DNA of 64,000 bases. Origin: Scilla litardierei. Its lineage: Eukaryota > Streptophyta > Magnoliopsida > Asparagales > Asparagaceae. The notes beneath the pieces are model-generated. The model was not told where the DNA came from, ran no database searches, and was given only the letters and a program-made list of their open reading frames with translations. Position numbers and translations under genes: made by a program. The stretch spans positions 279,689,871 to 279,753,870 of the forward strand of contig CM061141.1 in NCBI GenBank assembly GCA_030789695.1. The letters are read 5' to 3'. Below, piece by piece: positions 1-64,000 of this stretch (its first letter is position 1; the number at the start of each line of letters is the position of its first letter).

Positions 1-48
1 CATACATCTTATTATTGTAAGTTTAAGAACACGAATATGAAATTCAGG

Positions 49-132
49 CAAATATGGGTTCCTAAATCTTTGATGACTAACATGAGTGGACCTTGTTGGG
101 TTCCAAGGTCACACATAACATTTACTGTGTAG
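49..132 (+). pseudogene. Short remnant resembling the SIRE gag-protease linker (WVPK motif)
   Basis: A 27-codon open stretch ending in TAG reads Q-IWVPKSL then GPCWVPR. Paired WVPK motifs joined by an N-x-x-GP segment are a hallmark of the region between the zinc knuckle and the protease of SIRE-type copia polyproteins. Nothing upstream or downstream continues the polyprotein, so this is at most a fragment left by internal deletion. Confidence 0.35.
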
Positions 133-1503
133 GTAAGATGGAGATTTGGCGAGAAACTATGGATTGAACATCTCTTTATTTAGTTCCTTAGCCAAACGAC
201 GACGCGAAGATATATTTTTCTACTTTGCACTTAATGCATACCTTCATAGCATTTTTTGTTTTGTGTGCTTGACTTATTTTTATTTGTATGCTAGTTTGTT
301 TGCTTTCTAGCTTGTTTTAGTTCATTACAAAGAAAAATAAAAAATGAAAAGTCAAAAAGCAAAAAAAATTGAACTTAATGCATTTCTTTTCTTTTGAATC
401 ATTCAAGTGATATTAATGAATGATAATCTTATCCATGTAGAAATTGATGTATTATAGTTATGGCTACATGCACATGTTTGTTTTTCTAAATAGCCATGAC
501 ATATTCAATGATTAGAATAATTTGATTTCTACACCTACACTTTCACTTCCACGAACATTAAATGTTGTTGCATATCTGGAGACATCTTTTATGAAATATT
601 GAAAAGTGAATGTAGGATGAAAAATAACTGAAAATCTAAGGGATATGATGTGTCTTGCCTTGGATAAAAATTGAGCACAAAAGAATTGAATGTGAAAAAA
701 TTGAAAAAGAATGAAAATAGCTCCGTATGAAAAATGGATACAATCCTTGGCAAGTACACTATCCACAAATATCCAACATATGTTTTATGGGTAATCTTTA
801 GCGTTGGTGTTATACTCGTCAAGCAATGTCATCCCCATATCTAAGAGTCCTTATAGGATATGTTTTTGGGGTGTAGTACCTTGAACTCATTTTTAATGAG
901 GTGGGAAAAATCAATCCTTAGTGATTTCATGTTTAATGGAAAATAGGGATTTGTTTCGGTTGAATTTCTTAAAAAGTTCTCCTTATGTGCTTCAATGTTT
1001 AATCATCACACTTGCACGAAGGTGTTGAAGTCTATGTTATAATTTTCATTGAATTTGAAGTGCTTATTCTATGGATGTCTACATGCAAGTGCTGGTTGTA
1101 ATTTATAATACTCTTTAGTTTGCATGTGGTATGCAATTTGACTTCAAGTATACACTTTTGATGATAACAAAAGGGGAAGAAAACATCGAGAAGATTTGTA
1201 TGCATTAATGCTTACATATTGCATACATGAATATTGGTTTAAGGGGGAGCATTAATGAATAATGAATGAATGCATGTGCAAATGAATATGTGAATATTTG
1301 TTCAAGGGGAGCATGAATAAAGGGGGAGCATGCACACATGTTTGAATATTTAAAACATCATTATTGCATGTTTGTATGTTGGCACATCATTGCCATACTT
1401 GTTGCATATTGCATACATCCTCCATCTTCACACTTCACACACATGTCACGATGATATTATATGAATTGTTATTGCTCAAATCTTATATTATTTAGTCATC
1501 ATC

Positions 1504-1516
1504 AAAGGGGGAGATT
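1504..1516 (+). promoter_or_regulatory. Polypurine tract of element F
   Basis: AAAGGGGGAGA lies immediately before the LTR start TGTTAGAT. The arrangement AAGGGGGAGATTGTTAG is the usual plus-strand primer and 3' LTR junction of plant copia elements. It fixes the orientation (plus) and identifies the following LTR as the 3' one. Confidence 0.75.
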
Positions 1517-2048
1517 GTTAGATACAACGTGTAGTTGGAAACAACGATCGATGACTTCGTGTTTGATGATAACAAACACGTGTGAACGATTTAATGTGTG
1601 GGTTAAGTGTTTTCAGGAATGCACTCTCGCAAATACTCAAAGAGAGACTAAGTAAAACTGTAAAAGTGATGGAGAATGTGCCATGCATTAGCAAAGTGGA
1701 CTAAGTCAAAGATGGATATAATGGCTAAAAATATTGGATTAAGTCAAAGATGGAAAGATAAGAAGGAAATCAATTCAAATCCATATTTGAATTGATTCAA
1801 ATCCTAATGCCATGCAAATTGAAGACTTGGTCAAAGATGGAGAGATACGTAGAATTTCATTCAAATCAATGTTGATTAAATGAGATCTTATTTGAAATCC
1901 TATAGCTACTCAAATTTAAATCATATAGCCATCCATATTCAAACTCCATATCCATGGTGATTCATTCAAATCCTATTCAAGTTAGGATCCCTTCAAATCT
2001 CCATCAATTATGAGGTTCCAATTGATTCTATTATATCACATCCTCCCC

Positions 2049-2056
2049 TATATAAA
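2049..2056 (+). promoter_or_regulatory. TATA box of element F LTR
   Basis: TATATAAA preceded by a C-rich run (TCCTCCCC) and followed by a purine-rich leader; the standard place for an LTR core promoter. Confidence 0.55.
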
Positions 2057-2320
2057 CCCATACTCAAAGAGAGAGATTTTGAGATAGAGAGGGCAACAAA
2101 CACACCAAGAAAATTTCGGCTATACCATCCTCCATGCGCAACTAGCTCAAAGCCATCCTCCTTCACATATTGCGCAATAAGCCCTAGGACGCACTTCAAA
2201 AATCTGAGAATTTCTCTCAACAATAGCATTCAAATCGCCCCTTTCTTTTTTTCAGTCGAAGAGGTCAAGCTCACGATTTCAATGAATATTTATTCGGATT
2301 TTCTGAGCTTGGGTCGATTT

Positions 2321-2325
2321 ACTAC
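2321..2325 (+). repeat. Target-site duplication of element A (left copy)
   Basis: ACTAC immediately left of the LTR start TGTTTCAACC. The same five bases follow the 3' LTR at 57345-57349, proving that 2326-57344 arrived as one insertion. Confidence 0.9.
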
Positions 2326-2782
2326 TGTTTCAACCAGAAGATCGTGATAGTCCGACCTTCCGCCCCAAACCACTGAAATACCCTGTTAGCTCGCCCCTCC
2401 CGAACGGGTGGCCAATCCAACGATGGGGCGCTCCTCGCCCTAACTTCAGAGGCCCGCAGGGCGCCAGTCGAACCAAGGGTCTGACACGACAGGGAGATGG
2501 GCGCACCCTGCCTCGACCACCGACATGGCACTTACCCGCTCTCCCTCGGTCCGCCAGGAACAGCGTGCACAAGGCGCATCCAGACATCACAACCTCAGAC
2601 GTTGATAGAGGTGCACCCGTTCTCCACTGGCGATCCAGGATCCACGCCCCAAAGTGAATGGTCGGGCCGTTCATCCTCTGCTCAGGGCGGCCCGGTGGTT
2701 CGTCTAGGGCCCTGCCCCAGGGAGGTGCTCCACCGGATCATTGGCTCATCGGACACGACAAACAACCTAGTCCAAAGACGCA

Positions 2783-2946
2783 ACTGACACTAACTGACAC
2801 TAACACCGCCCGACCATCTGACAAAGCACCCCCTGGCCGCTGCTCCCCCTGACACTTAATGCTTTCGGCCCTGACACTCTGACAAAAGCGACCCTGACCG
2901 TTGTGCTATCTGACAAAAGCATGGCTGACACTCCCGTTACTGACAT
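2783..2946 (+). promoter_or_regulatory. CTGACA motif array in the U3 of element A
   Basis: Nine copies of CTGACA in about 165 bp, upstream of the LTR TATA box, at irregular spacing (near 2783, 2793, 2818, 2849, 2871, 2879, 2910, 2925, 2940). The 3' LTR carries the same cluster at about 56609-56770 with some copies decayed to CTAACA. A dense same-strand TGAC-core cluster in U3 looks like an enhancer for a host transcription factor; the factor is unknown. Confidence 0.5.
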
Positions 2947-3036
2947 CCTCGTCCGAAGCTTCTGTTGATAGCAGGGCCAGCTCAGCACGTCGAGTCAGCA
3001 GGCCAGGTCAGCCCTACTTAACTGCCTCCCGTCAGG

Positions 3037-3044
3037 TATAAATA
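3037..3044 (+). promoter_or_regulatory. TATA box of element A 5' LTR
   Basis: TATAAATA followed by CCCC and a run ending GTGAGGGG that can pair back. The 3' LTR has the same box at 56865. Element B now separates this promoter from the A coding region. Confidence 0.65.
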
Positions 3045-3305
3045 CCCCGTCGCTTCCAACGGTGAGGGGGTTGGCAAATTTACTTTTAGTCTTATTACTC
3101 ACGCACAAGGGCAAAGGTCGTCCATATCTTTGTTCTTCCACTCATAGCTCGTCACGTACGGCGGACTCACCCCCAGTCCGACCTGCGTGCCCAGCCCCCG
3201 CTTTAAGTCCTATTACTGACTTAGGCATCAGAGAGGCTAACGGTTAGACCCCAACCCGGCCTTTCTAACGAGTTGCTCCTTGCACAGGTTAGCTCGTCGC
3301 CACTG

Positions 3306-3310
3306 GTCGC
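3306..3310 (+). repeat. Target-site duplication of element B (left copy)
   Basis: GTCGC, repeated at 16288-16292. The uninterrupted 3' LTR of A shows the empty site (GGTCGCACTCGCC near 57135), confirming the boundaries. Confidence 0.93.
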
Positions 3311-3679
3311 TGATCGCTCCGGGACGTACACCCAAAGAACGGTTGTAGTTTTACCGCAAGCGCACGGTATAGCGGCGAGCGGGTATCGAACACATGGAGG
3401 ACGAATGATCGTGCTTGCTCCTAATCAACCTGGCTATTTAAGAATAGAGAGAATTGCCTTGGGCGATCCTGTCACAATCGTCAGACAAATGTGCGAAATA
3501 TCAAATCAAATAAAGAACGTCTAGGGAGTGGGGAATCCCCGCTACTCACCGTGTTTCATAAATGTGGTTCGTCGGTATCAAAATTGCTAGAATGAGAATT
3601 TGGATGAACTAGTTGCAACTAAATGTGGAACCAAGCTCACGCTCTCGCGCTGTTGCCGGTCTATAGCTATCCTAGGATC

Positions 3680-3970
3680 GGGTCCAATCTCTTGCAAACC
3701 CTAGCCTAGGAAAGCTAGCATTAGGATCAACATCATCGTCCAATTGCGCACCGAGCCCAATCTCTTGCAAACTCGGTCCACAATCTAAATTAGGATAGTT
3801 CCTACCCGTCCAATCTCTTGCAAACGGGTATTGGCACGGAATTGCAACCGGAGATCCTAGTATCGGCCCAATCTCTTGCAAACCGATACTTCGAAAATCC
3901 GACTCCAACCCAATTCAGATTTCTAGGGCTTCCTATCAAATTGGGATCAAATCTCTTGCAAATCCCAATT
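3680..3970 (-). repeat. Five-hairpin array with a constant loop (element B 3' LTR)
   Basis: Five copies of a core whose sense strand reads TTGCAAGAGATTGG (plus strand CCAATCTCTTGCAA, one copy CAAATCTCTTGCAA), each flanked by a different inverted repeat. Plus-strand stems: GGGT/ACCC (3680-3683, 3698-3701), CCGAG/CTCGG (3751-3755, 3772-3776), TACCCGT/ACGGGTA (3803-3809, 3824-3830), AGTATCGG/CCGATACT (3859-3866, 3883-3890) and AATTGGGAT/ATCCCAATT (3939-3947, 3962-3970). The loop is fixed while the stems change but remain self-complementary. The array lies downstream of the TATA-like box, so it would be in the transcript. Confidence 0.85.
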
Positions 3971-4362
3971 GATATGAATACCTAGCTATCCGTAGTAATT
4001 CGATCCCAATCTAATCTCTAATTATTGATTCTAGCACAATTTCTACCAATTTATCACAAATACGAAATTGGGCTTGTAGGGTTCATCCCCACGCCCCAAG
4101 ACGTGGAGACTACTCACAAATCATAGCAATAGCACAAAAATAATCAATGAAATAGACAATGGAATTCATCACAACAATGATATAAACAATAAAAATAGAG
4201 TTTTTGGGGAAGAGAGATGCAAACCAAAGTAGTTCTTCAATTAATCCAACAAAAATCCAAGTTTTTCCCTTCTCCAATCACAAAATAATAAAACTAAAAA
4301 GTAATATCAAAAAGCTGCAAAAAATCTAAGAGATGGCTCTAAAACTAGGGTAAAAACAGGGC

Positions 4363-4369
4363 TTAAATA
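4363..4369 (-). promoter_or_regulatory. TATA-like box of element B LTR
   Basis: Sense strand reads GGGGCTATTTAAGCCC; plus strand TTAAATA. The related element D has GGGGTATTTAACCCC at the corresponding place. It lies between the palindrome cluster and the hairpin array in both elements. Confidence 0.5.
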
Positions 4370-4452
4370 GCCCCAAAAATCGTCCAAAAATCCTGACCAA
4401 AACGCCCCTGCACAGCCTGTTTTCCGCAAATTTCGCTACAGGCAGCGCATCG

Positions 4453-4833
4453 CACTCGGCCGAGTGACAAAAGTCGCTCGGCCGAGTGAAAACCCTGTCA
4501 TTTTCCAGTAAGTCGGGGGCTTCAAGGGTCTTCAGTTCGGAGGCGGCTCGGCCGAGTGAGTTGTCGTCACTCGGCCGATGGCTTTACTGCACTCGGGCGG
4601 ACGCGGTTTACCACTCGGCCGAGTGGGTCTTCTGAAGCTCAGGTGGCCGAAAAACAGTAACTTCGATCTTTTTGAGGGCCTTCGTCTGGGCGCCACTCGG
4701 GCGGACGTGGTATCGTCACTCGGCCGATGTGGTCTCCGTCGCTCGGCCGAGTACACATGGAAAACGTGTCTGAACGGGTCGGCCGAGCAGTGTCTCGCTG
4801 GTCGGCCGAGTGGCTCCTCCACTCGGCCGAGTG
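4453..4833. repeat. CACTCGGCCGAGTG palindrome array in U3 (element B 3' LTR)
   Basis: At least six perfect CTCGGCCGAG cores (first at 4453-4466, last at 4820-4833) plus several one-base variants in about 380 bp. The full 14-mer is its own reverse complement. The array is 60-470 bp upstream of the TATA-like box in element orientation. The same array is present in all four B/D LTRs and again before the env-position ORF of both elements. Confidence 0.8.
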
Positions 4834-5128
4834 GGACACAAAAGATGCCCAATCTGATTGTTTTGGCCTCCTCGTCGCTCCTGCGACGTCCATTCTTCTT
4901 CCGCTCCTCTCCAACAGTAAAATATCCCTCGGGGAGGTCGTTGGTGGCCGTGTAGAGTAAGCGCGTCTCGAGATCACTCCTAATCGCGCCAAATCACCTG
5001 AAATGCGACAAAAACAACAAATCGTGAAAAGCATCGCAATATCGTCGATATATCGTGAAAAACATGATTTGGGCGATCTAAATGGCATGCAAATCCACGG
5101 GAAAAAGGTGTAAAATATGGAGTGATCA

Positions 5129-5143
5129 AAATCCCCCAAGCTT
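5129..5143 (-). promoter_or_regulatory. Polypurine tract of element B
   Basis: Sense strand AAGCTTGGGGGATTT ends exactly where the 3' LTR starts (TGATCACTCC). This fixes the minus orientation and identifies 3311-5128 as the 3' LTR. Confidence 0.85.
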
Positions 5144-7085
5144 GCCTCTTACTCGTCCTCGAGGAAGATAAGTAAAAAGGCGAACCCGGTGGATTCGGAA
5201 AACGAAACGGCGAAAAACGAAAAAAAAATGAAAAACGAAGAAGAATGAAAACCAAATGAAAATAAAGACGAAAGAAAGAAGCGAAGAGGTAGGGTGCTAG
5301 ATCATTTTCTCAGGACGTGGGTTTCACTTACTCTTATAGCATGCACCGAATGAGAAATACATGTCAAAGAATCTTATTTTGATATCATAGTATAATAGTG
5401 CAAATAGAAATAGAAAACCCACGAACATTGATATAATCATGAAGAACGGAATGATCTTAAAATTAACATTGCATGAATCATTTAAAGCGGTATACAAATC
5501 ACAGATCACACACTTTTCAATTGAACGCTTTCTATCTGGAGTATAAGAGTATCACACTATAGAATAGAGAGAATGGAAAAGTTTGGATTTCATGAAATGA
5601 ACGCTAGGCTTAGATTTCTGGATTTCGTGAAGCTAGAAACAATCTCACCGAGTATAGAATATTACTTAGCCTAGGTTGTCGTGCGATGTCAAGTAGTCAC
5701 TCTCTCACACATCAATGGATCCCCTCCCCCAAGCTTATCTATAAGCGTGGTGGCACAAAAATATTTACATCCCCATTTTTATATAGCTCCAAAAGCAAAG
5801 AAGAGAAAGAAGAAAGGAAGAAAGTGAGATGGGATCTTTTATTGAGGATTTTTCCTCTTTTCTCTTTTTTTTTCCTTTTTTTCTTCTTTTTTTATAAGCA
5901 ATATATACACAATGATCCCAACTCAGAGAGAGATAATGATATACAAGAATGTTTTTCTCTCTTTATATATTTATTTTTTTTGGAATAGGGGATTTGGAGC
6001 TAGGAATAAATAGCGGGGGAAATGCCATAAAATAGAATCACTAAGGGGAGATTAACCAATGATTTTTTAAAAGTAGAGAAATGATGTTCAAGATTGGTGG
6101 AGAAAGAAATATATATAACTCTCGGTTCACTCTATAAGACATGCACGACAACTTCAGCAGGGTAATCTAATCTACTCAGTTTCGATCACAAAAAAGCTAA
6201 CTAATCCAGATATATCATAGCTAACATCATTCAATCATCCCGAAGTGAAGTGTACAATTCATGCATATAGAAGTGATATAGGAAAAGAAATCGGTACTCC
6301 AGATATAGGCATTCAATGCGTGAATCTTGGTGTGTTTTCTGTGATATCATACATATGAATATTCAGGCTCAGTTAATAATAAAACTTCATCCATTTTCAT
6401 GCGGAGAAAGTGTGGGTTACTATTCTAGATGCAAAGCAAGTCATAGCATATGATATCAGAAATAAAATCTAAGACATGACAAATATAGCATGCATATAGA
6501 ATAAGCTAACTCCACGTAGACATCATCACAGAAAATTCATCTCTAGCATGAGATGAAAAAGGAAAGAAATAAAGATAAGAAAAATAAAACTATGCAATGC
6601 GGCACACAGAGAAATAAGAAAAACGTGATGCATGGCAAAATGAAAGAAAATAAAGAAAAATGAGTGCAAAAGTGAAAAGAAACGGTGTGAAAAACTAAAA
6701 ATAAAGGTGGCAAATCGAAAAAGAAACGTGAGAACTCACTCCCCCAAGCTAAAGTGCACAGTGTCCTCAATGTGCAAAGTGTGGCACACAGAGAGACAAG
6801 TAATGAGAGGGGCAAGTGAGGATGCATGCATGATGGAAAGAAAAAAGATAATAAAACGAAAAATAAAGAAACGAAAATATGATGCGGATATGATGCATGC
6901 ACAGATATGAGTGATACGAGTATAAATGGGTCACCAAAAGCTCTCCCTCTCTCCCAAAAAAGATATATAAAGATACGGCAAATGAGAATCACAAAATAGT
7001 GAGGGGAGGGGGGGTCAAAAAGGCATCAGGACCCAGCAGAAACGGGCAGCACAACGGCAAAAGGAATCGATGGCATCAAGGGTGC
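5144..7085 (-). other. Non-coding 3' region of element B with Athila-conserved motifs
   Basis: No ORF that I can support; AT-rich with pyrimidine/purine runs. It holds two extra purine tracts like the polypurine tract (plus strand 5724-5736 CTCCCCCAAGCTT and 6738-6750 ACTCCCCCAAGCT). The second sits in a conserved context: the sense strand has an ACATTGAGGACAC-type run, then AGCTTGGGGGAG and GTGAGTTCTCAC. Athila elements of many plants have a similar motif between the env-position ORF and the 3' LTR. Element D has the same three tracts in the same order. Confidence 0.6.
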
Positions 7086-9290
7086 CTAGGAAGGTGGTGC
7101 TGCGCCGTCTCCGTCCTGAGGCGGAGGTGGTGGTGGTGGTGGTGTAGGCTGCTGAGCTGGGGTGGGCGTGGAAGTGGAAGCAGGTCTAGTGTGTGCGGAA
7201 GTGTGAGTGGGAACCTGCTGGGTGGGTGGGGGTACGCGCGGAAGACGCTCTAAGATCTGTGTCAGGCAGTAGTGAATCTGAGGGATCAGGGCAGAGCGTC
7301 CAGCCATCGTAGAGACGGTGGAGGACAGGGTCCTAAGGTCAGCTCTAATACCACTCACCGCCAACTCAAGAGCACGTATGCTCTGCAGTACAGTGTCGGG
7401 CGGGGGTGGTGCAGAGGGACGCACCGGTCTAGGCTGCGCGGGGCGGGGCTGGCGTACGCGAGTGGAGTATGTAACGGGCTCAGCAGGGAAGGGGACAAAA
7501 GGTGCCGCGCCAGCAAATGTGGGCCTGGCCTTAGTGTGAGGCCGGGGCACCGGCTGGTGAGAAGTAGAGGCAGTGGCAGCAAAGGAAGCGTGCAAAAGAG
7601 GCAACGAGGTGGCAAGAGAGGTCAGTGGCCCAGAAGTGTGGACAGACGCCACGACGCTCTCGGAGAATACGGCGGCTGTGGAGACAGAGGACTCTACCGC
7701 TGGGGCGGAACTGTGTGGACCAAAAGACGCAATCCCAGCGGAGATCATGCTAGCCATGGTCTCCACGACCGCGGCAAACGAGGGCGCTCCACTCTCGACA
7801 AAGGTAGGCGGGCGCTCGGGGAGTGCGGAGCAAAGAGGCTCCACAGACAGAGGGCCAGAGGTGGCAGCGGGAGTGGTGGGGACAGCCTCGAAAGTGGTGA
7901 CAGTGGTGGAAGTGGGCTCAGCAAAAGTACTCTCGACACTGACAGAGGTGGGGACAGAAGTGTCAGGAGCAGGGGAAACGTCAGGAACAGGCTGAGGGGC
8001 CACATGGTCGACGGGGTCGGTAGCAGGCTCGGCAGGGTGTGCAGCAGGGTCTGCGGGAGCAGCCTGGGCAGCGTGGGCAGCGTGGGCCTGCTCGGCCTCC
8101 TCGGCCTCGAGCACGTACGCAGCGGGGATGATGACATCCATCGCTGGGAGCCAGTCAACGTGGGCCGGTGCAATCTGGGTCCGAGCTGGGCTCGGGAGAA
8201 TCATGTAGTCGGCACCGAAAGGGCCGTGCAACCAGACCCAATGACGCTCACCATGCGGACGCAGCATCTTCATCCGGGCCATAACGTCTATCGACAAGGA
8301 AGTGGGGCCCGGAACGCGTCGCAGGTCGTCAGGTAGGTCCTCGCCGGTCATCATGGTAAGCAGGGTGATCAGACCGCCGCAGCATATCGGTGAGCGAGCG
8401 CCCACCGACACAATGATACGGTCTAAAAACCAAGCCGCAATGTCGATCACGACGGCGGGGACAAGCTCATCTCCATCCCTAGATAGAGCTCTGGGACGTG
8501 TCATCGCGTAGAGCATGTAAAGCTCTGGCGTAGACATCGTGCCCGGCTCATATCTGGCCAAAAAGGTGGTCGCCATAAGGCGCTGGGCAATACGTAGGCA
8601 GGGGTGGACAATGGTCGAGGCCTTGGCCCTACTAGGGTCAAAGGCGGCGTGGTGGCCTGTGATCCGGGCCCAGAAGGCACCGACGTCGAAAGAAGGTGGG
8701 GGGATGTGGGTAGGGCCGTAACCGCGATCGGCTCCGGGGACTGCGGGCCATGAGAAGAACGCTCTCATCATATCAAGAGTGACCTGGCACTCTCGATCCA
8801 TGAACCTAAATGAGCATCCCTCATCGGTCCGGGCGATCGAACTCAAAACCTCAAGTGTCGGGCGGGTAAAAGTATCCGCCGACACCTGGAAAAAATCTCA
8901 CCAGCCCACGTTGTCGTACAACATGAGCATCCCCTCAAGTACCCCCAGGCGTCCTAGGTCAGCGAGGTGTGCAAACCTGGAGGGTACGATCGAGCGCTGG
9001 GAGATACGCTCGAAGACGGCGTGGTGTGCGTCGTCTCGGAACGTAATCCCGAGCGGCCCGACCAGTGGAGCCGGTGGTGGTGGCTGTGGATCGGCAGGGA
9101 GAGGCTGTGCGGGCTGTGGGTGCACTGCAGGCTGTGCGGGGTGTGCGGGGCCTGCAGGCTGTGCTGGGTGTGCGGGGTGTGTGGGGGACGGTGGAGGAGA
9201 GACCTCCAACTCGTGGGAGGGGCCGGCATCATCCGACCGCTTCCGCTTGGCGGAAGCTCTCTTCGACCGCGGCCGTGTCCGGGGCGGCAT
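7086..9290 (-). pseudogene. Env-position ORF of element B (ATHILA ORF-1-like / plant transposon protein), one in-frame stop
   Basis: Real ATG at 9290-9288; TAG at 7088-7086; about 734 residues if the single internal TGA at 8900-8898 is ignored. N-terminus: basic stretch with RPRSKRASAKRKR (residues about 5-17, nuclear-localisation-like), then Pro/Ala/Gln-rich repeats. A conserved core follows (about residues 80-330) with FERISQRS, FAHLADLGRLGVLEG, YDNVGW, then FRFMDRECQVTLDMMRAFF, and ICCGGLITLL further on. The C-terminal third is Pro/Ser/Thr/Val-rich with a short coiled-coil-like stretch and a poly-Pro tail. Element D has R where B has the TGA, fitting CGA to TGA decay at a methylated CpG. 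The family is known from the Athila lineage as a protein of unknown role in the env position. I see no signal peptide or membrane segment, so envelope function is not supported. Confidence 0.75.
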
Positions 9291-9469
9291 ATCGGCCCCG
9301 AGCGCGCGCCGAAAAGTGAAAAGTGCGGCGTGTGCACAAAGAGTGGAAAGAGTTTACCCAAACACGCCGCGAGTGCTAAGCAGTGGAAGCGTGCGAAGTC
9401 CGCGCCTCCACGAAGTCCTGAGCAGCCCGTAGAAGCTCCCCTGAGCTCCCCTAAGCTCCAAAAAGCAAC

Positions 9470-9579
9470 CTGCGCATGGAAAAGCGATATCAGCGAGTAA
9501 TAATCAAAATGTATGGAGCAATAGGGGTATAACAGATAGATATGGGAATTGATTCGGGTTAGGGGTTCGATTAATACAC
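9470..9579 (-). other. Putative 110-bp intron in the 5' leader of the env-position ORF (element B)
   Basis: Sense strand has donor GATCC|GTGTATT at 9579 and acceptor CATGCGCAG|GTTGC at 9470. Element D has GATCC|GTAGACC and TTTGATTTGCAG|GCT at the matching place, also exactly 110 bp apart, although the sequence between differs. Conserved length and conserved GT-AG ends support splicing of the leader. No transcript evidence is available here. Confidence 0.55.
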
Positions 9580-9834
9580 GGATCCTCAAAAACTACGCAA
9601 AAAGAGGAGAAAATGGTGAAAACGAGCGAACCGGAGGTGATCGGAGGCAAGGCGCCGGCGGCGACTCGGGCGAGGCGTCGGCGGGCTCGGCCGGCGGTGG
9701 CGGGCCGAGCGGCGGCGGGGCAGCGGTGGTCGGGCGAGTGAGGGTCGAGCGAGGGGGAATCGGTCGTGGGAGCTGAAGGGGCGCGGGCGAGAATTGGGGG
9801 ATTTTGCGTTTTCGAATTCCGCGCCCCCCTTCAG

Positions 9835-9845
9835 CTTATATATAG
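9835..9845 (-). promoter_or_regulatory. Internal TATA box before the env-position ORF (element B)
   Basis: Sense strand CTATATATAAGC, about 10 bp downstream of a CACTCGGCCGAGT palindrome. Element D has TTTATATATAAGC in the same relation to the same palindrome, with the connecting bases CGTAAC conserved. It would start a transcript whose leader contains the putative intron and which encodes the env-position ORF. Confidence 0.65.
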
Positions 9846-9855
9846 AAAAGTTACG

Positions 9856-10181
9856 ACTCGGCCGAGTGACGTTCTCACTCGGCCGAGCGAGGCAAATAAA
9901 AATTTCTCCCCGATATCGCTTCGGTCGAGTGGATTTGCCAGCCTCGGCCGAGTGGAGTAAGTCCATTCGGCCGAGTGACTCAAGCTACTCGGCATGACTC
10001 GCCCTAGGAGGGTATCCGTTTTACTCGACCGAGTGAAAATGTAGACTCGGCCGAGTAGCAGTTCTAATGAAATGAGGAAAATAGACAGAGAGTTGGGTAC
10101 AGCAGACTTCCCTCGTTCGTGAGCGGCTCGACCGGACGAACTTCTGGACTCGGCCGAGTGACTAGTATACTCGGCCGAGTG
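9856..10181. repeat. Internal CACTCGGCCGAGTG palindrome array (element B)
   Basis: Six perfect or near-perfect ACTCGGCCGAGT copies (for example 9856-9867, 10169-10180) with decayed copies between. It lies directly upstream, in element orientation, of the internal TATA box, mirroring the layout of the LTR promoter. Confidence 0.75.
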
Positions 10182-10450
10182 AGCCTTGTGTTCTGCTGTT
10201 TGTCTTCGTTTGGGCTCTAAACTCTGTCTTTCTTCCTCCAGTCGATTTTCATGCTCCTCCTAAGCGTCGAAGGCCTTCTTGGGGTGCTCCTCATTGTCTC
10301 GTTCATCCTCCTCATGATGGATCTACCTATCTCCTCTCCTGTCAAGAAAAATAGGACCCGTTATCACAAAATTTTTGGTCGGATGACTCAAAACACTAAA
10401 AATCTCTAAAACAAAAATAAAGAAAAAGTAAAAATAAAGCAAAAACCGTC

Positions 10451-10471
10451 GGGTTGCCTCCCGACAAGCGC
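10451..10471 (-). promoter_or_regulatory. Conserved post-pol motif of Athila elements (element B)
   Basis: Sense strand GCGCTTGTCGGGAGGCAACC, shortly after the pol stop codon. Element D has the same motif with one change at 25016-25036, and a close variant (GCGCTTGTTGGGAGGCAACC) is common downstream of pol in plant Athila-type elements. Function unknown. Confidence 0.6.
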
Positions 10472-10510
10472 TCGTTTTAGGTCGTGAGCTCGACCCCCTA
10501 AAATTTTCAA

Positions 10511-13500
10511 TCAATGCGGGATGTTTGGTGCATATGAGATGCACCCGTCAAACTTGCCGGGGAGCGCGCTTGGATTTGGACGTGGCGGCGTAGCGTGCTC
10601 CCTCGGAGGTCTCTTGTCTCGAATAGTGTTGGGGGGAGGCTCCCCCAAGCTAGCATTTGCCCCGGTCAACGGCTTAACCGGCGATGCCGATTTCCGTACC
10701 GGCGGAGCTTTCTTTGGAGACTTTGATTTCGAGAGCTTGCAGAGCTCTCGAATCCTTGCGACATCAGCGTCGCCTTCATCTTCATCAGTGGAGAAGTCGG
10801 GGGAATCATCATTATTGTCTTCATGGCCTAAATCCGGGCCTTCTTCAAATTCTTCATCAAAAAGGGCGCCAATTGAGTGAGGAATCGTCTCCTCTATCAC
10901 CTCATCGAGGAGGTCCATGAGATCTTCCGACCGTTCTTTAAGCAAATATACCCTATTGGTTTCGCCCGTCGGGATTCCTCCGGAATAGTGCTTGAGCCTT
11001 TGACCATTTACTTTGAACGTGGAACCGTCCTTGCTCTCCAACTCGAATGCTCCTCCCGGTTGTATATGCTTGATGGTGAAAGGTCCGGACCAACGTGACC
11101 TCAACTTACCGGGAAATAGTCGGAGCCGGGAATTATAGAGCAAGACCTTGTCTCCTACTTTGAAGTCCGTGACGGTAATGCGGGCATCGTGGAGAATCTT
11201 AGTCCTTTCTTTGTAAATTCTTGAGCTTTCGTAGGCGTCTCTTCTTATCTCATCAAGCTCGTTGATGTCCAAGAGTCGCCTCACCGCCGCACTCTTGTAG
11301 TCGTAGTTAAAGGTCTTGATGGCCCAATATGCGCGGTGCTCCAACTCCACCGGTAAGTGGCAAGCCTTCCCATAAACTAGACGGAACGGTGTGGTGCTGA
11401 TGGGGGTGCGAAAGGCCGTGCGATAAGCCCATAGGGCGTCGTTTAACTTCATTGACCAATCCTTTCTAGACCGATCCACGGTTTTCTCGAGAATTTGCTT
11501 GATCTCTCTATTTGAGACTTCCACTTGGCCGCTTGTCTGGGGGTGATAAGCCATGCCAACTCTATGATTTACCCCGTACTTCTTTAGCATGGCTTCAAAC
11601 TTGTTCTCTATGAAGTGGCTTCCCCCGTCGCTTATCAAGGTACGCGGCACTCCAAAGCGTGGGAAGATATTTTGCTTGAAGAACTTGGAGACGACCCTTG
11701 CATCATTAGTAGGAGTGGCAATTGCCTCCACCCATTTGGAGACGTAGTCGACGGCCAATAGGATGTATTTGTTGCCATTGCTCGATGGAAATGGTCCCAT
11801 GAAGTCTACTCCCCAACAATCAAAAAGCTCAATTTCTTGGATGGGCCTCATTGGCATTTCATTGCGCTTGGAGATATTCCCGGTCCGTTGGCATCTATCG
11901 CACCCTTTTACAAAGTTGTGGGTGTCTTTAAACATTGTCGGCCAGAAGAACCCGCTCTGCAAGATCTTAGCGGTGGTTTTAGAGGCGGCATGATGTCCCC
12001 CGCATGGTAGACCGTGGCAATGCAAAATGATAGACGTCGCCTCCTCTTTAGAAACACACCTACGAATGACACTATCCTTGCATATCTTGAAAAGGTAAGG
12101 ATCTTCCCAAAAGTAGCTACGGACCTCATGCATAAATCTCCTCTTTTGTTGCGTGGACATCCCATGCGGTTTGATTCCGCAAGCCAAGTAGTTGACGAAG
12201 TCCGCGTACCAAGGTACTTCCCCGGTCCTTACCGCATATAGCCTCTCATCAACAAATGTGTCATCAATAGGTAAGCTCTCATCCTCCTTGTCGCGAATGA
12301 GCCTAGATAAATGATCCGCCACGACATTGTCTGTACCCTTCTTATCTCTGATCTCTAGGTCGAATTCTTGCAACAAGAGTATCCACCTAATCAACCGGGG
12401 TTTGGCCTCCTTCTTGTTTAAAAGATACTTCAATGCCGCATGGTCGGTGTGGACAATCACCTTGGAACCGAGGAGGTAGGAGCGAAACTTCTCTATAGAA
12501 TAGACGACCGCTAGAAGCTCCTTCTCGGTAGTTGTGTAGTTTTTCTGTGCGTCATCCAATGTCTTACTTGCGTAGTATATCGCATGAAGCTTCCTATCTT
12601 TCCTTTGTCCCAATACCGCTCCAATGGCTTGGTCGCTAGCATCGCACATTAGCTCAAAAGGGAGGCTCCAATCCGGCGGTTGTATGATAGGCGCTGAGAC
12701 TAGCGCTTCCTTCAAGGTGTCGAAAGCTTGCAAGCATTCTCCTGAAAAGTCAAAAGGAACATCTTTAGCGAGCAAGGAAGTAAGAGGTCGGGCAATCGAG
12801 GCGAAATCCTTGATGAAGCGGCGGTAAAACCCCGCGTGACCAAGGAAACCTCTAATGCCCTTGACATTAATAGGAGGAGGAAGTTTTTCGATTACCTCAA
12901 TTTTTGCTTTATCTACCTCGATTCCTCTTGAGGAAACAAGATGTCCGAGAACTATACCTTCCGTTACCATGAAGTGACACTTCTCCCAATTGAGAGTGAG
13001 ATTGTTTTGTTGGCACCTTTTTAGGACTTTAGTGAGATTTTCCAAGCAAGAGTCAAACTCACTTCCGTAAACCGAGAAATCGTCCATAAAAACTTCCATA
13101 ATGTTTTCAATATAATCGGAAAATATGGATGTCATACATCTTTGAAAAGTGGCGGGAGCATTACAAAGGCCAAACGGCATCCTACGGTATGCATAGGTGC
13201 CATAGGGACAAGTGAAAGTTGTCTTTTCTTGGTCATCTTCGTGCAAAGGGATTTGGAAGAAACCCGAATACCCGTCTAGATAGCAAAAGTATTTATGCTT
13301 CGCTAGGCGTTCAAGCATTTGATCAATGAAGGGCAACGGGTAATGGTCCTTTCGGGTGGCTTTATTGAGTTTCCTATAGTCAATGCACATTCGCCATCCC
13401 GTGACGGTGCGTGTAGATATGGGCTCACCTTTTTCATTGTTTATAACCGTCATCCCTCCCTTCTTGGGAACGACGTGAACGGGGCTAACCCACCTACTGT

Positions 13501-14389
13501 CTTAGATAGGATAAATAATACCGGCTTCTAGCAATTTTAGGATTTCTTTTTTAACCACCTCCTTCATGTTCCGGTTTAACCGCCTTTGAGGCTCAATGGA
13601 GGTGGCATCGGTATCCTCCAAATGGATCCTATGCGTGCAAAGCCTAGGGCTTATCCATTTTAGATCGGAGATAGTGTAGCCCAGGACATCCTTGTGGCTC
13701 CTAAGAACGTCTAGGAGTTTTTCAAGTTGATCTTGTGTGAGGTGGGAATTGACTATCACCGGGTAAGTTAGTTTATTACCCAAAAAGGCATACCTTAGAT
13801 TCGGCGGTAATTGTTTAAGCTCTACCTCAGGTGGCGCTGCTCCTTCCACTTCATCGGCTCGCATGAGTTCGACTTTCTCCTTGTCGTCCAGGTTTAGCTC
13901 ATGTTCAGGTGGCATGCTTTCTTGTGACGAGTCAGACTCGCTACTCAGTGAGGATGAGGCATCGAAATAGGCGCCCTCCGATTCAGGGCTAGCATCGCCA
14001 AAACCTTCACTCTGCTCCAGTTCGTACCTGGAATCAAGAAACACATCAGACGATTCATAAAAACAAGAGTGAGCGTCATAGAGTGTAACTCCCTGATCGT
14101 CGGTTTGCTCGAAGGGTTCTTCGGGAGCATAGTGTTCTTCGACACTCGCTCTATTGTCTTCGAAATACAATTTGTCGTCGACCACGTCAACTCTGACATT
14201 GCCTCCGATAGTCCCCTCCGGAGAGATTTGGTCCATCACAAAACTAGCAAATAGTTGTTCGTCGGGGTCCTTGATATCAATAGCAAATGCTCCGGTAGCG
14301 TGGACCTCGTCAACAAGTTCCTTAAGGAGGTCTGTGAAGGAGTCATAGTCTTCTCGACTGAGTTCCATTATTGGCAGTGCATCCTCCAT
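10511..14389 (-). pseudogene. pol of element B: PR-RT linker, reverse transcriptase, RNase H, integrase; one in-frame TAA
   Basis: ATG at 14389-14387 (MEDALPIM), the first ATG after the PBS. It is open to 10511 (about 1292 codons) except for one TAA at 13504-13502, between IIYPI and [16 protein letters not shown], where Athila pol normally continues without a stop. [26 protein letters not shown] and the catalytic FMDDF are intact. RNase [12 protein letters not shown] and [10 protein letters not shown]. Integrase: zinc finger from [11 protein letters not shown] to CDRCQ, then catalytic D (WGVDFMGPF), D (LISDGGSHF) and E ([10 protein letters not shown]), then the C-terminal SRWSGPFTI region and an acidic/basic tail ending SYAPNIPH. 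No gag domain and no DTGA-type protease precede it. If the stop is read through or absent in sister copies, this would be an enzyme donor lacking capsid and protease. Confidence 0.85.
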
Positions 14390-14445
14390 TCTCCCTGTTA
14401 AGATCTTTTGCAAAATACGGGGAGAATATGCAAATAGGGCTCAGC

Positions 14446-14463
14446 TCCCCGGCAACGGCGCCA
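14446..14463 (-). promoter_or_regulatory. Primer binding site of element B
   Basis: Sense strand TGGCGCCGTTGCCGGGGA, six bases after the 5' LTR. This is the typical Athila primer site (usually assigned to tRNA-Asp). Element D has the same site with two changes. Confidence 0.8.
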
Positions 14464-14469
14464 AAAACT

Positions 14470-16287
14470 TGATCGCTCCGGGACGTACACCCAAAGAACG
14501 GTTGTAGTTTTACCGCAAGCGCACGGTATAGCGGCGAGCGGGTATCGAACACAGGGAGGACGAATGATCGTGCTTGCTCCTAATCAACCTGGCTATTTAA
14601 GAATAGAGAGAATTGCCTTGGGCGATCCTGTCACAATCGTCAGACAAATGTGCGAAATACCAAATCAAATAAAGAACGTCTAGGGAGTGGGGAATCCCCG
14701 CTACTCACCGTGTTTCATAAATGTGGTTCGTCGGTATCAAAATTGCTAGAATGAGAATTTGGATGAACTAGTTGCAACTAAATGTGGAACCAAGCTCACG
14801 CTCTCGCGCTGTTGCCGGTCTATAGCTATCCTAGGATCGGGTCCAATCTCTTGCAAACCCTAGCCTAGGAAAGCTAGCATTAGGATCAACATCATCGTCC
14901 AATTGCGCACCGAGCCCAATCTCTTGCAAACTCGGTCCACAATCTAAATTAGGATAGTTCCTACCCGTCCAATCTCTTGCAAACGGGTATCGGCACGGAA
15001 TTGCAATCGGAGATCCTAGTATCGGCCCAATCTCTTGCAAACCGATACTTCGAAAATCCGACTCCAACCCAATTCGGATTTCTAGGGCTTCCTATCAAAT
15101 TGGGATCCAATCTCTTGCAAATCCCAATTGATATGAATACCTAGCTATCTGTAGTAATTCGATCCCAATCTAATCTCTAATTATTGATTCTAGCACAATT
15201 TCTACCAATTTATCACAAATACGAAATTGGGCTTGTAGGGTTCATCCCCACGCCCCAAGACGTGGAGACTGCTCACAAATCATAGCAATAGCACAAAAAT
15301 AATCAATGAAATAGACAATGGAATTCATCACAACAATGATATAAACAATAAAAATAGAGTTTTTGGGGAAGAGAGATGCAAACCAAAGTAGTTCTTCAAT
15401 TAATCCAACAAAAATCCAAGTTTTTCTCTTCTCCAATCACAAAATAATAAAACTAAAAAGTAATATCAAAAAGCTGCAAAAAATCTAAGAGATGGCTCTA
15501 AAACTAGGGTAAAAACAGGGCTTAAATAGCCCCAAAAATCGTCCAAAAATCCTGACCAAAACGCCCCTGCACAGCCTGTTTTCCGCAAATTTCGCTACAG
15601 GCAGCGCATCGCACTCGGCCGAGTGACAAAAGTCGCTCGGCCGAGTGAAAACCCTGTCATTTTCCAGTAAGTCGGGGGCTTCAAGGGTCTTCAGTTCGGA
15701 GGCGGCTCGGCCGAGTGAGTTGTCGTCACTCGGCCGATGGCTTTACTGCACTCGGGCGGACGCAGTTTACCACTCGGCCGAGTGGGTCTTCTGAAGCTCA
15801 GGTGGCCGAAAAACAGTAACTTCGATCTTTTTGAGGGCCTTCGTCTGGGCGCCACTCGGGCGGACGTGGTATCGTCACTCGGCCGATGTGGTCTCCGTCG
15901 CTCGGCCGAGTACACATGGAAAACGTGTCTGAACGGGTCGGCCGAGCAGTGTCTCGCTGGTCGGCCGAGTGGCTCCTCCACTCGGCCGAGTGGGACACAA
16001 AAGATGCCCAATCTGATTGTTTTGGCCTCCTCGTCGCTCCTGCGACGTCCATTCTTCTTCCGCTCCTCTCCAACAGTAAAATATCCCTCGGGGAGGTCGT
16101 CGGTGGCCGTGTAGAGTAAGCGCGTCTCGAGATCACTCCTAATCGCGCCAAATCACCTGAAATGCGACAAAAACAACAAATCGTGAAAAGCATCGCAATA
16201 TCGTCGATATATCGTGAAAAACATGATTTGGGCGATCTAAATGGCATGCAAATCCACGGGAAAAAGGTGTAAAATATGGAGTGATCA
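14470..16287 (-). repeat. Element B 5' LTR
   Basis: 1818 bp, collinear with 3311-5128 at a constant offset of 11,159. It carries the same palindrome array (15612-15992), TATA-like box (15522-15528) and five-hairpin array (14839-15129). It lies next to the PBS, so it is the promoter LTR for B's genomic transcript. Confidence 0.93.
14839..15129 (-). repeat. Five-hairpin array with a constant loop (element B 5' LTR)
   Basis: Copy of the array at 3680-3970. All five stems are intact. Base differences between the two LTRs in this interval mostly fall outside the stems; one is in the last loop (ATCAAAT against ATCCAAT). Confidence 0.85.
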
Positions 16288-16292
16288 GTCGC
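16288..16292 (+). repeat. Target-site duplication of element B (right copy)
   Basis: GTCGC, matching 3306-3310. Confidence 0.93.
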
Positions 16293-16497
16293 ACTCGCCC
16301 TCAGCCTCAGCAATTCGGCCCCTTCAACTGTATCCTGCCGGGTCCAACACCGTGGTCAGCTCTAACAACAAGTTTAGCCTCAACACCCCACTAATCACTT
16401 GTCAAATTGCATGCCCTAATCCCCTCATTAACACAACCACCATGCCCTTGGTTCCCCTTAATACAAATTCATTGTACGCGAGTTCTACCCCGCAACA
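16293..16497 (+). repeat. Element A 5' LTR, right part
   Basis: Continues the LTR after the element B insertion and matches 57140-57344. Ends CCGCAACA, followed directly by the PBS. Confidence 0.9.
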
Positions 16498-16499
16498 AT

Positions 16500-16516
16500 T
16501 GGCACCGTCTGTGGGA
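16500..16516 (+). promoter_or_regulatory. Primer binding site of element A
   Basis: TGGCACCGTCTGTGGGA, two bases after the LTR end. A close variant (TGGCGCCGTCTGTGGG) is the usual primer site of Tat-lineage gypsy elements. Confidence 0.75.
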
Positions 16517-16610
16517 ACGAAGGGTCACACCCATGTCAGACCCCATACCAATCAACCGAAACACTGACCACGGTAAGGACCCCATGGATTAAGAACCACA
16601 CTCTCAACCA

Positions 16611-18371
16611 ATGACTCCCGCAACTGACCCGTCCCCCGAGGTAAAGGTCGAGACGGTCCAGGCCTCGGCCCGCACGATACAACAGAGCTTCGAGGCCTTC
16701 ACTAGGATTATGGCAGGCTTCGCAACGACCGGGACGGAAGCACCCCCGGGCCCCTCTGAGACCCCGAATGTGAGACGGAACCTTCACCCTCAATTCGAGG
16801 AAGAAGGTGGAGACCAGGGGCTTGCCGAGGAGATTGCGGCCCAATGGAAGCTCCTGGAGGAAGAGATGGAGATCGCGCGGCAGCGGAGGCGCCAGGAAGA
16901 GGCGGACGCCGCGTAGAGGCATCTGGATGAGGCAGCCGAGACCGCCCGGCGAGCCCTCCTGGACGACGAGACCGCCCGACGCCAGCTTCGCTTCATTATC
17001 GCGGAACGTGAAAGGCTCCGAAGGGAGAACGAAGAGAACCAAGAGATCCCGGAGGTGTTGGCGAGGGGCCGGTGACACGTTAATGAGTGCTGCCAGCCTC
17101 TCGCCAGGTCTCCATCTCGAGGGGGAAGTCCTCCCCGTCGGCATCTCTCCCAAGATCGTCTGGACGAAGAGGCCATCCGTCAACAACTCCGCTTCCTCGC
17201 CGCAGAGCGCGAGAGGCTCCTGAGGGGGAATCAAGAGCGGAGAGCGATCCCGAAGGTGATGGCTATGGGTCAGCGGTACTGGGATGACCGTAGCCCACCG
17301 CCCGTCGAATCCCCTATGCGCGGAAGGAGTCCCCCCTGGCAACCTCTTCGTTATTCCCCGGGGCATGACGACCGACGACGGCCGAGGAGGGACCGAAGCC
17401 AAACCCTAGAGTGGCAGAGAGGGCACGCGTCCGAGTGCCCCGCCTACCCGGAGGAGGCCACGTCATTGGCATGATGGATCACGTCCGTCCTGAGACCCGC
17501 AAGGTTCAAGGCTCCCCACCTGGCCACCTATAACGGAAGAGGCGACCCCCTCTCGTACGTACAACAATACTGGGGGGCAATGGAGGCGCAGGATGTAGAT
17601 GACACGTTCTTATGCCGGCTGTTCTCGTAAAGCCTAAGGGACACGGCGTTGGAGTGGTACTATGGCCTACCGGTGAGGTCCGTCGGAAGATTTGACGAAC
17701 TGTCCCACAAGTTCTGCCAGAAGTTTCGGGCCGGGCGTACCAAGAAAAAGCCCTTAGACTACCTCAGCACGATAGTCCAAGGTGAAGGAGAGACGTTAGG
17801 GAAATACCTGCGTCGCTTCCAAGGTGAGAGGTGGGTGGTGGTGGCCTGTGGCGATGAAGTGCTCATGCTAGCCTTCAAGACGGGACTGTGGACTCGGAGC
17901 CTCCACAAATCCCTGCTCCGAGATCCACTGGCCGACTACGAGGCGCTAGTCGCTATGGCAGAGAGGCATGCGCTGGCAGAGGAGACTCTTGGCACGAAGA
18001 AACTATTCCCCCCGATGCCCCAAGGCGAGCGTCGAGCGCATCCACGACCAAGGCAAGAAGACGGGTCTCGAGGGCGCGACCAGCTGGCCCAACCGAGACG
18101 CGACCCGGCAGGGCGTCGCCTGCAGGATCGTCCGGGCCTAGCCCGAGAGCTCGCCTGAGCTGTCCTGAGGCTGGAGGGACCTCTGCGGGCCCATTACATG
18201 CAGCTCAACGCCCCCATGATAGAGGTACTGGCCGCGGCGACAAGGGCCAGACTGGTGCCGGAGCCGCCCACGGAGATGAGATCGGACCCAGGGAAGCGAG
18301 ATATCCGAAAATACTGTTGGTATCACCGAGACCACGGTCATGATACCGACAATTGCTACACCCTCAAGAGG
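16611..18371 (+). pseudogene. gag of element A (Tat-type), several stops
   Basis: First ATG after the PBS at 16611. The N-terminal part is Glu/Arg-rich and coiled-coil-like (EEMEIARQRRRQEE), stopping at 16914. The conserved gag core is readable from about 17505 in the frame of 17649: HLATYNGRGDPLSYVQQYW, then a TAA near 17628, then TALEWYYGLPV, FRAGRTKKKPL and GETLGKYLRRF (retrotransposon gag family). A zinc-knuckle-like CWYHRDHGHDTDNC lies at about 18315-18357. Stops and frame changes rule out a functional capsid. Confidence 0.75.
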
Positions 18372-18485
18372 TAGATCGAGCGATTGATTCAGGCGAGCCA
18401 CCTGGGAGGCTTCGTGGAGAACAGAGGGTGATCCAAGAGGAAAGGGCCCCGCGAGAAGCGCGGAGGCCAGAACCACCGCCAGACA

Positions 18486-20274
18486 ATGGTCGGGAGGAGC
18501 CATGCCCCCCAGGGCGATCATGCATATAGACGTGATATGCGGGGGGCATCCTCAGGTGGGTCATCGTCCTCGAGCAAGAAGGTATATGCCCTGCAGGTAA
18601 TGGCGGCGGGGATCAGCAGTGAGGCGAAGCAGAGAAGAGTGGCTCGACCCCCCATCACTTTTACTGATAGAGACCTAGAGGGAGTCGAGCTTTCGCATGA
18701 CGACGACATCGTCATCGAGGCTTAGGTCAGGACGGACATCATCAGCCGGCTCCTGATCGACACTGGGAGCTCCTGCGACATCCTTTTTATGTCGACAGTC
18801 GAGAAGATGGGGTTGAAGCAGGCAGATCGGAGGCCTTGCACGGGGCCCATCATCGGCTTCACCGGCCACGTGGTCCCCATTGTGAGGGTGATCACCCTGC
18901 CGATGACACTTGGGGAGGAACCAAAGGTCGTCACCCACATGACGCAATTCGTTGTCGTCGACATTGCGTCGGCATACAACGGGATCATTGGGCAGCCATG
19001 CATGACGGCCATTAAGGCGCTCCCCAGCCTGCTCCACCAGATGATGAAATTCCAAACTCTGCAAGGGGTGGGGCTAGTACGGGGAAACCAGAAGCTGTCC
19101 CGGAGCTGCTACGTAGGGTCGACCAAGCACAAGAGCCCGGAACAGGCCTCGTCGGTTGGCCTTCTCGACGAAAGGGAAGACTTTTGCGACCAACGGCCGA
19201 CTCCTGCCGAAGAGGTCGAGGAGGTGCCCATGGCCGTGGAGGAGGACAAGACTGTCTCCATCGGGACGAAACTCCTGGCCTCTCTGAGGGCGGCCCTCAT
19301 CAGCCTTCTCTGAGAGAGCATGGACATATTCGCCTGGTCGTCCGCGGATATGCCAGGGGTCGACCAAACGGTAATCTCCCATAGGTTGAATGCAGACCGA
19401 GGGTCTCGACCGGTCTGGCAGAAGAAGAGGAGCGTCGGGGGCGAAAAGAAAAGGGCAGTCAAGGAAGAAGTGGAGAGGCTTCTTCAGGCCAAGTTTATCA
19501 GGCCGGTGGACTATCCGGACTGGCTCGCCAATGTCGTCTTGGTGAAGAAGGCTAGCGAAAAGTGGCACATGTGCGTCGACTTCACGGACCTCAACAAGGT
19601 GTGTCCGAAGAACAGCTTCCCCTCCCTCGGATCGACCACTTAGTTGATCAGGCGTCCGGCTACGAATTGTTAAGCTTCATGGACGCCTTCTCGGGCTACA
19701 ACCAGATCCCGATGGTAAGGGAAGACGAAGAGAAAACATCCTACGTCACCGATAAGGGCACCTTCTGTTACACAAAGATGCCCTTCGGGCTGAAGAACGC
19801 CGGGGCAACTTACCAGCGGATGGTGGACAGGATATTCAGCTCGCAGGTCGGGCAAAACCTGGAGGTCTACATCGACGACATGCTGGTGAAGAGTAAGAGA
19901 GCCCCGGGCCACCTTGTCGACTTGTGGGAGATGTTCCGAAGGGTTCGCCTATACGGCCTGAGGCTGAACCCGGTGAAGTGCGTCTTCGGCGTGCAATCGG
20001 AAAAATTCATAGGCTTCATGATAACGAAGCGAGGGATTGAGGTGAACCCCGATAAGGTGATGGCCCTCATCAATATGGCGGAACCACAGACGATCCGGGA
20101 CTTGCAATGCCTGAATGGCCGGATCGCGGCTCTAGGACGATTCTTGTCGAAATCCGCGGAGAGGTCGCTCCCTTTCTTCAAGGTCCTGTGCACTGCCTTC
20201 GAAGAAGCCAAGGACAAGAGGAAAGTGATCCTGTGGGACAACGACTGCGTTCAAGCATTCGCGGAGCTGAGGGC
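18486..20274 (+). pseudogene. Element A protease and reverse transcriptase, broken and cut by element D
   Basis: Protease: LLIDTGSSCDILF at about 18755-18793 (active-site DTGS) just after an in-frame TAG (18723-18725). The segment to RT is open to 19313, with another stop before DIFAWSSADMPG. RT begins MCVDFTDLNKVCPKNSFP; near 19620 one C is missing from a C run, shifting the frame, and RT continues as PRIDHLVDQASGYELLSFMD, KMPFGLKNAGATYQRM, then the catalytic YIDDMLVKS. It ends at AFAELRA where element D is inserted. The reading resumes at 46032 as RAYLQ. Confidence 0.8.
20270..20274 (+). repeat. Target-site duplication of element D (left copy)
   Basis: AGGGC, repeated at 46032-46036 after the 3' LTR. 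The pol reading frame of A joins across the duplication. Confidence 0.93.
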
Positions 20275-20563
20275 TGATCACTCCATATTTTACACCTTTT
20301 TCTGCTTGTTTGCATGCCATTTAGATCGCCCATATCGCGTTTTTCACGATTATTCGACAATATTACTTTTCACGATTTCTTGTTTTTGTCGTATTTCAGG
20401 AGATTTGGAGCGATTTGGAGTGATTCTGAGATGCACCCACTCCGGAGTGTCATCTGTGACTCTTTTGAGGGGAATTCTACGATTGGAGAGGAGTGGAAGA
20501 AGAAAGAACGTTGTAGGAGTGACGAGGAAGCTAAAATACGAAGATTGGGCATTTTCAGCATGC

Positions 20564-20932
20564 CACTCGACCGAGTGAAGGAGACACTCGGTCGAACATC
20601 GACAACCCGCTCGGCAGGCCAGATCGGACACGCAGCAGATTGAATATCAACGTGCACTCGGCCGAGCATCGCCAGACCACTCGGCCGATCACGGAGACAC
20701 CACTCACCCGAGTGGCATCACGACGACGGCAAGCAAAAATCCCGAAGTTACTGTAATCCGTCAGTCAGCTCCCGAGTCCCGACTCAGCCGAGTGAAGAAA
20801 TCCCTTCGGCCGAGTGAAGAAAATCCCTTCGGCCGAGTGACTCCCGAGGAGACGACCCCCAAAAGTCCAGACTTACTGGAATCCGTCAGGGTCCGTCACT
20901 CAGCCGAGCGACATTTGTCACTCGGCCGAGTG
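20564..20932. repeat. CACTCGGCCGAGTG palindrome array in U3 (element D 5' LTR)
   Basis: A series of perfect and one-base-variant copies of the 14-bp palindrome, from CACTCGACCGAGTG at 20564 to a perfect copy at 20919-20932, about 90 bp upstream of the TATA-like box. Confidence 0.75.
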
Positions 20933-21017
20933 AGCCGCGCTGCCTGTAGCGTAAAGTGCGATTTTCAAGCTGCACAAGGGGCAATTTTGTCACAGTTTTT
21001 TGGGCGATTTTGGGGGG

Positions 21018-21024
21018 TATTTAA
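21018..21024 (+). promoter_or_regulatory. TATA-like box of element D 5' LTR
   Basis: GGGGTATTTAACCCC; the core is TATTTAA. Same sequence at 44976-44982 in the 3' LTR and a close relative in element B. Confidence 0.5.
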
Positions 21025-21414
21025 CCCCAGATTTTAACCTAGTTTGAGCTTTTTCATACTTTTGGCATCCCTTTTTTTATTACTTTTTAGGAGATTAGAT
21101 TTAGTTCTTTGGAGAGAGAGATAAAAGTGTTGATTTGTTGGATGCTATTGGAACTTCACTGGTTTGTCTCTCTTTCTATCAAAACTCTCATTTTTATTGA
21201 TATATTGTCTATTGCAATGATTTCTATTGATATTTCTATTGAATTTCTAATGATTTGCATTATGAATAGTGAGTAGTTTTATCGTCTTAGGGCGTAGGGA
21301 TGAACCCTACAAACCCTATTTCTAATTTGTGATGAATTGGTGAAATTCTTGCTAGAATTGATTAGGGTTAGTTTGGGATTGATTTAATACGAATAGCTAG
21401 GGATTCATACCGAT

Positions 21415-21704
21415 TGGGATTTGCAAGAGATTGGATCCCAACTCGATAGGAAGCCCTAGAAATTCGAATTGGGTTACAATTGGGTTTCTCTGGAATCGGT
21501 TTGCAAGAGATTGGACCGAAACTGGGGTTTTCGATTGTAATTCTATACCAATACCCGTTTGCAAGAGATTGGACGGGTAGGAACTATCTCAACCTAGGTC
21601 GTAGCTCGAGTTTGCACGAGAGTGGGCTCGAGATACGATTGAACGATGATGTTGTTCTTCGCGCTAGCTTGCCTAGGTTAGGGTTTACAAGAGATTAGAC
21701 CCTA
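21415..21704 (+). repeat. Five-hairpin array with a constant loop (element D 5' LTR)
   Basis: Stems in order: TTGGGAT/ATCCCAA (21415-21421, 21435-21441), TCGGT/ACCGA, TACCCGT/ACGGGTA, CTCGAG/CTCGAG and TAGGGT/ACCCTA (21679-21684, 21699-21704), around loops matching TTGCAAGAGATTGG (copy 4 is TTGCACGAGAGTGG, copy 5 TTACAAGAGATTAG). These correspond one to one with the five hairpins of element B. In the fourth, a C-G pair of B is T-A in D, a compensated change. Confidence 0.85.
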
Positions 21705-22076
21705 CCCTAGGTTTGCTATAGACCGGCAATAGCGCGAGAGCGTGAGCTTGGTTCTACATTTAGTTGCAACTAGTTCACCTGAATTTCAAGTCTAGCAATT
21801 GTGAAACCTACGAATCACAATGACGAGATACGTTTTGCAGCGGGGATTCCCTATCCCTAGGCGTTTTTATTAATTTGATATTTTCTTTATACAATTGAAC
21901 GACTGTGTCCGCTTTATTACGAAAATTTCTCGACTGGTCTTATAGCCAGGTGAATTGAAGAAGACACTGTCATTTGCTCTCCTCGTGTTCAATACCCGCT
22001 CGCCGCTACACTGTGCGCTTGCGGTAAGACTAGCGAGTCTCGTCTCGGGTGTGTATCCGGGGCACGATCAAGTTTT

Positions 22077-22094
22077 TGGCACCGTTGCCAGGGA
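22077..22094 (+). promoter_or_regulatory. Primer binding site of element D
   Basis: TGGCACCGTTGCCAGGGA, six bases after the 5' LTR; an Athila-type primer site differing from the B copy at two positions. Confidence 0.78.
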
Positions 22095-22211
22095 GGCGAT
22101 AGTGTTTAATTCTACCTACCTAGCTATTTTTCTTTTTGTTTTATTATTTCTATTTTTTATTTTACCCTTCCTTTGTGCTAATTATTTCTTTGAAACTCTG
22201 TTTTTCCTTGC

Positions 22212-24182
22212 ATGTACACGAGATCCATAGCGGACCCCGAAGAAATACTATACGACCCGAAGATCGAACGTACATTGAGGAGGATCAGAGCGGAGAGGAG
22301 ACTCGACACGGAAGGGAATTTTATGACCCATCCTGAGATTGCCGAAGAATTGGCGGCACAAATGGCGAGGATCATTTTCATTAGAGATAGGCTTCGGCCT
22401 AAGCCTTCCTCCACGACCTCGTCCATAGCTATGCCGGAGTTGGTGGCCGACAAAAATTTCGAGTTGAAGACTGGATTGGTAGTTCTGATGCAGCAAGACC
22501 CTTTTCATGGGAATTCCCATGAAAACCCTCATTACCACATCCAGCTCTTTTTATCAAAATATGCCACCTTCCAAATGTCGGGCGTCTCCATAGATGCTAT
22601 CAGACTGTGCCTCTTCCCCTTCACACTCAAGGACAAGGCCTTATATTGGTTGAGGATGCAGGCTGATGGAATCTTCACCACTTGGGATGAATTGGTGAGT
22701 GCCTTCGTCGACAAATTTTATCCGCCCTCCAAGACGGTGAAGATAAGAAGTGCTCTCATGTCCTTCAAGCAAGGACCTCGGGAGACTCTATATGAGGCGT
22801 GGGAGCACTTCAAGGACTTGCAGCATCAATGCCCCCATCACAGCATAGAGGATTGGGAGCTTGTCCACAGTTTCTACAATGGACTCCAACCGGGCACAAA
22901 ACAGATTATTGATGCTACCGCCAACGGAGCCATTTTGTCAAAGACCCTCGATGAAGCTACGGCCTTGCTAGAGGAGATGGCCTCCAACAACCAACAGTGG
23001 GGCGACGAGAGAGGACATTCTTCGTCCTCCTTGAAGCCCACAAGTATTTATGAGGCCAAGGCCGTGGCTGAGCTTGCTAGAAAATTTGACTCTCTCCACA
23101 AGGTAGTGGAGAGATTGGAGAAATACATTACCGAGCCACATGGAGCTCCTTCTACACCCGCACCGACAAACCATATGAGTGATTGGCAAGACCAATCCCA
23201 AGCCATGTATGTAGGAGGAGAGCATGGAGAAGGAGCTTTGGAGCAAATTCAATATGTTGCGGGGAATTTCGGATATTGGGCCAACCCGACCGCTAGAAAC
23301 CATCCGGGTTTTTCCTATGCTAATAATGATGTTTCCTTGAATCCCCCGCCACAACAACCTTCTCAAGCTCGGGGTCCACCACCACAACCGAATTATCAAC
23401 CAAGGGAGCCACCGCAACAAAACTTCCCACCTATGCAACAAGTGGGACCTTATAGGCCACCCGGGTATAATCTAGGTTGGAGAAATCCCAACCCTCCGCA
23501 AACTCAACCATGTTCGGATTTTGAAGCTAAGGTTGAGGAGTTTATGGTGGAGCAGAGAAAGATTAACGCCACGTTGAAGGCGGGACAAGATTCTCTTACC
23601 ACCGTCATCGCTCAAATTGGGGAGCAACTTGCGTTGCTCAATAGAAACAACCAACAATTGCCGGTACAACCCGAGCCAAATCCACGGGGCACATCCGGCC
23701 ATATCAACGTGGTTGTTGCGGTTACGACAAGGGGTAGGAAGGATACCACTCCCGTCATGACTCAAGTCAAGGAACCCATGGTGGAGATTCTAGAAGAGTG
23801 CGAGCCGGCAATTGAGGTGGAAAAGGAGAGGGAGTCGCAAGAAGGAGCAAAATCTAGAGTGGAGGAACCTATAGATGAGCGCCGATTCATGCCACCGGTG
23901 CCTTTCCCTCAACGGCTAGCTAGAGCCAAGATCGAGAAGAGGCTAGCCAAGTTTCTCGAATACTTGAGAGGGGTGAGCCTCAATATCCCTTTCCTTGATG
24001 CCATAGTGGAAATCCCATCCTACACGAAGTTCTTAAAGGACTTGATTACGGGAAGGAAAAGGAAAGAGAAGATCATGCTCGCGGAACAACGAACTTGGTT
24101 CACTAGGAAGGAAAAGGAGCCCGCCAAATTTAAAGATCACGGGAGTTTCCGGATTCCTTGCACACTCGGAGGCGTCCCCTAA
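22212..24182 (+). CDS. gag polyprotein of element D (Athila type)
   Basis: 656 residues from ATG 22212 to TAA 24180. The gag core lies at about residues 90-260: MQQDPFHGNSHENPHYHIQL, then FPFTLKDKALYWLRM and FVDKFYPPSKT, a match to the plant retrotransposon gag family. The middle is rich in Pro and Gln (residues about 380-430), and no CCHC zinc knuckle is visible, as is usual for Athila gag. The final TAA sits in a conserved phrase (RIPCTLGGVP then QKALVDLGAS) where Athila gag normally runs on into protease, so the stop is probably a point mutation, although it leaves gag itself intact. Part of an element with deleted pol, so it could act only for other copies. Confidence 0.8.
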   Translation: MYTRSIADPEEILYDPKIERTLRRIRAERRLDTEGNFMTHPEIAEELAAQMARIIFIRDRLRPKPSSTTSSIAMPELVADKNFELKTGLVVLMQQDPFHGNSHENPHYHIQLFLSKYATFQMSGVSIDAIRLCLFPFTLKDKALYWLRMQADGIFTTWDELVSAFVDKFYPPSKTVKIRSALMSFKQGPRETLYEAWEHFKDLQHQCPHHSIEDWELVHSFYNGLQPGTKQIIDATANGAILSKTLDEATALLEEMASNNQQWGDERGHSSSSLKPTSIYEAKAVAELARKFDSLHKVVERLEKYITEPHGAPSTPAPTNHMSDWQDQSQAMYVGGEHGEGALEQIQYVAGNFGYWANPTARNHPGFSYANNDVSLNPPPQQPSQARGPPPQPNYQPREPPQQNFPPMQQVGPYRPPGYNLGWRNPNPPQTQPCSDFEAKVEEFMVEQRKINATLKAGQDSLTTVIAQIGEQLALLNRNNQQLPVQPEPNPRGTSGHINVVVAVTTRGRKDTTPVMTQVKEPMVEILEECEPAIEVEKERESQEGAKSRVEEPIDERRFMPPVPFPQRLARAKIEKRLAKFLEYLRGVSLNIPFLDAIVEIPSYTKFLKDLITGRKRKEKIMLAEQRTWFTRKEKEPAKFKDHGSFRIPCTLGGVP

Positions 24183-24980
24183 CAAAAAGCATTGGTAGAT
24201 TTGGGCGCTAGTGTGAGCCTCATGCCTCTCACCATGTTCCAGAAGTTGAACACCGGCACCGATTTAAAGCCGACCGACATGAGGATTCAACTCGCGGACG
24301 GTCGGATCACTAGGCCGGTTGGGATCGCAGAGAACATCCCACTCCAAGTTCCGGGAGGCATATGCTTGCCTTGTGATTTTGTGATCATGTATGTCAAGGA
24401 GGAGGGTGACACATCGCTCATACTTGGACGCCCATTCCTCGCCACCGCCGGTGTAATCGTTGATGTGCAGGAAGGGACTCTTACCTTGAATGTCGGCAAC
24501 ATTGAAGTCGAGCTCCATATACCAAAGGCTATGAAGCACATGCCATACCATGAGGAGCTAGATTATGTGGACCTCCTTGACGAGGTCATTGAAGAGGCTA
24601 TCCCCCACTCCATCGGTGCACTCCACGATGATGGCTTTGAAGAAAGCCAAGATTTGAGCGAAGAAGAGACATTGGAGGACTCTCCCAATAGCTCCACGAC
24701 GAATGAGGATGGATACGCTGATGTTGCGAGAATACGAGAGCTTTGCAAGCTCTCGACATTGAAGAATCCGAAGAAAGCTCCACCGATTCGAAGATCTGTG
24801 TCACCGGCGAAGTCAAAGACCGGAACAAGCTCAAGCTTGGGGGAGCCATCTCCCAACATTGCCCATGATGAAGGGGTGCTGAGGAAGGCCACACACCACC
24901 ACGATCCAAATCTGAGCGGTCTTCCCGGCAAATTCGACGGGTGCATCTCATACGCACCCAACATCCCTACGCTAATTTGA
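24183..24980 (+). pseudogene. Element D protease fused to the C-terminal tail of pol
   Basis: In frame with gag after its TAA. Starts ALVDLGASVSLMPLTMF, the Athila protease active-site region (DLGAS replacing DTGAS), and contains SLILGRPFLATAGVIVD, the protease flap and second-domain region. At about 24560-24610 it passes straight into [18 protein letters not shown], which in element B lies after the integrase. The rest matches B's tail to SYAPNIP. All of RT, RNase H and integrase is therefore missing between protease and tail, with the frame kept. No ATG of its own. TGA at 24978-24980. Confidence 0.82.
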
Positions 24981-25015
24981 AAATCCAAAGGGGTCGAGCT
25001 CAAGACCTTAAACGA

Positions 25016-25036
25016 GCGCTTGTCGAGAGGCAACCT
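25016..25036 (+). promoter_or_regulatory. Conserved post-pol motif of Athila elements (element D)
   Basis: GCGCTTGTCGAGAGGCAACC, one change from the element B copy, 36 bases after the ORF stop. Confidence 0.6.
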
Positions 25037-25305
25037 GATGGTTTTTGCATTATTTTTATTTTGATTTTTATTTTTGTTTTAGACTTGCTAGTGTTTTGAG
25101 TCAATTGCCTACAAAAATAGTGACAACGGGACTTAATTCTTATGACAGGAGAGGAGAAAAGGAGATCTCTCATATGTAGGATGACCGAGGCAAAGAAGAG
25201 CGCTCCAGGAATGCGCTCGAGGCTTAGGAAGAGGAAGAAACCAACTGGAGGAAGAAAAACATAGAGTAGAACGAGAACGTAACCCCAAAGCAGAAAACAG
25301 CACGC

Positions 25306-25647
25306 CACTCGGCCGAGTATCCTATGCCACTCGGTCGAGCAAAGGACCCCACTCAGCCGAGTGGGGCACCAACCAGGGAAGTTTGCGGAACCAACTCTCT
25401 GTCTTTTTTGTGCATTTCAGTATTAACTGCCACTCGACCGAGTACATTTAGTCACTCGGCCGAGTGAAACAGATACCCTCCTAGCCTTAAAAAGTTGCCG
25501 AGTGGCAGTGCCACTCGGCCAAACGGAGTTTCCCCCTTCGACCGAGTGAAGCAAATCCACTCGACCGAGTCGTAAGTGGGAACGAGACCTTTTCAAAAAA
25601 AATTTCGTTTACGCACTCGGTCGAGTGACATTGTCACTCGGCCGAGT
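25306..25647. repeat. Internal CACTCGGCCGAGTG palindrome array (element D)
   Basis: Perfect copies near 25306, 25454 and 25635 and many one-base variants (CACTCGACCGAGT and similar). Lies directly upstream of an internal TATA box, exactly as in element B. Confidence 0.75.
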
Positions 25648-25656
25648 CGTAACAAT

Positions 25657-25669
25657 TTATATATAAGCG
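25657..25669 (+). promoter_or_regulatory. Internal TATA box before the env-position ORF (element D)
   Basis: TTTATATATAAGC, 10 bases after a perfect ACTCGGCCGAGT palindrome with CGTAAC between. This block is nearly identical to element B's although the two elements differ widely elsewhere. A GC-rich leader follows. Confidence 0.65.
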
Positions 25670-25915
25670 GAGAGGCGGGCGTGATTTTCTAAAACCCAAA
25701 TTCCCCCATTCGGTCGCCCGAGCCCTCGTCTCTTCGCCTCCCTCACCCGCTGCTTCGCACCCCCACGCCCAAATCAGCTCGACCCCGCTGGCGATCACCG
25801 ATCTCACCTCGCCGGCGGCCGGCCGAGCCTCCACCTCACCGGCGCCGGCCTCCACCGCCCCCTATCGCCTCGGTTTGCCCCAAAACCCCGTTTTTCTCCC
25901 CATTTTTCTTGATCC

Positions 25916-26025
25916 GTAGACCCGTTGAGCCCATAACCCAAATTAATTCCTATATCTATCTATTATACCCCATCTCCCCCATGTATTTTGAATATCATCC
26001 ACTGATATCATTATTTGATTTGCAG
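25916..26025 (+). other. Putative 110-bp intron in the 5' leader of the env-position ORF (element D)
   Basis: Donor GATCC|GTAGACC, AT-rich interior, acceptor TTTGATTTGCAG|GCT. Same length and ends as in element B. Lies between the internal TATA box and the ORF start. Confidence 0.55.
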
Positions 26026-26195
26026 GCTATCTTGGGGGAGCTTAGGGGAGCTTCTGGACGCGCTTTTGGCTTCGCGGAGGCGGCGTTCTTCGCACGCACT
26101 TGCTGATTTGCTCTCACGGCGTGTTTGGGTACACTCGTTCCATTCTTTTTAGCACACCGCATATTACTCTTGTTGGGTGAGCACTCGCAGCACAC

Positions 26196-27540
26196 ATGCC
26201 GTCCCGCCTACACTAGGCCACGCACACGGGGATCCGCCCCCAAGCGGAGGCGGACCGATGACCCCGGTCCCTCTCACGCTAGGGAGGACTCCTCTCCACC
26301 TAGCCCACCACCGCCACCACCACCCACACAGCCGATTCCTGCCGACCCTGTCCCCACACCCGCTCCCGCCGTCGGGCCGCTGGGGATCACGTTCAGAAAC
26401 GACGCACAGCGCGTCTGATTTGAGCGTATTGCCCAGCGCTCGATAGTGCCCTCTAGGTTCGCACACTTAGCAGACCTTAACCGCCTAGGGGTACTAGAGG
26501 GGCTTCTCACATTTTACGACAACGTGGGATGGCGTGATTTTCTTGCTGTGTCGGCGGATACTTATATCCGTCTGACACTAGAGGTCCTGAGCTCGATTGA
26601 CCGGACCCCTGGAGGATGCACATTTCGCCTGATGGATCGAGAGTGCAAGGTCACTCTCGACATGCTTCGTGCATTCTTCCAGTGGCCCGCTGTCCCTGTC
26701 CCTGACCGTGCCTACGCGCCCACGCACATCCCACCACCGTCGTTTGACACTTCCACCTTTTGGACATGGATCACAGGATCCCATCTTGGCTTTGACCTTA
26801 GTAGGGCCAAGGCCTCAGCCATCCTGCACCCCTGCCTCCGCATTACCCAGCGCCTCATGGCGACCACTTTCTTAACGAGGTACGAGCCTGGGACGATGTC
26901 TACGCCTGAGCTCTACATGCTCTACGTGATGACTCGCCCTAGAGTTCTGCATAGGGGTATCGACGACCTGGTCCCCGCCGTTGAGATTGATATCGCTAGT
27001 TGGTTTTTGGACCGCATCATCATTTCGGTGGGCGCTCGCTCACCTATTTGCTGCGGCGGTCTGATCATGCTTCTAGCCCTTATGACCGGCGTGGACCTAC
27101 CTGACGACCTTCGACGAGCCCCGGGCCCCACTGCACTTTCGATAGACGTTATGGCCCGGATGAAGATGCTTCGTCCCCACAGCCAGTGGCACTGGGTATG
27201 GTTGCACGGTCCCTTTAGTGCCGATTACATGGTTCTCCCTAGCCCCGCTCGGACACATATAGGACCGGCACACAGGGACTGGCTTCCGGCGATGGATCTC
27301 CTGATCCCTGCCGCCTACGTGCTAGACGCCGAGGGAGCTGAGCAGGCACCCCCTGCACCCGTCGACCCCGTGATCCCTCAGCCTGAGCCTGCACTGTCTG
27401 CACCTCCCGGCACCTCTGTCCACACTTCTGTCTGTGTCAGGAGTACCCTTGCTGAGCCGTCCACCACATCTACCCCCACCCCCACCACTGCTGCGCTTAT
27501 CTCGGTTGAGCCTATTTCCTCACTCCTTTCCGAGCATCCA
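26196..27540 (+). pseudogene. Env-position ORF of element D, 5' part
   Basis: Homologous start ATG at 26196, but the frame is broken within a few codons (TAG). The main frame then reads PRTRGSAPKRRRTDD, Pro-rich spacer, GPLGITFRNDAQRV, a TGA at 26416-26418 in place of the Val codon of B, then FERIAQRSIVPSRFAHLADL and the rest of the ATHILA ORF-1-like core to ISSLLSEHP, where element E cuts it at 27540. It continues at 41652 as PPTILESGE. Same protein as 7086-9290. Confidence 0.75.
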
Positions 27541-28130
27541 TGTCACGACCCGCTTCCCAAAAATATGGAGGCGAAGCGTGAGAAGGTCCGCTCAGACTTG
27601 AAGCTGCAAGCTGCAAGTCCGATAAGCGTCAATCAACTTAAAAACTGCAGGTCCTTGCAACGCGAAACGAAACAAGATAATAATGATGAAATGAGACAAA
27701 AGAGACATCTCAGAATATCCATAAAATAAGTTTCAACATCACAAAAAAAGCCATCAGGCTAAAAATAAAGAGAGTCTAAAGGCCCAAACATGGCCAACAA
27801 AAGTACAAGGTACAAACCAAAGGTGCCTCGCACCGACAACTAACAACAAACCTAAAACAAAAGAAAGCTCAGCAAAGTCACCAAGAAAGATCACTGATGT
27901 CCACAAAACTCCTCCTGGGCAGACATGGACTCAGGCTCAGCGTCAGCAACAATCACGTACTCAGCTACGGTCACTGGCTCAGGGTCTAACATGTGACACC
28001 CAAAAGAGCAAGGGGCACATGTCAGCAAGTCTGCAAGAGACTTGTGCAAGGAAACTGAAAGTAGGTAAAGCAACCTAGCAGTTCTAGCATGAATGCAATG
28101 ACATGGCAGTTTAAAGTATGAGTGCAACAA

Positions 28131-28153
28131 GTAAAGTAAAGTAAAGTAAAGTA
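28131..28153 (+). repeat. GTAAA microsatellite in the E LTR
   Basis: Short AAGTA/GTAAA run; the other LTR (39357-39384) has one more unit. Confidence 0.7.
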
Positions 28154-28578
28154 CGAGCATGGCATTTAAACATGGCAAGGATGACAAGTTATACAAGTAA
28201 CACTCACTAGTACAAGACAAGTAAAGTAAGCACCTCGTGCACAGAGATTCCGCCTTCTGGCTAGAGTGGCTGATCGGGCCACTCCTAAGCTCAGGTGATC
28301 GTTTATCCCTACCCCTCCACGTGTATCGGGCATTGGATTTTGACCAACACATGAGGCCCGCTTCTGGATCACGAGCCAGGAAGTGTTTTAACATGATGGT
28401 CTAGGGGTGCACCTAGCCGGACAAGGTAGTACAAGTACAAGTATTGTAGCGTGTGCCACGAATGCAACAATCAACTGGGATGACATGTAAGATGCAATGC
28501 ATAGCAGTTAAAAGTGCGTACAGATAAGGAAAGTAAACATGACAGTTTAGTATGCATGATCAACAAGTTAAAGAGTTG

Positions 28579-28645
28579 GATCTAGCTTCGTTGTCAAGCT
28601 AGATCAATTTAGGTGACGGATCTAGTTTCGTTGTCAAACTAGATC
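28579..28645 (-). repeat. Tandem pair of constant-loop hairpins (element E 3' LTR)
   Basis: Plus strand: GATCTAGCTT CGTTGTC AAGCTAGATC (28579-28605) and, exactly 40 bp later, GATCTAGTTT CGTTGTC AAACTAGATC (28619-28645). Both have perfect 10-bp stems and the same 7-base loop; the C to T change in one arm is matched by G to A in the other. The other LTR has the identical pair at 39810-39876. Confidence 0.85.
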
Positions 28646-29827
28646 AAGTAGGCATCTAGCCAGCTATCATTTCACTGACTAGTCTCTTTTACGCTAAAAG
28701 CAAGGAAGTAGCCTAAAAACATGGCCCTACACAAGAGTTGGCAAGTTTCACTTGCCTGCAAGTACAATGTCTGAGAAACACCGTCCAAGAGAGTCCAAGT
28801 CACAAATAACCTACGTGCACAAGTCCACCGGCCTAAAGTCCATATTATTAATCTTGATTAGTGAATTTAAAACATTTAAAACACTTTAAAAACATCAATT
28901 TTAGTCTTGATTAACAGGCAATGGGTTGGGGGTCCTAAGGGTGCAAAGCGTTACCTCAACACGACGCGAAAGCTACACTGGCGTCGGGTAGCGACGCCAG
29001 GGGTGGGAATAAGAGAACGCGCTCCAAGTCCTGATTTCAATATAGATTCCTCGCTGGAAATTTCAGAGCATCAACTGGAGCGACGAGTCCATATTCCAAA
29101 GCTAGCACGTGCGACGACGGGCTACGACGTGTCGCAACGTCGTACACGGCAAATCGTCGGAGAGAAAGCACCTAGGTGGGGCCCACAGTAGTCCTAGGGG
29201 CCAATATGGGACCCACAATACCTCTGGAGAACTTGGGGGGCCCACGGTGGCAAGTGGTGCGACGGGCGCGGGGTTGCGACATTTGCTCTCGGTTGGACAC
29301 AGCCAAATGTAGGGGCTTGGCTCGGTCGGTGTGGGGGGAACGGGCTTGTGCAGCTGCGGGTGCGGTGCGGGCCTTAGTGCTCTCGGTCGGTGCGGAGGGA
29401 GCGGTCGATCGGGCACCTTGGATGCGGGGGAACAGAGCGCTGCAACGTTGCAACCGTTGCAACGTTGCGGGCTTCGGTCGGTGCGGAGATGCGGCTCGGT
29501 CAGACACAGAGCGGTGCGGGCGAACGGTGCGGGCGACAGAGCGAGGTGCGGAGCGGGCGTGATGCGGGCAGGGGCTTCGGTCTGACCGAGGGAATCTCTC
29601 GGTCGGACACGGCTTGGTGCGGGGTTGCGATGCAGCGGCTGTGCAGCGGTGCGGACGGAGCTTGGTGCGGGGGTTTCCTTCGGTCGGAGCGGGGAAAATG
29701 CGGCTGTTTCCTCGGTCGGTGCGGGGGTTGGTGTAGCAACGTTGCGACGATTCATCGCAACGTTAAATTTGGGTTTTGGAAGCGGCTAGGGTTATTTTCT
29801 TGCGAAAATAGGTCTTCCTAGAGGTTG

Positions 29828-29835
29828 TTTATATA
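29828..29835 (-). promoter_or_regulatory. TATA box of element E 3' LTR
   Basis: Sense TATATAAA in CACTATATAAACAACC, about 590 bp from the LTR start; the same at 41058-41065 in the 5' LTR. Confidence 0.6.
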
Positions 29836-30363
29836 GTGTAGATGGGTTGACTTGGTCTAGGGCTAATCCTAATGGGATTAGGAGTTTAAAATAATTTAAA
29901 ATTCAAATCTCCCCATCTCCAACTCACCCAAGGCTAGGGTGCGGCCCAAATGAGCTGGAAATTGGCTCAAAAATTATTTAAAACGTTTGAAACTCAAATA
30001 AATTTTATTTGGTCGAAAATAATTTAAAACCTAATTATTTAAAATATTTTAAACATTGCTAAAAATATAAAAGTGTTCAAATAAACTCCAAAAATTATAA
30101 AATAAATATCGTGGTGATCGTGATGACGAAAGGAAGCTAACTAAGAAGACGGATCTCAATTTAGACGTCGGACGACGAAACTAAAAATAGAAACGTCTCC
30201 CGTCAAAAGTGAGAATCGCAACGTCTCATCGAATAAGATTAAATTGTGGGAAAACGACTCGAGAACGTCGTCCCAAATTAGTGCCACAATTTACTACTCT
30301 TAGAGACGTTCACAACAGCATATCACACTAAAGTGTTCACAAACAAACAAAGTCTAAAATAAA

Positions 30364-30387
30364 CACGTGCACGGTCAAAAGCACGTG
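30364..30387. promoter_or_regulatory. Twin G-boxes in U3 of element E 3' LTR
   Basis: Two CACGTG sites 18 bp apart, each extended to CACGTGCAC. CACGTG is the core site of plant bZIP and bHLH factors. The 5' LTR has both at 41594-41599 and 41612-41617. Confidence 0.5.
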
Positions 30388-30421
30388 CACGAACAACGTA
30401 CAACGAAAAGTGGTCGTTACA

Positions 30422-30432
30422 TCCTCCCCACC
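30422..30432 (-). promoter_or_regulatory. Polypurine tract of element E
   Basis: Sense GGTGGGGAGGA immediately before TGTAACGACC. The upstream bases (GGACGGACTTTATTCTAA in sense) match the conserved context found before the 3' LTR of Tekay-like gypsy elements. Confidence 0.75.
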
Positions 30433-31449
30433 TTAGAATAAAGTCCGTCCTCGGACTTTCTAATATAGCTAGTCGCTCTAGTAACTACCTCAATCAAGTC
30501 ATTATAATTCAAAACAGGTATAGTCATTACAAGTGCTCATATATGCACTAGGTAGTCAAACATTAACACTACCAACATGTGTGTATATATATATATATAT
30601 ATATTCACGTATGTCATACACTTTTACCTATTATGGTCAGTCAATTTCATACATGTATTTCAATCATATACATATACGTACATCCCTTATATAACTACTA
30701 CTTACCTAACCACAAAACAATATTTCAGATACTCATATAAGTATGGTCTCACACTTAGCAAATACAATCATTGCTCTACGTATAGATAGCTACCTATGCA
30801 CAAACAACATGGGTGTACTACCCTCTAATACTTCCTAGTATGCATCCAATACTAAGCACATCATCATAAGTAGTCACACCATACCATTATTAAGTCAAGT
30901 TTTACTATATCTAATATGCATTCACCACTACTATAGTTTCACAATATATATAGTCATTCAAATGCATGCAAATAGTTCACCACGTATTCACATCACATAC
31001 GGTCCTATAACTGTATTTACGACACGCCACATATATCATAGTCACCAATACCTATAACTAAGCACATACTTACCCGTGCATGGTGCACACCCATACATGC
31101 TAACATTTCATTTACATACACCAATCATACCATCATATATCCAGTACATCTACACACCTAGTTTAGCTAGTACACATACGTTCACACAGGCAAGTCCTTA
31201 GTAAATAGTTATACCTCAAGACCAACGCCTATAACTATATACTGGTATAGCGACTCACAATCTTGTGTGTAGCACAACCAGGCACAAACACTCCTATCAC
31301 TATACATACATCAAACATTGCTATATTCAAACTACAAACATACATTCAATATACTTAGAGTATACCCACTCAAGCTTGAGTGAGACTCAATACACATATC
31401 AGAATATTCTACATACGTAACACTGCATTTATACTTATACCAATACCAC

Positions 31450-31494
<45 letters not shown>

Positions 31495-32189
31495 TACCAA
31501 TATAACCATATACATACCATAAGTCAATCACACCTAAATATTAGTCAGGTAATACTCACATAGTTCAATCACTCTATATACCATAATAATAATACAGACA
31601 TCAGCACACGTATAATTATAATACACTCCCTAATACATACGCATTCATCGTATAGTCACGCACATGTAACATATATATTCACACCATAGTCTACTACCTA
31701 TAATTACTATGCCAACACCTATTCATACATAATTAAGATGTGCAATAGTCGTGTATTCCTCACGGTATACACGCATACAACATCCCGTAAAAGCAAGCAG
31801 TACCAATCAAAATTATATCCCTATTACCATATGTATATCACCTATATACTCATGCAACAAAACATAACTACTTACGTCTAAGCACAATACATATCTACCT
31901 ACGAGCACATACTCACACGTACTAATATATGGGTCACTCAATAGGCCTACTCACTTAACTATACGTACACCTATTATTATCACACCTAGCATACACATAG
32001 CTTTACCAATCATTTTATTTCAACCATTACAAGTATCTCTAACTACACACACTCCATTAGATATTCCAACACTAACTTTTATATACACAGGCATCCCTAT
32101 TATGGTATAGCTAACCACACACAAATCTATAAACACTAACACACAAACAACCTCATAATATCACGAGTAACTCCGAGTATATATTACGA
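30433..32189 (-). other. Non-coding interior of element E, 3' half
   Basis: About 1.75 kb of AT-rich sequence with no supportable ORF. On the plus strand it is strikingly poor in G and full of ATA, TAC, CAC and CAT triplets. TA microsatellites at about 30584-30602 and 31454-31491. Confidence 0.6.
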
Positions 32190-32190
32190 G

Positions 32191-32718
32191 TAACCCACGG
32201 AGAAACTGAAGACACTGGATAAAGGGAAAGGAATATTGCACATCTTGCAGCGCAAGGATGAGGCCTCTTCTTCCCACCTGATTGTTGAAGAGGGCAGTTC
32301 GGAGTCTTTACACTGTGAGACCCCGAATGTTTGTTTGCCTGAGGAGGGTCCGGTTTTGAAGACCTCTGCGGTTGCGGGCTCCGATCACTCATCAGGATTG
32401 GTGCTCAGGTTTCGTAAACTTGTCTCAGCTTTGAGCTGCATCAACCTGCTGTTTCCTGCTCCGCATCCCCATTTTGATAACGGCTATGTAATCGCAAACT
32501 CTGATGCGGAAACAGCAGGTGCCAAACATGTTAATGATGCAAATGATATTGGTAAAGAGGTGACCGATGTAGCTTTTCCTCAGGAGCCTTTGTTTGATAA
32601 CCCAGATTGGATTGAGGAGAGGCTTGATTTGATAAATGAGTCTGAGTTACTCAAAAAGAGGAAACAGGGAGCTCAAAGTGCGGGCCCGGCTACCAGGAGG
32701 AGTAACCGACTGAAGTAA
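32191..32718 (+). pseudogene. LINE ORF1, C-terminal fragment
   Basis: Open in one frame from about 32191 to TAA 32716, with no ATG start; begins DKGKGILHILQRKDEASSSH and ends ATRRSNRLK. The basic tail before the stop is typical of the C-terminus of plant L1 ORF1 proteins. The gag-like domain and the zinc knuckle expected upstream are missing, so the copy is 5'-truncated. Confidence 0.55.
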
Positions 32719-32754
32719 GGTGTCTCTTAATCCCACCCGTTTCAAATCTTTATT

Positions 32755-35700
32755 ATGTCTATGTTGATTTGGAATACTCGCGGTCTTAATAATGTTGTGA
32801 GGCGTAGGGACCTCCGTGAAAGAATAAAGTCTTTGAACCCATCTATCATTGTTCTGTTGGAGACCAAGTTAAGGGTGGAAACTATTGGCAATAAGTCTTG
32901 CATCCCCAAGGATTGGAGTTCGGTGAATAACTTTAATTCTCATGAAGGTGGACGTATTTTGTTGGGTTTTAATCCTTTGGTGTGGCAACTTAGTGTGCAT
33001 TCTGTATCTATGCAACACTTGACTGTACGGTGTGCCAATTCGGGGGGCTTTCATTTTTGCCTTACCGCAGTCTATGGAAGCAACCACCCTACTGAGCGTA
33101 AGCAACTCTGGAATCAGCTAAGAGTGGATGCGGCTATCCTGGGAAAAGAGGCTTGGCTTGTAGGTGGAGACTTTAATTGTATCTTGGCCGCGAAGGAGAA
33201 GGTGGGTGGTCGAAGGGTAGAGCCAAACATGCTTCACGACTTCAACACTTGTATTAATGACTGCCATTTGCATTCTCTCAAACACACGGGGGCGCGGCTA
33301 AGTTGGTGTAACAAACGCATGGGAGTTAGGCGTATCGCTGCCCAGCTGGATCGGGTATTATGTAATGATGTGTGGATTTCAAAGCTTGCTGACTCTGTCT
33401 ATTGTTATTTGGATCCCCGTACCAGCGACCACTCCCCCATGGTTGTCAATCTTCATTCTGAGGTACTCAATGATCCAAAGCCTTTTAAATTCTTTAATCA
33501 CTGGGTTAATTTGCCAGGATTTAATGATACTGTTATCACCACTTGGGAGCAAATTGTATGTGGATCCAATATGTACCGCCTGGCTATTAAATTGAGGCAT
33601 GTTAAATTGGCACTAAAATCATGGGCTAGACTTCACAATGCTAACAAAGCAATTCTTGATTGCCGAGCTGAATTGGAGGGGATTAGATCCTCTAAATCTA
33701 TCCATTATGATCGTAGCCTTCAGGAAAAGGAACATAAGTTGGCTAATGAACTTGCTTCCCTTTTAAGTATGGAAGAGGAGATGTATCGTCAGAAAAGCAG
33801 ACAGGATTGGTTGGATCTTGGGGACAGGAATACCAGTTTCTTCTACAATGCAATGAAATCTCGTCAAAGCAGAAATAATCTAAGACACTTAGTTGATGTG
33901 AATGGTGTCCAATGTAAAACCTATAGAGACATTAAATCTGAAGCTGTTAACTTCTATGAGACCCTCTACATGCAAAACAACTATTGGAATGTCTTTCCTA
34001 AACTTGTGCATAAGAAGAAGATAAAACCGGAAACTGCCCTATGGATTGAAAGAAATGTGACTGCTGATGAAATCAAAGAAGCGGCCTTCAGTATTGGCCC
34101 TTCCAAAGCGCCAGGGCCAGATGGGTTCAATGGCTTTTTCTATCAACACAATTGGCATATTATTGGGTCTGATGTTATTGCAGCTGTCCAATCTTTCTTC
34201 AGATCGAGTTCCATGCTGAAGCAGGTAAATCACATGTTTCTCACTTTGGCCCCTAAAAGCTCTAACGCTACTTCTCTGGGCGACTACAGGCCTATAGCAT
34301 GTTGCAACGTTATCTATAAGATTATTAGCAAAATAATCTGCAATAGGCTTCAGAGATTTATACATGATCTGGTCTCGCCGAACCAGTCAGCTTTCTTGCA
34401 GGGGAGGCTGATTTCAGACTGTGCACTGTTGGCTCATGAACAAATCAGAGATTTCAGTAACCCCATAGGGTCCAGAGCTTGCTTAAAAATAGACCTCAGG
34501 AAGGCTTTTGATAGTGTGAACAGGGAGTTTGTCTATTTCATCTTACATCAGATGGGTTTTGGCCCTAGGTTCATCGGATGGATTAAAGAATGCATCTCCA
34601 CGCCTTCATTCTCTGTTATGGTCAACGGATCCCCTGTTGGATATTTTGGTGGGAACAGAGGTCTTAGGCAGGGTGATCCGCTCTCACCCTACCTTTTTGT
34701 AATCATTATGGAATGTTTCACTCTCTTGCTTTCCAAGGCTTTGACTAAAAGAAGTATTCAACCTATGAGGCGATCGGGTTCTATTTCTCACCTGCTTTTC
34801 GCGGATGATTTACTGGTTTTCTGCCGTGCTAACCAGACTTCATTCAAGGGGCTTAAAATTCTGCTTGAGGATTTCAGGAACTTCACAGGCCTGCAAATCA
34901 ATTGGGAAAAGACCATTGCTATGTTCAGTAAAGGAGTTAAAAATCCAGGGGATCTTGCTAATTATCTTGGGGTTAAGCACGCACATGCTATCACTACTTA
35001 TCTGGGTCTCCCTTTGTCGCCCAAGTATCCTAAGGCACAAATGTATTGCATGCTTATTGATAAGTGCAGAAAGCGGATGAGTGGGTGGGCTTCTGCAACC
35101 ATATCTATAGCTGGACGAATTGAGTTGGTAAGATCAGTTATTTATGGCATGGCTATATTCTGGGTACAAGTATATAGATTCCCAAATTCAGTACTGCGTA
35201 TCCTAACTTCTATGTGTAGAAAATTCATTTGGGGTGCATCTAAAGCTTGGGCTTGGGGTGACTCTTGTAGGCCTAAGGAGGAAGGGGGGATTGGGCTTAG
35301 GCTATTGTCTGACTTGAATCTTGTTGCTGGTATTAAGCTTACCTGGAGATTGCTAAAGTCTAGAGGGATGTGGGCAGAATTCATGCGGAACAAATATAAA
35401 GACTCTTCACATTTCTATGGGGCCAAAGGAACGATTACTCAATCGGGGACCTGGAAATTCTTACTTCATTGCAGAGGACTTTCGCAGAAGATTATAGTGA
35501 GAAAAGTCGGAGATGGAAAAGATACTCTTTTTTGGCATGATAATTGGCTCCCGTGCGGACCAATTAAATTGCAATACAGTATACCGGAGGGGGCTAGCAG
35601 AATGCGGGTATCGGACTACTGGGACGGTCGTACGTGGCGTGATTGTCCAGACATTCAAAATCTCAAGCCCCTCCTTCAGCATAAGACCCTCTCTGCAGGT

Positions 35701-36249
35701 TCTGACGACTGGGGTTGGAAAAATGATGATGCTTTTCGGTTTAAGGAAGCCTGGGATACTGTTCGTAACAAATTTGCTCCATTCCCATATTACAACCTCA
35801 TCTGGTACAGTAAGCACACCCCTAAATTTGCAATTACCCTCTTAAGAGCATTCCTAAACAAGCTGCCTACTAAAGACCGAATGCTTGGTTGGCTGGTGAT
35901 GGATTCCCATGAATGCGTACTGTGCTCGGATGAGGTAGAAAATTCGGAACACTTGTTTTTTGCTTGCCCCTATTCTTCTTACATAATCCGCAGGTCATTG
36001 CTGAAGCTGGGCTACTTTGGTCCGGATCATTTGAGTCTTCAAAGTGTGGGCGATTTTTGTTTGGAGAAATTCAAGAACAAAAAACCGCTGGGTATCCTTG
36101 CCAGAGCTGTACTGGCGGCGGTTGTTTGGCATCTGTGGCGTGAGTGCAACAGAAGAGTGTTTGAGAAAAAAAAAGTAAAACAAAGACTGGTCTTTTTGAT
36201 GATATTGCAGCGGACGTACGAGCAGTACTTCGAAATTCGGAAGATGTAG
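32755..36249 (+). CDS. LINE ORF2: endonuclease, reverse transcriptase and zf-RVT
   Basis: 1164 residues from ATG 32755 to TAG 36247 without a stop or frameshift. APE-type endonuclease (residues 1-230): MLIWNTRGLNN, LLETKLR, GGDFNCIL and SDHSPMVV. Reverse transcriptase (about 430-730): PGPDGFNGFFY, KIDLRKAFDSVN, GLRQGDPLSPYLF, and the catalytic LLFADDLLVF. C-terminal zinc-binding reverse-transcriptase domain (zf-RVT, about 1020-1110): CVLCSDEVENSEHLFFACPYS. Both active-site Asp residues of the RT are present. It could nick target DNA and prime cDNA in the nucleus; with ORF1 truncated this copy probably cannot move alone but could act on other RNAs. It is the least decayed large ORF in the window and implies a recent insertion. 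Confidence 0.9.
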   Translation: MSMLIWNTRGLNNVVRRRDLRERIKSLNPSIIVLLETKLRVETIGNKSCIPKDWSSVNNFNSHEGGRILLGFNPLVWQLSVHSVSMQHLTVRCANSGGFHFCLTAVYGSNHPTERKQLWNQLRVDAAILGKEAWLVGGDFNCILAAKEKVGGRRVEPNMLHDFNTCINDCHLHSLKHTGARLSWCNKRMGVRRIAAQLDRVLCNDVWISKLADSVYCYLDPRTSDHSPMVVNLHSEVLNDPKPFKFFNHWVNLPGFNDTVITTWEQIVCGSNMYRLAIKLRHVKLALKSWARLHNANKAILDCRAELEGIRSSKSIHYDRSLQEKEHKLANELASLLSMEEEMYRQKSRQDWLDLGDRNTSFFYNAMKSRQSRNNLRHLVDVNGVQCKTYRDIKSEAVNFYETLYMQNNYWNVFPKLVHKKKIKPETALWIERNVTADEIKEAAFSIGPSKAPGPDGFNGFFYQHNWHIIGSDVIAAVQSFFRSSSMLKQVNHMFLTLAPKSSNATSLGDYRPIACCNVIYKIISKIICNRLQRFIHDLVSPNQSAFLQGRLISDCALLAHEQIRDFSNPIGSRACLKIDLRKAFDSVNREFVYFILHQMGFGPRFIGWIKECISTPSFSVMVNGSPVGYFGGNRGLRQGDPLSPYLFVIIMECFTLLLSKALTKRSIQPMRRSGSISHLLFADDLLVFCRANQTSFKGLKILLEDFRNFTGLQINWEKTIAMFSKGVKNPGDLANYLGVKHAHAITTYLGLPLSPKYPKAQMYCMLIDKCRKRMSGWASATISIAGRIELVRSVIYGMAIFWVQVYRFPNSVLRILTSMCRKFIWGASKAWAWGDSCRPKEEGGIGLRLLSDLNLVAGIKLTWRLLKSRGMWAEFMRNKYKDSSHFYGAKGTITQSGTWKFLLHCRGLSQKIIVRKVGDGKDTLFWHDNWLPCGPIKLQYSIPEGASRMRVSDYWDGRTWRDCPDIQNLKPLLQHKTLSAGSDDWGWKNDDAFRFKEAWDTVRNKFAPFPYYNLIWYSKHTPKFAITLLRAFLNKLPTKDRMLGWLVMDSHECVLCSDEVENSEHLFFACPYSSYIIRRSLLKLGYFGPDHLSLQSVGDFCLEKFKNKKPLGILARAVLAAVVWHLWRECNRRVFEKKKVKQRLVFLMILQRTYEQYFEIRKM

Positions 36250-36506
36250 GGGATGAAGCTGCGGACGCATTCGATAATTGGGATATATGTGGTGTTGGCT
36301 AACTTGAGCATTTCAGTTTTCCCCTTCTAAATGGTTTTATTTTGGTTTGTCTTAAGTTTTGTTATTGTGGTTCTGGGAACGGATTCTTGGCCGTTTGACC
36401 TAGGGTGACGACGCTTGTGTCCTCTCCTCTAGTCACTTGGTTTAGGACCTTTGTACCAGTCCATGTTGTAAATATCTATACTTTTAATATAAATTCACAC
36501 TTACCT

Positions 36507-36510
<4 letters not shown>

Positions 36511-36575
<65 letters not shown>
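36511..36575 (+). repeat. TA microsatellite, left of the SINE
   Basis: About 32 TA units. A second run (36853-36929) lies on the other side of the SINE. Confidence 0.95.
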
Positions 36576-36578
<3 letters not shown>

Positions 36579-36849
36579 ACAAGAGGGTGTCCCAGTGGTA
36601 AGTCATTCCGCTCCAAAGCCAAGGGGTGCGGGGTTCGAGGCCTATGGCCGCCGTGACTTGGTAATTATTGTGGAATTTGTTGTGGAATAATTTACCCTGG
36701 GGCTACATCTCCCCTCTCGGACTTACCCGGGGGCCGTTGGGGGCACGGCGGTTTCCCCCCAGTTTGCATAGTCTCGGCCGGGCTCTCGCCTTACCCTCCT
36801 AAAAAAAGCCAAAGGCAGGGGGAGGGGTTTGGGGATTTTTCTGGGTTGT

Positions 36850-36852
<3 letters not shown>
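36576..36852 (+). mobile_element. tRNA-derived SINE set in a TA microsatellite
   Basis: Internal RNA polymerase III promoter: A-box-like TGTCCCAGTGG (36588-36598) and a perfect B box GGTTCGAGGCC (36632-36642), 44 bp apart. The head has a tRNA-like layout, the body is GC-rich, and it ends TCTGGGTTGTCAAA before TA repeats. Length about 277 bp. TA runs on both sides suggest insertion into a TA tract, with the duplication hidden in the repeat. Confidence 0.7.

Positions 36853-36929
<77 letters not shown>
36853..36929 (+). repeat. TA microsatellite, right of the SINE
   Basis: About 38 TA units. Confidence 0.95.
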
Positions 36930-36930
<1 letters not shown>

Positions 36931-38766
36931 GTACACAATAGGCAAGCATCAATATACTATGGGGGAGTACCCTCATTCAACCCACGGACACAACTTAGGT
37001 ACGTGCACCACGACTACATTACAAGGTCCAAGGGCCTACTAACAACTTAGAGTTGACACAGACATTGACGGGCACTAAAGCCTAAGCAATAAAGGAAGAT
37101 TAGAGGTCGGAAGCGTGACGATATGAGGATTGATAAGCACGAGTTCAGATAGGACGAATACAAGGAGACAGCTTGGTTAGGTGAAACAGTGATTCACTGG
37201 TGAATGTTTAGGTAGAGGAAAGGGAGATGTAGTGGTACTTGCATAGGATTGAGAAATGAAGTAACATAAGCTAAAATTCGCGAAATTGAAAACTGTTGTA
37301 CTTCAAAAGTTGGAATCCTCATTTTGTATAAAAATATTTGGAGGTCGATAAAACGAGTTGTTCAAAATAAGTTTGAGTCGAATATTCATAATAAGAGAAA
37401 ATGTTTTATTTGCTTATCGTAAATCATTAAGAAAAGGAAGTAAATCATTCACACTGACATTAAAGACATAATTTTTAGAAAATATTATACGGCAGTAATT
37501 TAATAGGAAATGAAATTAAAGTAACTGAAGAATTTAAGCTCGTGTTAAACGCTTTCAAAGTATTTAAGCCATGGAAAGAAAATTTAAAATGATCAATATT
37601 GGAACTACTTTTAGAGGAACCAGGATGTGCAAAAAATTAAAACTGGTTTACACAAAGCTCTTAGCATACAAGAACAACGAGCCTGGTACGGATATAAAAA
37701 TAATTGAAATTCAATTTAGTTTAGAAATTATTCTAAAAGTATGTATGGTGAGCGGAAAGATAATAATAATAACTTGGTAGTAGAATTATCAAAATTGATA
37801 GCAAAGCTTTAAAATCAAATCATGGAGGGTCTAAATCAGGAAGTGGTTATGAAATAATAATTTTACAAAAATCTGAAACAGGGAAAACGATGAGCATAAC
37901 ATCGACTGGCTGAAAACTAAAATTCCAGGTGACTTGAAAAGTATATTAAAAGGAAGCACGATGTGTCGTTTGAAAGGCATAATAAGAAAGGAAATTATAA
38001 GTCGAATTGGACAAAATAAAAGTACGGTTCAAAATAAAATTAATATATGAAAGGGAAAGTGTATTTTCATAGGTACAAAAGTGTAGGCTGGGAAAATACC
38101 ATAAGCTAGTATTCAAAATTTCGAAAAAGTTTTAAGAGTTCAAGTCAACGAAGGAGTATGAAATATAAGATATATATATTAAAAAATTGAACAAATTTAA
38201 ACTTAGGAAAAGAGGAAATCGAAAAATAATTTCAGAAGATTCAAGGTTTGTAATGGAGAGGTTCGAAAATTGACGACGATCGTCATAAGGCGATCTCGTG
38301 AATCGAGGCAAGGAAATTGGTCGGATGATCAAAACATACATACGCCTAGGATATGAATCAGGAGAATCTACGGGGAAACTCCTACGGTCGACCAACTATG
38401 GATTAAGAACTAAGCGCTAAGACTTCCTAAGGAGCTAGACGTTAATGAAATGCGTTCAGCTTGGTCCGAAATCGATGAACCCAAACGAACGACCAAAAGA
38501 AATTCCAGAAGTCTAATATGGTCAGTGGTAGACAAGGACCACTAAGGAAACTCCTACGACGATCAAGTCAATTGCTAGAAGGGAGTCTAGCTAACAATCA
38601 GAGGCATCTAACTAAGTTTTCTTACCACCTAGTGTCATAGGAAAACGACTAGACTCAGGGCTTATGACTCGGGTGTTGCAATTTATTTAATGGACATTCT
38701 GTTATTATCGTTGTTCTGTTAATTCGCAATTGCAAGACTGGACCTGCATGGGCCACCAACAAAACC
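36930..38766 (-). other. Non-coding interior of element E, 5' half
   Basis: About 1.8 kb with no supportable ORF. The plus strand is rich in A and G (many GAAA, AAGG and GGAA runs) and poor in C, the opposite skew to 30433-32189. The last 300 bp before the LTR are more balanced. Confidence 0.6.
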
Positions 38767-41651
38767 TGTCACACCCCGCTTCCCAAAAATATGGAGGTGA
38801 AGCGTGAGAAGGTCCGCTCAGACTTGAAGCTGCAAGCTGCAAGTCCGATAAGCGTCAATCAACTTAAAAACTGCACGTCCTTGCAACCCGAAACGAAACA
38901 AGATAATAATGATGAAATGAGACAAAAGAGACATCTCAGAATATCCATAAAATAAGTTTCAACATCACAGAAAAAGCCACCAGGCTAAAAAGAAAGAGAG
39001 TCTAAAGGCCCAAACATGGCCAACAAAAGTACAAGGTACAAAACAAAGGTGCCTCGTACCGACAACTAACAACAAACCTAAAACAAAAGAAAGCTCAGCA
39101 AAGTCACCAAGAAAGATCACTGATGTCCACAAAACTCCTCCTGGGCAGACATGGACTCAGGCTCAGCGTCAGCAACAATCACGTACTCAGCTATGGTCTC
39201 TGGCTCAGGGTCTAACATGTGACACCCAAAAGAGCAAGGGGCACATGTCAGCAAGTCTGCAAGAGACTTGTGCAAGGAAACTGAAAGTAGGTAAAGCAAC
39301 CTAGCAGTTCTAGCATGAATGCAATGACATGGCAGTTTAAAGTATGAGTGCAACAAGTAAAGTAAAGTAAAGTAAAGTAAAGTACGAGCATGGCATTTAA
39401 ACATGGCAAGGATGACAAGTTATACAAGTAACACTCACTAGTACAAGACAAGTAAAGTAAGCACCTCGTGCACAGAGATTCCGCCTTCTGGCTAGAGTGG
39501 CTGATCGGGCCACTCCTAAGGTCAGGTGATCGTTTATCCCTACCCCTCCACGTGTATCGGGCATTGGCTTTTGACCAACACATGAGGCCCGCTTCTGGAT
39601 CACGAGCCAGGAAGTGTTTTAACATGATGTCCTAGGGGTGCACCTAGCCGGACAAGGTAGTACAAGTACAAGTATTGTAGCATGTGATACGAATGCAACA
39701 ATCAACTGGGATGACATGTAAGATGCAATGCATGGCAGCTAAAAGTGCGTACAGATAAGGAAAGTAAACATGACAGTTTAGTATGCATGATCAACAAGTT
39801 TAAGAGTTGGATCTAGCTTCGTTGTCAAGCTAGATCAATTTAGGTGACGGATCTAGTTTCGTTGTCAAACTAGATCAAGTAGGCATCTAGCCAGCTATCA
39901 TTTCACTGACTAGTCTCTTTTACGCTAAAAGCAAGGAAGTGGCCTAAAAACATGGCCCTACACAAGAGTTGGCAAGTTTCACTTGCCTACAAGTACAACG
40001 TCTGAGAAACACCATCCAAGAGAGTCCAAGTCACAAATAACCTACGTGCACAAGTCCACCGGCCTAAAGTCCATATTATTAATCTTGATTAGTGAATTTA
40101 AAACATTTAAAACACTTTAAAAACATCAATTTTAGTCTTGATTAACAGGCAATGGGTTGGGGGTCCTAGGGGTGCAAAGTGTTACCTCAACACGACGTGA
40201 AAGCTACACTGGCGTCGGGTAGCGACGCCAGGGGTGGGAATAAGAGAATGCGCTCCAAGTCCTGATTCCAATATAGATTCCTCGCTGGAAAGTTCAGAGC
40301 ATCAACTGGAGCGACGAGTCCAGATTCCAAAGCTAGCACATGCGACGACGGGCTACGACGTGTCGCAACGTCGTACACGGCAAATCGTCGGAGAGAAAGC
40401 ACCTAGGTGGGGCCCACAGTAGTCCTAGGGGCCAATAGGGGACCCACAATACCTCTGGAGAACTTGGGGGGCCCACGGTGACAAGTGGTGCGACGGGTGC
40501 GGGGTTGCGACGTTTGCTCTCGGTCGGACACAGCCAAATGTGGGGGCTTGGCTCGGTCGGTGCGGGGGGAACGGGCTTGTGCAGCTGCGGGTGCGGTGCG
40601 GGCCTTGGTGCTCTCGGTCGGTGCGGAGGGAGCGGTCGGTCGGGCGCCTTGGATGCGGGGGAACGGAGCGCTGCAATGTTGCAACCGTTGCAACGTTGCG
40701 GGCTTCGGTCTGTGCGGAGATGCGGCTCGGTCAGACACGGAGCGGAGCGGGCGAACGGTGCGGGCGACAGAGCGAGGTGCGGAGCGGGCGTGATACGGGC
40801 GGGGGCTTCGGTCTGACCGAGGGAATCTCTCGGTCGGACACGGCTTGGTGCGGGGTTGCGATGCAGCGGCTGTGCAGCGGTGCGGACGGAGCTTGGTGCG
40901 GGGGTTTCCTTCGGTCGGAGCGGGGAAAATGCGGCTGTTTCCTCGGTCGGTGCGGGGTTGGTGCAGCAACGTTGCGACGATTCGTCGCAACGTTAAATTT
41001 GGGTTTTGGAAGCGGCTAGGGTTATTTTCTTGCAAAAATAGGTCTTCCTAGAGGTTGTTTATATAGTGTAGATGGGTTGACTTGGTCTAGGGCTAATCCT
41101 AATGGGATTAGGAGTTTAAAATAATTTAAAATTCAAATCTCCCCATCTCCAACTCACCCAAGGCTAGGGCGCGGCCCAAATGAGCTGGAAATTGGCTCAA
41201 AAATTATTTAAAACGTTTTAAACTCAAATAAATTTTATTTGGTCGAAAATAATTTAAAACCTATTTATTAAAAATATTTTAAACCTTGCTAAAAATATAA
41301 AAGTGGTCAAATAAACTCTAAAAATTATAAAATAAATATCGTGGTGATCGTGATGACGAAAGGAAGCTAACTAAGAAGACGGATCTCAATTTCGATGTCA
41401 GACGACGAAACTAAAAATAGAAACGTCTCCCGTCAAAAGTGAGAATCGCAACGTCTCATCGAATAAGATTAAATTGTGGGAAAACGACTCGAGAACGTCG
41501 TTCCAAATTAGTGCCACAATTTACTACTCTCAGAGACGTTCACAACAGCATATCACACTAAAGTGTTCACAAACAAACAAAGTCTAAAATAAACACGTGC
41601 ACGGTCAAAAGCACGTGCATGAACAACGTACAACAAAAAGTAGTCGTTACA
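38767..41651 (-). repeat. Element E 5' LTR
   Basis: 2885 bp, plus-strand TGTCACACCC to GTCGTTACA. Same content as the 3' LTR: hairpin pair 39810-39876, TATA box 41058-41065, twin G-boxes 41594-41617, GTAAA run at 39357. Confidence 0.88.
39810..39876 (-). repeat. Tandem pair of constant-loop hairpins (element E 5' LTR)
   Basis: Same as 28579-28645: two perfect 10-bp stems with loop CGTTGTC, 40 bp apart, with the compensated C-G to T-A change. Confidence 0.85.
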
Positions 41652-42319
41652 GTCCACCCACCATACTTGAGAGCGGCGAGTCTTCCTTCTCTGTCGTTGT
41701 GGAGACCCTATCCAGTTTACTATCCACTGGGGTATCACCTTTTGGGACCTACACTTCCTCCCCAGTGGTCGACCCTTCTGTCTCCACCGCAGCTGTCCTT
41801 TCCGAGAGTGGCGTGACGTCTGTCCCCGCTTCTGTGTCACTGACCTCTCCTGCTCCCTCGTCACACATTTTACCCTCCACTTCTGCTGCTGCTGCTGCTG
41901 CCGCTTCGACCCAGCCTACGTCCCAGCCTCGCACCGAGGCTGGGCACCCACTAGTGAGCACAGCACCCCTTCCACACTACCATACTGGCCCCATCCTATA
42001 TGCTTCCCGCCAGAGATAGCCCCGTCCTTTACAGCCTAGACATGTGCGTCCCTCTGCACCACCTCCCCCCGACACTCTACTTCAGATCATTCGTGCTCTT
42101 GAGGGGGCGGTGAGTGGACTCAGAGGTGACTTTAGGGCTCTGTCTGCCACGGTCAGTTCCGTGCAGTCCCGCGTCTCCATGCTTCCCGATATTCAGGCTT
42201 TCCTGAATCAGATCCTGGCGCGACTGCCTCCACTACACCCACCCACCCAGCAGACACCTCGACCACCCCCACCCCCACCTCCGCCACAGGATGGAGATGG
42301 TGCAGCACCACCAACTTAG
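41652..42319 (+). pseudogene. Env-position ORF of element D, 3' part
   Basis: Continues the ORF cut at 27540. Reads PPTILESGESSFSVVVETL, Ser/Thr/Ala/Pro-rich, with one in-frame TAG at 42017-42019, then RPSAPPPPDTLLQIIRALEG, a coiled-coil-like segment, a poly-Pro stretch and GDGAAPPT before the stop at 42317. Aligns with the C-terminal third of the element B protein, but is shorter in the Pro/Thr-rich part. Confidence 0.75.
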
Positions 42320-44217
42320 GCACACCCTTGATGCCATTGATTTTTTTTATCGATTATGCTGCCCATTTTCTGCTGGTCTTGGATTTTTTTTTTGCCCCCA
42401 CCTCCTCCCCTCGCTATTTTGGTCCCTGTTCTGATCACATCATTTTCTATCTTTTTTGGGAGAGAGGGAGTGTATTTTTGGTGACACATATCTGCATCAC
42501 TCTGATCTTTGCATGTATCACATCCGCATCATATTTTCTATTTATTTTTCTTTTTTATCATGCATGCATCCTCACCCACCCCACCCATTTCACGTCTCTC
42601 GGTGTGCCACACTTTGCACATTGAGGACACTGTGCACTTTAGCTTGGGGGAGTGAGTTCTCACACTTTTTGCTTTTATCACCTTTATTTTTAGTTTTTTC
42701 ACGCTTTTTCCGCTTTTGCACCCATTTTTCATCACTTTTTCGTTTTTTTACCTTGCATCACGTTTTTCTTATTTTCTTTGTGTGCTGCATTGTAAATAGT
42801 TCTGTTTTCTTTTATCTTTATTTCTTTCATCTTTTGCTAGAGATGATTTTTCTGTGATGACGATGACGTGGTGTTAGCTTTTCTCAATATGCATGCTAAT
42901 TTTGTCATGTCATAGCTTTTGTTTTTGATATCATATGCTATGTTCTGCTTTGCATTTAGAAATAGTAACCCACTCTTTCTCCGTATGAAAATGGATGAAA
43001 TTCGATTATTAGCTGATGTCTGATGATTCATATGTATGCTATCATAGAAAACACACCAAGCTTCACGCATTGATTGCTTATATCTGGAGTACTGCTTTTC
43101 TTTCTTATATCACTTCTTATTGCATGATTTGTACGCTTCACTTCAGGTTGATTAGATGTTTGCTAGCATTGATATATCTGGACTAGTTTGCTTTTTGAGA
43201 TTAAACTGAGTAGATTAAATTACCCTACTGAAGTTGTCATGCACGTCCTATAGAGTGAACCGATAGATACATTTATTTCTTTCTCCACATATCTTGAACA
43301 TTATTTCTCTATTTTAAATTCATTGGTGAATCTCCCCTTAGCAATTCTATTATTGGCATCTCCCCCGTTATTATATCCCATGCTCCAAATTCCCCAAAAC
43401 TAAAAAGAAAAAAATATACTTGTATATCCTTCTCTTTTGATTTGGGATCATTTGTGTATATATGTATAAAAAAATAATAAAAAGAGAGAAAAATTGAGAA
43501 AAGGAAAAGAAAAGAGAAATGAAGTTCATAACGATCACATCTCATACTATTTCTCTCTTTCTTCTCTCTTTTTGTTTTTATTTTCATTTTTTTGGAGCTT
43601 CAAAAGAAATGGGGAATGTAAATATTGTTTTGTTTATGCCACCACGCTTTTGGATAAGCTTGGGGGAGAGGATCCAATGATGTGTGAGAGTGTGACTACT
43701 TGACGGTGCATGACAACCTAGGCTAAGTAATATTTTATACTCGGTGAGATTGCTAAAGTTTCACGAAATCCAGAAATCTATGCTTAGCATTCATATCATG
43801 AAAACCACACTTTTCTATTTTACTACTCTATTGTGTGATATCTCTTATACTCCTTATAGAAAGCATTCAATTGAAAAGTGTGTGATCTACGATTTTGCAT
43901 ACCGCTTTAGATGCTTCAGACGATGTTAATTCAAGAATTATTCCATTTTTCATGCTATATTGATATTCTTGGGTTTTCTGTTTCAAATGCACCATTATAC
44001 TATGATATCGAGATAAAAGTCTTTGACATGTGTTTTATATTCGATGCATGCTATATGAGTAAGCAAAACCCACGTCCTGAGAAAAATGATCTAGCGGCTT
44101 CCTTCTTCGTTTTCTATTTTGTTTTTCATTTTTCATTTTTCATTTTTCCATCGTTTCGATTATCTTTATCCACCGGGTTTGCTTTTTACTCATCTTCCTC
44201 GAGGACGCGTAAGAGGT
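42320..44217 (+). other. Non-coding 3' region of element D with repeated purine tracts
   Basis: No supportable ORF. Holds extra purine tracts AGCTTGGGGGAG at 42641-42652 (in the Athila-conserved context TTGAGGACACTGTGCAC before it and GTGAGTTCTCAC after it) and AAGCTTGGGGGAG at 43657-43669. Same order as in element B. Confidence 0.6.
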
Positions 44218-44232
44218 AAGCTTGGGGGATTT
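44218..44232 (+). promoter_or_regulatory. Polypurine tract of element D
   Basis: AAGCTTGGGGGATTT ends exactly at the start of the 3' LTR; identical to the element B tract. Confidence 0.85.
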
Positions 44233-46031
44233 TGATCACTCCATATTTTACACCTTTTTTCTGCTTGTTTGCATGCCATTTAGATCGCCCATATCGCGTT
44301 TTTCACGATTATTCGACAATATTGCGATGCTTTTCACGATTTCTTGTTTTTGTCGTATTTCAGGAGATTTGGAGCGATTTGGAGTGATTCTGAGATGCAC
44401 CCACTCCGGAGTGTCACCCGTGACTCTTTTGAAGGGAATTCTACGATTGGAGAGGAGTGGAAGAAGAAAGAACGTCGTAGGAGCGACGGGGAAGCAAAAA
44501 TACGAAGATTGGGCATTTTCAGCATGCCACTCGGCCGAGTGAAGGAGTCACTCGGCTGAACATCGACAGCCCGCTCGGCGCCAGATCGGACACGCAGCAG
44601 ATTGAATATCAGCATGCACTCGGCCGAGCATCGCCAGACACGGCCGATCATGGAGACACCACTTACCCGAGTGGCATCACGACGACGGTAAGCAAAAATC
44701 CCGAAGTTACTGTAATTCGTCAGTCAGCTCCCGAGTCCCGACTCAGCCGAGTGAAGAAATCCCTTCGGCCGAGTGAAGAAAATCCCTTCGGCCGAGTGAC
44801 TCCCGAGGAGACGACCCCCAAAAGTCCAGACTTACTGGAATCCGTCAGGGTCCGTCACTCGGCCGAGTGACATTTGTCACTCGGCCGAGTGAGCCGCGCT
44901 GCCTGTAGCGTAAAGTACGATTTTCAAGCTGCACATGGGCAATTTTGTCACAATTTTTTGGGCGATTTTGGGGGGTATTTAACCCCAGTTTTTAACCTAG
45001 TTTAGGAGAGCTTTTTCATACTTTTGGCAGCCCTTTTTGATTACTTTTTAGGAGATTAGATTTAGTTATTTGGAGAGAGATAAAAGTGTTGATTTGTTGG
45101 ATGCTATTGGAACTTCATTGGTTTGTCTCTCTTTCTATCAAAAATCTCATTTTTATTGATATATTGTCTATTGCAATGATTTCTATTGATATTTCTATTG
45201 AATTTCTAATGATTTGCATTATGAATAGTTTTGAGTAGTTTTATCGTCTTAGGGCGTAGGGATGAACCCTACAAACCCTATTTCTAATTTGTGATGAATT
45301 GGTGAAATTCTTGCTAGAATTGATTAAGGTTAGTTTGGGATTGATTTAAAACGAATAGCTAGGGATTCATACCGATTGGGATTTACAAGAGATTGGACCC
45401 AACTCGATAGGAAGCCCTAGAAATTCGAATTGGGTTACAATTGGGTTTCTCTGGAATCGGTTTACAAGAGATTGGACCGAAACTGGGGTTTTCGATAGTA
45501 ATTCTATACCAATACCCGTTTGCAAGAGATTGGACAGGTAGGAACTATCCCAACCTAGGTCGTAGCTCGAGTTTGCACGAGAGTGGGCTCGAGATACGAT
45601 TGAACGATGATGTTGTTCTTCGCGCTAGCTTGCCTAGGTTAGGGTTTGCAAGAGATTGGACCCTACCCTAGGTTTGCTATATACCGGCAATAGCGCGAGA
45701 GCGTGAGCTTGGTTCTACATTTAGTTGCAACTAGTTCACCTGAATTTCAAGTCTAGCAATTGTGAAACCTACAAATCACAATGACGAGATACGGTTTGTA
45801 GCGGGGATTCCCTATCCCTAGGCATTTTTATTAATTTGATATTTTCTTTATACAATTGAATGACTGTGACCGCTTTATTGCAAAAATTTCTTGACTGTTC
45901 TTATAGCCAGGTGAATTGAAGAAGACACTGTCATTTGCTCTCCTCGTGTTCGATACCCGCTCGTCGCTACACCATGCGCTTGTGGTAAGACTAGCGAGTC
46001 TCGTCCCGGGTGTGTATCCGGGGCGCGATCA
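44233..46031 (+). repeat. Element D 3' LTR
   Basis: 1799 bp, TGATCACTCC to GGGCGCGATCA. Palindrome array 44528-44891, TATA-like box 44976-44982, hairpin array 45376-45665. Differs from the 5' LTR by scattered substitutions and small indels. Confidence 0.92.
45376..45665 (+). repeat. Five-hairpin array with a constant loop (element D 3' LTR)
   Basis: Same five hairpins as 21415-21704. The third stem has decayed by one base (GACAGGTA for GACGGGTA) and the first lost a base pair, while the fifth loop is TTGCAAGAGATTGG here and TTACAAGAGATTAG in the other LTR. Confidence 0.82.
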
Positions 46032-46036
46032 AGGGC
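46032..46036 (+). repeat. Target-site duplication of element D (right copy)
   Basis: AGGGC, matching 20270-20274. Confidence 0.93.
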
Positions 46037-48251
46037 CTACCTGCAAATCCTGCTGCTCCTCACCAAGCCGGAAGAAGGAGAACCGCTGGGATTATACCTG
46101 GCGACCACTGAAGAGGACGTCAGCTCCGTCCTAATCAAATAGGAGGGGGCATGCAGTGACCCGTATACTACGCCAGCCAGATTCTCCTAGAGGCGGAGAT
46201 TCGCTACAGTCCCTTCGAGAAGGCCGCCTACTGCCTGGTCACAAATGCGAGGATGCTCTGACCGTACTTCCAGGCCCATCCCATCGCCGTCCACACCGAC
46301 CTGCCCCTCGAAAAGAACCTGAAGAGGTTGGAGCAGTCGGGCAGGATGCTCAACTGGAGTGTCGAGCTTAGCGAGTTCGACATAATATACAAGGCACAGA
46401 CGGCAATCAAGGGCCAGGTGTTGGCGGACTTCGTGGTGGAATGCACTGTCGGGGACCCGCCGTGCATCCCCGTAAGCAATGGGGGTGGCTGGACCCTCGG
46501 AGCCTGCCCAGGGAGACGTGAGCGAACTATGGACTATTCACGTCGATGGCTCGGCGACGGGATCCGGGACGGGGGCAAGAATTGTCATCCAAATCCCCGA
46601 CGGATGCCTGCTGAAGTACGCCATGTGCTTCAACTTCTCGGCAACCAACAACGTTGCAGAATATGAGGCCGCGGTCAACGGGCTGAAGCTTTGTAGGGTG
46701 GTGGGGGCGACAAACGTGCTGCAACTTAGTGACTCATGACTCGTCATCCAACAGATCCAAGGGAGCTTCGAGGACCGAGAATAGACGATGAAGCGCTACC
46801 TTAAGCACGTCCTTGCCGAGCTCCAGAAGTTCAGGAGGGCGGAGGTCCGGCACTTACCCCGTTCCAACAACCTCCAGGCGATCGCCCTGTCCAAGCTGGC
46901 CTCCTCCTCCGCGGCCGAGATCGGAAAGGCCATCTATGTCGAAAGCATGCTGGCGCGCTCCATTGGCAAAGAAGAACTAATGTGTGTCGGCTCGACGACG
47001 ACGTAGATGACCCCAATAGTGAAGTACCTGGAGACAGGGGCCCTGCCCGAGGAGCAGTTGCAGGCCAAGAAGGTAGAGAGGCGGGCCCTATCATTCGTAC
47101 TTCTTGACGGAGTATTATACCGCCGGTTCCGTGCCAACTTTGACGTCCTGCCGTTTCTCAAATGCTTGGGTCCAGAGCAGGCTGAGCAGGTCGTCCACGA
47201 AGTGCATGAAGGCTTCTGTGGGAACCACCACGGAGGTCGCACTATCGCCCATAAAATAGTGCGCCAGGGGTTTTATTGGCCGACTATGATCCATGACACG
47301 GCACAGTACGTCAAGAAATGCGAGGCATGCCAAAAATTCGGCCGACACACTGCAGTGCCTCCAGCTGACTTGGTGCCCATCGTAAGCCCGATTCCATTCG
47401 CCAAGTGGGGGCTTGATATCCTCAGGCCCTTCCCAAAGGCCTCCGAGGGAAGGAAGTATCTGGTCGTTGCCGTGGACTACTTCACAAAATGGGTCGAAGC
47501 TGAGTCATTGGCACGCATCACGTGGACGGATATGAAAGGCTTTATTTGGCAGTCGGTGATTTGTCGCGTCGGGATACCCCGCTCTATAGTAACGGACAAT
47601 GGGAGACAGTTCGATTGTGAAGGCTTCCGTGACTTCTGTTCGGGCTGGGGAATCAAGCTCCATTTTGCATCAGTCGCCCACCCGCAGTGCAACGGGATGG
47701 CGGAGGCTGCCAACAGATGCATCTTGGGCCCCATGAAGAAGAAGGTAGACGCCGCTTTCGGGGCATGGGTGGACGAGCTACCGGTCATCCTCTGGTCCTA
47801 TTGTACCACCCACAAGGCCTCAACTGGAGAGAGCCCATTCATGCTGGCATACGGGTCGGAATCGGTCGTTCATGTGGAGATCGGAGAGGAGACACTCAGG
47901 CTGAAATTCTTTGATGAGTCAATCAATGGGGAAGGCCTCGGCCTTAGTCTCGAACTGGTGGACGAAGTAAGGGACCGAGCCTTGACGAACCTCGCCCGGC
48001 ACAGCCAAAGGATGGCCCGGCACTACAACTCCAGGGTGAAGAAGAGGACCTTCGGAATCAGCGACTTGGTCCTCAGAGACGCCACCTTCAAACCCGAGAC
48101 CGCTCCCCGAGGGAAATTGGCCGCCAAATGGGAAGGACCCTACGAGATCGTCGACATCGTTGGACCGGCCACGTACATCCTGGCGATGTTGGACGGTAGC
48201 GAAAAAGCCGACCCCTGGAACGCGGAGCACCTACCAAAGTACTACCAATAA
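46037..48251 (+). pseudogene. Element A pol, second part: RNase H, second RNase H, integrase
   Basis: Continues RT after element D. First RNase H region: LQILLLLTKPEEGEPLGLYLA, a TAG near 46139, frame changes, then MLNWSVELSEFDIIYKAQT. Second RNase H, typical of the Tat lineage: WTIHVDGSATGSG, NNVAEYEAAVNGLKL, a TGA at 46737, then LPRSNNLQAIALSKLAS, where the usual final Asp (QADALS) is Ile. From 47007 to the TAA at 48249-48251 the frame is fully open (414 residues). It encodes integrase with a zinc finger (HEVHEGFCGNHH to CEACQ), D (KWGLDILRPF), D (IVTDNGRQFD), E (NGMAEAANR), and a C-terminal GKLAAKWEGPYEIV module. In-frame stops at 46737, about 46782 and 47004. Confidence 0.82.
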
Positions 48252-48340
48252 TTATGAGTCTTTTTAATAAAATATCGTCATTTCTGCACTTTTCCAAACC
48301 ATGATGTCTCCACTTGAGTATTTCAGTCCGAACACACAAG
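48252..48340 (+). other. Spacer between A integrase and the tandem array
   Basis: Short AT-rich leader after the stop codon. No feature seen. Confidence 0.5.
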
Positions 48341-51300
48341 ACTCTGGGGCAGGGCCAACCCTCGTCACCCAAACCAGAGAAGGGCACGGGCCGAGCTACG
48401 TGCTCGCTCCCCCCTCAAGAACACTGGGGCAGGGCCAACCCTCGCCACCCAAACCAGAGAAGGGCACGGGCTAAGCTACGTGCTTGCTCTCCCCTCAAGA
48501 ACTCTGGGGCAGAGCCAACCCTCGCCACCCAAACCAGAGAAGGGCACGGGCCGAGCTACGTGCTCGCTCCCCCCTCAAGAACTCTGGGGCAGGGCCAACC
48601 CTCGCCATCCAAACCAGAGAAGGGCACGGGCCGAGCTACGCGCTATCTCCCCCCTCAAGAGCTCTGGGGCAGGGCCAACCCTCACCACCCAAACCAGAGA
48701 AGGCACGGGCCGAGCTACGCACTCGCTCCCCCCTCAAGAACACTGGGGAAGGGCCAACCTCGCCACCCAAACCAGAGAAGGACACGGGCCGAGCTACGCA
48801 CTAGCTCCCCCTCAAGAACTCTGGGGGCAGGGCCAACCCTCGCCATCCAAACCAGAGAAGGGCACGGGCCGAGCTACGCGCTCGCTCCCCCCTCAAAAAC
48901 TATGGGGCAGGGCCAACCCTTTCCACACAAACCAGAGAAGGGCACGGGCTGAGCTACGCGTTCGCTCCCCCCTCAAGAACTCTGGGGCAGGGCCAACCCT
49001 CACCACCCAAACCAGAGAAGGGAACGGGCCGAGCTACGCGCTTGCTCCCCCCGTCAAGAACTCTGGGGCAGGGCCAACCCTCGCCACCCAAACCAGAGAA
49101 GGGCACGGGCCGAGCTACGCGCTCGCTCCCCCCTCAAGAACTATGGGGTAGGGCCAACCCTCGCCACCCAAACCAGAGAAGGGCACGGGCCGAGCTACGC
49201 GCTCGCTCCCCCACTCAAGACCTTTGGGGCAGGGCCAACCCTCGCCACCCAAACCAGAGAAGGGCACGGGCCGAGCTACGAACTCGCTCCCCCCTCAAGA
49301 ACTCTGGGGCAGGGCCAACCTTGGCCACCCAAACCAGAGAAGGGCACGGGCCGAGCTACACGCTCGATCCCCCCTCAAGAACTCTGGGGCAAGGCCAACC
49401 CTGGCCACCCAAACCAGAGAAGGGCACGGGCCGAGCTACGTGCTCGCTCCCCCTTAAGAACTCTGGGCAGGGCCAACCCTCGCCACCCAAACCAGAGAAG
49501 GGCACGAGCCGAGCTATGCGATTGCTCCCCCCCTCAAGAACTCTGGGGCAGGGCCAACCCTCGCCACCCAAACCAGAGAAGGGCACGGGCCAAGCTACCC
49601 GCTCGCTCCCCCCTCAAGAACTCTGGGGCAGGGCCAACCCTCACCACGAAAACCAGAGAAGGGCATGGGCCAAGCTACACGCTCGCTCCCCCGTCAAGAG
49701 CTTTGGGGCAGGGCCAACCCTTGCCACCTAAACCAGAGAAGGGCACGGGCCGAGCTACGCGCTCGCTCCCCCCCTCAAGAACTCTGGGACAGGGCCAACC
49801 CTCGCCACCCAAACTAGAGAAGGGCACGGGCCAAGCTACGTGCTTGCTCCCCCCTCAAGAACTCTGGGACAGGGCCAACCCTTGCCACCCAAACCAGAGA
49901 AGGGCACGGACCGAGCTATGCGCTCGCTCCCCCCTCAAGAACTCTGGGACAGGGCCAACCCTCGCCACCCAAACGAGAGAAGGGCACGGGCTGAGCTACG
50001 TGCTTGCTCCCCCCTCAAAAACTCTGGGACAGGGCCAACCCTTGCCACCCAAACCAGAGATGGGCACGGACCGAGCTACGCGCTCGCTCCCCCCCTCAAG
50101 AACTCTGGTGTAGGGCCAACCCTCGCTACCCAAACCAGAGAAGGGCACAGGCCGAGCTACGCGCTCGCTCCCCCCGCAAGAACTCTGGGGCAGAGCCAAC
50201 CCTCGCCATCCAAACCAGAGAAGGGCACGGGCCGAGCTACGCGCTCACTCCCCCCCTCAAGAACTCTGGGGCAGGGCCAACCCTCGCCACCCAAACCAGA
50301 AAAGGGCACGGGCCGAGCTATGCGTTCGCTTCCCCCTCAAGAACTCTGGGGCAGGGCCAACCCTCGCCACCCAAACCAGAGAAGGGCACGGGCCGAGCTA
50401 CGTGCTCGCTCCCCCCTTAAGAACTCTGGGGCAGGGCCAACCCTCGCCACCCAAACCAGAGAAGGGCACGGGCCGAGCTACACACTCGCTCCCCCCCCTC
50501 AAGGACTCTGGGGCAGGGCCAACCTTTGCAACCCAAACCATAGAAGGGCATGGGCCGAGCTACACGCTCGCTCCCCCCTCAAGAACTCTAGGATAGGGCC
50601 AACCTTCGCCACCCAAACAGAGAAGGGCATGAACCGAGCTACGCGCTCGCTCCCCCTTAAGAGCTCTGGGGCAGGGCCAACCCTCGCTACACAAACCAGA
50701 GAAGGGCACGGGTCGAGCTACGCGCTCGCTCCCCCCTCAAGAGCTCTGGGGCAGGGCCAATCCTCGCCACCCAAACAATAGAAGGGCATGGGCTGAGCTA
50801 CGTGCTCGCTCCCCCCCTCAAGAGCTCTGGGTCCGGGCCAACCCTCGCCACCTAAACCAGAGAAGGGCACGGGCCGAGCTACGCGCTAGCTACCCCTCAA
50901 GAGCTCTGGGGCAGGGCCAATCCTCGCCACCCAAACCAGAGAAGGTCATGGGCCGAGCTACACGCTCGTTCCCCCCTCATGAACTCTGGGGTAGTGTCAA
51001 CCCTTGCCACCCAAACCAGAGAAGGGCACGGGCCGAGCTACGTGCTTGCTCCCCCCTCAAGAACTCTGGGGCAGGGCCAACCCTCGCCACCCAAACCAGG
51101 GAAGGGCACGGGCCGAGCTACACGCTCGCTCCCCCCCCCCCTCAAGAGCTCTGGGGCAGGGCCAACCCTCGCCACCCAAACCAGAGAAGGGAACGGGCCG
51201 AGCTACGCGCTCGCTCCCCCCTCAAGAGCTCTGGGGCAGGGCCAACCCTCGCCACCCAAACCAGAGAAGGGCACGGTCCGAGCTACGTGCTCGCTCCCCC

Positions 51301-51543
51301 CTTCAAGAGCTCTAGGTCAGGGCCAACCCTCGCCACCCAAACCAGAGAAGTGCACAGACCGAGCTACGCGCTCACTCCCTCCCTCAAGAACTCTGGGGTA
51401 AGGCCAACCCTCGTCACCCAAACCAGAGAAGGGCACGGGCCGAGCTACGCGCCTGCTATGCCCCTCAAGAACTCTGGGGCAGGGCCAACCCTTGCCACCC
51501 AAACCAGAGCAGATACGGGCCGGGCTACGCGCCCGCTCCCCAC
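48341..51543 (+). repeat. 80-bp tandem array (about 40 copies) in the 3' region of element A
   Basis: Each unit starts ACTCTGGGGCAGGGCCAACC and also contains AAACCAGAGAAGGGCACGG and CGAGCTACGCGCTCG. Spacing is 80 bp at most steps (for example 48501, 48581, 48661), with a few one-base indels in C runs. Within a unit CTCTGG and CCAGAG can pair over about 38 bp. The consensus has no stop trinucleotide in any plus frame, which creates long overlapping ORFs that I do not regard as genes. 3' tandem repeats are known for Tat/Ogre elements and can seed satellite DNA. Confidence 0.93.
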
Positions 51544-53017
51544 GGCCGACCCATGATCCTCAAAAACTCGAACCTCAGGAAGAGGACAAGGGCACGCAAA
51601 CCAGGAAGACCTGACACAGACCAAGGACTGCTGAACAATGCTTGCTGAGTAAACGTCGGGTCCCGATAAAGCAGGCCCCCGATGCGACTCGTCGAAACGA
51701 GGGGACGCTTGGGAAATACACCATTAATGACGACACACCCCTCGAGAGGCTAGGGCTGACAAATCGTGTCAGATGATGACTGGCAAAAGCGGTTCCCAAG
51801 GGGAGTGGTTCTGAGGAGCCTATTACTGATTCCAGCTCATCGCATTAACTAGGGGGGAAACCGTCAACAAAATCCCTCTATAAATACCCCCCTCACCCCT
51901 TCGGAGATGAGGGGGAGTAAGAAAATATGAGAACCGATCTCAGTCCCCTCCACCATGTATGAAAAGGCCCGAGACGCCTCGCCCGAACAAAAGGGAGGTC
52001 GCTGGCCACCAATGGATCCCGCCTCCCCGACCGACGATCGCTTCCACACGATGACCATTGATGGGCTATTCCTCTTACATACGGATCGCCGATGGGTTAT
52101 TCCCCTTACACATGGGGAGCCCCGCCTTCCACTCCTCCCTCTGCCCTGTACCAGATGAAACAGGGGATGGTCGGCATGCGTTCCCCACCGATCCCCGCCG
52201 GCAGGAAAGGCAAAAGCCCCTCCGGGCTTGCAAGTCTCCACCGACGCGCTTCCTAACGACCCACCTGCTCGCCCTCAACCTTCCCCTCGAGGCCGGGCCG
52301 CTAGAGAACCCCCCCAGGGAGGCAACGCCTCCACCTCCACCTCGTCCGCCGCCTCCTCCCGGGTTTCCCTTCGATGTACGGATCCCCCAGAGAGGCCTTG
52401 CAAACATTCAGCACGACGAAGGTGAGGCGGGATATGACAAAGCAGTGGAGGGGAAGGAGGGCCGCCCTGCAGACAAGGATTCGCTCACCCTGACACAGGT
52501 CACAGCAAGGCTGCATCCCTGATGAGTCCAAACGACGATTCATGGCATCTCAGCTTGCCCGCAGACGATCAAGACCAGTACCCTGCTCCCAACCCTTCGT
52601 GGACAGAAAGACAGACGGAATGCAACGAGCAACGGAAAAGAAGGAGAGCTGCCCTGCAAACAGTAGCCCGCTCATCCTGATGCAATGTACAGCAGAATAA
52701 AACAACTTCCCAACCTGACCACGGGTTGGGCCACACATGCCCTATTATTATAAACCTCATCGAGATCTCTTGTAATAGCTAATGAAAAATATTGTCCCAT
52801 GCAAACTCCTAGTCATTATCCAGGCGCACTCTAACTCGGTGCTTCATCGTACAAAGGATGGCAAAAATAAGGTGAAAATAACAGAAATTGTCACAAATGT
52901 TTAGTAAAAACTTTACAATGAGAGCCGGGGCCGACCCGACAAAACGAGGCTTCCTTCGGGTCGATCATACCGCTCCATGTAAACGAAAAATGAGAGGGGA
53001 AGAAGGGGGAGACAAAA
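51544..53017 (+). other. Non-coding 3' region of element A after the array
   Basis: No supportable ORF. A TATAAATACCCCCC box at 51879 followed by a CCCCTCA/TGAGGGG hairpin resembles the core of the A LTR promoter. A small ATG ORF in good context (CACCATG at 51955, 67 codons) follows but matches nothing I know. Confidence 0.45.
51879..51886 (+). promoter_or_regulatory. TATA box outside the LTRs in element A
   Basis: TATAAATA then CCCCCCTCACCCC and TGAGGGGGAG. The LTR core promoter reads TATAAATACCCC followed by GTGAGGGGG, so the two share box, C run and downstream complementary G run. It may be an internal promoter or a remnant of another Tat LTR. Confidence 0.4.
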
Positions 53018-55670
53018 CTACTCATGTGGGCCACGGCCGCTGGGGGCGCCCCCCACTAGGGTCGACGTCAACCCACATCCCCCCCCCCTCCACATCCGAG
53101 GGTTGGCCTCATTGCTGGCAGCCGCCTCTGCGCTAACCACATCCTCATCAACGAGCTCGTCCTCGTCGCCTCCCGCCTCTTCCTTGCCCCCAGAGGCCAT
53201 CAGCGCATCAAACTCAACCTCTGCCGGAAGGCAGAGGTCAGCCACTCCTTCCGTACCCGGGCCCCAGAGGGGCCCCTCCAGCGTTACGGCAGCCCGGGAC
53301 GTGGGACATCGGTTGTTTGAGGTCGGTCAGCGGCACCCCCCGCGCAAACTGTTGGGGCAGTACGCCTCGCCTCGCCCCAAACCTACGGATCCCCAGTTTT
53401 CCCCAACCTCGTACGTATACCGTCAACATACAGCGATTCAACATCCCTCTCCCCTTTACCTAGCGCTCGTGGGCAGACGAATGTTGGGGGCAATTATACC
53501 CCCTAGCAAACAGTCTACACACATTCAGCAAGTGTAAGAAGAAACCAATGATTTAAAGGGCGAGGTTATCCGTGGAGCCCGCCAAATAATACAACAAGAC
53601 ATCGGGTTCGGCCCTTGGCCTCCAGTACCAAAAGAAACCAAAAATACCCTTAAAGTCCCTAGCACCGCCTCCTCTCCAACGGCCGAGCCCCCATCTCCCT
53701 CGCTACCTGGCGAGCTCCCGCATCCCTGGCTTCTCGCGGCAGCCGAACGACATGTTCGTCATGATAACAGCGAATGGCGGCCTCAATCAAGTCGCGCTCA
53801 ACCTCCCGCTTCTCCTCCAGCTGCTGCCTCAGGATTCCCTTCTCCCTCCTCTCCGCCTCGACGGTCTTCTTCAGGTCAGATATCTGCCCCACCTGCAGCT
53901 CGATTACCCGCTGCTTGCTAGCCAGTTCCCCAACATCTTCGCCCGGATATCGTCCCTCTCCCGCTTTACCTCTAGGAGTTCACGCTCGATCGTAGCCTTC
54001 GACGAATCGAAGTATGCGGCCCACCCCTTCTCAACCTCGCGAGCCATCACAACCCTCTCCAGCTCTGCTTCCTTTTCCTTCAGCGCCTTACTGGCGTCAG
54101 CCAGATCGATCCTCGCCTTATCGAGAGCCGCCTTCGTGGCGGCCACAGGAGTGCGGCACTATAGTGCTGCCATAGCCATGACCGCCTGTAAAAAAGTCCC
54201 CGGTCAGCCGGACATGAATGAAGAAAACCTGGTGACGAGACGAGGAAGTTGACCTACTTGCACGACATGCCACACAGAGGAGCCGCACAGCCGCTCCGCC
54301 CCCACGCGGATCAATGACTCACGATCCCGCGGCAGCATGCAATACTCCGCGAGACGCGCCGCTACCCCCGGCGTCCTCGAATATCGACTCGTCACGGCCT
54401 ATCCGAAATGGCGACTTATGAAGACGATCGCCTGGAAGCGCCTCGACCTTAGCCCTGGTCCTCTTGAAATGGATGAGAACGCTCTCGTAACTCGGATTCA
54501 TCGACCTTCCCATCTCACATAGGGGGATTCCATAAGGCCACTTCGGGACCGGGGGTGCCTTGCGTGGCCTGTCCGCCTCGGACGTCCGCGCCGGGACCGG
54601 GAGGACCACCCCCTGAATGGGCGAATTCTCTGATAGGCCCTCGCCAGTTCGACCGGGAGAGGCAGCCGATACAGACACCCTCCGTCGCTAGTCCGACCCT
54701 TCTTCGTCTGAGAACTCAGCTCTCTGCTTTCGAGACACCTCCTTCACAGGTCCCTCCTCGCCTATCACTTTCTTACCCTTATCCCGAGGGTCGGCATTCT
54801 CTGCGACAGGCACCCCGGCGGCCCCCGATGTCTCCTCTGGCGAAAGCATCACGTCCCCTCCTGCAAGGAAAAGAAAGATTAGAGTAAGCCTACCTAAAGG
54901 CTCTCCAAACTCAAACTACCTTGGAACCAAAAATCCTGGGCGAGCCGATAGTCCCGCGTCATGTTCGTCAACAGGTGGTGCGCCTCGGGCAACTCCACCA
55001 AAATCTACGCCTTCACCAGATCCTCTCCGGTAAGCTTCACCTTCTCATTCACCAGAGGGTTCAGCACCCCCCAGTTCGACATCAGCACCGTGTCGACTGG
55101 CATCTCAACAAAGACAAAATCATTTATCAACCTTCCTACATCGGCGGGCACCCCGACGATGAGCTCCCTCCCCCTCCTCGCACAGACGCAGTAATACATC
55201 CCCCTCTTTTGAACTGCGAAGAAGAACTGGAACAATGCCAGGGATGGACTCAGGGAGCTAGCAAAGCACAGCACGGTGAACCCCACCAATAAGCCCCAGG
55301 AGCAGGGCGACAAGGCAAAAATCGGCAGCTCCAGGAAGTTCATCAGGTGTAAGAGGTAAGGGTGGATCGGAAAGCAAAGCCCTAACTCGAAGGATATGGC
55401 GTAGACCCCAACTTCATTATCCCCGGGTGAACACACCCTCTCTGACGATCCCGGGACCCGTGCTTCGCAGGGCAGACGCACAAACCGCACCCGAATCTCC
55501 CTAATGTTGATCATGTCCGTCCTGCACCCAACGGCTGCAATCGCCCTCGATACGTCAGTGCGCCACGTCCTCCTCTGCCAAGGCCTTGGTGACCCCCACC
55601 ACCTTTCCTCGGCCATGGACTCTTATGTCGCCGCGCTGCTACCCGCCCCGGAGTCAAAATGAGAAGCCAT
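53018..55670 (-). pseudogene. Antisense ORF of element A (putative gypsy-type transposon protein family)
   Basis: Reads opposite to pol, between the tandem array and the 3' LTR. ATG at 55670-55668 (MASHFDSGAGSSAA), in-frame TAA at 55625-55623, then open to 55005. The domain has IRVRFVRLPCEARVPG, then CSPGDNEVGVYAISFELGL, FPIHPYLLHLMNF and SPCSWGLLVGF, with the layout of the plant 'putative gypsy type transposon' domain (PF04195). Downstream, in shifted frames, come two coiled-coil segments (53904-54146, ALKEKEAELERV; 53659-53892, LKKTVEAERREKG) and an acidic tail (53018-53245). Antisense genes in this place are known in Tat elements such as Grande; their function is unknown. Confidence 0.65.
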
Positions 55671-56142
55671 CGATTAAAGGATATGGGGAGTACCTAGCGA
55701 GAGGCCGAGCTCTGAAGACGAACGGAAAGAGACCACCGGCGACTGCAGCGACGACAGCGTCGGCAGATGGCTAACAAGAACCGAAAGGCAGGGAGAAGAG
55801 TTGAAGCCGGGAGAAAGCAACTGCCGACCCCCTTCTCCCCATACATATAAAAGACAACAAGCCATCTCGACCGTCGATGCACCACCACGCATCGCCCATC
55901 GGAGCATCCCTGACGCCTCGACTGGCGCGAAAGTCGTCTTCATCCACGTGTCATGCGATCACAAGCGGAGGCGCTTCGATTTCCCCAGCCACTTTCAAAT
56001 CACAGTAATGGCTAACTTGACGGGAATCCCTAGAATTGTGCCGCCACTCCCGAGCACGGACCGAAATCTGAACCACCATCTCAAGGCGGGGAAGCGTTAC
56101 GTCATCCGAGCTGAATCGGGCTCCCGCCTCGAACTCGAATGT
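55671..56142 (+). other. Region between the antisense ORF start and the A polypurine tract
   Basis: About 470 bp without a supportable ORF; it would hold the promoter of the antisense ORF. A TA-rich box (CATACATATAAAAG at about 55841) is present but oriented for the plus strand. Confidence 0.35.
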
Positions 56143-56152
56143 CGGGGGCAAT
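56143..56152 (+). promoter_or_regulatory. Polypurine tract of element A
   Basis: CGGGGGCAAT just before the 3' LTR start TGTTACGACC. Short and partly decayed, but in the right place. Confidence 0.6.
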
Positions 56153-57344
56153 TGTTACGACCAGAAGATCGTGATAGTCCGACCTTCTGCCTCAAACCAC
56201 AGAAATACCCCATTGGCTCGCCCCTCCAGAACGGGCGGCCAATCCAACGACGGGGCGCTCCTCGCCCGAACTTCAGAGACCCGCAGGGCACCAGTCGAAC
56301 CAAGGGTCCAACACGACAGGGAGATGGGCACACTCCGCCTCGACCACCGACAGGGGCGCTTACCCACTCTCCCTCGGTCCGCCAGGAACAGCCCGCACAA
56401 GGCGCGTCCGGACAGCGCAGCCTCGGACGTTGATAGATGCGCACCCGTTCTCCCACAGCGATCCAGGATCCACGCCCCAAAGTGAACGGCCGGGCCGTTC
56501 ATCCTCTGCTCAGGGCGGCCCGGTGGCTCGTCTAGGGCCCTGCCCCAGAGAGGCGCTCCGCTGGATCCTTGGCTCATTGGACACGACAAACAACCTAGTA
56601 CAAGGATGCGACTGACACTAACTAACACTAACGCCGCCCGACCATCTGACAAAGCACCCCCTGGCCGATGTGCCCCCTGACACTTAATGCTTTCAGCCCT
56701 GACACTCTAACAAAAGCGCCCCTGACCGTTGCACCGTCTGACAAAAGCATGGCTAACACTCCTGTTCCTGACATCCTCGTCCAAAGCTTCTGCTGATAGC
56801 AGAGCCAGCTCAGCACGTCGAGTCAGCAGGCCAGGTCAGCCCTACCTAACTGCCTCCCGTCAGGTATAAATACCCCTTCGCTTCCAACGGTGAGGGGGTT
56901 GGCAAATTTACTCTTAGTCTTATTACTCACACACAAGGGCAAAGGTCGTCCATATCTTTGTTCTTCCCCTCATAGCTCGTCACGTACGGCGGACTCACCC
57001 CCAGTCCGACCTGCGTGCCCAGCCCCCGCTTTAAGTCCTATTACTGACTTAGGCATCAGAGAGGCTAAGGGTTGGACCCCAACCCGGCCTTTTCTGACGA
57101 GTTGCTCCTTGCGCAGGTTAGCTCGTCGCCATTGGTCGCACTCGCCCTCAGCCTCAGCAATTCAGCCCCTTCAACTGTATCCTACCGGGTCCAACACCGT
57201 GGTCAGCTCTAACAACGAGTTTAGCCTCAACACCCCACTAATCACTTGTCAAATTACCTGCCCTAATCCCCTCATTAACACAACCACCGTGCCCTTGGTT
57301 CCCCTTAATACAAATTCATTGTACGCGAGTTCTACCCCACAACA
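56153..57344 (+). repeat. Element A 3' LTR
   Basis: 1192 bp from TGTTACGACC to CCACAACA. Uninterrupted copy that also shows the empty target site of element B. TATA box at 56865-56872. About 10 percent different from the 5' LTR in the first 320 bp, mostly transitions. Confidence 0.92.
56865..56872 (+). promoter_or_regulatory. TATA box of element A 3' LTR
   Basis: TATAAATA, as at 3037. Confidence 0.6.
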
Positions 57345-57349
57345 ACTAC
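57345..57349 (+). repeat. Target-site duplication of element A (right copy)
   Basis: ACTAC, matching 2321-2325. Confidence 0.9.
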
Positions 57350-58029
57350 AATTTCTGGAAGATGGAGCAGAAACATACTTTACGCACAAACTGCTGCCGA
57401 TTCTGCAGTACAGAGAATTGATTTACACACAGACCAGACAGACCAAATTCAAGCAGATTTGCGTGGCTATATCTTGATATCCAGGCATCGGATTGAGACA
57501 CCATTTGCGCCAGCGTGAAGCTGACGACGCGCTGATCTACGGAGACTACAACACCGACACGAACTGAGTTTTCTAAACTTTATTACTTTATATTCGTGTA
57601 CTTGGTGTATATATCTCTGTAAGGAAAACTTTACCATATTTGTGACTTTTGGGGTCTTGTCTAGTGTGTGCTAGAAAAGAGAGACTTGGCTAGTTGGGAT
57701 TAGCTAATAGAAAGCTTATACTAGTATTAATTTTGTTGAACACGGTGAGTGGGGTACTGAGAGCCTGGTGAGTGTAGAGACGTGGGTTCTGATCTAGCAA
57801 TTACAGTTGTACCTGTTATATTATTAATCTAGTATCTGCTTTGGGGACTGGACGTAGGTCGTGGGTGCGACCGAACCAGGGTAAATCTGTTGTGTACTCT
57901 GTGATTGCTTATTGTTTACTATGCATCTGCTATAACTGCGTGTGATTGCTCGTGGGTTGTATTAGAACTTTTATTAGCCTATTCACCCCCCCCCCCCCCC
58001 CCCCTCTAGGCTTAGATCTAGATCCAACA
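57350..58029 (+). repeat. Element F 3' LTR, right part
   Basis: Continuation of the copia LTR cut at 2325. Contains TATTCACCCCCC followed by a C run to 58004 and CTCTAGGC, a phrase common near the end of SIRE-type LTRs, and ends GATCCAACA at 58029. The next base begins hAT transposase coding sequence, so F inserted into the hAT gene. Confidence 0.7.
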
Positions 58030-58769
58030 TCCTCTACTAAAGCATTGCTTCAAACTCTAAGAGAAATGAGATTCGATCACCTTCTTGAACTTGTGCAATC
58101 TATTTGCACGAAGTATGATATTGACATATCAGATATGAATACACCACACAAAAGAGCCACCGATCGTTCATGCCAACAAAAAGATTCGATGACAGTTCAC
58201 CAACACTATCATTTTGATATATTTAACTTAGCAATAGGTTTTCAGTTGGAAGAGTTAAATTCAAGATTCAGTGATGGAGCAGTGGAACTCCTTTTACTTA
58301 GCACGTCTTTGGATCCTAAAGACAATTTCAAATCATTTAAAATTGATGATATTTGTAGGCTGATCGAGAAATTCTATCCTTACTATTTTACTGAACAGGA
58401 AATGCATTATTTAAGAAATCAACTAGACATTATAAGATTGATGTGCTTCATCATGAGAGCTTTCAGAATATGTCTACAATTTCTGAATTATGTCGAGGAC
58501 TAGTTGAAACAAATAAATCACAACACTATCATTTGATTGATAGACTGCTTCGTCTTATTTTGACTCTACCGGTTTCCACTGCTACTACAGAACGTGCATT
58601 TTCAACTATGAAACATATTAAAACGGCTCTACGCAATAAGATGGAAGAAGAGTTCTTGGTAGATTCTATGATGATTTACATTGAACGAGAGCTTGCTGAA
58701 GATATCGATTCGGATTCGATAATAGATGAATTCTATTCTATAAAACATCGACGGGTGCAACTTCAGTAG
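58030..58769 (+). pseudogene. hAT-type transposase, C-terminal part with dimerisation domain, frameshifted
   Basis: Open from the LTR junction (SSTKALLQTLREMRFDHLL) through YHFDIFNLAIGFQLEELNSRF and LLLSTSLDPKDNF to LRNQL. The frame changes at about 58424-58432 and continues as DVLHHESFQNMSTISELCRG, then RLILTLPVSTATTERAFSTM, LRNKMEEEFLVD, and the TAG at 58767. The last part is the hAT C-terminal dimerisation domain, as in plant zinc-finger MYM-type 1-like transposases. The N-terminal half would lie left of element F, outside the window. Broken by the insertion and by the frameshift; no function expected. Confidence 0.8.
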
Positions 58770-59598
58770 ACTGCTTTACTTCCTTTTTATTATTTTGTGT
58801 ATATTTTAACCTTACTTTTGTGCTCATCAAAAATATTGGAAGAACTCTTAACAATATAATGCGAAAAACCATCTTAGCAAAAGAAGTCAAGACAACTTTG
58901 TAATGTTTTAGTAGATCGCGTGTACCGAACACTTCTTAGCAGATCACGTTTTTTGGTCCTGGGAATGCTTGATGAAAATTATGAGGTTAAACTTCTTTCT
59001 TCTTAAGAATACTCATTTTATCTAGTTGCATAATCTATTATTAGTGTCGAAAGGAAGCTGTAATTATCCACTCGAGTTCAACAATTGCATACCGTCTAGC
59101 TGAACCAAGTTTCACCCTATCACATATGAGTGCTTGATTGATTTGATTGTTTAAGGATATTCTTTTAACATAATCAATTGTAAAAATTTAATATGTCCAC
59201 ATTCTTTCATTTTCTCCGAAGTACTTGAATTTAGATACTCTACTTTTTAGTCAGTTTGGTTAGAAATCCATTTAGTGTTACAACTTTCAGGCATGCAAGT
59301 GGGCAACTTCAGCTAGTTTTTTCTAAGTTTATTTGTCTAGTTTGTACATTTTATATGATTCTATTGTAGAAATTCTGGTTGGAGAAGAATGAAGCTTTGC
59401 CAGACAGCATGATTCAACATGCTTTTGATTTTCCGTCTTGCCGAATGTATCGACCCATACAAGACATAGAGCAACATGCATATTCACACCCCACACAACA
59501 TGCACTCGCGTGGACACAGATCACGTGCAAGCATGAACATTGATGACGAGAATATTTAAGATAGCCCATGGCAGGAAAAAATCATGGCTCCGCCCTTG
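58770..59598 (+). mobile_element. 3' non-coding end of the hAT element with terminal repeat
   Basis: No ORF. Ends AAATCATGGCTCCGCCCTTG at 59598, the reverse complement of a CAAGGGCGGAGCCATG terminus. The related phrase CAGGGGCGGAGCCAGG begins many plant elements of this hAT group. The partner terminal repeat and the 8-bp duplication lie outside the window. Confidence 0.5.
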
Positions 59599-61426
59599 AT
59601 GACTGGATTCTTTTGCATGAAATTTATCTGAGATAATTTGAATAAGATTTAAAATAATTTTATTGACTAGAAAAAAACAATAATTTGATTTCAACTCAAA
59701 TTATATTTTCATGCAAGTGGTGGTTCATGCATGATAGGTGCAAATACAAATTTGTTTATGATTAGTTGTTTTAATCATATTTGATCAATGATAATAAGCT
59801 ATAGAAATTTACTATATAAAGAGCTTATTGTATTTTTTTAAGATCATCAAGTTCTAAAACATCTATCTTTTCTCTTGTACAAGAAACTTGAAAGTTTTTT
59901 GGGGCTTTATTTATTGGTTCGGGTTCAAGTGGTTTATCGTTCTTAACTTTGTATACTCCTTTTATGAAATAATGAACATCGAGATATCATTGTCTGTGGA
60001 CGTAGGCTATAACACCGAACCACGTAAATCTTTTGTGTCGTTTGTGCTACTACTTCTTTACCTTTTTAATTATGCAACTACGATTTGTTTCTTTGCTTCC
60101 GCAATCCGTAACATTTTCTTTTTCTTTGTTTTGATTTAATGATAAGATAAGATATATGATCGTGAACTTGTTGCCCACCACCACATACTTGTGTGTCTTA
60201 TTCAACAAATGAACATATAAGAGCAATAGAAAATTATAAATCAATACTCACCTCTTGAGAAAATTTGGTTTTTTTTCCCCCCGGATTATCAATTAGATCA
60301 TAAACGATTACATTTGAACAGCTAGGTTATTCATAAATTCCATAAAAGCATACGATTAAGTGGGAGTTCTCAAGTAATGATATTGGTGAGGTCATAATTA
60401 GTAACATAGATCATATATAACCTAAAAAAAATTTCAATCGATAGTATCCCAATTACTAATATATTGACATCACATTATTTCTATTTTTTAAATGTGAGAC
60501 TATAATTCTTTGACATCCTATTCAAACTTAAAGTTGTAAACTGTGGAATTTTTTTTAAAGACAAAAAGGACATCTTGATTCATAACTGACAATGTTTGTG
60601 AAGTCATTTTGCTCAGAAATAGGGTGCATGAAGTAAGATTGAGAAGTAGCACATAACTGACAATATTTGTGAAGTAATCATTACTTGAAATCCTATCTAA
60701 CGTCAGTAAGGTTCAAACCAACAGATTAGGGCCCAGTTGCTAATATATAAGTATCATATTCAAAATTTTCTCAACTCATCTTACTTGTTTTGTTCTGGTC
60801 TCATCTGCGTACGTTGCAGATCAAGCTAGAGATTATGTAAGAAAGCGTGGGTTGATATAAATGGAAGAGCGAGCTGCAGTTCATCGATCGTGTGGCACAT
60901 CCACCCAGCAGTAATATCGCAACCCCTTGTTCATATCATCAACATGAATAACAGCAGCACATGAAACATTTGAGTAGTTTATGGGACACCATTGCTGAGA
61001 CCTCTCAATACTGTGTCCAGCTCTCCGATGAAGTTGATCACATAAACTAAGGAAAATGCCATCAAGACCATCTCAGTTGTTCCTGCTCTCCGTACTCGAA
61101 CCAAGACGACAGCTCACCCTCCCACAAGTGAATCCGTACGGTTCAGATCTCTCTCAGTTTCTGTCATCGGTGGATATTATCTTGCTGTCATCCATCTCTT
61201 CCTCTTTGAATCAACATCATCGGTCTCCTGTTTGAGTTAAAATGGCTTGCAATAATTTAAAAGAAGCCATCAGAAAGGGGTAATGTTGCAGCGACACAGC
61301 CCCTTGCATATCTGGCTGCTATTTTAAACGTCTCAATGTCGCTAGCTGTTGCTTTCGCTCGTACCCTACCACTGCGCTTTATGTCCACTCAATTTTTTTT
61401 AAATTATTTCGTGACGTTTTGTGTGT
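59599..61426. other. AT-rich intergenic stretch, nothing identified
   Basis: About 1.8 kb. Only ORFs under 90 codons with biased composition; no domain, LTR, tRNA or repeat that I recognise. Confidence 0.4.
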
Positions 61427-61434
61427 TTAATGTT
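61427..61434 (+). repeat. Target-site duplication of the MITE (left copy)
   Basis: TTAATGTT, repeated at 61608-61615; 8 bp is the hAT duplication length. Confidence 0.75.
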
Positions 61435-61607
61435 GAGAAGTGCTCTCTGCACCTCAAATTGAGGTGCAGAGAAGAGATTTTTTACTGAAAATAGTAAAAA
61501 AATCACCTCAAACGGTCACTTCTTTACCTTATCAACTCTAATTTATTCCCATTTTAAGGCAATATCACCTCCCTGCACCTCAATTTGAGGTGCAGGGAGC
61601 AATTCTC
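61435..61607. mobile_element. 173-bp hAT-type MITE
   Basis: Terminal inverted repeats of 35 bp (61435-61469 and 61573-61607) starting GAGAAGTGCTC and GAGAATTGCTC, with about three mismatches, flanked by 8-bp duplications TTAATGTT. Each terminal repeat itself holds a 23-bp palindrome (CTGCACCTCAA, A, TTGAGGTGCAG). Too short to code; a non-autonomous element. Confidence 0.8.
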
Positions 61608-61615
61608 TTAATGTT

Positions 61616-62218
61616 TTTTAGGGGTGCAGTTAAATATGGTGGGTCAGAATAGCTGCTCACGAGTTGGTTGTGGTCCAATCAAGAAAAAGCCGATCCATTC
61701 ATGGTACGAGATCTCCTGGCGAATCACGTGCGATGGACCCACACGTTGGGAAACCATTATTTGGGGCTCCCTCTTGTTTGTTTTCCGAGTGGCATGGTGA
61801 TAATATATTATTATCGAAGTGCTTATTTTTCAAACCAGCCCTTGCACTCTATATTATTTCATAGTAATTTTTGTTTTCTTCGCTTTTCTTTTCTTTTGTG
61901 TATTTAAAGTTAGGGGTTTTAAGGTATACATTCCATCCAAATTTTTCATCGTATTTAGAGATTTACCCTTTAAATTTATGACTTAAATATACATATTAGA
62001 TCCTTACCCTCTACGAGACTTAAGTGATATATGACTTTACCCTTAAAATTTAGATTTTCCGTTTTTTTCGCTGATTCCAACTTTTTGATCTCTCCCTTTT
62101 CCTTTTTCTTGCTTAGAAGAAGACCATAATTTTAGAATGTTTGTTTGAAGGGATGGGTTGAAAAGGGAGAGGTGCATAGGAAGACCAAAAAGTAGAAATA
62201 CAGGAAAAAAATTTATTC
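61616..62218. other. AT-rich stretch, nothing identified
   Basis: About 600 bp between the MITE and the CACTA terminus. No ORF of note. Confidence 0.4.
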
Positions 62219-62740
62219 CACTACTACATAAAGACCCTTCTTTGACCCTTCAGCCATGGACAAATCCGTGGCTGAAGGGTCGAAATCCGTGGCTTAAGAC
62301 CTTCAAACGGATAAAATAAATTCTGTGGCTGAAGGTCCGTGGTTGATAGGGTGCTGGCTAAAGGGACTTTCGGCCATGGACATCCGTGGCCGTTAAGAAA
62401 ATTAAAATAATATTAAAAAACATCAAACACGAACAAATCCGTAGCTGATATTTGCTGTGAGCCATGGAGATATCCGTGGCTGAAAATTTTCGGCCATCGA
62501 TTTTAATTTTAAAAAACATTATATTATCAGCCACGGATTTGTCTGTGACTGATGGTTATCGGCCACGGACAAATCCGTGGCTGATAAAAACTATCATCCA
62601 CGGATTGGTCCGTGGCCGAAAACCATCAGCTACGTCGTTTTTGTGCACGTATTTCGTTGGTGATATGCATCGGCCACAGACAAATCTGTGACTGAAAAAA
62701 CTATCAGCCACTGTTTGTCCATGGCTGATAGTTTTAGAAT
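62219..62740 (+). mobile_element. CACTA (En/Spm-type) transposon terminus with subterminal repeats
   Basis: Starts CACTACTACATAAAGACCC, a CACTA-type end, followed by many direct and inverted copies of ATCCGTGGCTGA and its reverse complement (for example near 62270, 62472, 62531, 62560, 62600). Such subterminal repeats bind the transposase in this superfamily. No matching inverted end is seen before 64000, so the element probably runs out of the window or is truncated; the right limit given is where the repeats stop. Confidence 0.6.
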
Positions 62741-63210
62741 TTTTTTAAAAAATAAAATCACAGAAATCCCTATATATAACAAAACAAATTACATAGAAAT
62801 CCCAGTATAGCAGACAACAACTCTACACAATATGACTAAAATAACCAAGAACAAAATAACAAAATTCATGTATATAATATGAAATGTATAGAGTCACACA
62901 CATATTAAGACAACAAATATACATATTAAATATTAAAAACATATACAATGAATATACAAACAAATTGTCCACATATTCAAGATATACAAAAAACATATAC
63001 TCATAACTCTCCCCTGCCGTCATCCTCTTGGCGTTGGCCATGAGACTTTGCCGCCTTCATGACTCTACCAAAAAAATAATATTCATTAAGTTAGACGATA
63101 AAACATATATTAAACGAGTCAAAACATCGAATTTAATATCACGAAAAGAAATACTTAACCTTGGCTCTATCACAAGTCACACCTGTAAAAACCAAATCTT
63201 GACCTTAAAG
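62741..63210. other. AT-rich sequence right of the CACTA repeats
   Basis: May be the interior of the CACTA element. A short minus-strand ORF (62823-63041) matches nothing I know. Confidence 0.3.
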
Positions 63211-63224
63211 CAAGCAAGCAAGCG

Positions 63225-63255
<31 letters not shown>

Positions 63256-63267
63256 CCCCCCCCCCCC
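63211..63267 (+). repeat. Compound microsatellite AAGC, GC, CA, C
   Basis: AAGCAAGC, then alternating GC (about 63222-63232), CA (about 63232-63255) and a run of C to 63267. Purine-pyrimidine alternation is Z-DNA-prone. Confidence 0.9.
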
Positions 63268-63289
63268 ACAATACCCCACCGGCTCAGTA

Positions 63290-63445
63290 GCTCTAAGATG
63301 CTTCTATAAGGCAGAAGCAGCGGAAGCTGTAGAATGCTTCTGCCCTGCCTAGAAGCAGCAGAAGTTGCTTCTGGGCAGAAGCAGCTCTGATGCTTATGGT
63401 CGGGCAAAATAAGCTGAAGCTGCTTATGCCCAGGCAGAAGGAGCT
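63290..63445. repeat. AGAAGCAGC-rich inverted repeat region
   Basis: Repeated AGAAGCAGC/GCTTCTGC units in both orientations (for example GCAGAAGCAGC near 63312 and 63377, GCTTCTGCC near 63335), able to form alternative hairpins. Origin unknown. Confidence 0.5.
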
Positions 63446-63698
63446 TGTTACGTTTTAAATTAACCGTAAGCGTACGGTGTAGTTGTAGCTTACTGGTCGA
63501 ACACAGGGATGCACTAGTTTGAGTATCGATTAATTATGCATTCAACTAGCTATGCGAATGGTAATGGAGATGTGTGGATGGAAAATTATCCTAGAAAGAT
63601 GAAAATAAAGAAAAGGTGCTATGGCAAAGCATCACTGCTAATGTAAACTAGGTGTAGGGTTGATCTAGCTTCTCAATCCATTCAAATAATGATATGGG

Positions 63699-63720
63699 TG
63701 AGGATTGATCCCAATCCTCA
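63699..63720. repeat. Perfect 9-bp hairpin
   Basis: TGAGGATTG, loop ATCC, CAATCCTCA, inside the partial LTR. Confidence 0.7.
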
Positions 63721-63771
63721 TCTCTCCACGTCTAACCATGGAGAAGAATTCAGATCTAAGTCTACACCTCT

Positions 63772-63922
63772 AATTGGGGCTCCGATGGATCGTCGGTAGC
63801 CCTAATTTAGTACCTCCACTAATTGGATCCGATGGTTCCTCGGCACCCTAATTAGTAGAAAATCGATCTAAGACTAGTTTACGTCTAACCAAAACCCCAA
63901 TGGTTCATCGGCGATTAGGGTT
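63772..63922. repeat. Three hairpins with a constant loop (right-edge LTR)
   Basis: Loop core RATGGWTCNTCGG three times on different stems: AATTGGGGCT/AGCCCTAATT (63772-63781, 63798-63807, one G-T pair), ACTAATTGG/CTAATTAGT (63818-63826, 63848-63856, one G-T pair) and AACCCCAA/TTAGGGTT (63893-63900, 63915-63922, one mismatch). Same design as the element B/D arrays with a different loop. Confidence 0.7.
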
Positions 63923-64000
63923 ATGAGGCAATCTAATACCAAATCGATATTATGCACATTCCTAGCTTGAACCCTAACATTAATCAATGGATCGATATTT

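Follow-up and report, generated by a model that had tools for sequence, protein, structure and literature searches.

A compensated array of five hairpins with near-identical tips in the LTRs of plant Athila elements, a candidate packaging or dimerisation domain of the RNA leader

In retroviruses, GACG tetraloops take part in packaging and regulate heterodimerisation (available text of PMC516450). The psi hairpins that carry them in alpha- and gammaretroviruses and in Maedi-Visna are like the array described here, as both are leader hairpins with a constant four-base tip. They differ in that the array has a GAGA tip within a constant 14-nt module, is present in five copies and belongs to plant Ty3/gypsy elements; also, a zinc knuckle was not found in the D Gag. 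In plants, BARE2 of barley (Ty1/copia) is unable to produce Gag, and BARE1 particles take up its RNA; the two have conserved packaging and dimerisation signals (available text of PMC3735527). Because the Gag-less BARE2 is packaged by BARE1, plant elements share packaging signals in trans. BARE1 and BARE2 are Ty1/copia elements, whereas the Athila elements analyzed here comprise one kind without gag and another without RT, and no hairpin array was found in the available part of the BARE account. The 5' leader of Ty1 (TIPIRT) is structured, like the array, and has packaging and dimerisation roles, whereas repeated identical tips were not found in the available part of its description (PMC5454406). 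No hairpin array was found in the accessible text of two Athila descriptions (PMC6317226 and PMC6911290), nor was anything resembling the array found among the open-access papers listed by literature searches. We class the array, with its five near-identical tips, as a candidate domain for packaging or dimerisation in the leader of plant Athila elements.

The window, the whole stretch of DNA that was analyzed, is 64 kb long and contains two Athila-type elements, B (minus strand) and D (plus strand; Table 1). Both contain the ATHILA ORF-1 domain PF03078 (8.1e-10 in D and 2.6e-08 in B), and by this domain content they are assigned to the Athila lineage (Ty3/gypsy, OTA). The primer-binding sites of B and D both match what we take to be the 3' end of tRNA-Asp. 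Elsewhere in the window, about 40 copies of an 80-base unit form a tandem array (48337-51541) after an ORF with integrase domains.

Table 1. Features of elements B and D and of their hairpin arrays (B5 and B3, 5' and 3' LTR of B; D5 and D3, 5' and 3' LTR of D; ends of the B arrays were converted from the columns of alignment A1)
Feature	Position	Strand	Remark
B element 3' LTR (B3)	3311..5128	-	99.4% identity to 14470-16287
B element 5' LTR (B5)	14470..16287	-	terminal CA, followed by primer-binding site
D element 5' LTR (D5)	20275..22070	+	aligned block extends to 22072
D element 3' LTR (D3)	44233..46033	+	95.6% identity to 20275-22072
B interior	5129-14469		
D interior	22073-44232		
B primer-binding site	14447..14463	-	TGGCGCCGTTGCCGGGG; after 5' LTR
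D primer-binding site	22077..22093	+	TGGCACCGTTGCCAGGG; after 5' LTR
TATA-like TATTTAA, B5	15522..15528	-	LTR position 760
TATA-like TATTTAA, D5	21018..21024	+	LTR position 744
Array with outer stems, B3	3664..3992	-	cores 3948-3961, 3868-3881, 3810-3823, 3757-3770, 3684-3697
Array, B5	14823..15151	-	five hairpins
B5 unit stems	15075-15151 (1), 14998-15070 (2), 14962-14989 (3), 14901-14944 (4), 14823-14876 (5)		
Array, D5	21413..21706	+	30-nt units at 21413, 21493, 21551, 21604, 21677
Array, D3	45375..45667	+	units at 45375, 45454, 45512, 45565, 45638
D unit 4	21604..21633	+	core TTGCACGAGAGTGG; inner CAC/GTG instead of CAA/TTG
Sixth hairpin just downstream of array	14798..14809	-	GCGC-GAGA-GCGT; from RNAalifold
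B pol ORF (RT, RNase H, integrase)	10511..13453	-	
D gag ORF	22212..24182	+	PF03732

The core TTGCAAGAGATTGG was matched 20 times in the 64 kb with at most two mismatches, five times in each of the four LTRs and, at this threshold, nowhere else in the window. Fourteen matches were exact, three had one mismatch and three had two; 100 shuffled sequences gave a mean of 0.86 matches and a largest count of 5. An earlier note on this DNA had reported the core five times per LTR. Five units are present in each, but all five are exact only in B5. The note had also matched the five hairpins of B and D one to one, which agrees with their common spacing: 80/58/53/73 in B5, B3 and D5, with a first interval of 79 in D3. 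The array itself is longer than the 3680..3970 first given, about 330 nt with its outer stems (3664-3992 in B3). A covariance model of the unit (R1) found exactly the 20 units in the 64 kb at E up to 5, scoring 29.4-45.4 bits. No Rfam family matched any array above its gathering score. The sixth hairpin, also capped by GAGA, is identical in B5, B3, D5 and D3 and shows no covariation; it carries single changes in three arrays from elsewhere in the genome (L194, L181 and L046).

Each core caps its own inverted repeat, with 9, 9, 7, 7 and 4 contiguous pairs in B5 and 7, 5, 7, 7 and 6 in D5. When flanks were exchanged between units (20 combinations per family), no more than four contiguous pairs formed, a number that B unit 5 merely equals. 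Summed over the units, the fold energy of own flanks ranked first of 120 permutations in both B5 and D5. In a single exchange, the left flank of unit 3 in B5 paired better with the right flank of unit 4 (-16.6) than with its own partner (-13.7). Runs of at least seven pairs round a 14-base centre, those of the units among them, were counted at 8 of the 1768 centres of B5 and at 8 of the 1748 of D5; those elsewhere in the LTR never lay at the repeated core. The stems are thus different and self-complementary, as had been described, but they exceed the reported 4-9 bp. In alignment A1, which comprises the four arrays in 405 columns, RNAalifold extended units 1, 2, 4 and 5 to long interrupted stems, with -132 kcal/mol and 9 of 127 pairs changed on both sides. 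The sliding alifold energy gave z from -2.1 to -8.6 for array windows; since U3 windows also reached -4 to -5.8, this energy by itself is not specific for the array. The compensated change of CCGAG/CTCGG in unit 4 of B to TCGAG/CTCGA in D had been read correctly, and a walk outward from the cores gave five double changes in this unit, one of them inside the core. The third stem, reported as unchanged, is so in B3, B5 and D5, but one of its pairs is broken in D3.

Covariation between the two families was compared with null expectations. With the B5 fold, D5 kept 128 of 140 pairs (null 116.2) and broke 12 (null 23.9); nine double-substituted pairs were kept against a null of 2.58, a number reached in 0 of 5000 null sets. 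With the D5 fold, B5 kept 132 of 150 pairs (null 123.7, P = 0.006), including eight double-substituted pairs (null 2.27, P = 0.0002). Control columns, in U3 and after the array, had no excess of double changes: two in columns 1-400 (null 2.5), three in 401-800 (null 3.1) and two in 1481-1845 (null 3.4). On the B fold, columns 771-1120 had 15 double changes against 5.3 in the null; sliding windows on the D fold disagreed, and a structure over the whole leader was therefore dropped. Ten units, nine of them distinct, were also aligned with one another as a family (A2). Here 8 of the 11 pairs varied on both sides, as in 2 of 500 shuffles, and the covariation score was 0.616 versus 0.206, a value that none of 500 shuffles reached. 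A chance origin of the array was rejected on the shuffled cores, the flank permutations and this unit covariation.

Further copies of the array were collected from the genome. The B array returned 1969 first-look candidates and the D array 2582, sets that may overlap, and the best 40 of each were scored. R1 made 315 matches in 67 loci that had been collected as other copies, and among these were second arrays, belonging to other families and lying beside the copies. The L194 and L181 arrays (family E-like) are 88-90% identical to B and 85-87% to D. The L046 array is 88% identical to D and 80% to B; it represents family F, of which one copy was seen. A search with the L194 (E) array returned 3475 first-look candidates, the best 40 of which were at 97-100%, itself included.

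B5, D5, L194, L181 and L046 were aligned (A4: B, D, two E-like and one F). With structures drawn from B and D, which favors kept pairs, 15 of 100 pairs were double-changed (shuffled mean 6.6; 0 of 500 shuffles as high), and 95.4% of cells paired versus 92.8% after shuffling. Structures slid by 1-3 columns gave only 0-3 double-changed pairs. The number of further pair types was not extreme (47 of 500 shuffles as high). The double changes lie in units 1, 2, 4 and 5, whereas unit 3 is nearly invariant. The double changes between B and D, the unit family and this five-sequence test strongly support the claim of a conserved structure with compensated changes and argue, from sequence comparison, for a conserved secondary structure of the sort that a psi-type signal requires.

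We also compared fixed differences with variants private to single copies. The commonest states of B and D differed at 21 pairs, 16 of which were standard in both families; the counts were 6 of 9 for B/E and 8 of 14 for D/E. Private variants left a standard pair in 25 of 56 cases (B 9 of 14, D 12 of 30 and E 4 of 12). The difference between fixed B/D changes and private ones (Fisher P = 0.02; 32 B, 32 D and 10 E rows) refers to the copies closest to the queries and to structures drawn from B and D, with the same leaning to kept pairs; B5, B3 and D5 were entered twice, which dropped their own private changes. In a separate count, the B copies had 23 changes at paired places, 14 of which kept the pair and 9 broke it. 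The comparison of fixed with private changes fits selection while copies are active and neutral decay afterwards.

The tip was more constant than the stems. In 30 B and 30 D copies, only 2 of the 64 B/D differences in commonest letters fell within the 70 core positions of the 401 columns (P = 2e-4), which confirms that the tip is conserved far beyond its surroundings. Together they make up one paired change in unit 4, from CAA/TTG to CAC/GTG, and both letters of CAC/GTG were kept in 29 of 30 fetched D copies, a set that includes those of the window, and in 10 of 10 E copies. The unit 4 core of D and E thus reads CAC-GAGA-GUG in place of CAA-GAGA-UUG. GAGA itself is present in all 20 units of the window.

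This paired change suggests an inner helix under GAGA. The core had been described as a 14-base loop; its constancy stands, but it can pair inside, as it did in 14 of 20 units in single-unit folds. We have provisionally replaced the plain loop by a tip with probable inner pairing, in which 5'-UUG CAA GAGA UUG G-3' would form a 3-bp helix with a GAGA loop and a small internal loop beneath. The inner mini-hairpin CAA-GAGA-UUG is likely in the predicted folds, still with some reserve: it is nearly iso-energetic with a U.G-extended stem, and its pair probability was 0.56-0.68 in eight of nine strings. For D unit 4 the inner pair probability was 0.23-0.24, and an alternative fold was better (-10.2 versus -8.9). 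A single inner pair is seen to change. A genome pattern for a double change at the neighbouring inner A-U pair, beside C-G, had 23 matches versus 11 for the reversed control.

In B and D the array lies between the TATA-like box and the primer-binding site. The conserved TATTTAA is about 400 bases upstream in B5 and D5, in line with the reported order of the two, and the LTR ends about 350 bases downstream. From this position the array should be within the RNA leader. In the predicted fold of the leader (about 1060 nt), the four pairs next to each core had probabilities of 0.93-1.0 in both families.

The coding content of the elements was then compared. No gag family was found in the scanned ORFs of B, and the first 3552 bases of its interior (RT to integrase core) had no blastn match in the D interior, where the sole RT match was a nested non-LTR element. 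The D gag ORF contains, in antisense (22740-22846, minus strand), a borderline Rfam snoR71 match of 41 bits against a cut-off of 40. Seven further interiors were read in part, between two arrays taken as the LTRs of one element, which makes nine elements with B and D; the stretches end before the LTRs, so their gene lists are partial. Gag was matched in L175, L177 and L178 (B-like LTRs) and in L210 and L211 (D). Of pol, these five matched only the portion of the B ORF from residue 844 on (858 in L210), and no RT was found in the parts matched of these five or of D. L179 matched pol residues 46-980 and L176 residues 656-980 (the C-terminal third), with no gag match in the stretches read. In the parts read, there are thus two kinds, gag without RT and pol without gag, and both carry LTRs with the array. 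The restart at residue 844, common to B-like and D gag-type elements, suggests that the gag-type form may be older than the B/D split. Elements in which no gag was found (B, and L179 in the stretch read) have kept the array, and we infer that they depend on Gag in trans. The array in both kinds fits packaging in trans and does not prove it.

We also looked for relatives outside this genome. Viral contigs gave 21 single 16-mer matches and 5 two-unit matches. Genome contigs gave at least 118 two-unit stretches, and the 80 inspected by title were bacterial or archaeal. R1 was run on 70 of at least 144 outside loci; it matched only among the 21 loci chosen by 16-mer, with a best score of 24.6 bits versus 29.4-45.4 for the window units, and these matches were taken as chance. 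The two-unit pattern occurred on several contigs of one bacterial genome both in Luteimonas huabeiensis (L059, L071, L082 and others) and in Cupriavidus gilardii (L057, L070 and others), which suggests unrelated repeats.

Our leading explanation, to which we give about an even chance, is that the array is a structured leader domain acting as a multivalent packaging signal, through which a single Gag could gather RNA of either kind. The sequences show that the structure is conserved and covaries, that the tips are constant and, in the parts read, that gag and pol are split; that the array is transcribed, that Gag reads it and that it serves packaging are all inferred. Five hairpins, each with its own stem, would present one common apical module; the stems would be free to change as long as pairing stays, and the tips would be constrained. 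Many equal tips on different stems suggest multivalent binding of one partner, and the tips would most likely be repeated docking sites for Gag. Several weak contacts would sum to selective packaging of element RNA, perhaps with dimerisation. As pol-without-gag and gag-without-RT elements have the same array, one Gag pool could collect both RNAs. A pattern search found no CCHC knuckle in the D Gag. The usual RNA-binding module of Gag is thus missing, and any RNA contact would be of another kind; the avidity of five sites could offset this lack. A further step, possible but on balance doubtful, is a two-part system in which incomplete gag-type and pol-type Athila elements of related families persist together, the shared five-hairpin tag loading both RNAs into one Gag particle.

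Alternatively, the structured leader may act on translation, by ribosome shunting, internal entry or repression, or on the stability of the RNA, with the tips binding a host protein and no part in packaging. A leader of about 1060 nt with seven ATGs between TATA-like box and LTR end in B5 and nine in D5 would be hard for plain scanning, and the pol kind, which makes no gag, also retains the array. Five copies of one tip, however, favor multivalent binding over a single structural role, and we consider this explanation rather unlikely.

Still less likely is a feature of the DNA, in which inverted repeats in the LTR are bound by a protein or extrude as cruciforms. Covariation keeps palindromes alike on both strands. 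The antisense strand had eight double changes in the array columns (null 2.59, P = 0.002), and most stems formed in antisense folds too. The excess of G.U over A.C pairs in fixed geometry was weak, at 3:1, 9:6 and 15:6 for depths of 8, 12 and 16 pairs. The U3 of these LTRs, moreover, carries many palindromes like CACTCGGCCGAGTG (e.g. 4450-4830). Windows of U3 that begin at columns 201, 251 and 301 kept their pairs (P 0.001-0.013) with no excess of double changes; the kept pairs are presumably these palindromes, which, because pairing is kept without such an excess, are more probably DNA sites than RNA structures. The array itself speaks against a DNA feature: a protein reading one constant site would need no unit-specific self-complementary flanks, and the long interrupted stems of units 1, 2, 4 and 5 look like RNA helices.

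Kissing loops that dimerise through the TTGCAA palindrome of the tips are improbable as the general reason for the array. The self-complementary TTGCAA does occur in most units, and palindromic loops link retroviral RNAs (PMC516450, available text). In unit 4, however, the A that completes it is absent from 29 of 30 D copies, 10 of 10 E copies and the sole F copy, which weakens this explanation, and the second unit 4 change, TTG to GTG, is accounted for by inner pairing. A decayed tandem duplication without function is hardly credible: one motif does occur five times in about 330 bases, but Tandem Repeats Finder reported no array at the site, flanks differ from unit to unit, and B/D differences kept standard pairs more often than private variants did.

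For plant LTR retrotransposons other than BARE, little is known of which RNA is packaged (PMC3735527, available text). A repeated hairpin with a constant tip, which compensated changes have preserved in several families of a single genome, lends itself readily to testing. As a candidate multivalent packaging signal, the array may account for the multiplication of elements that lack gag as well as of those that lack RT.
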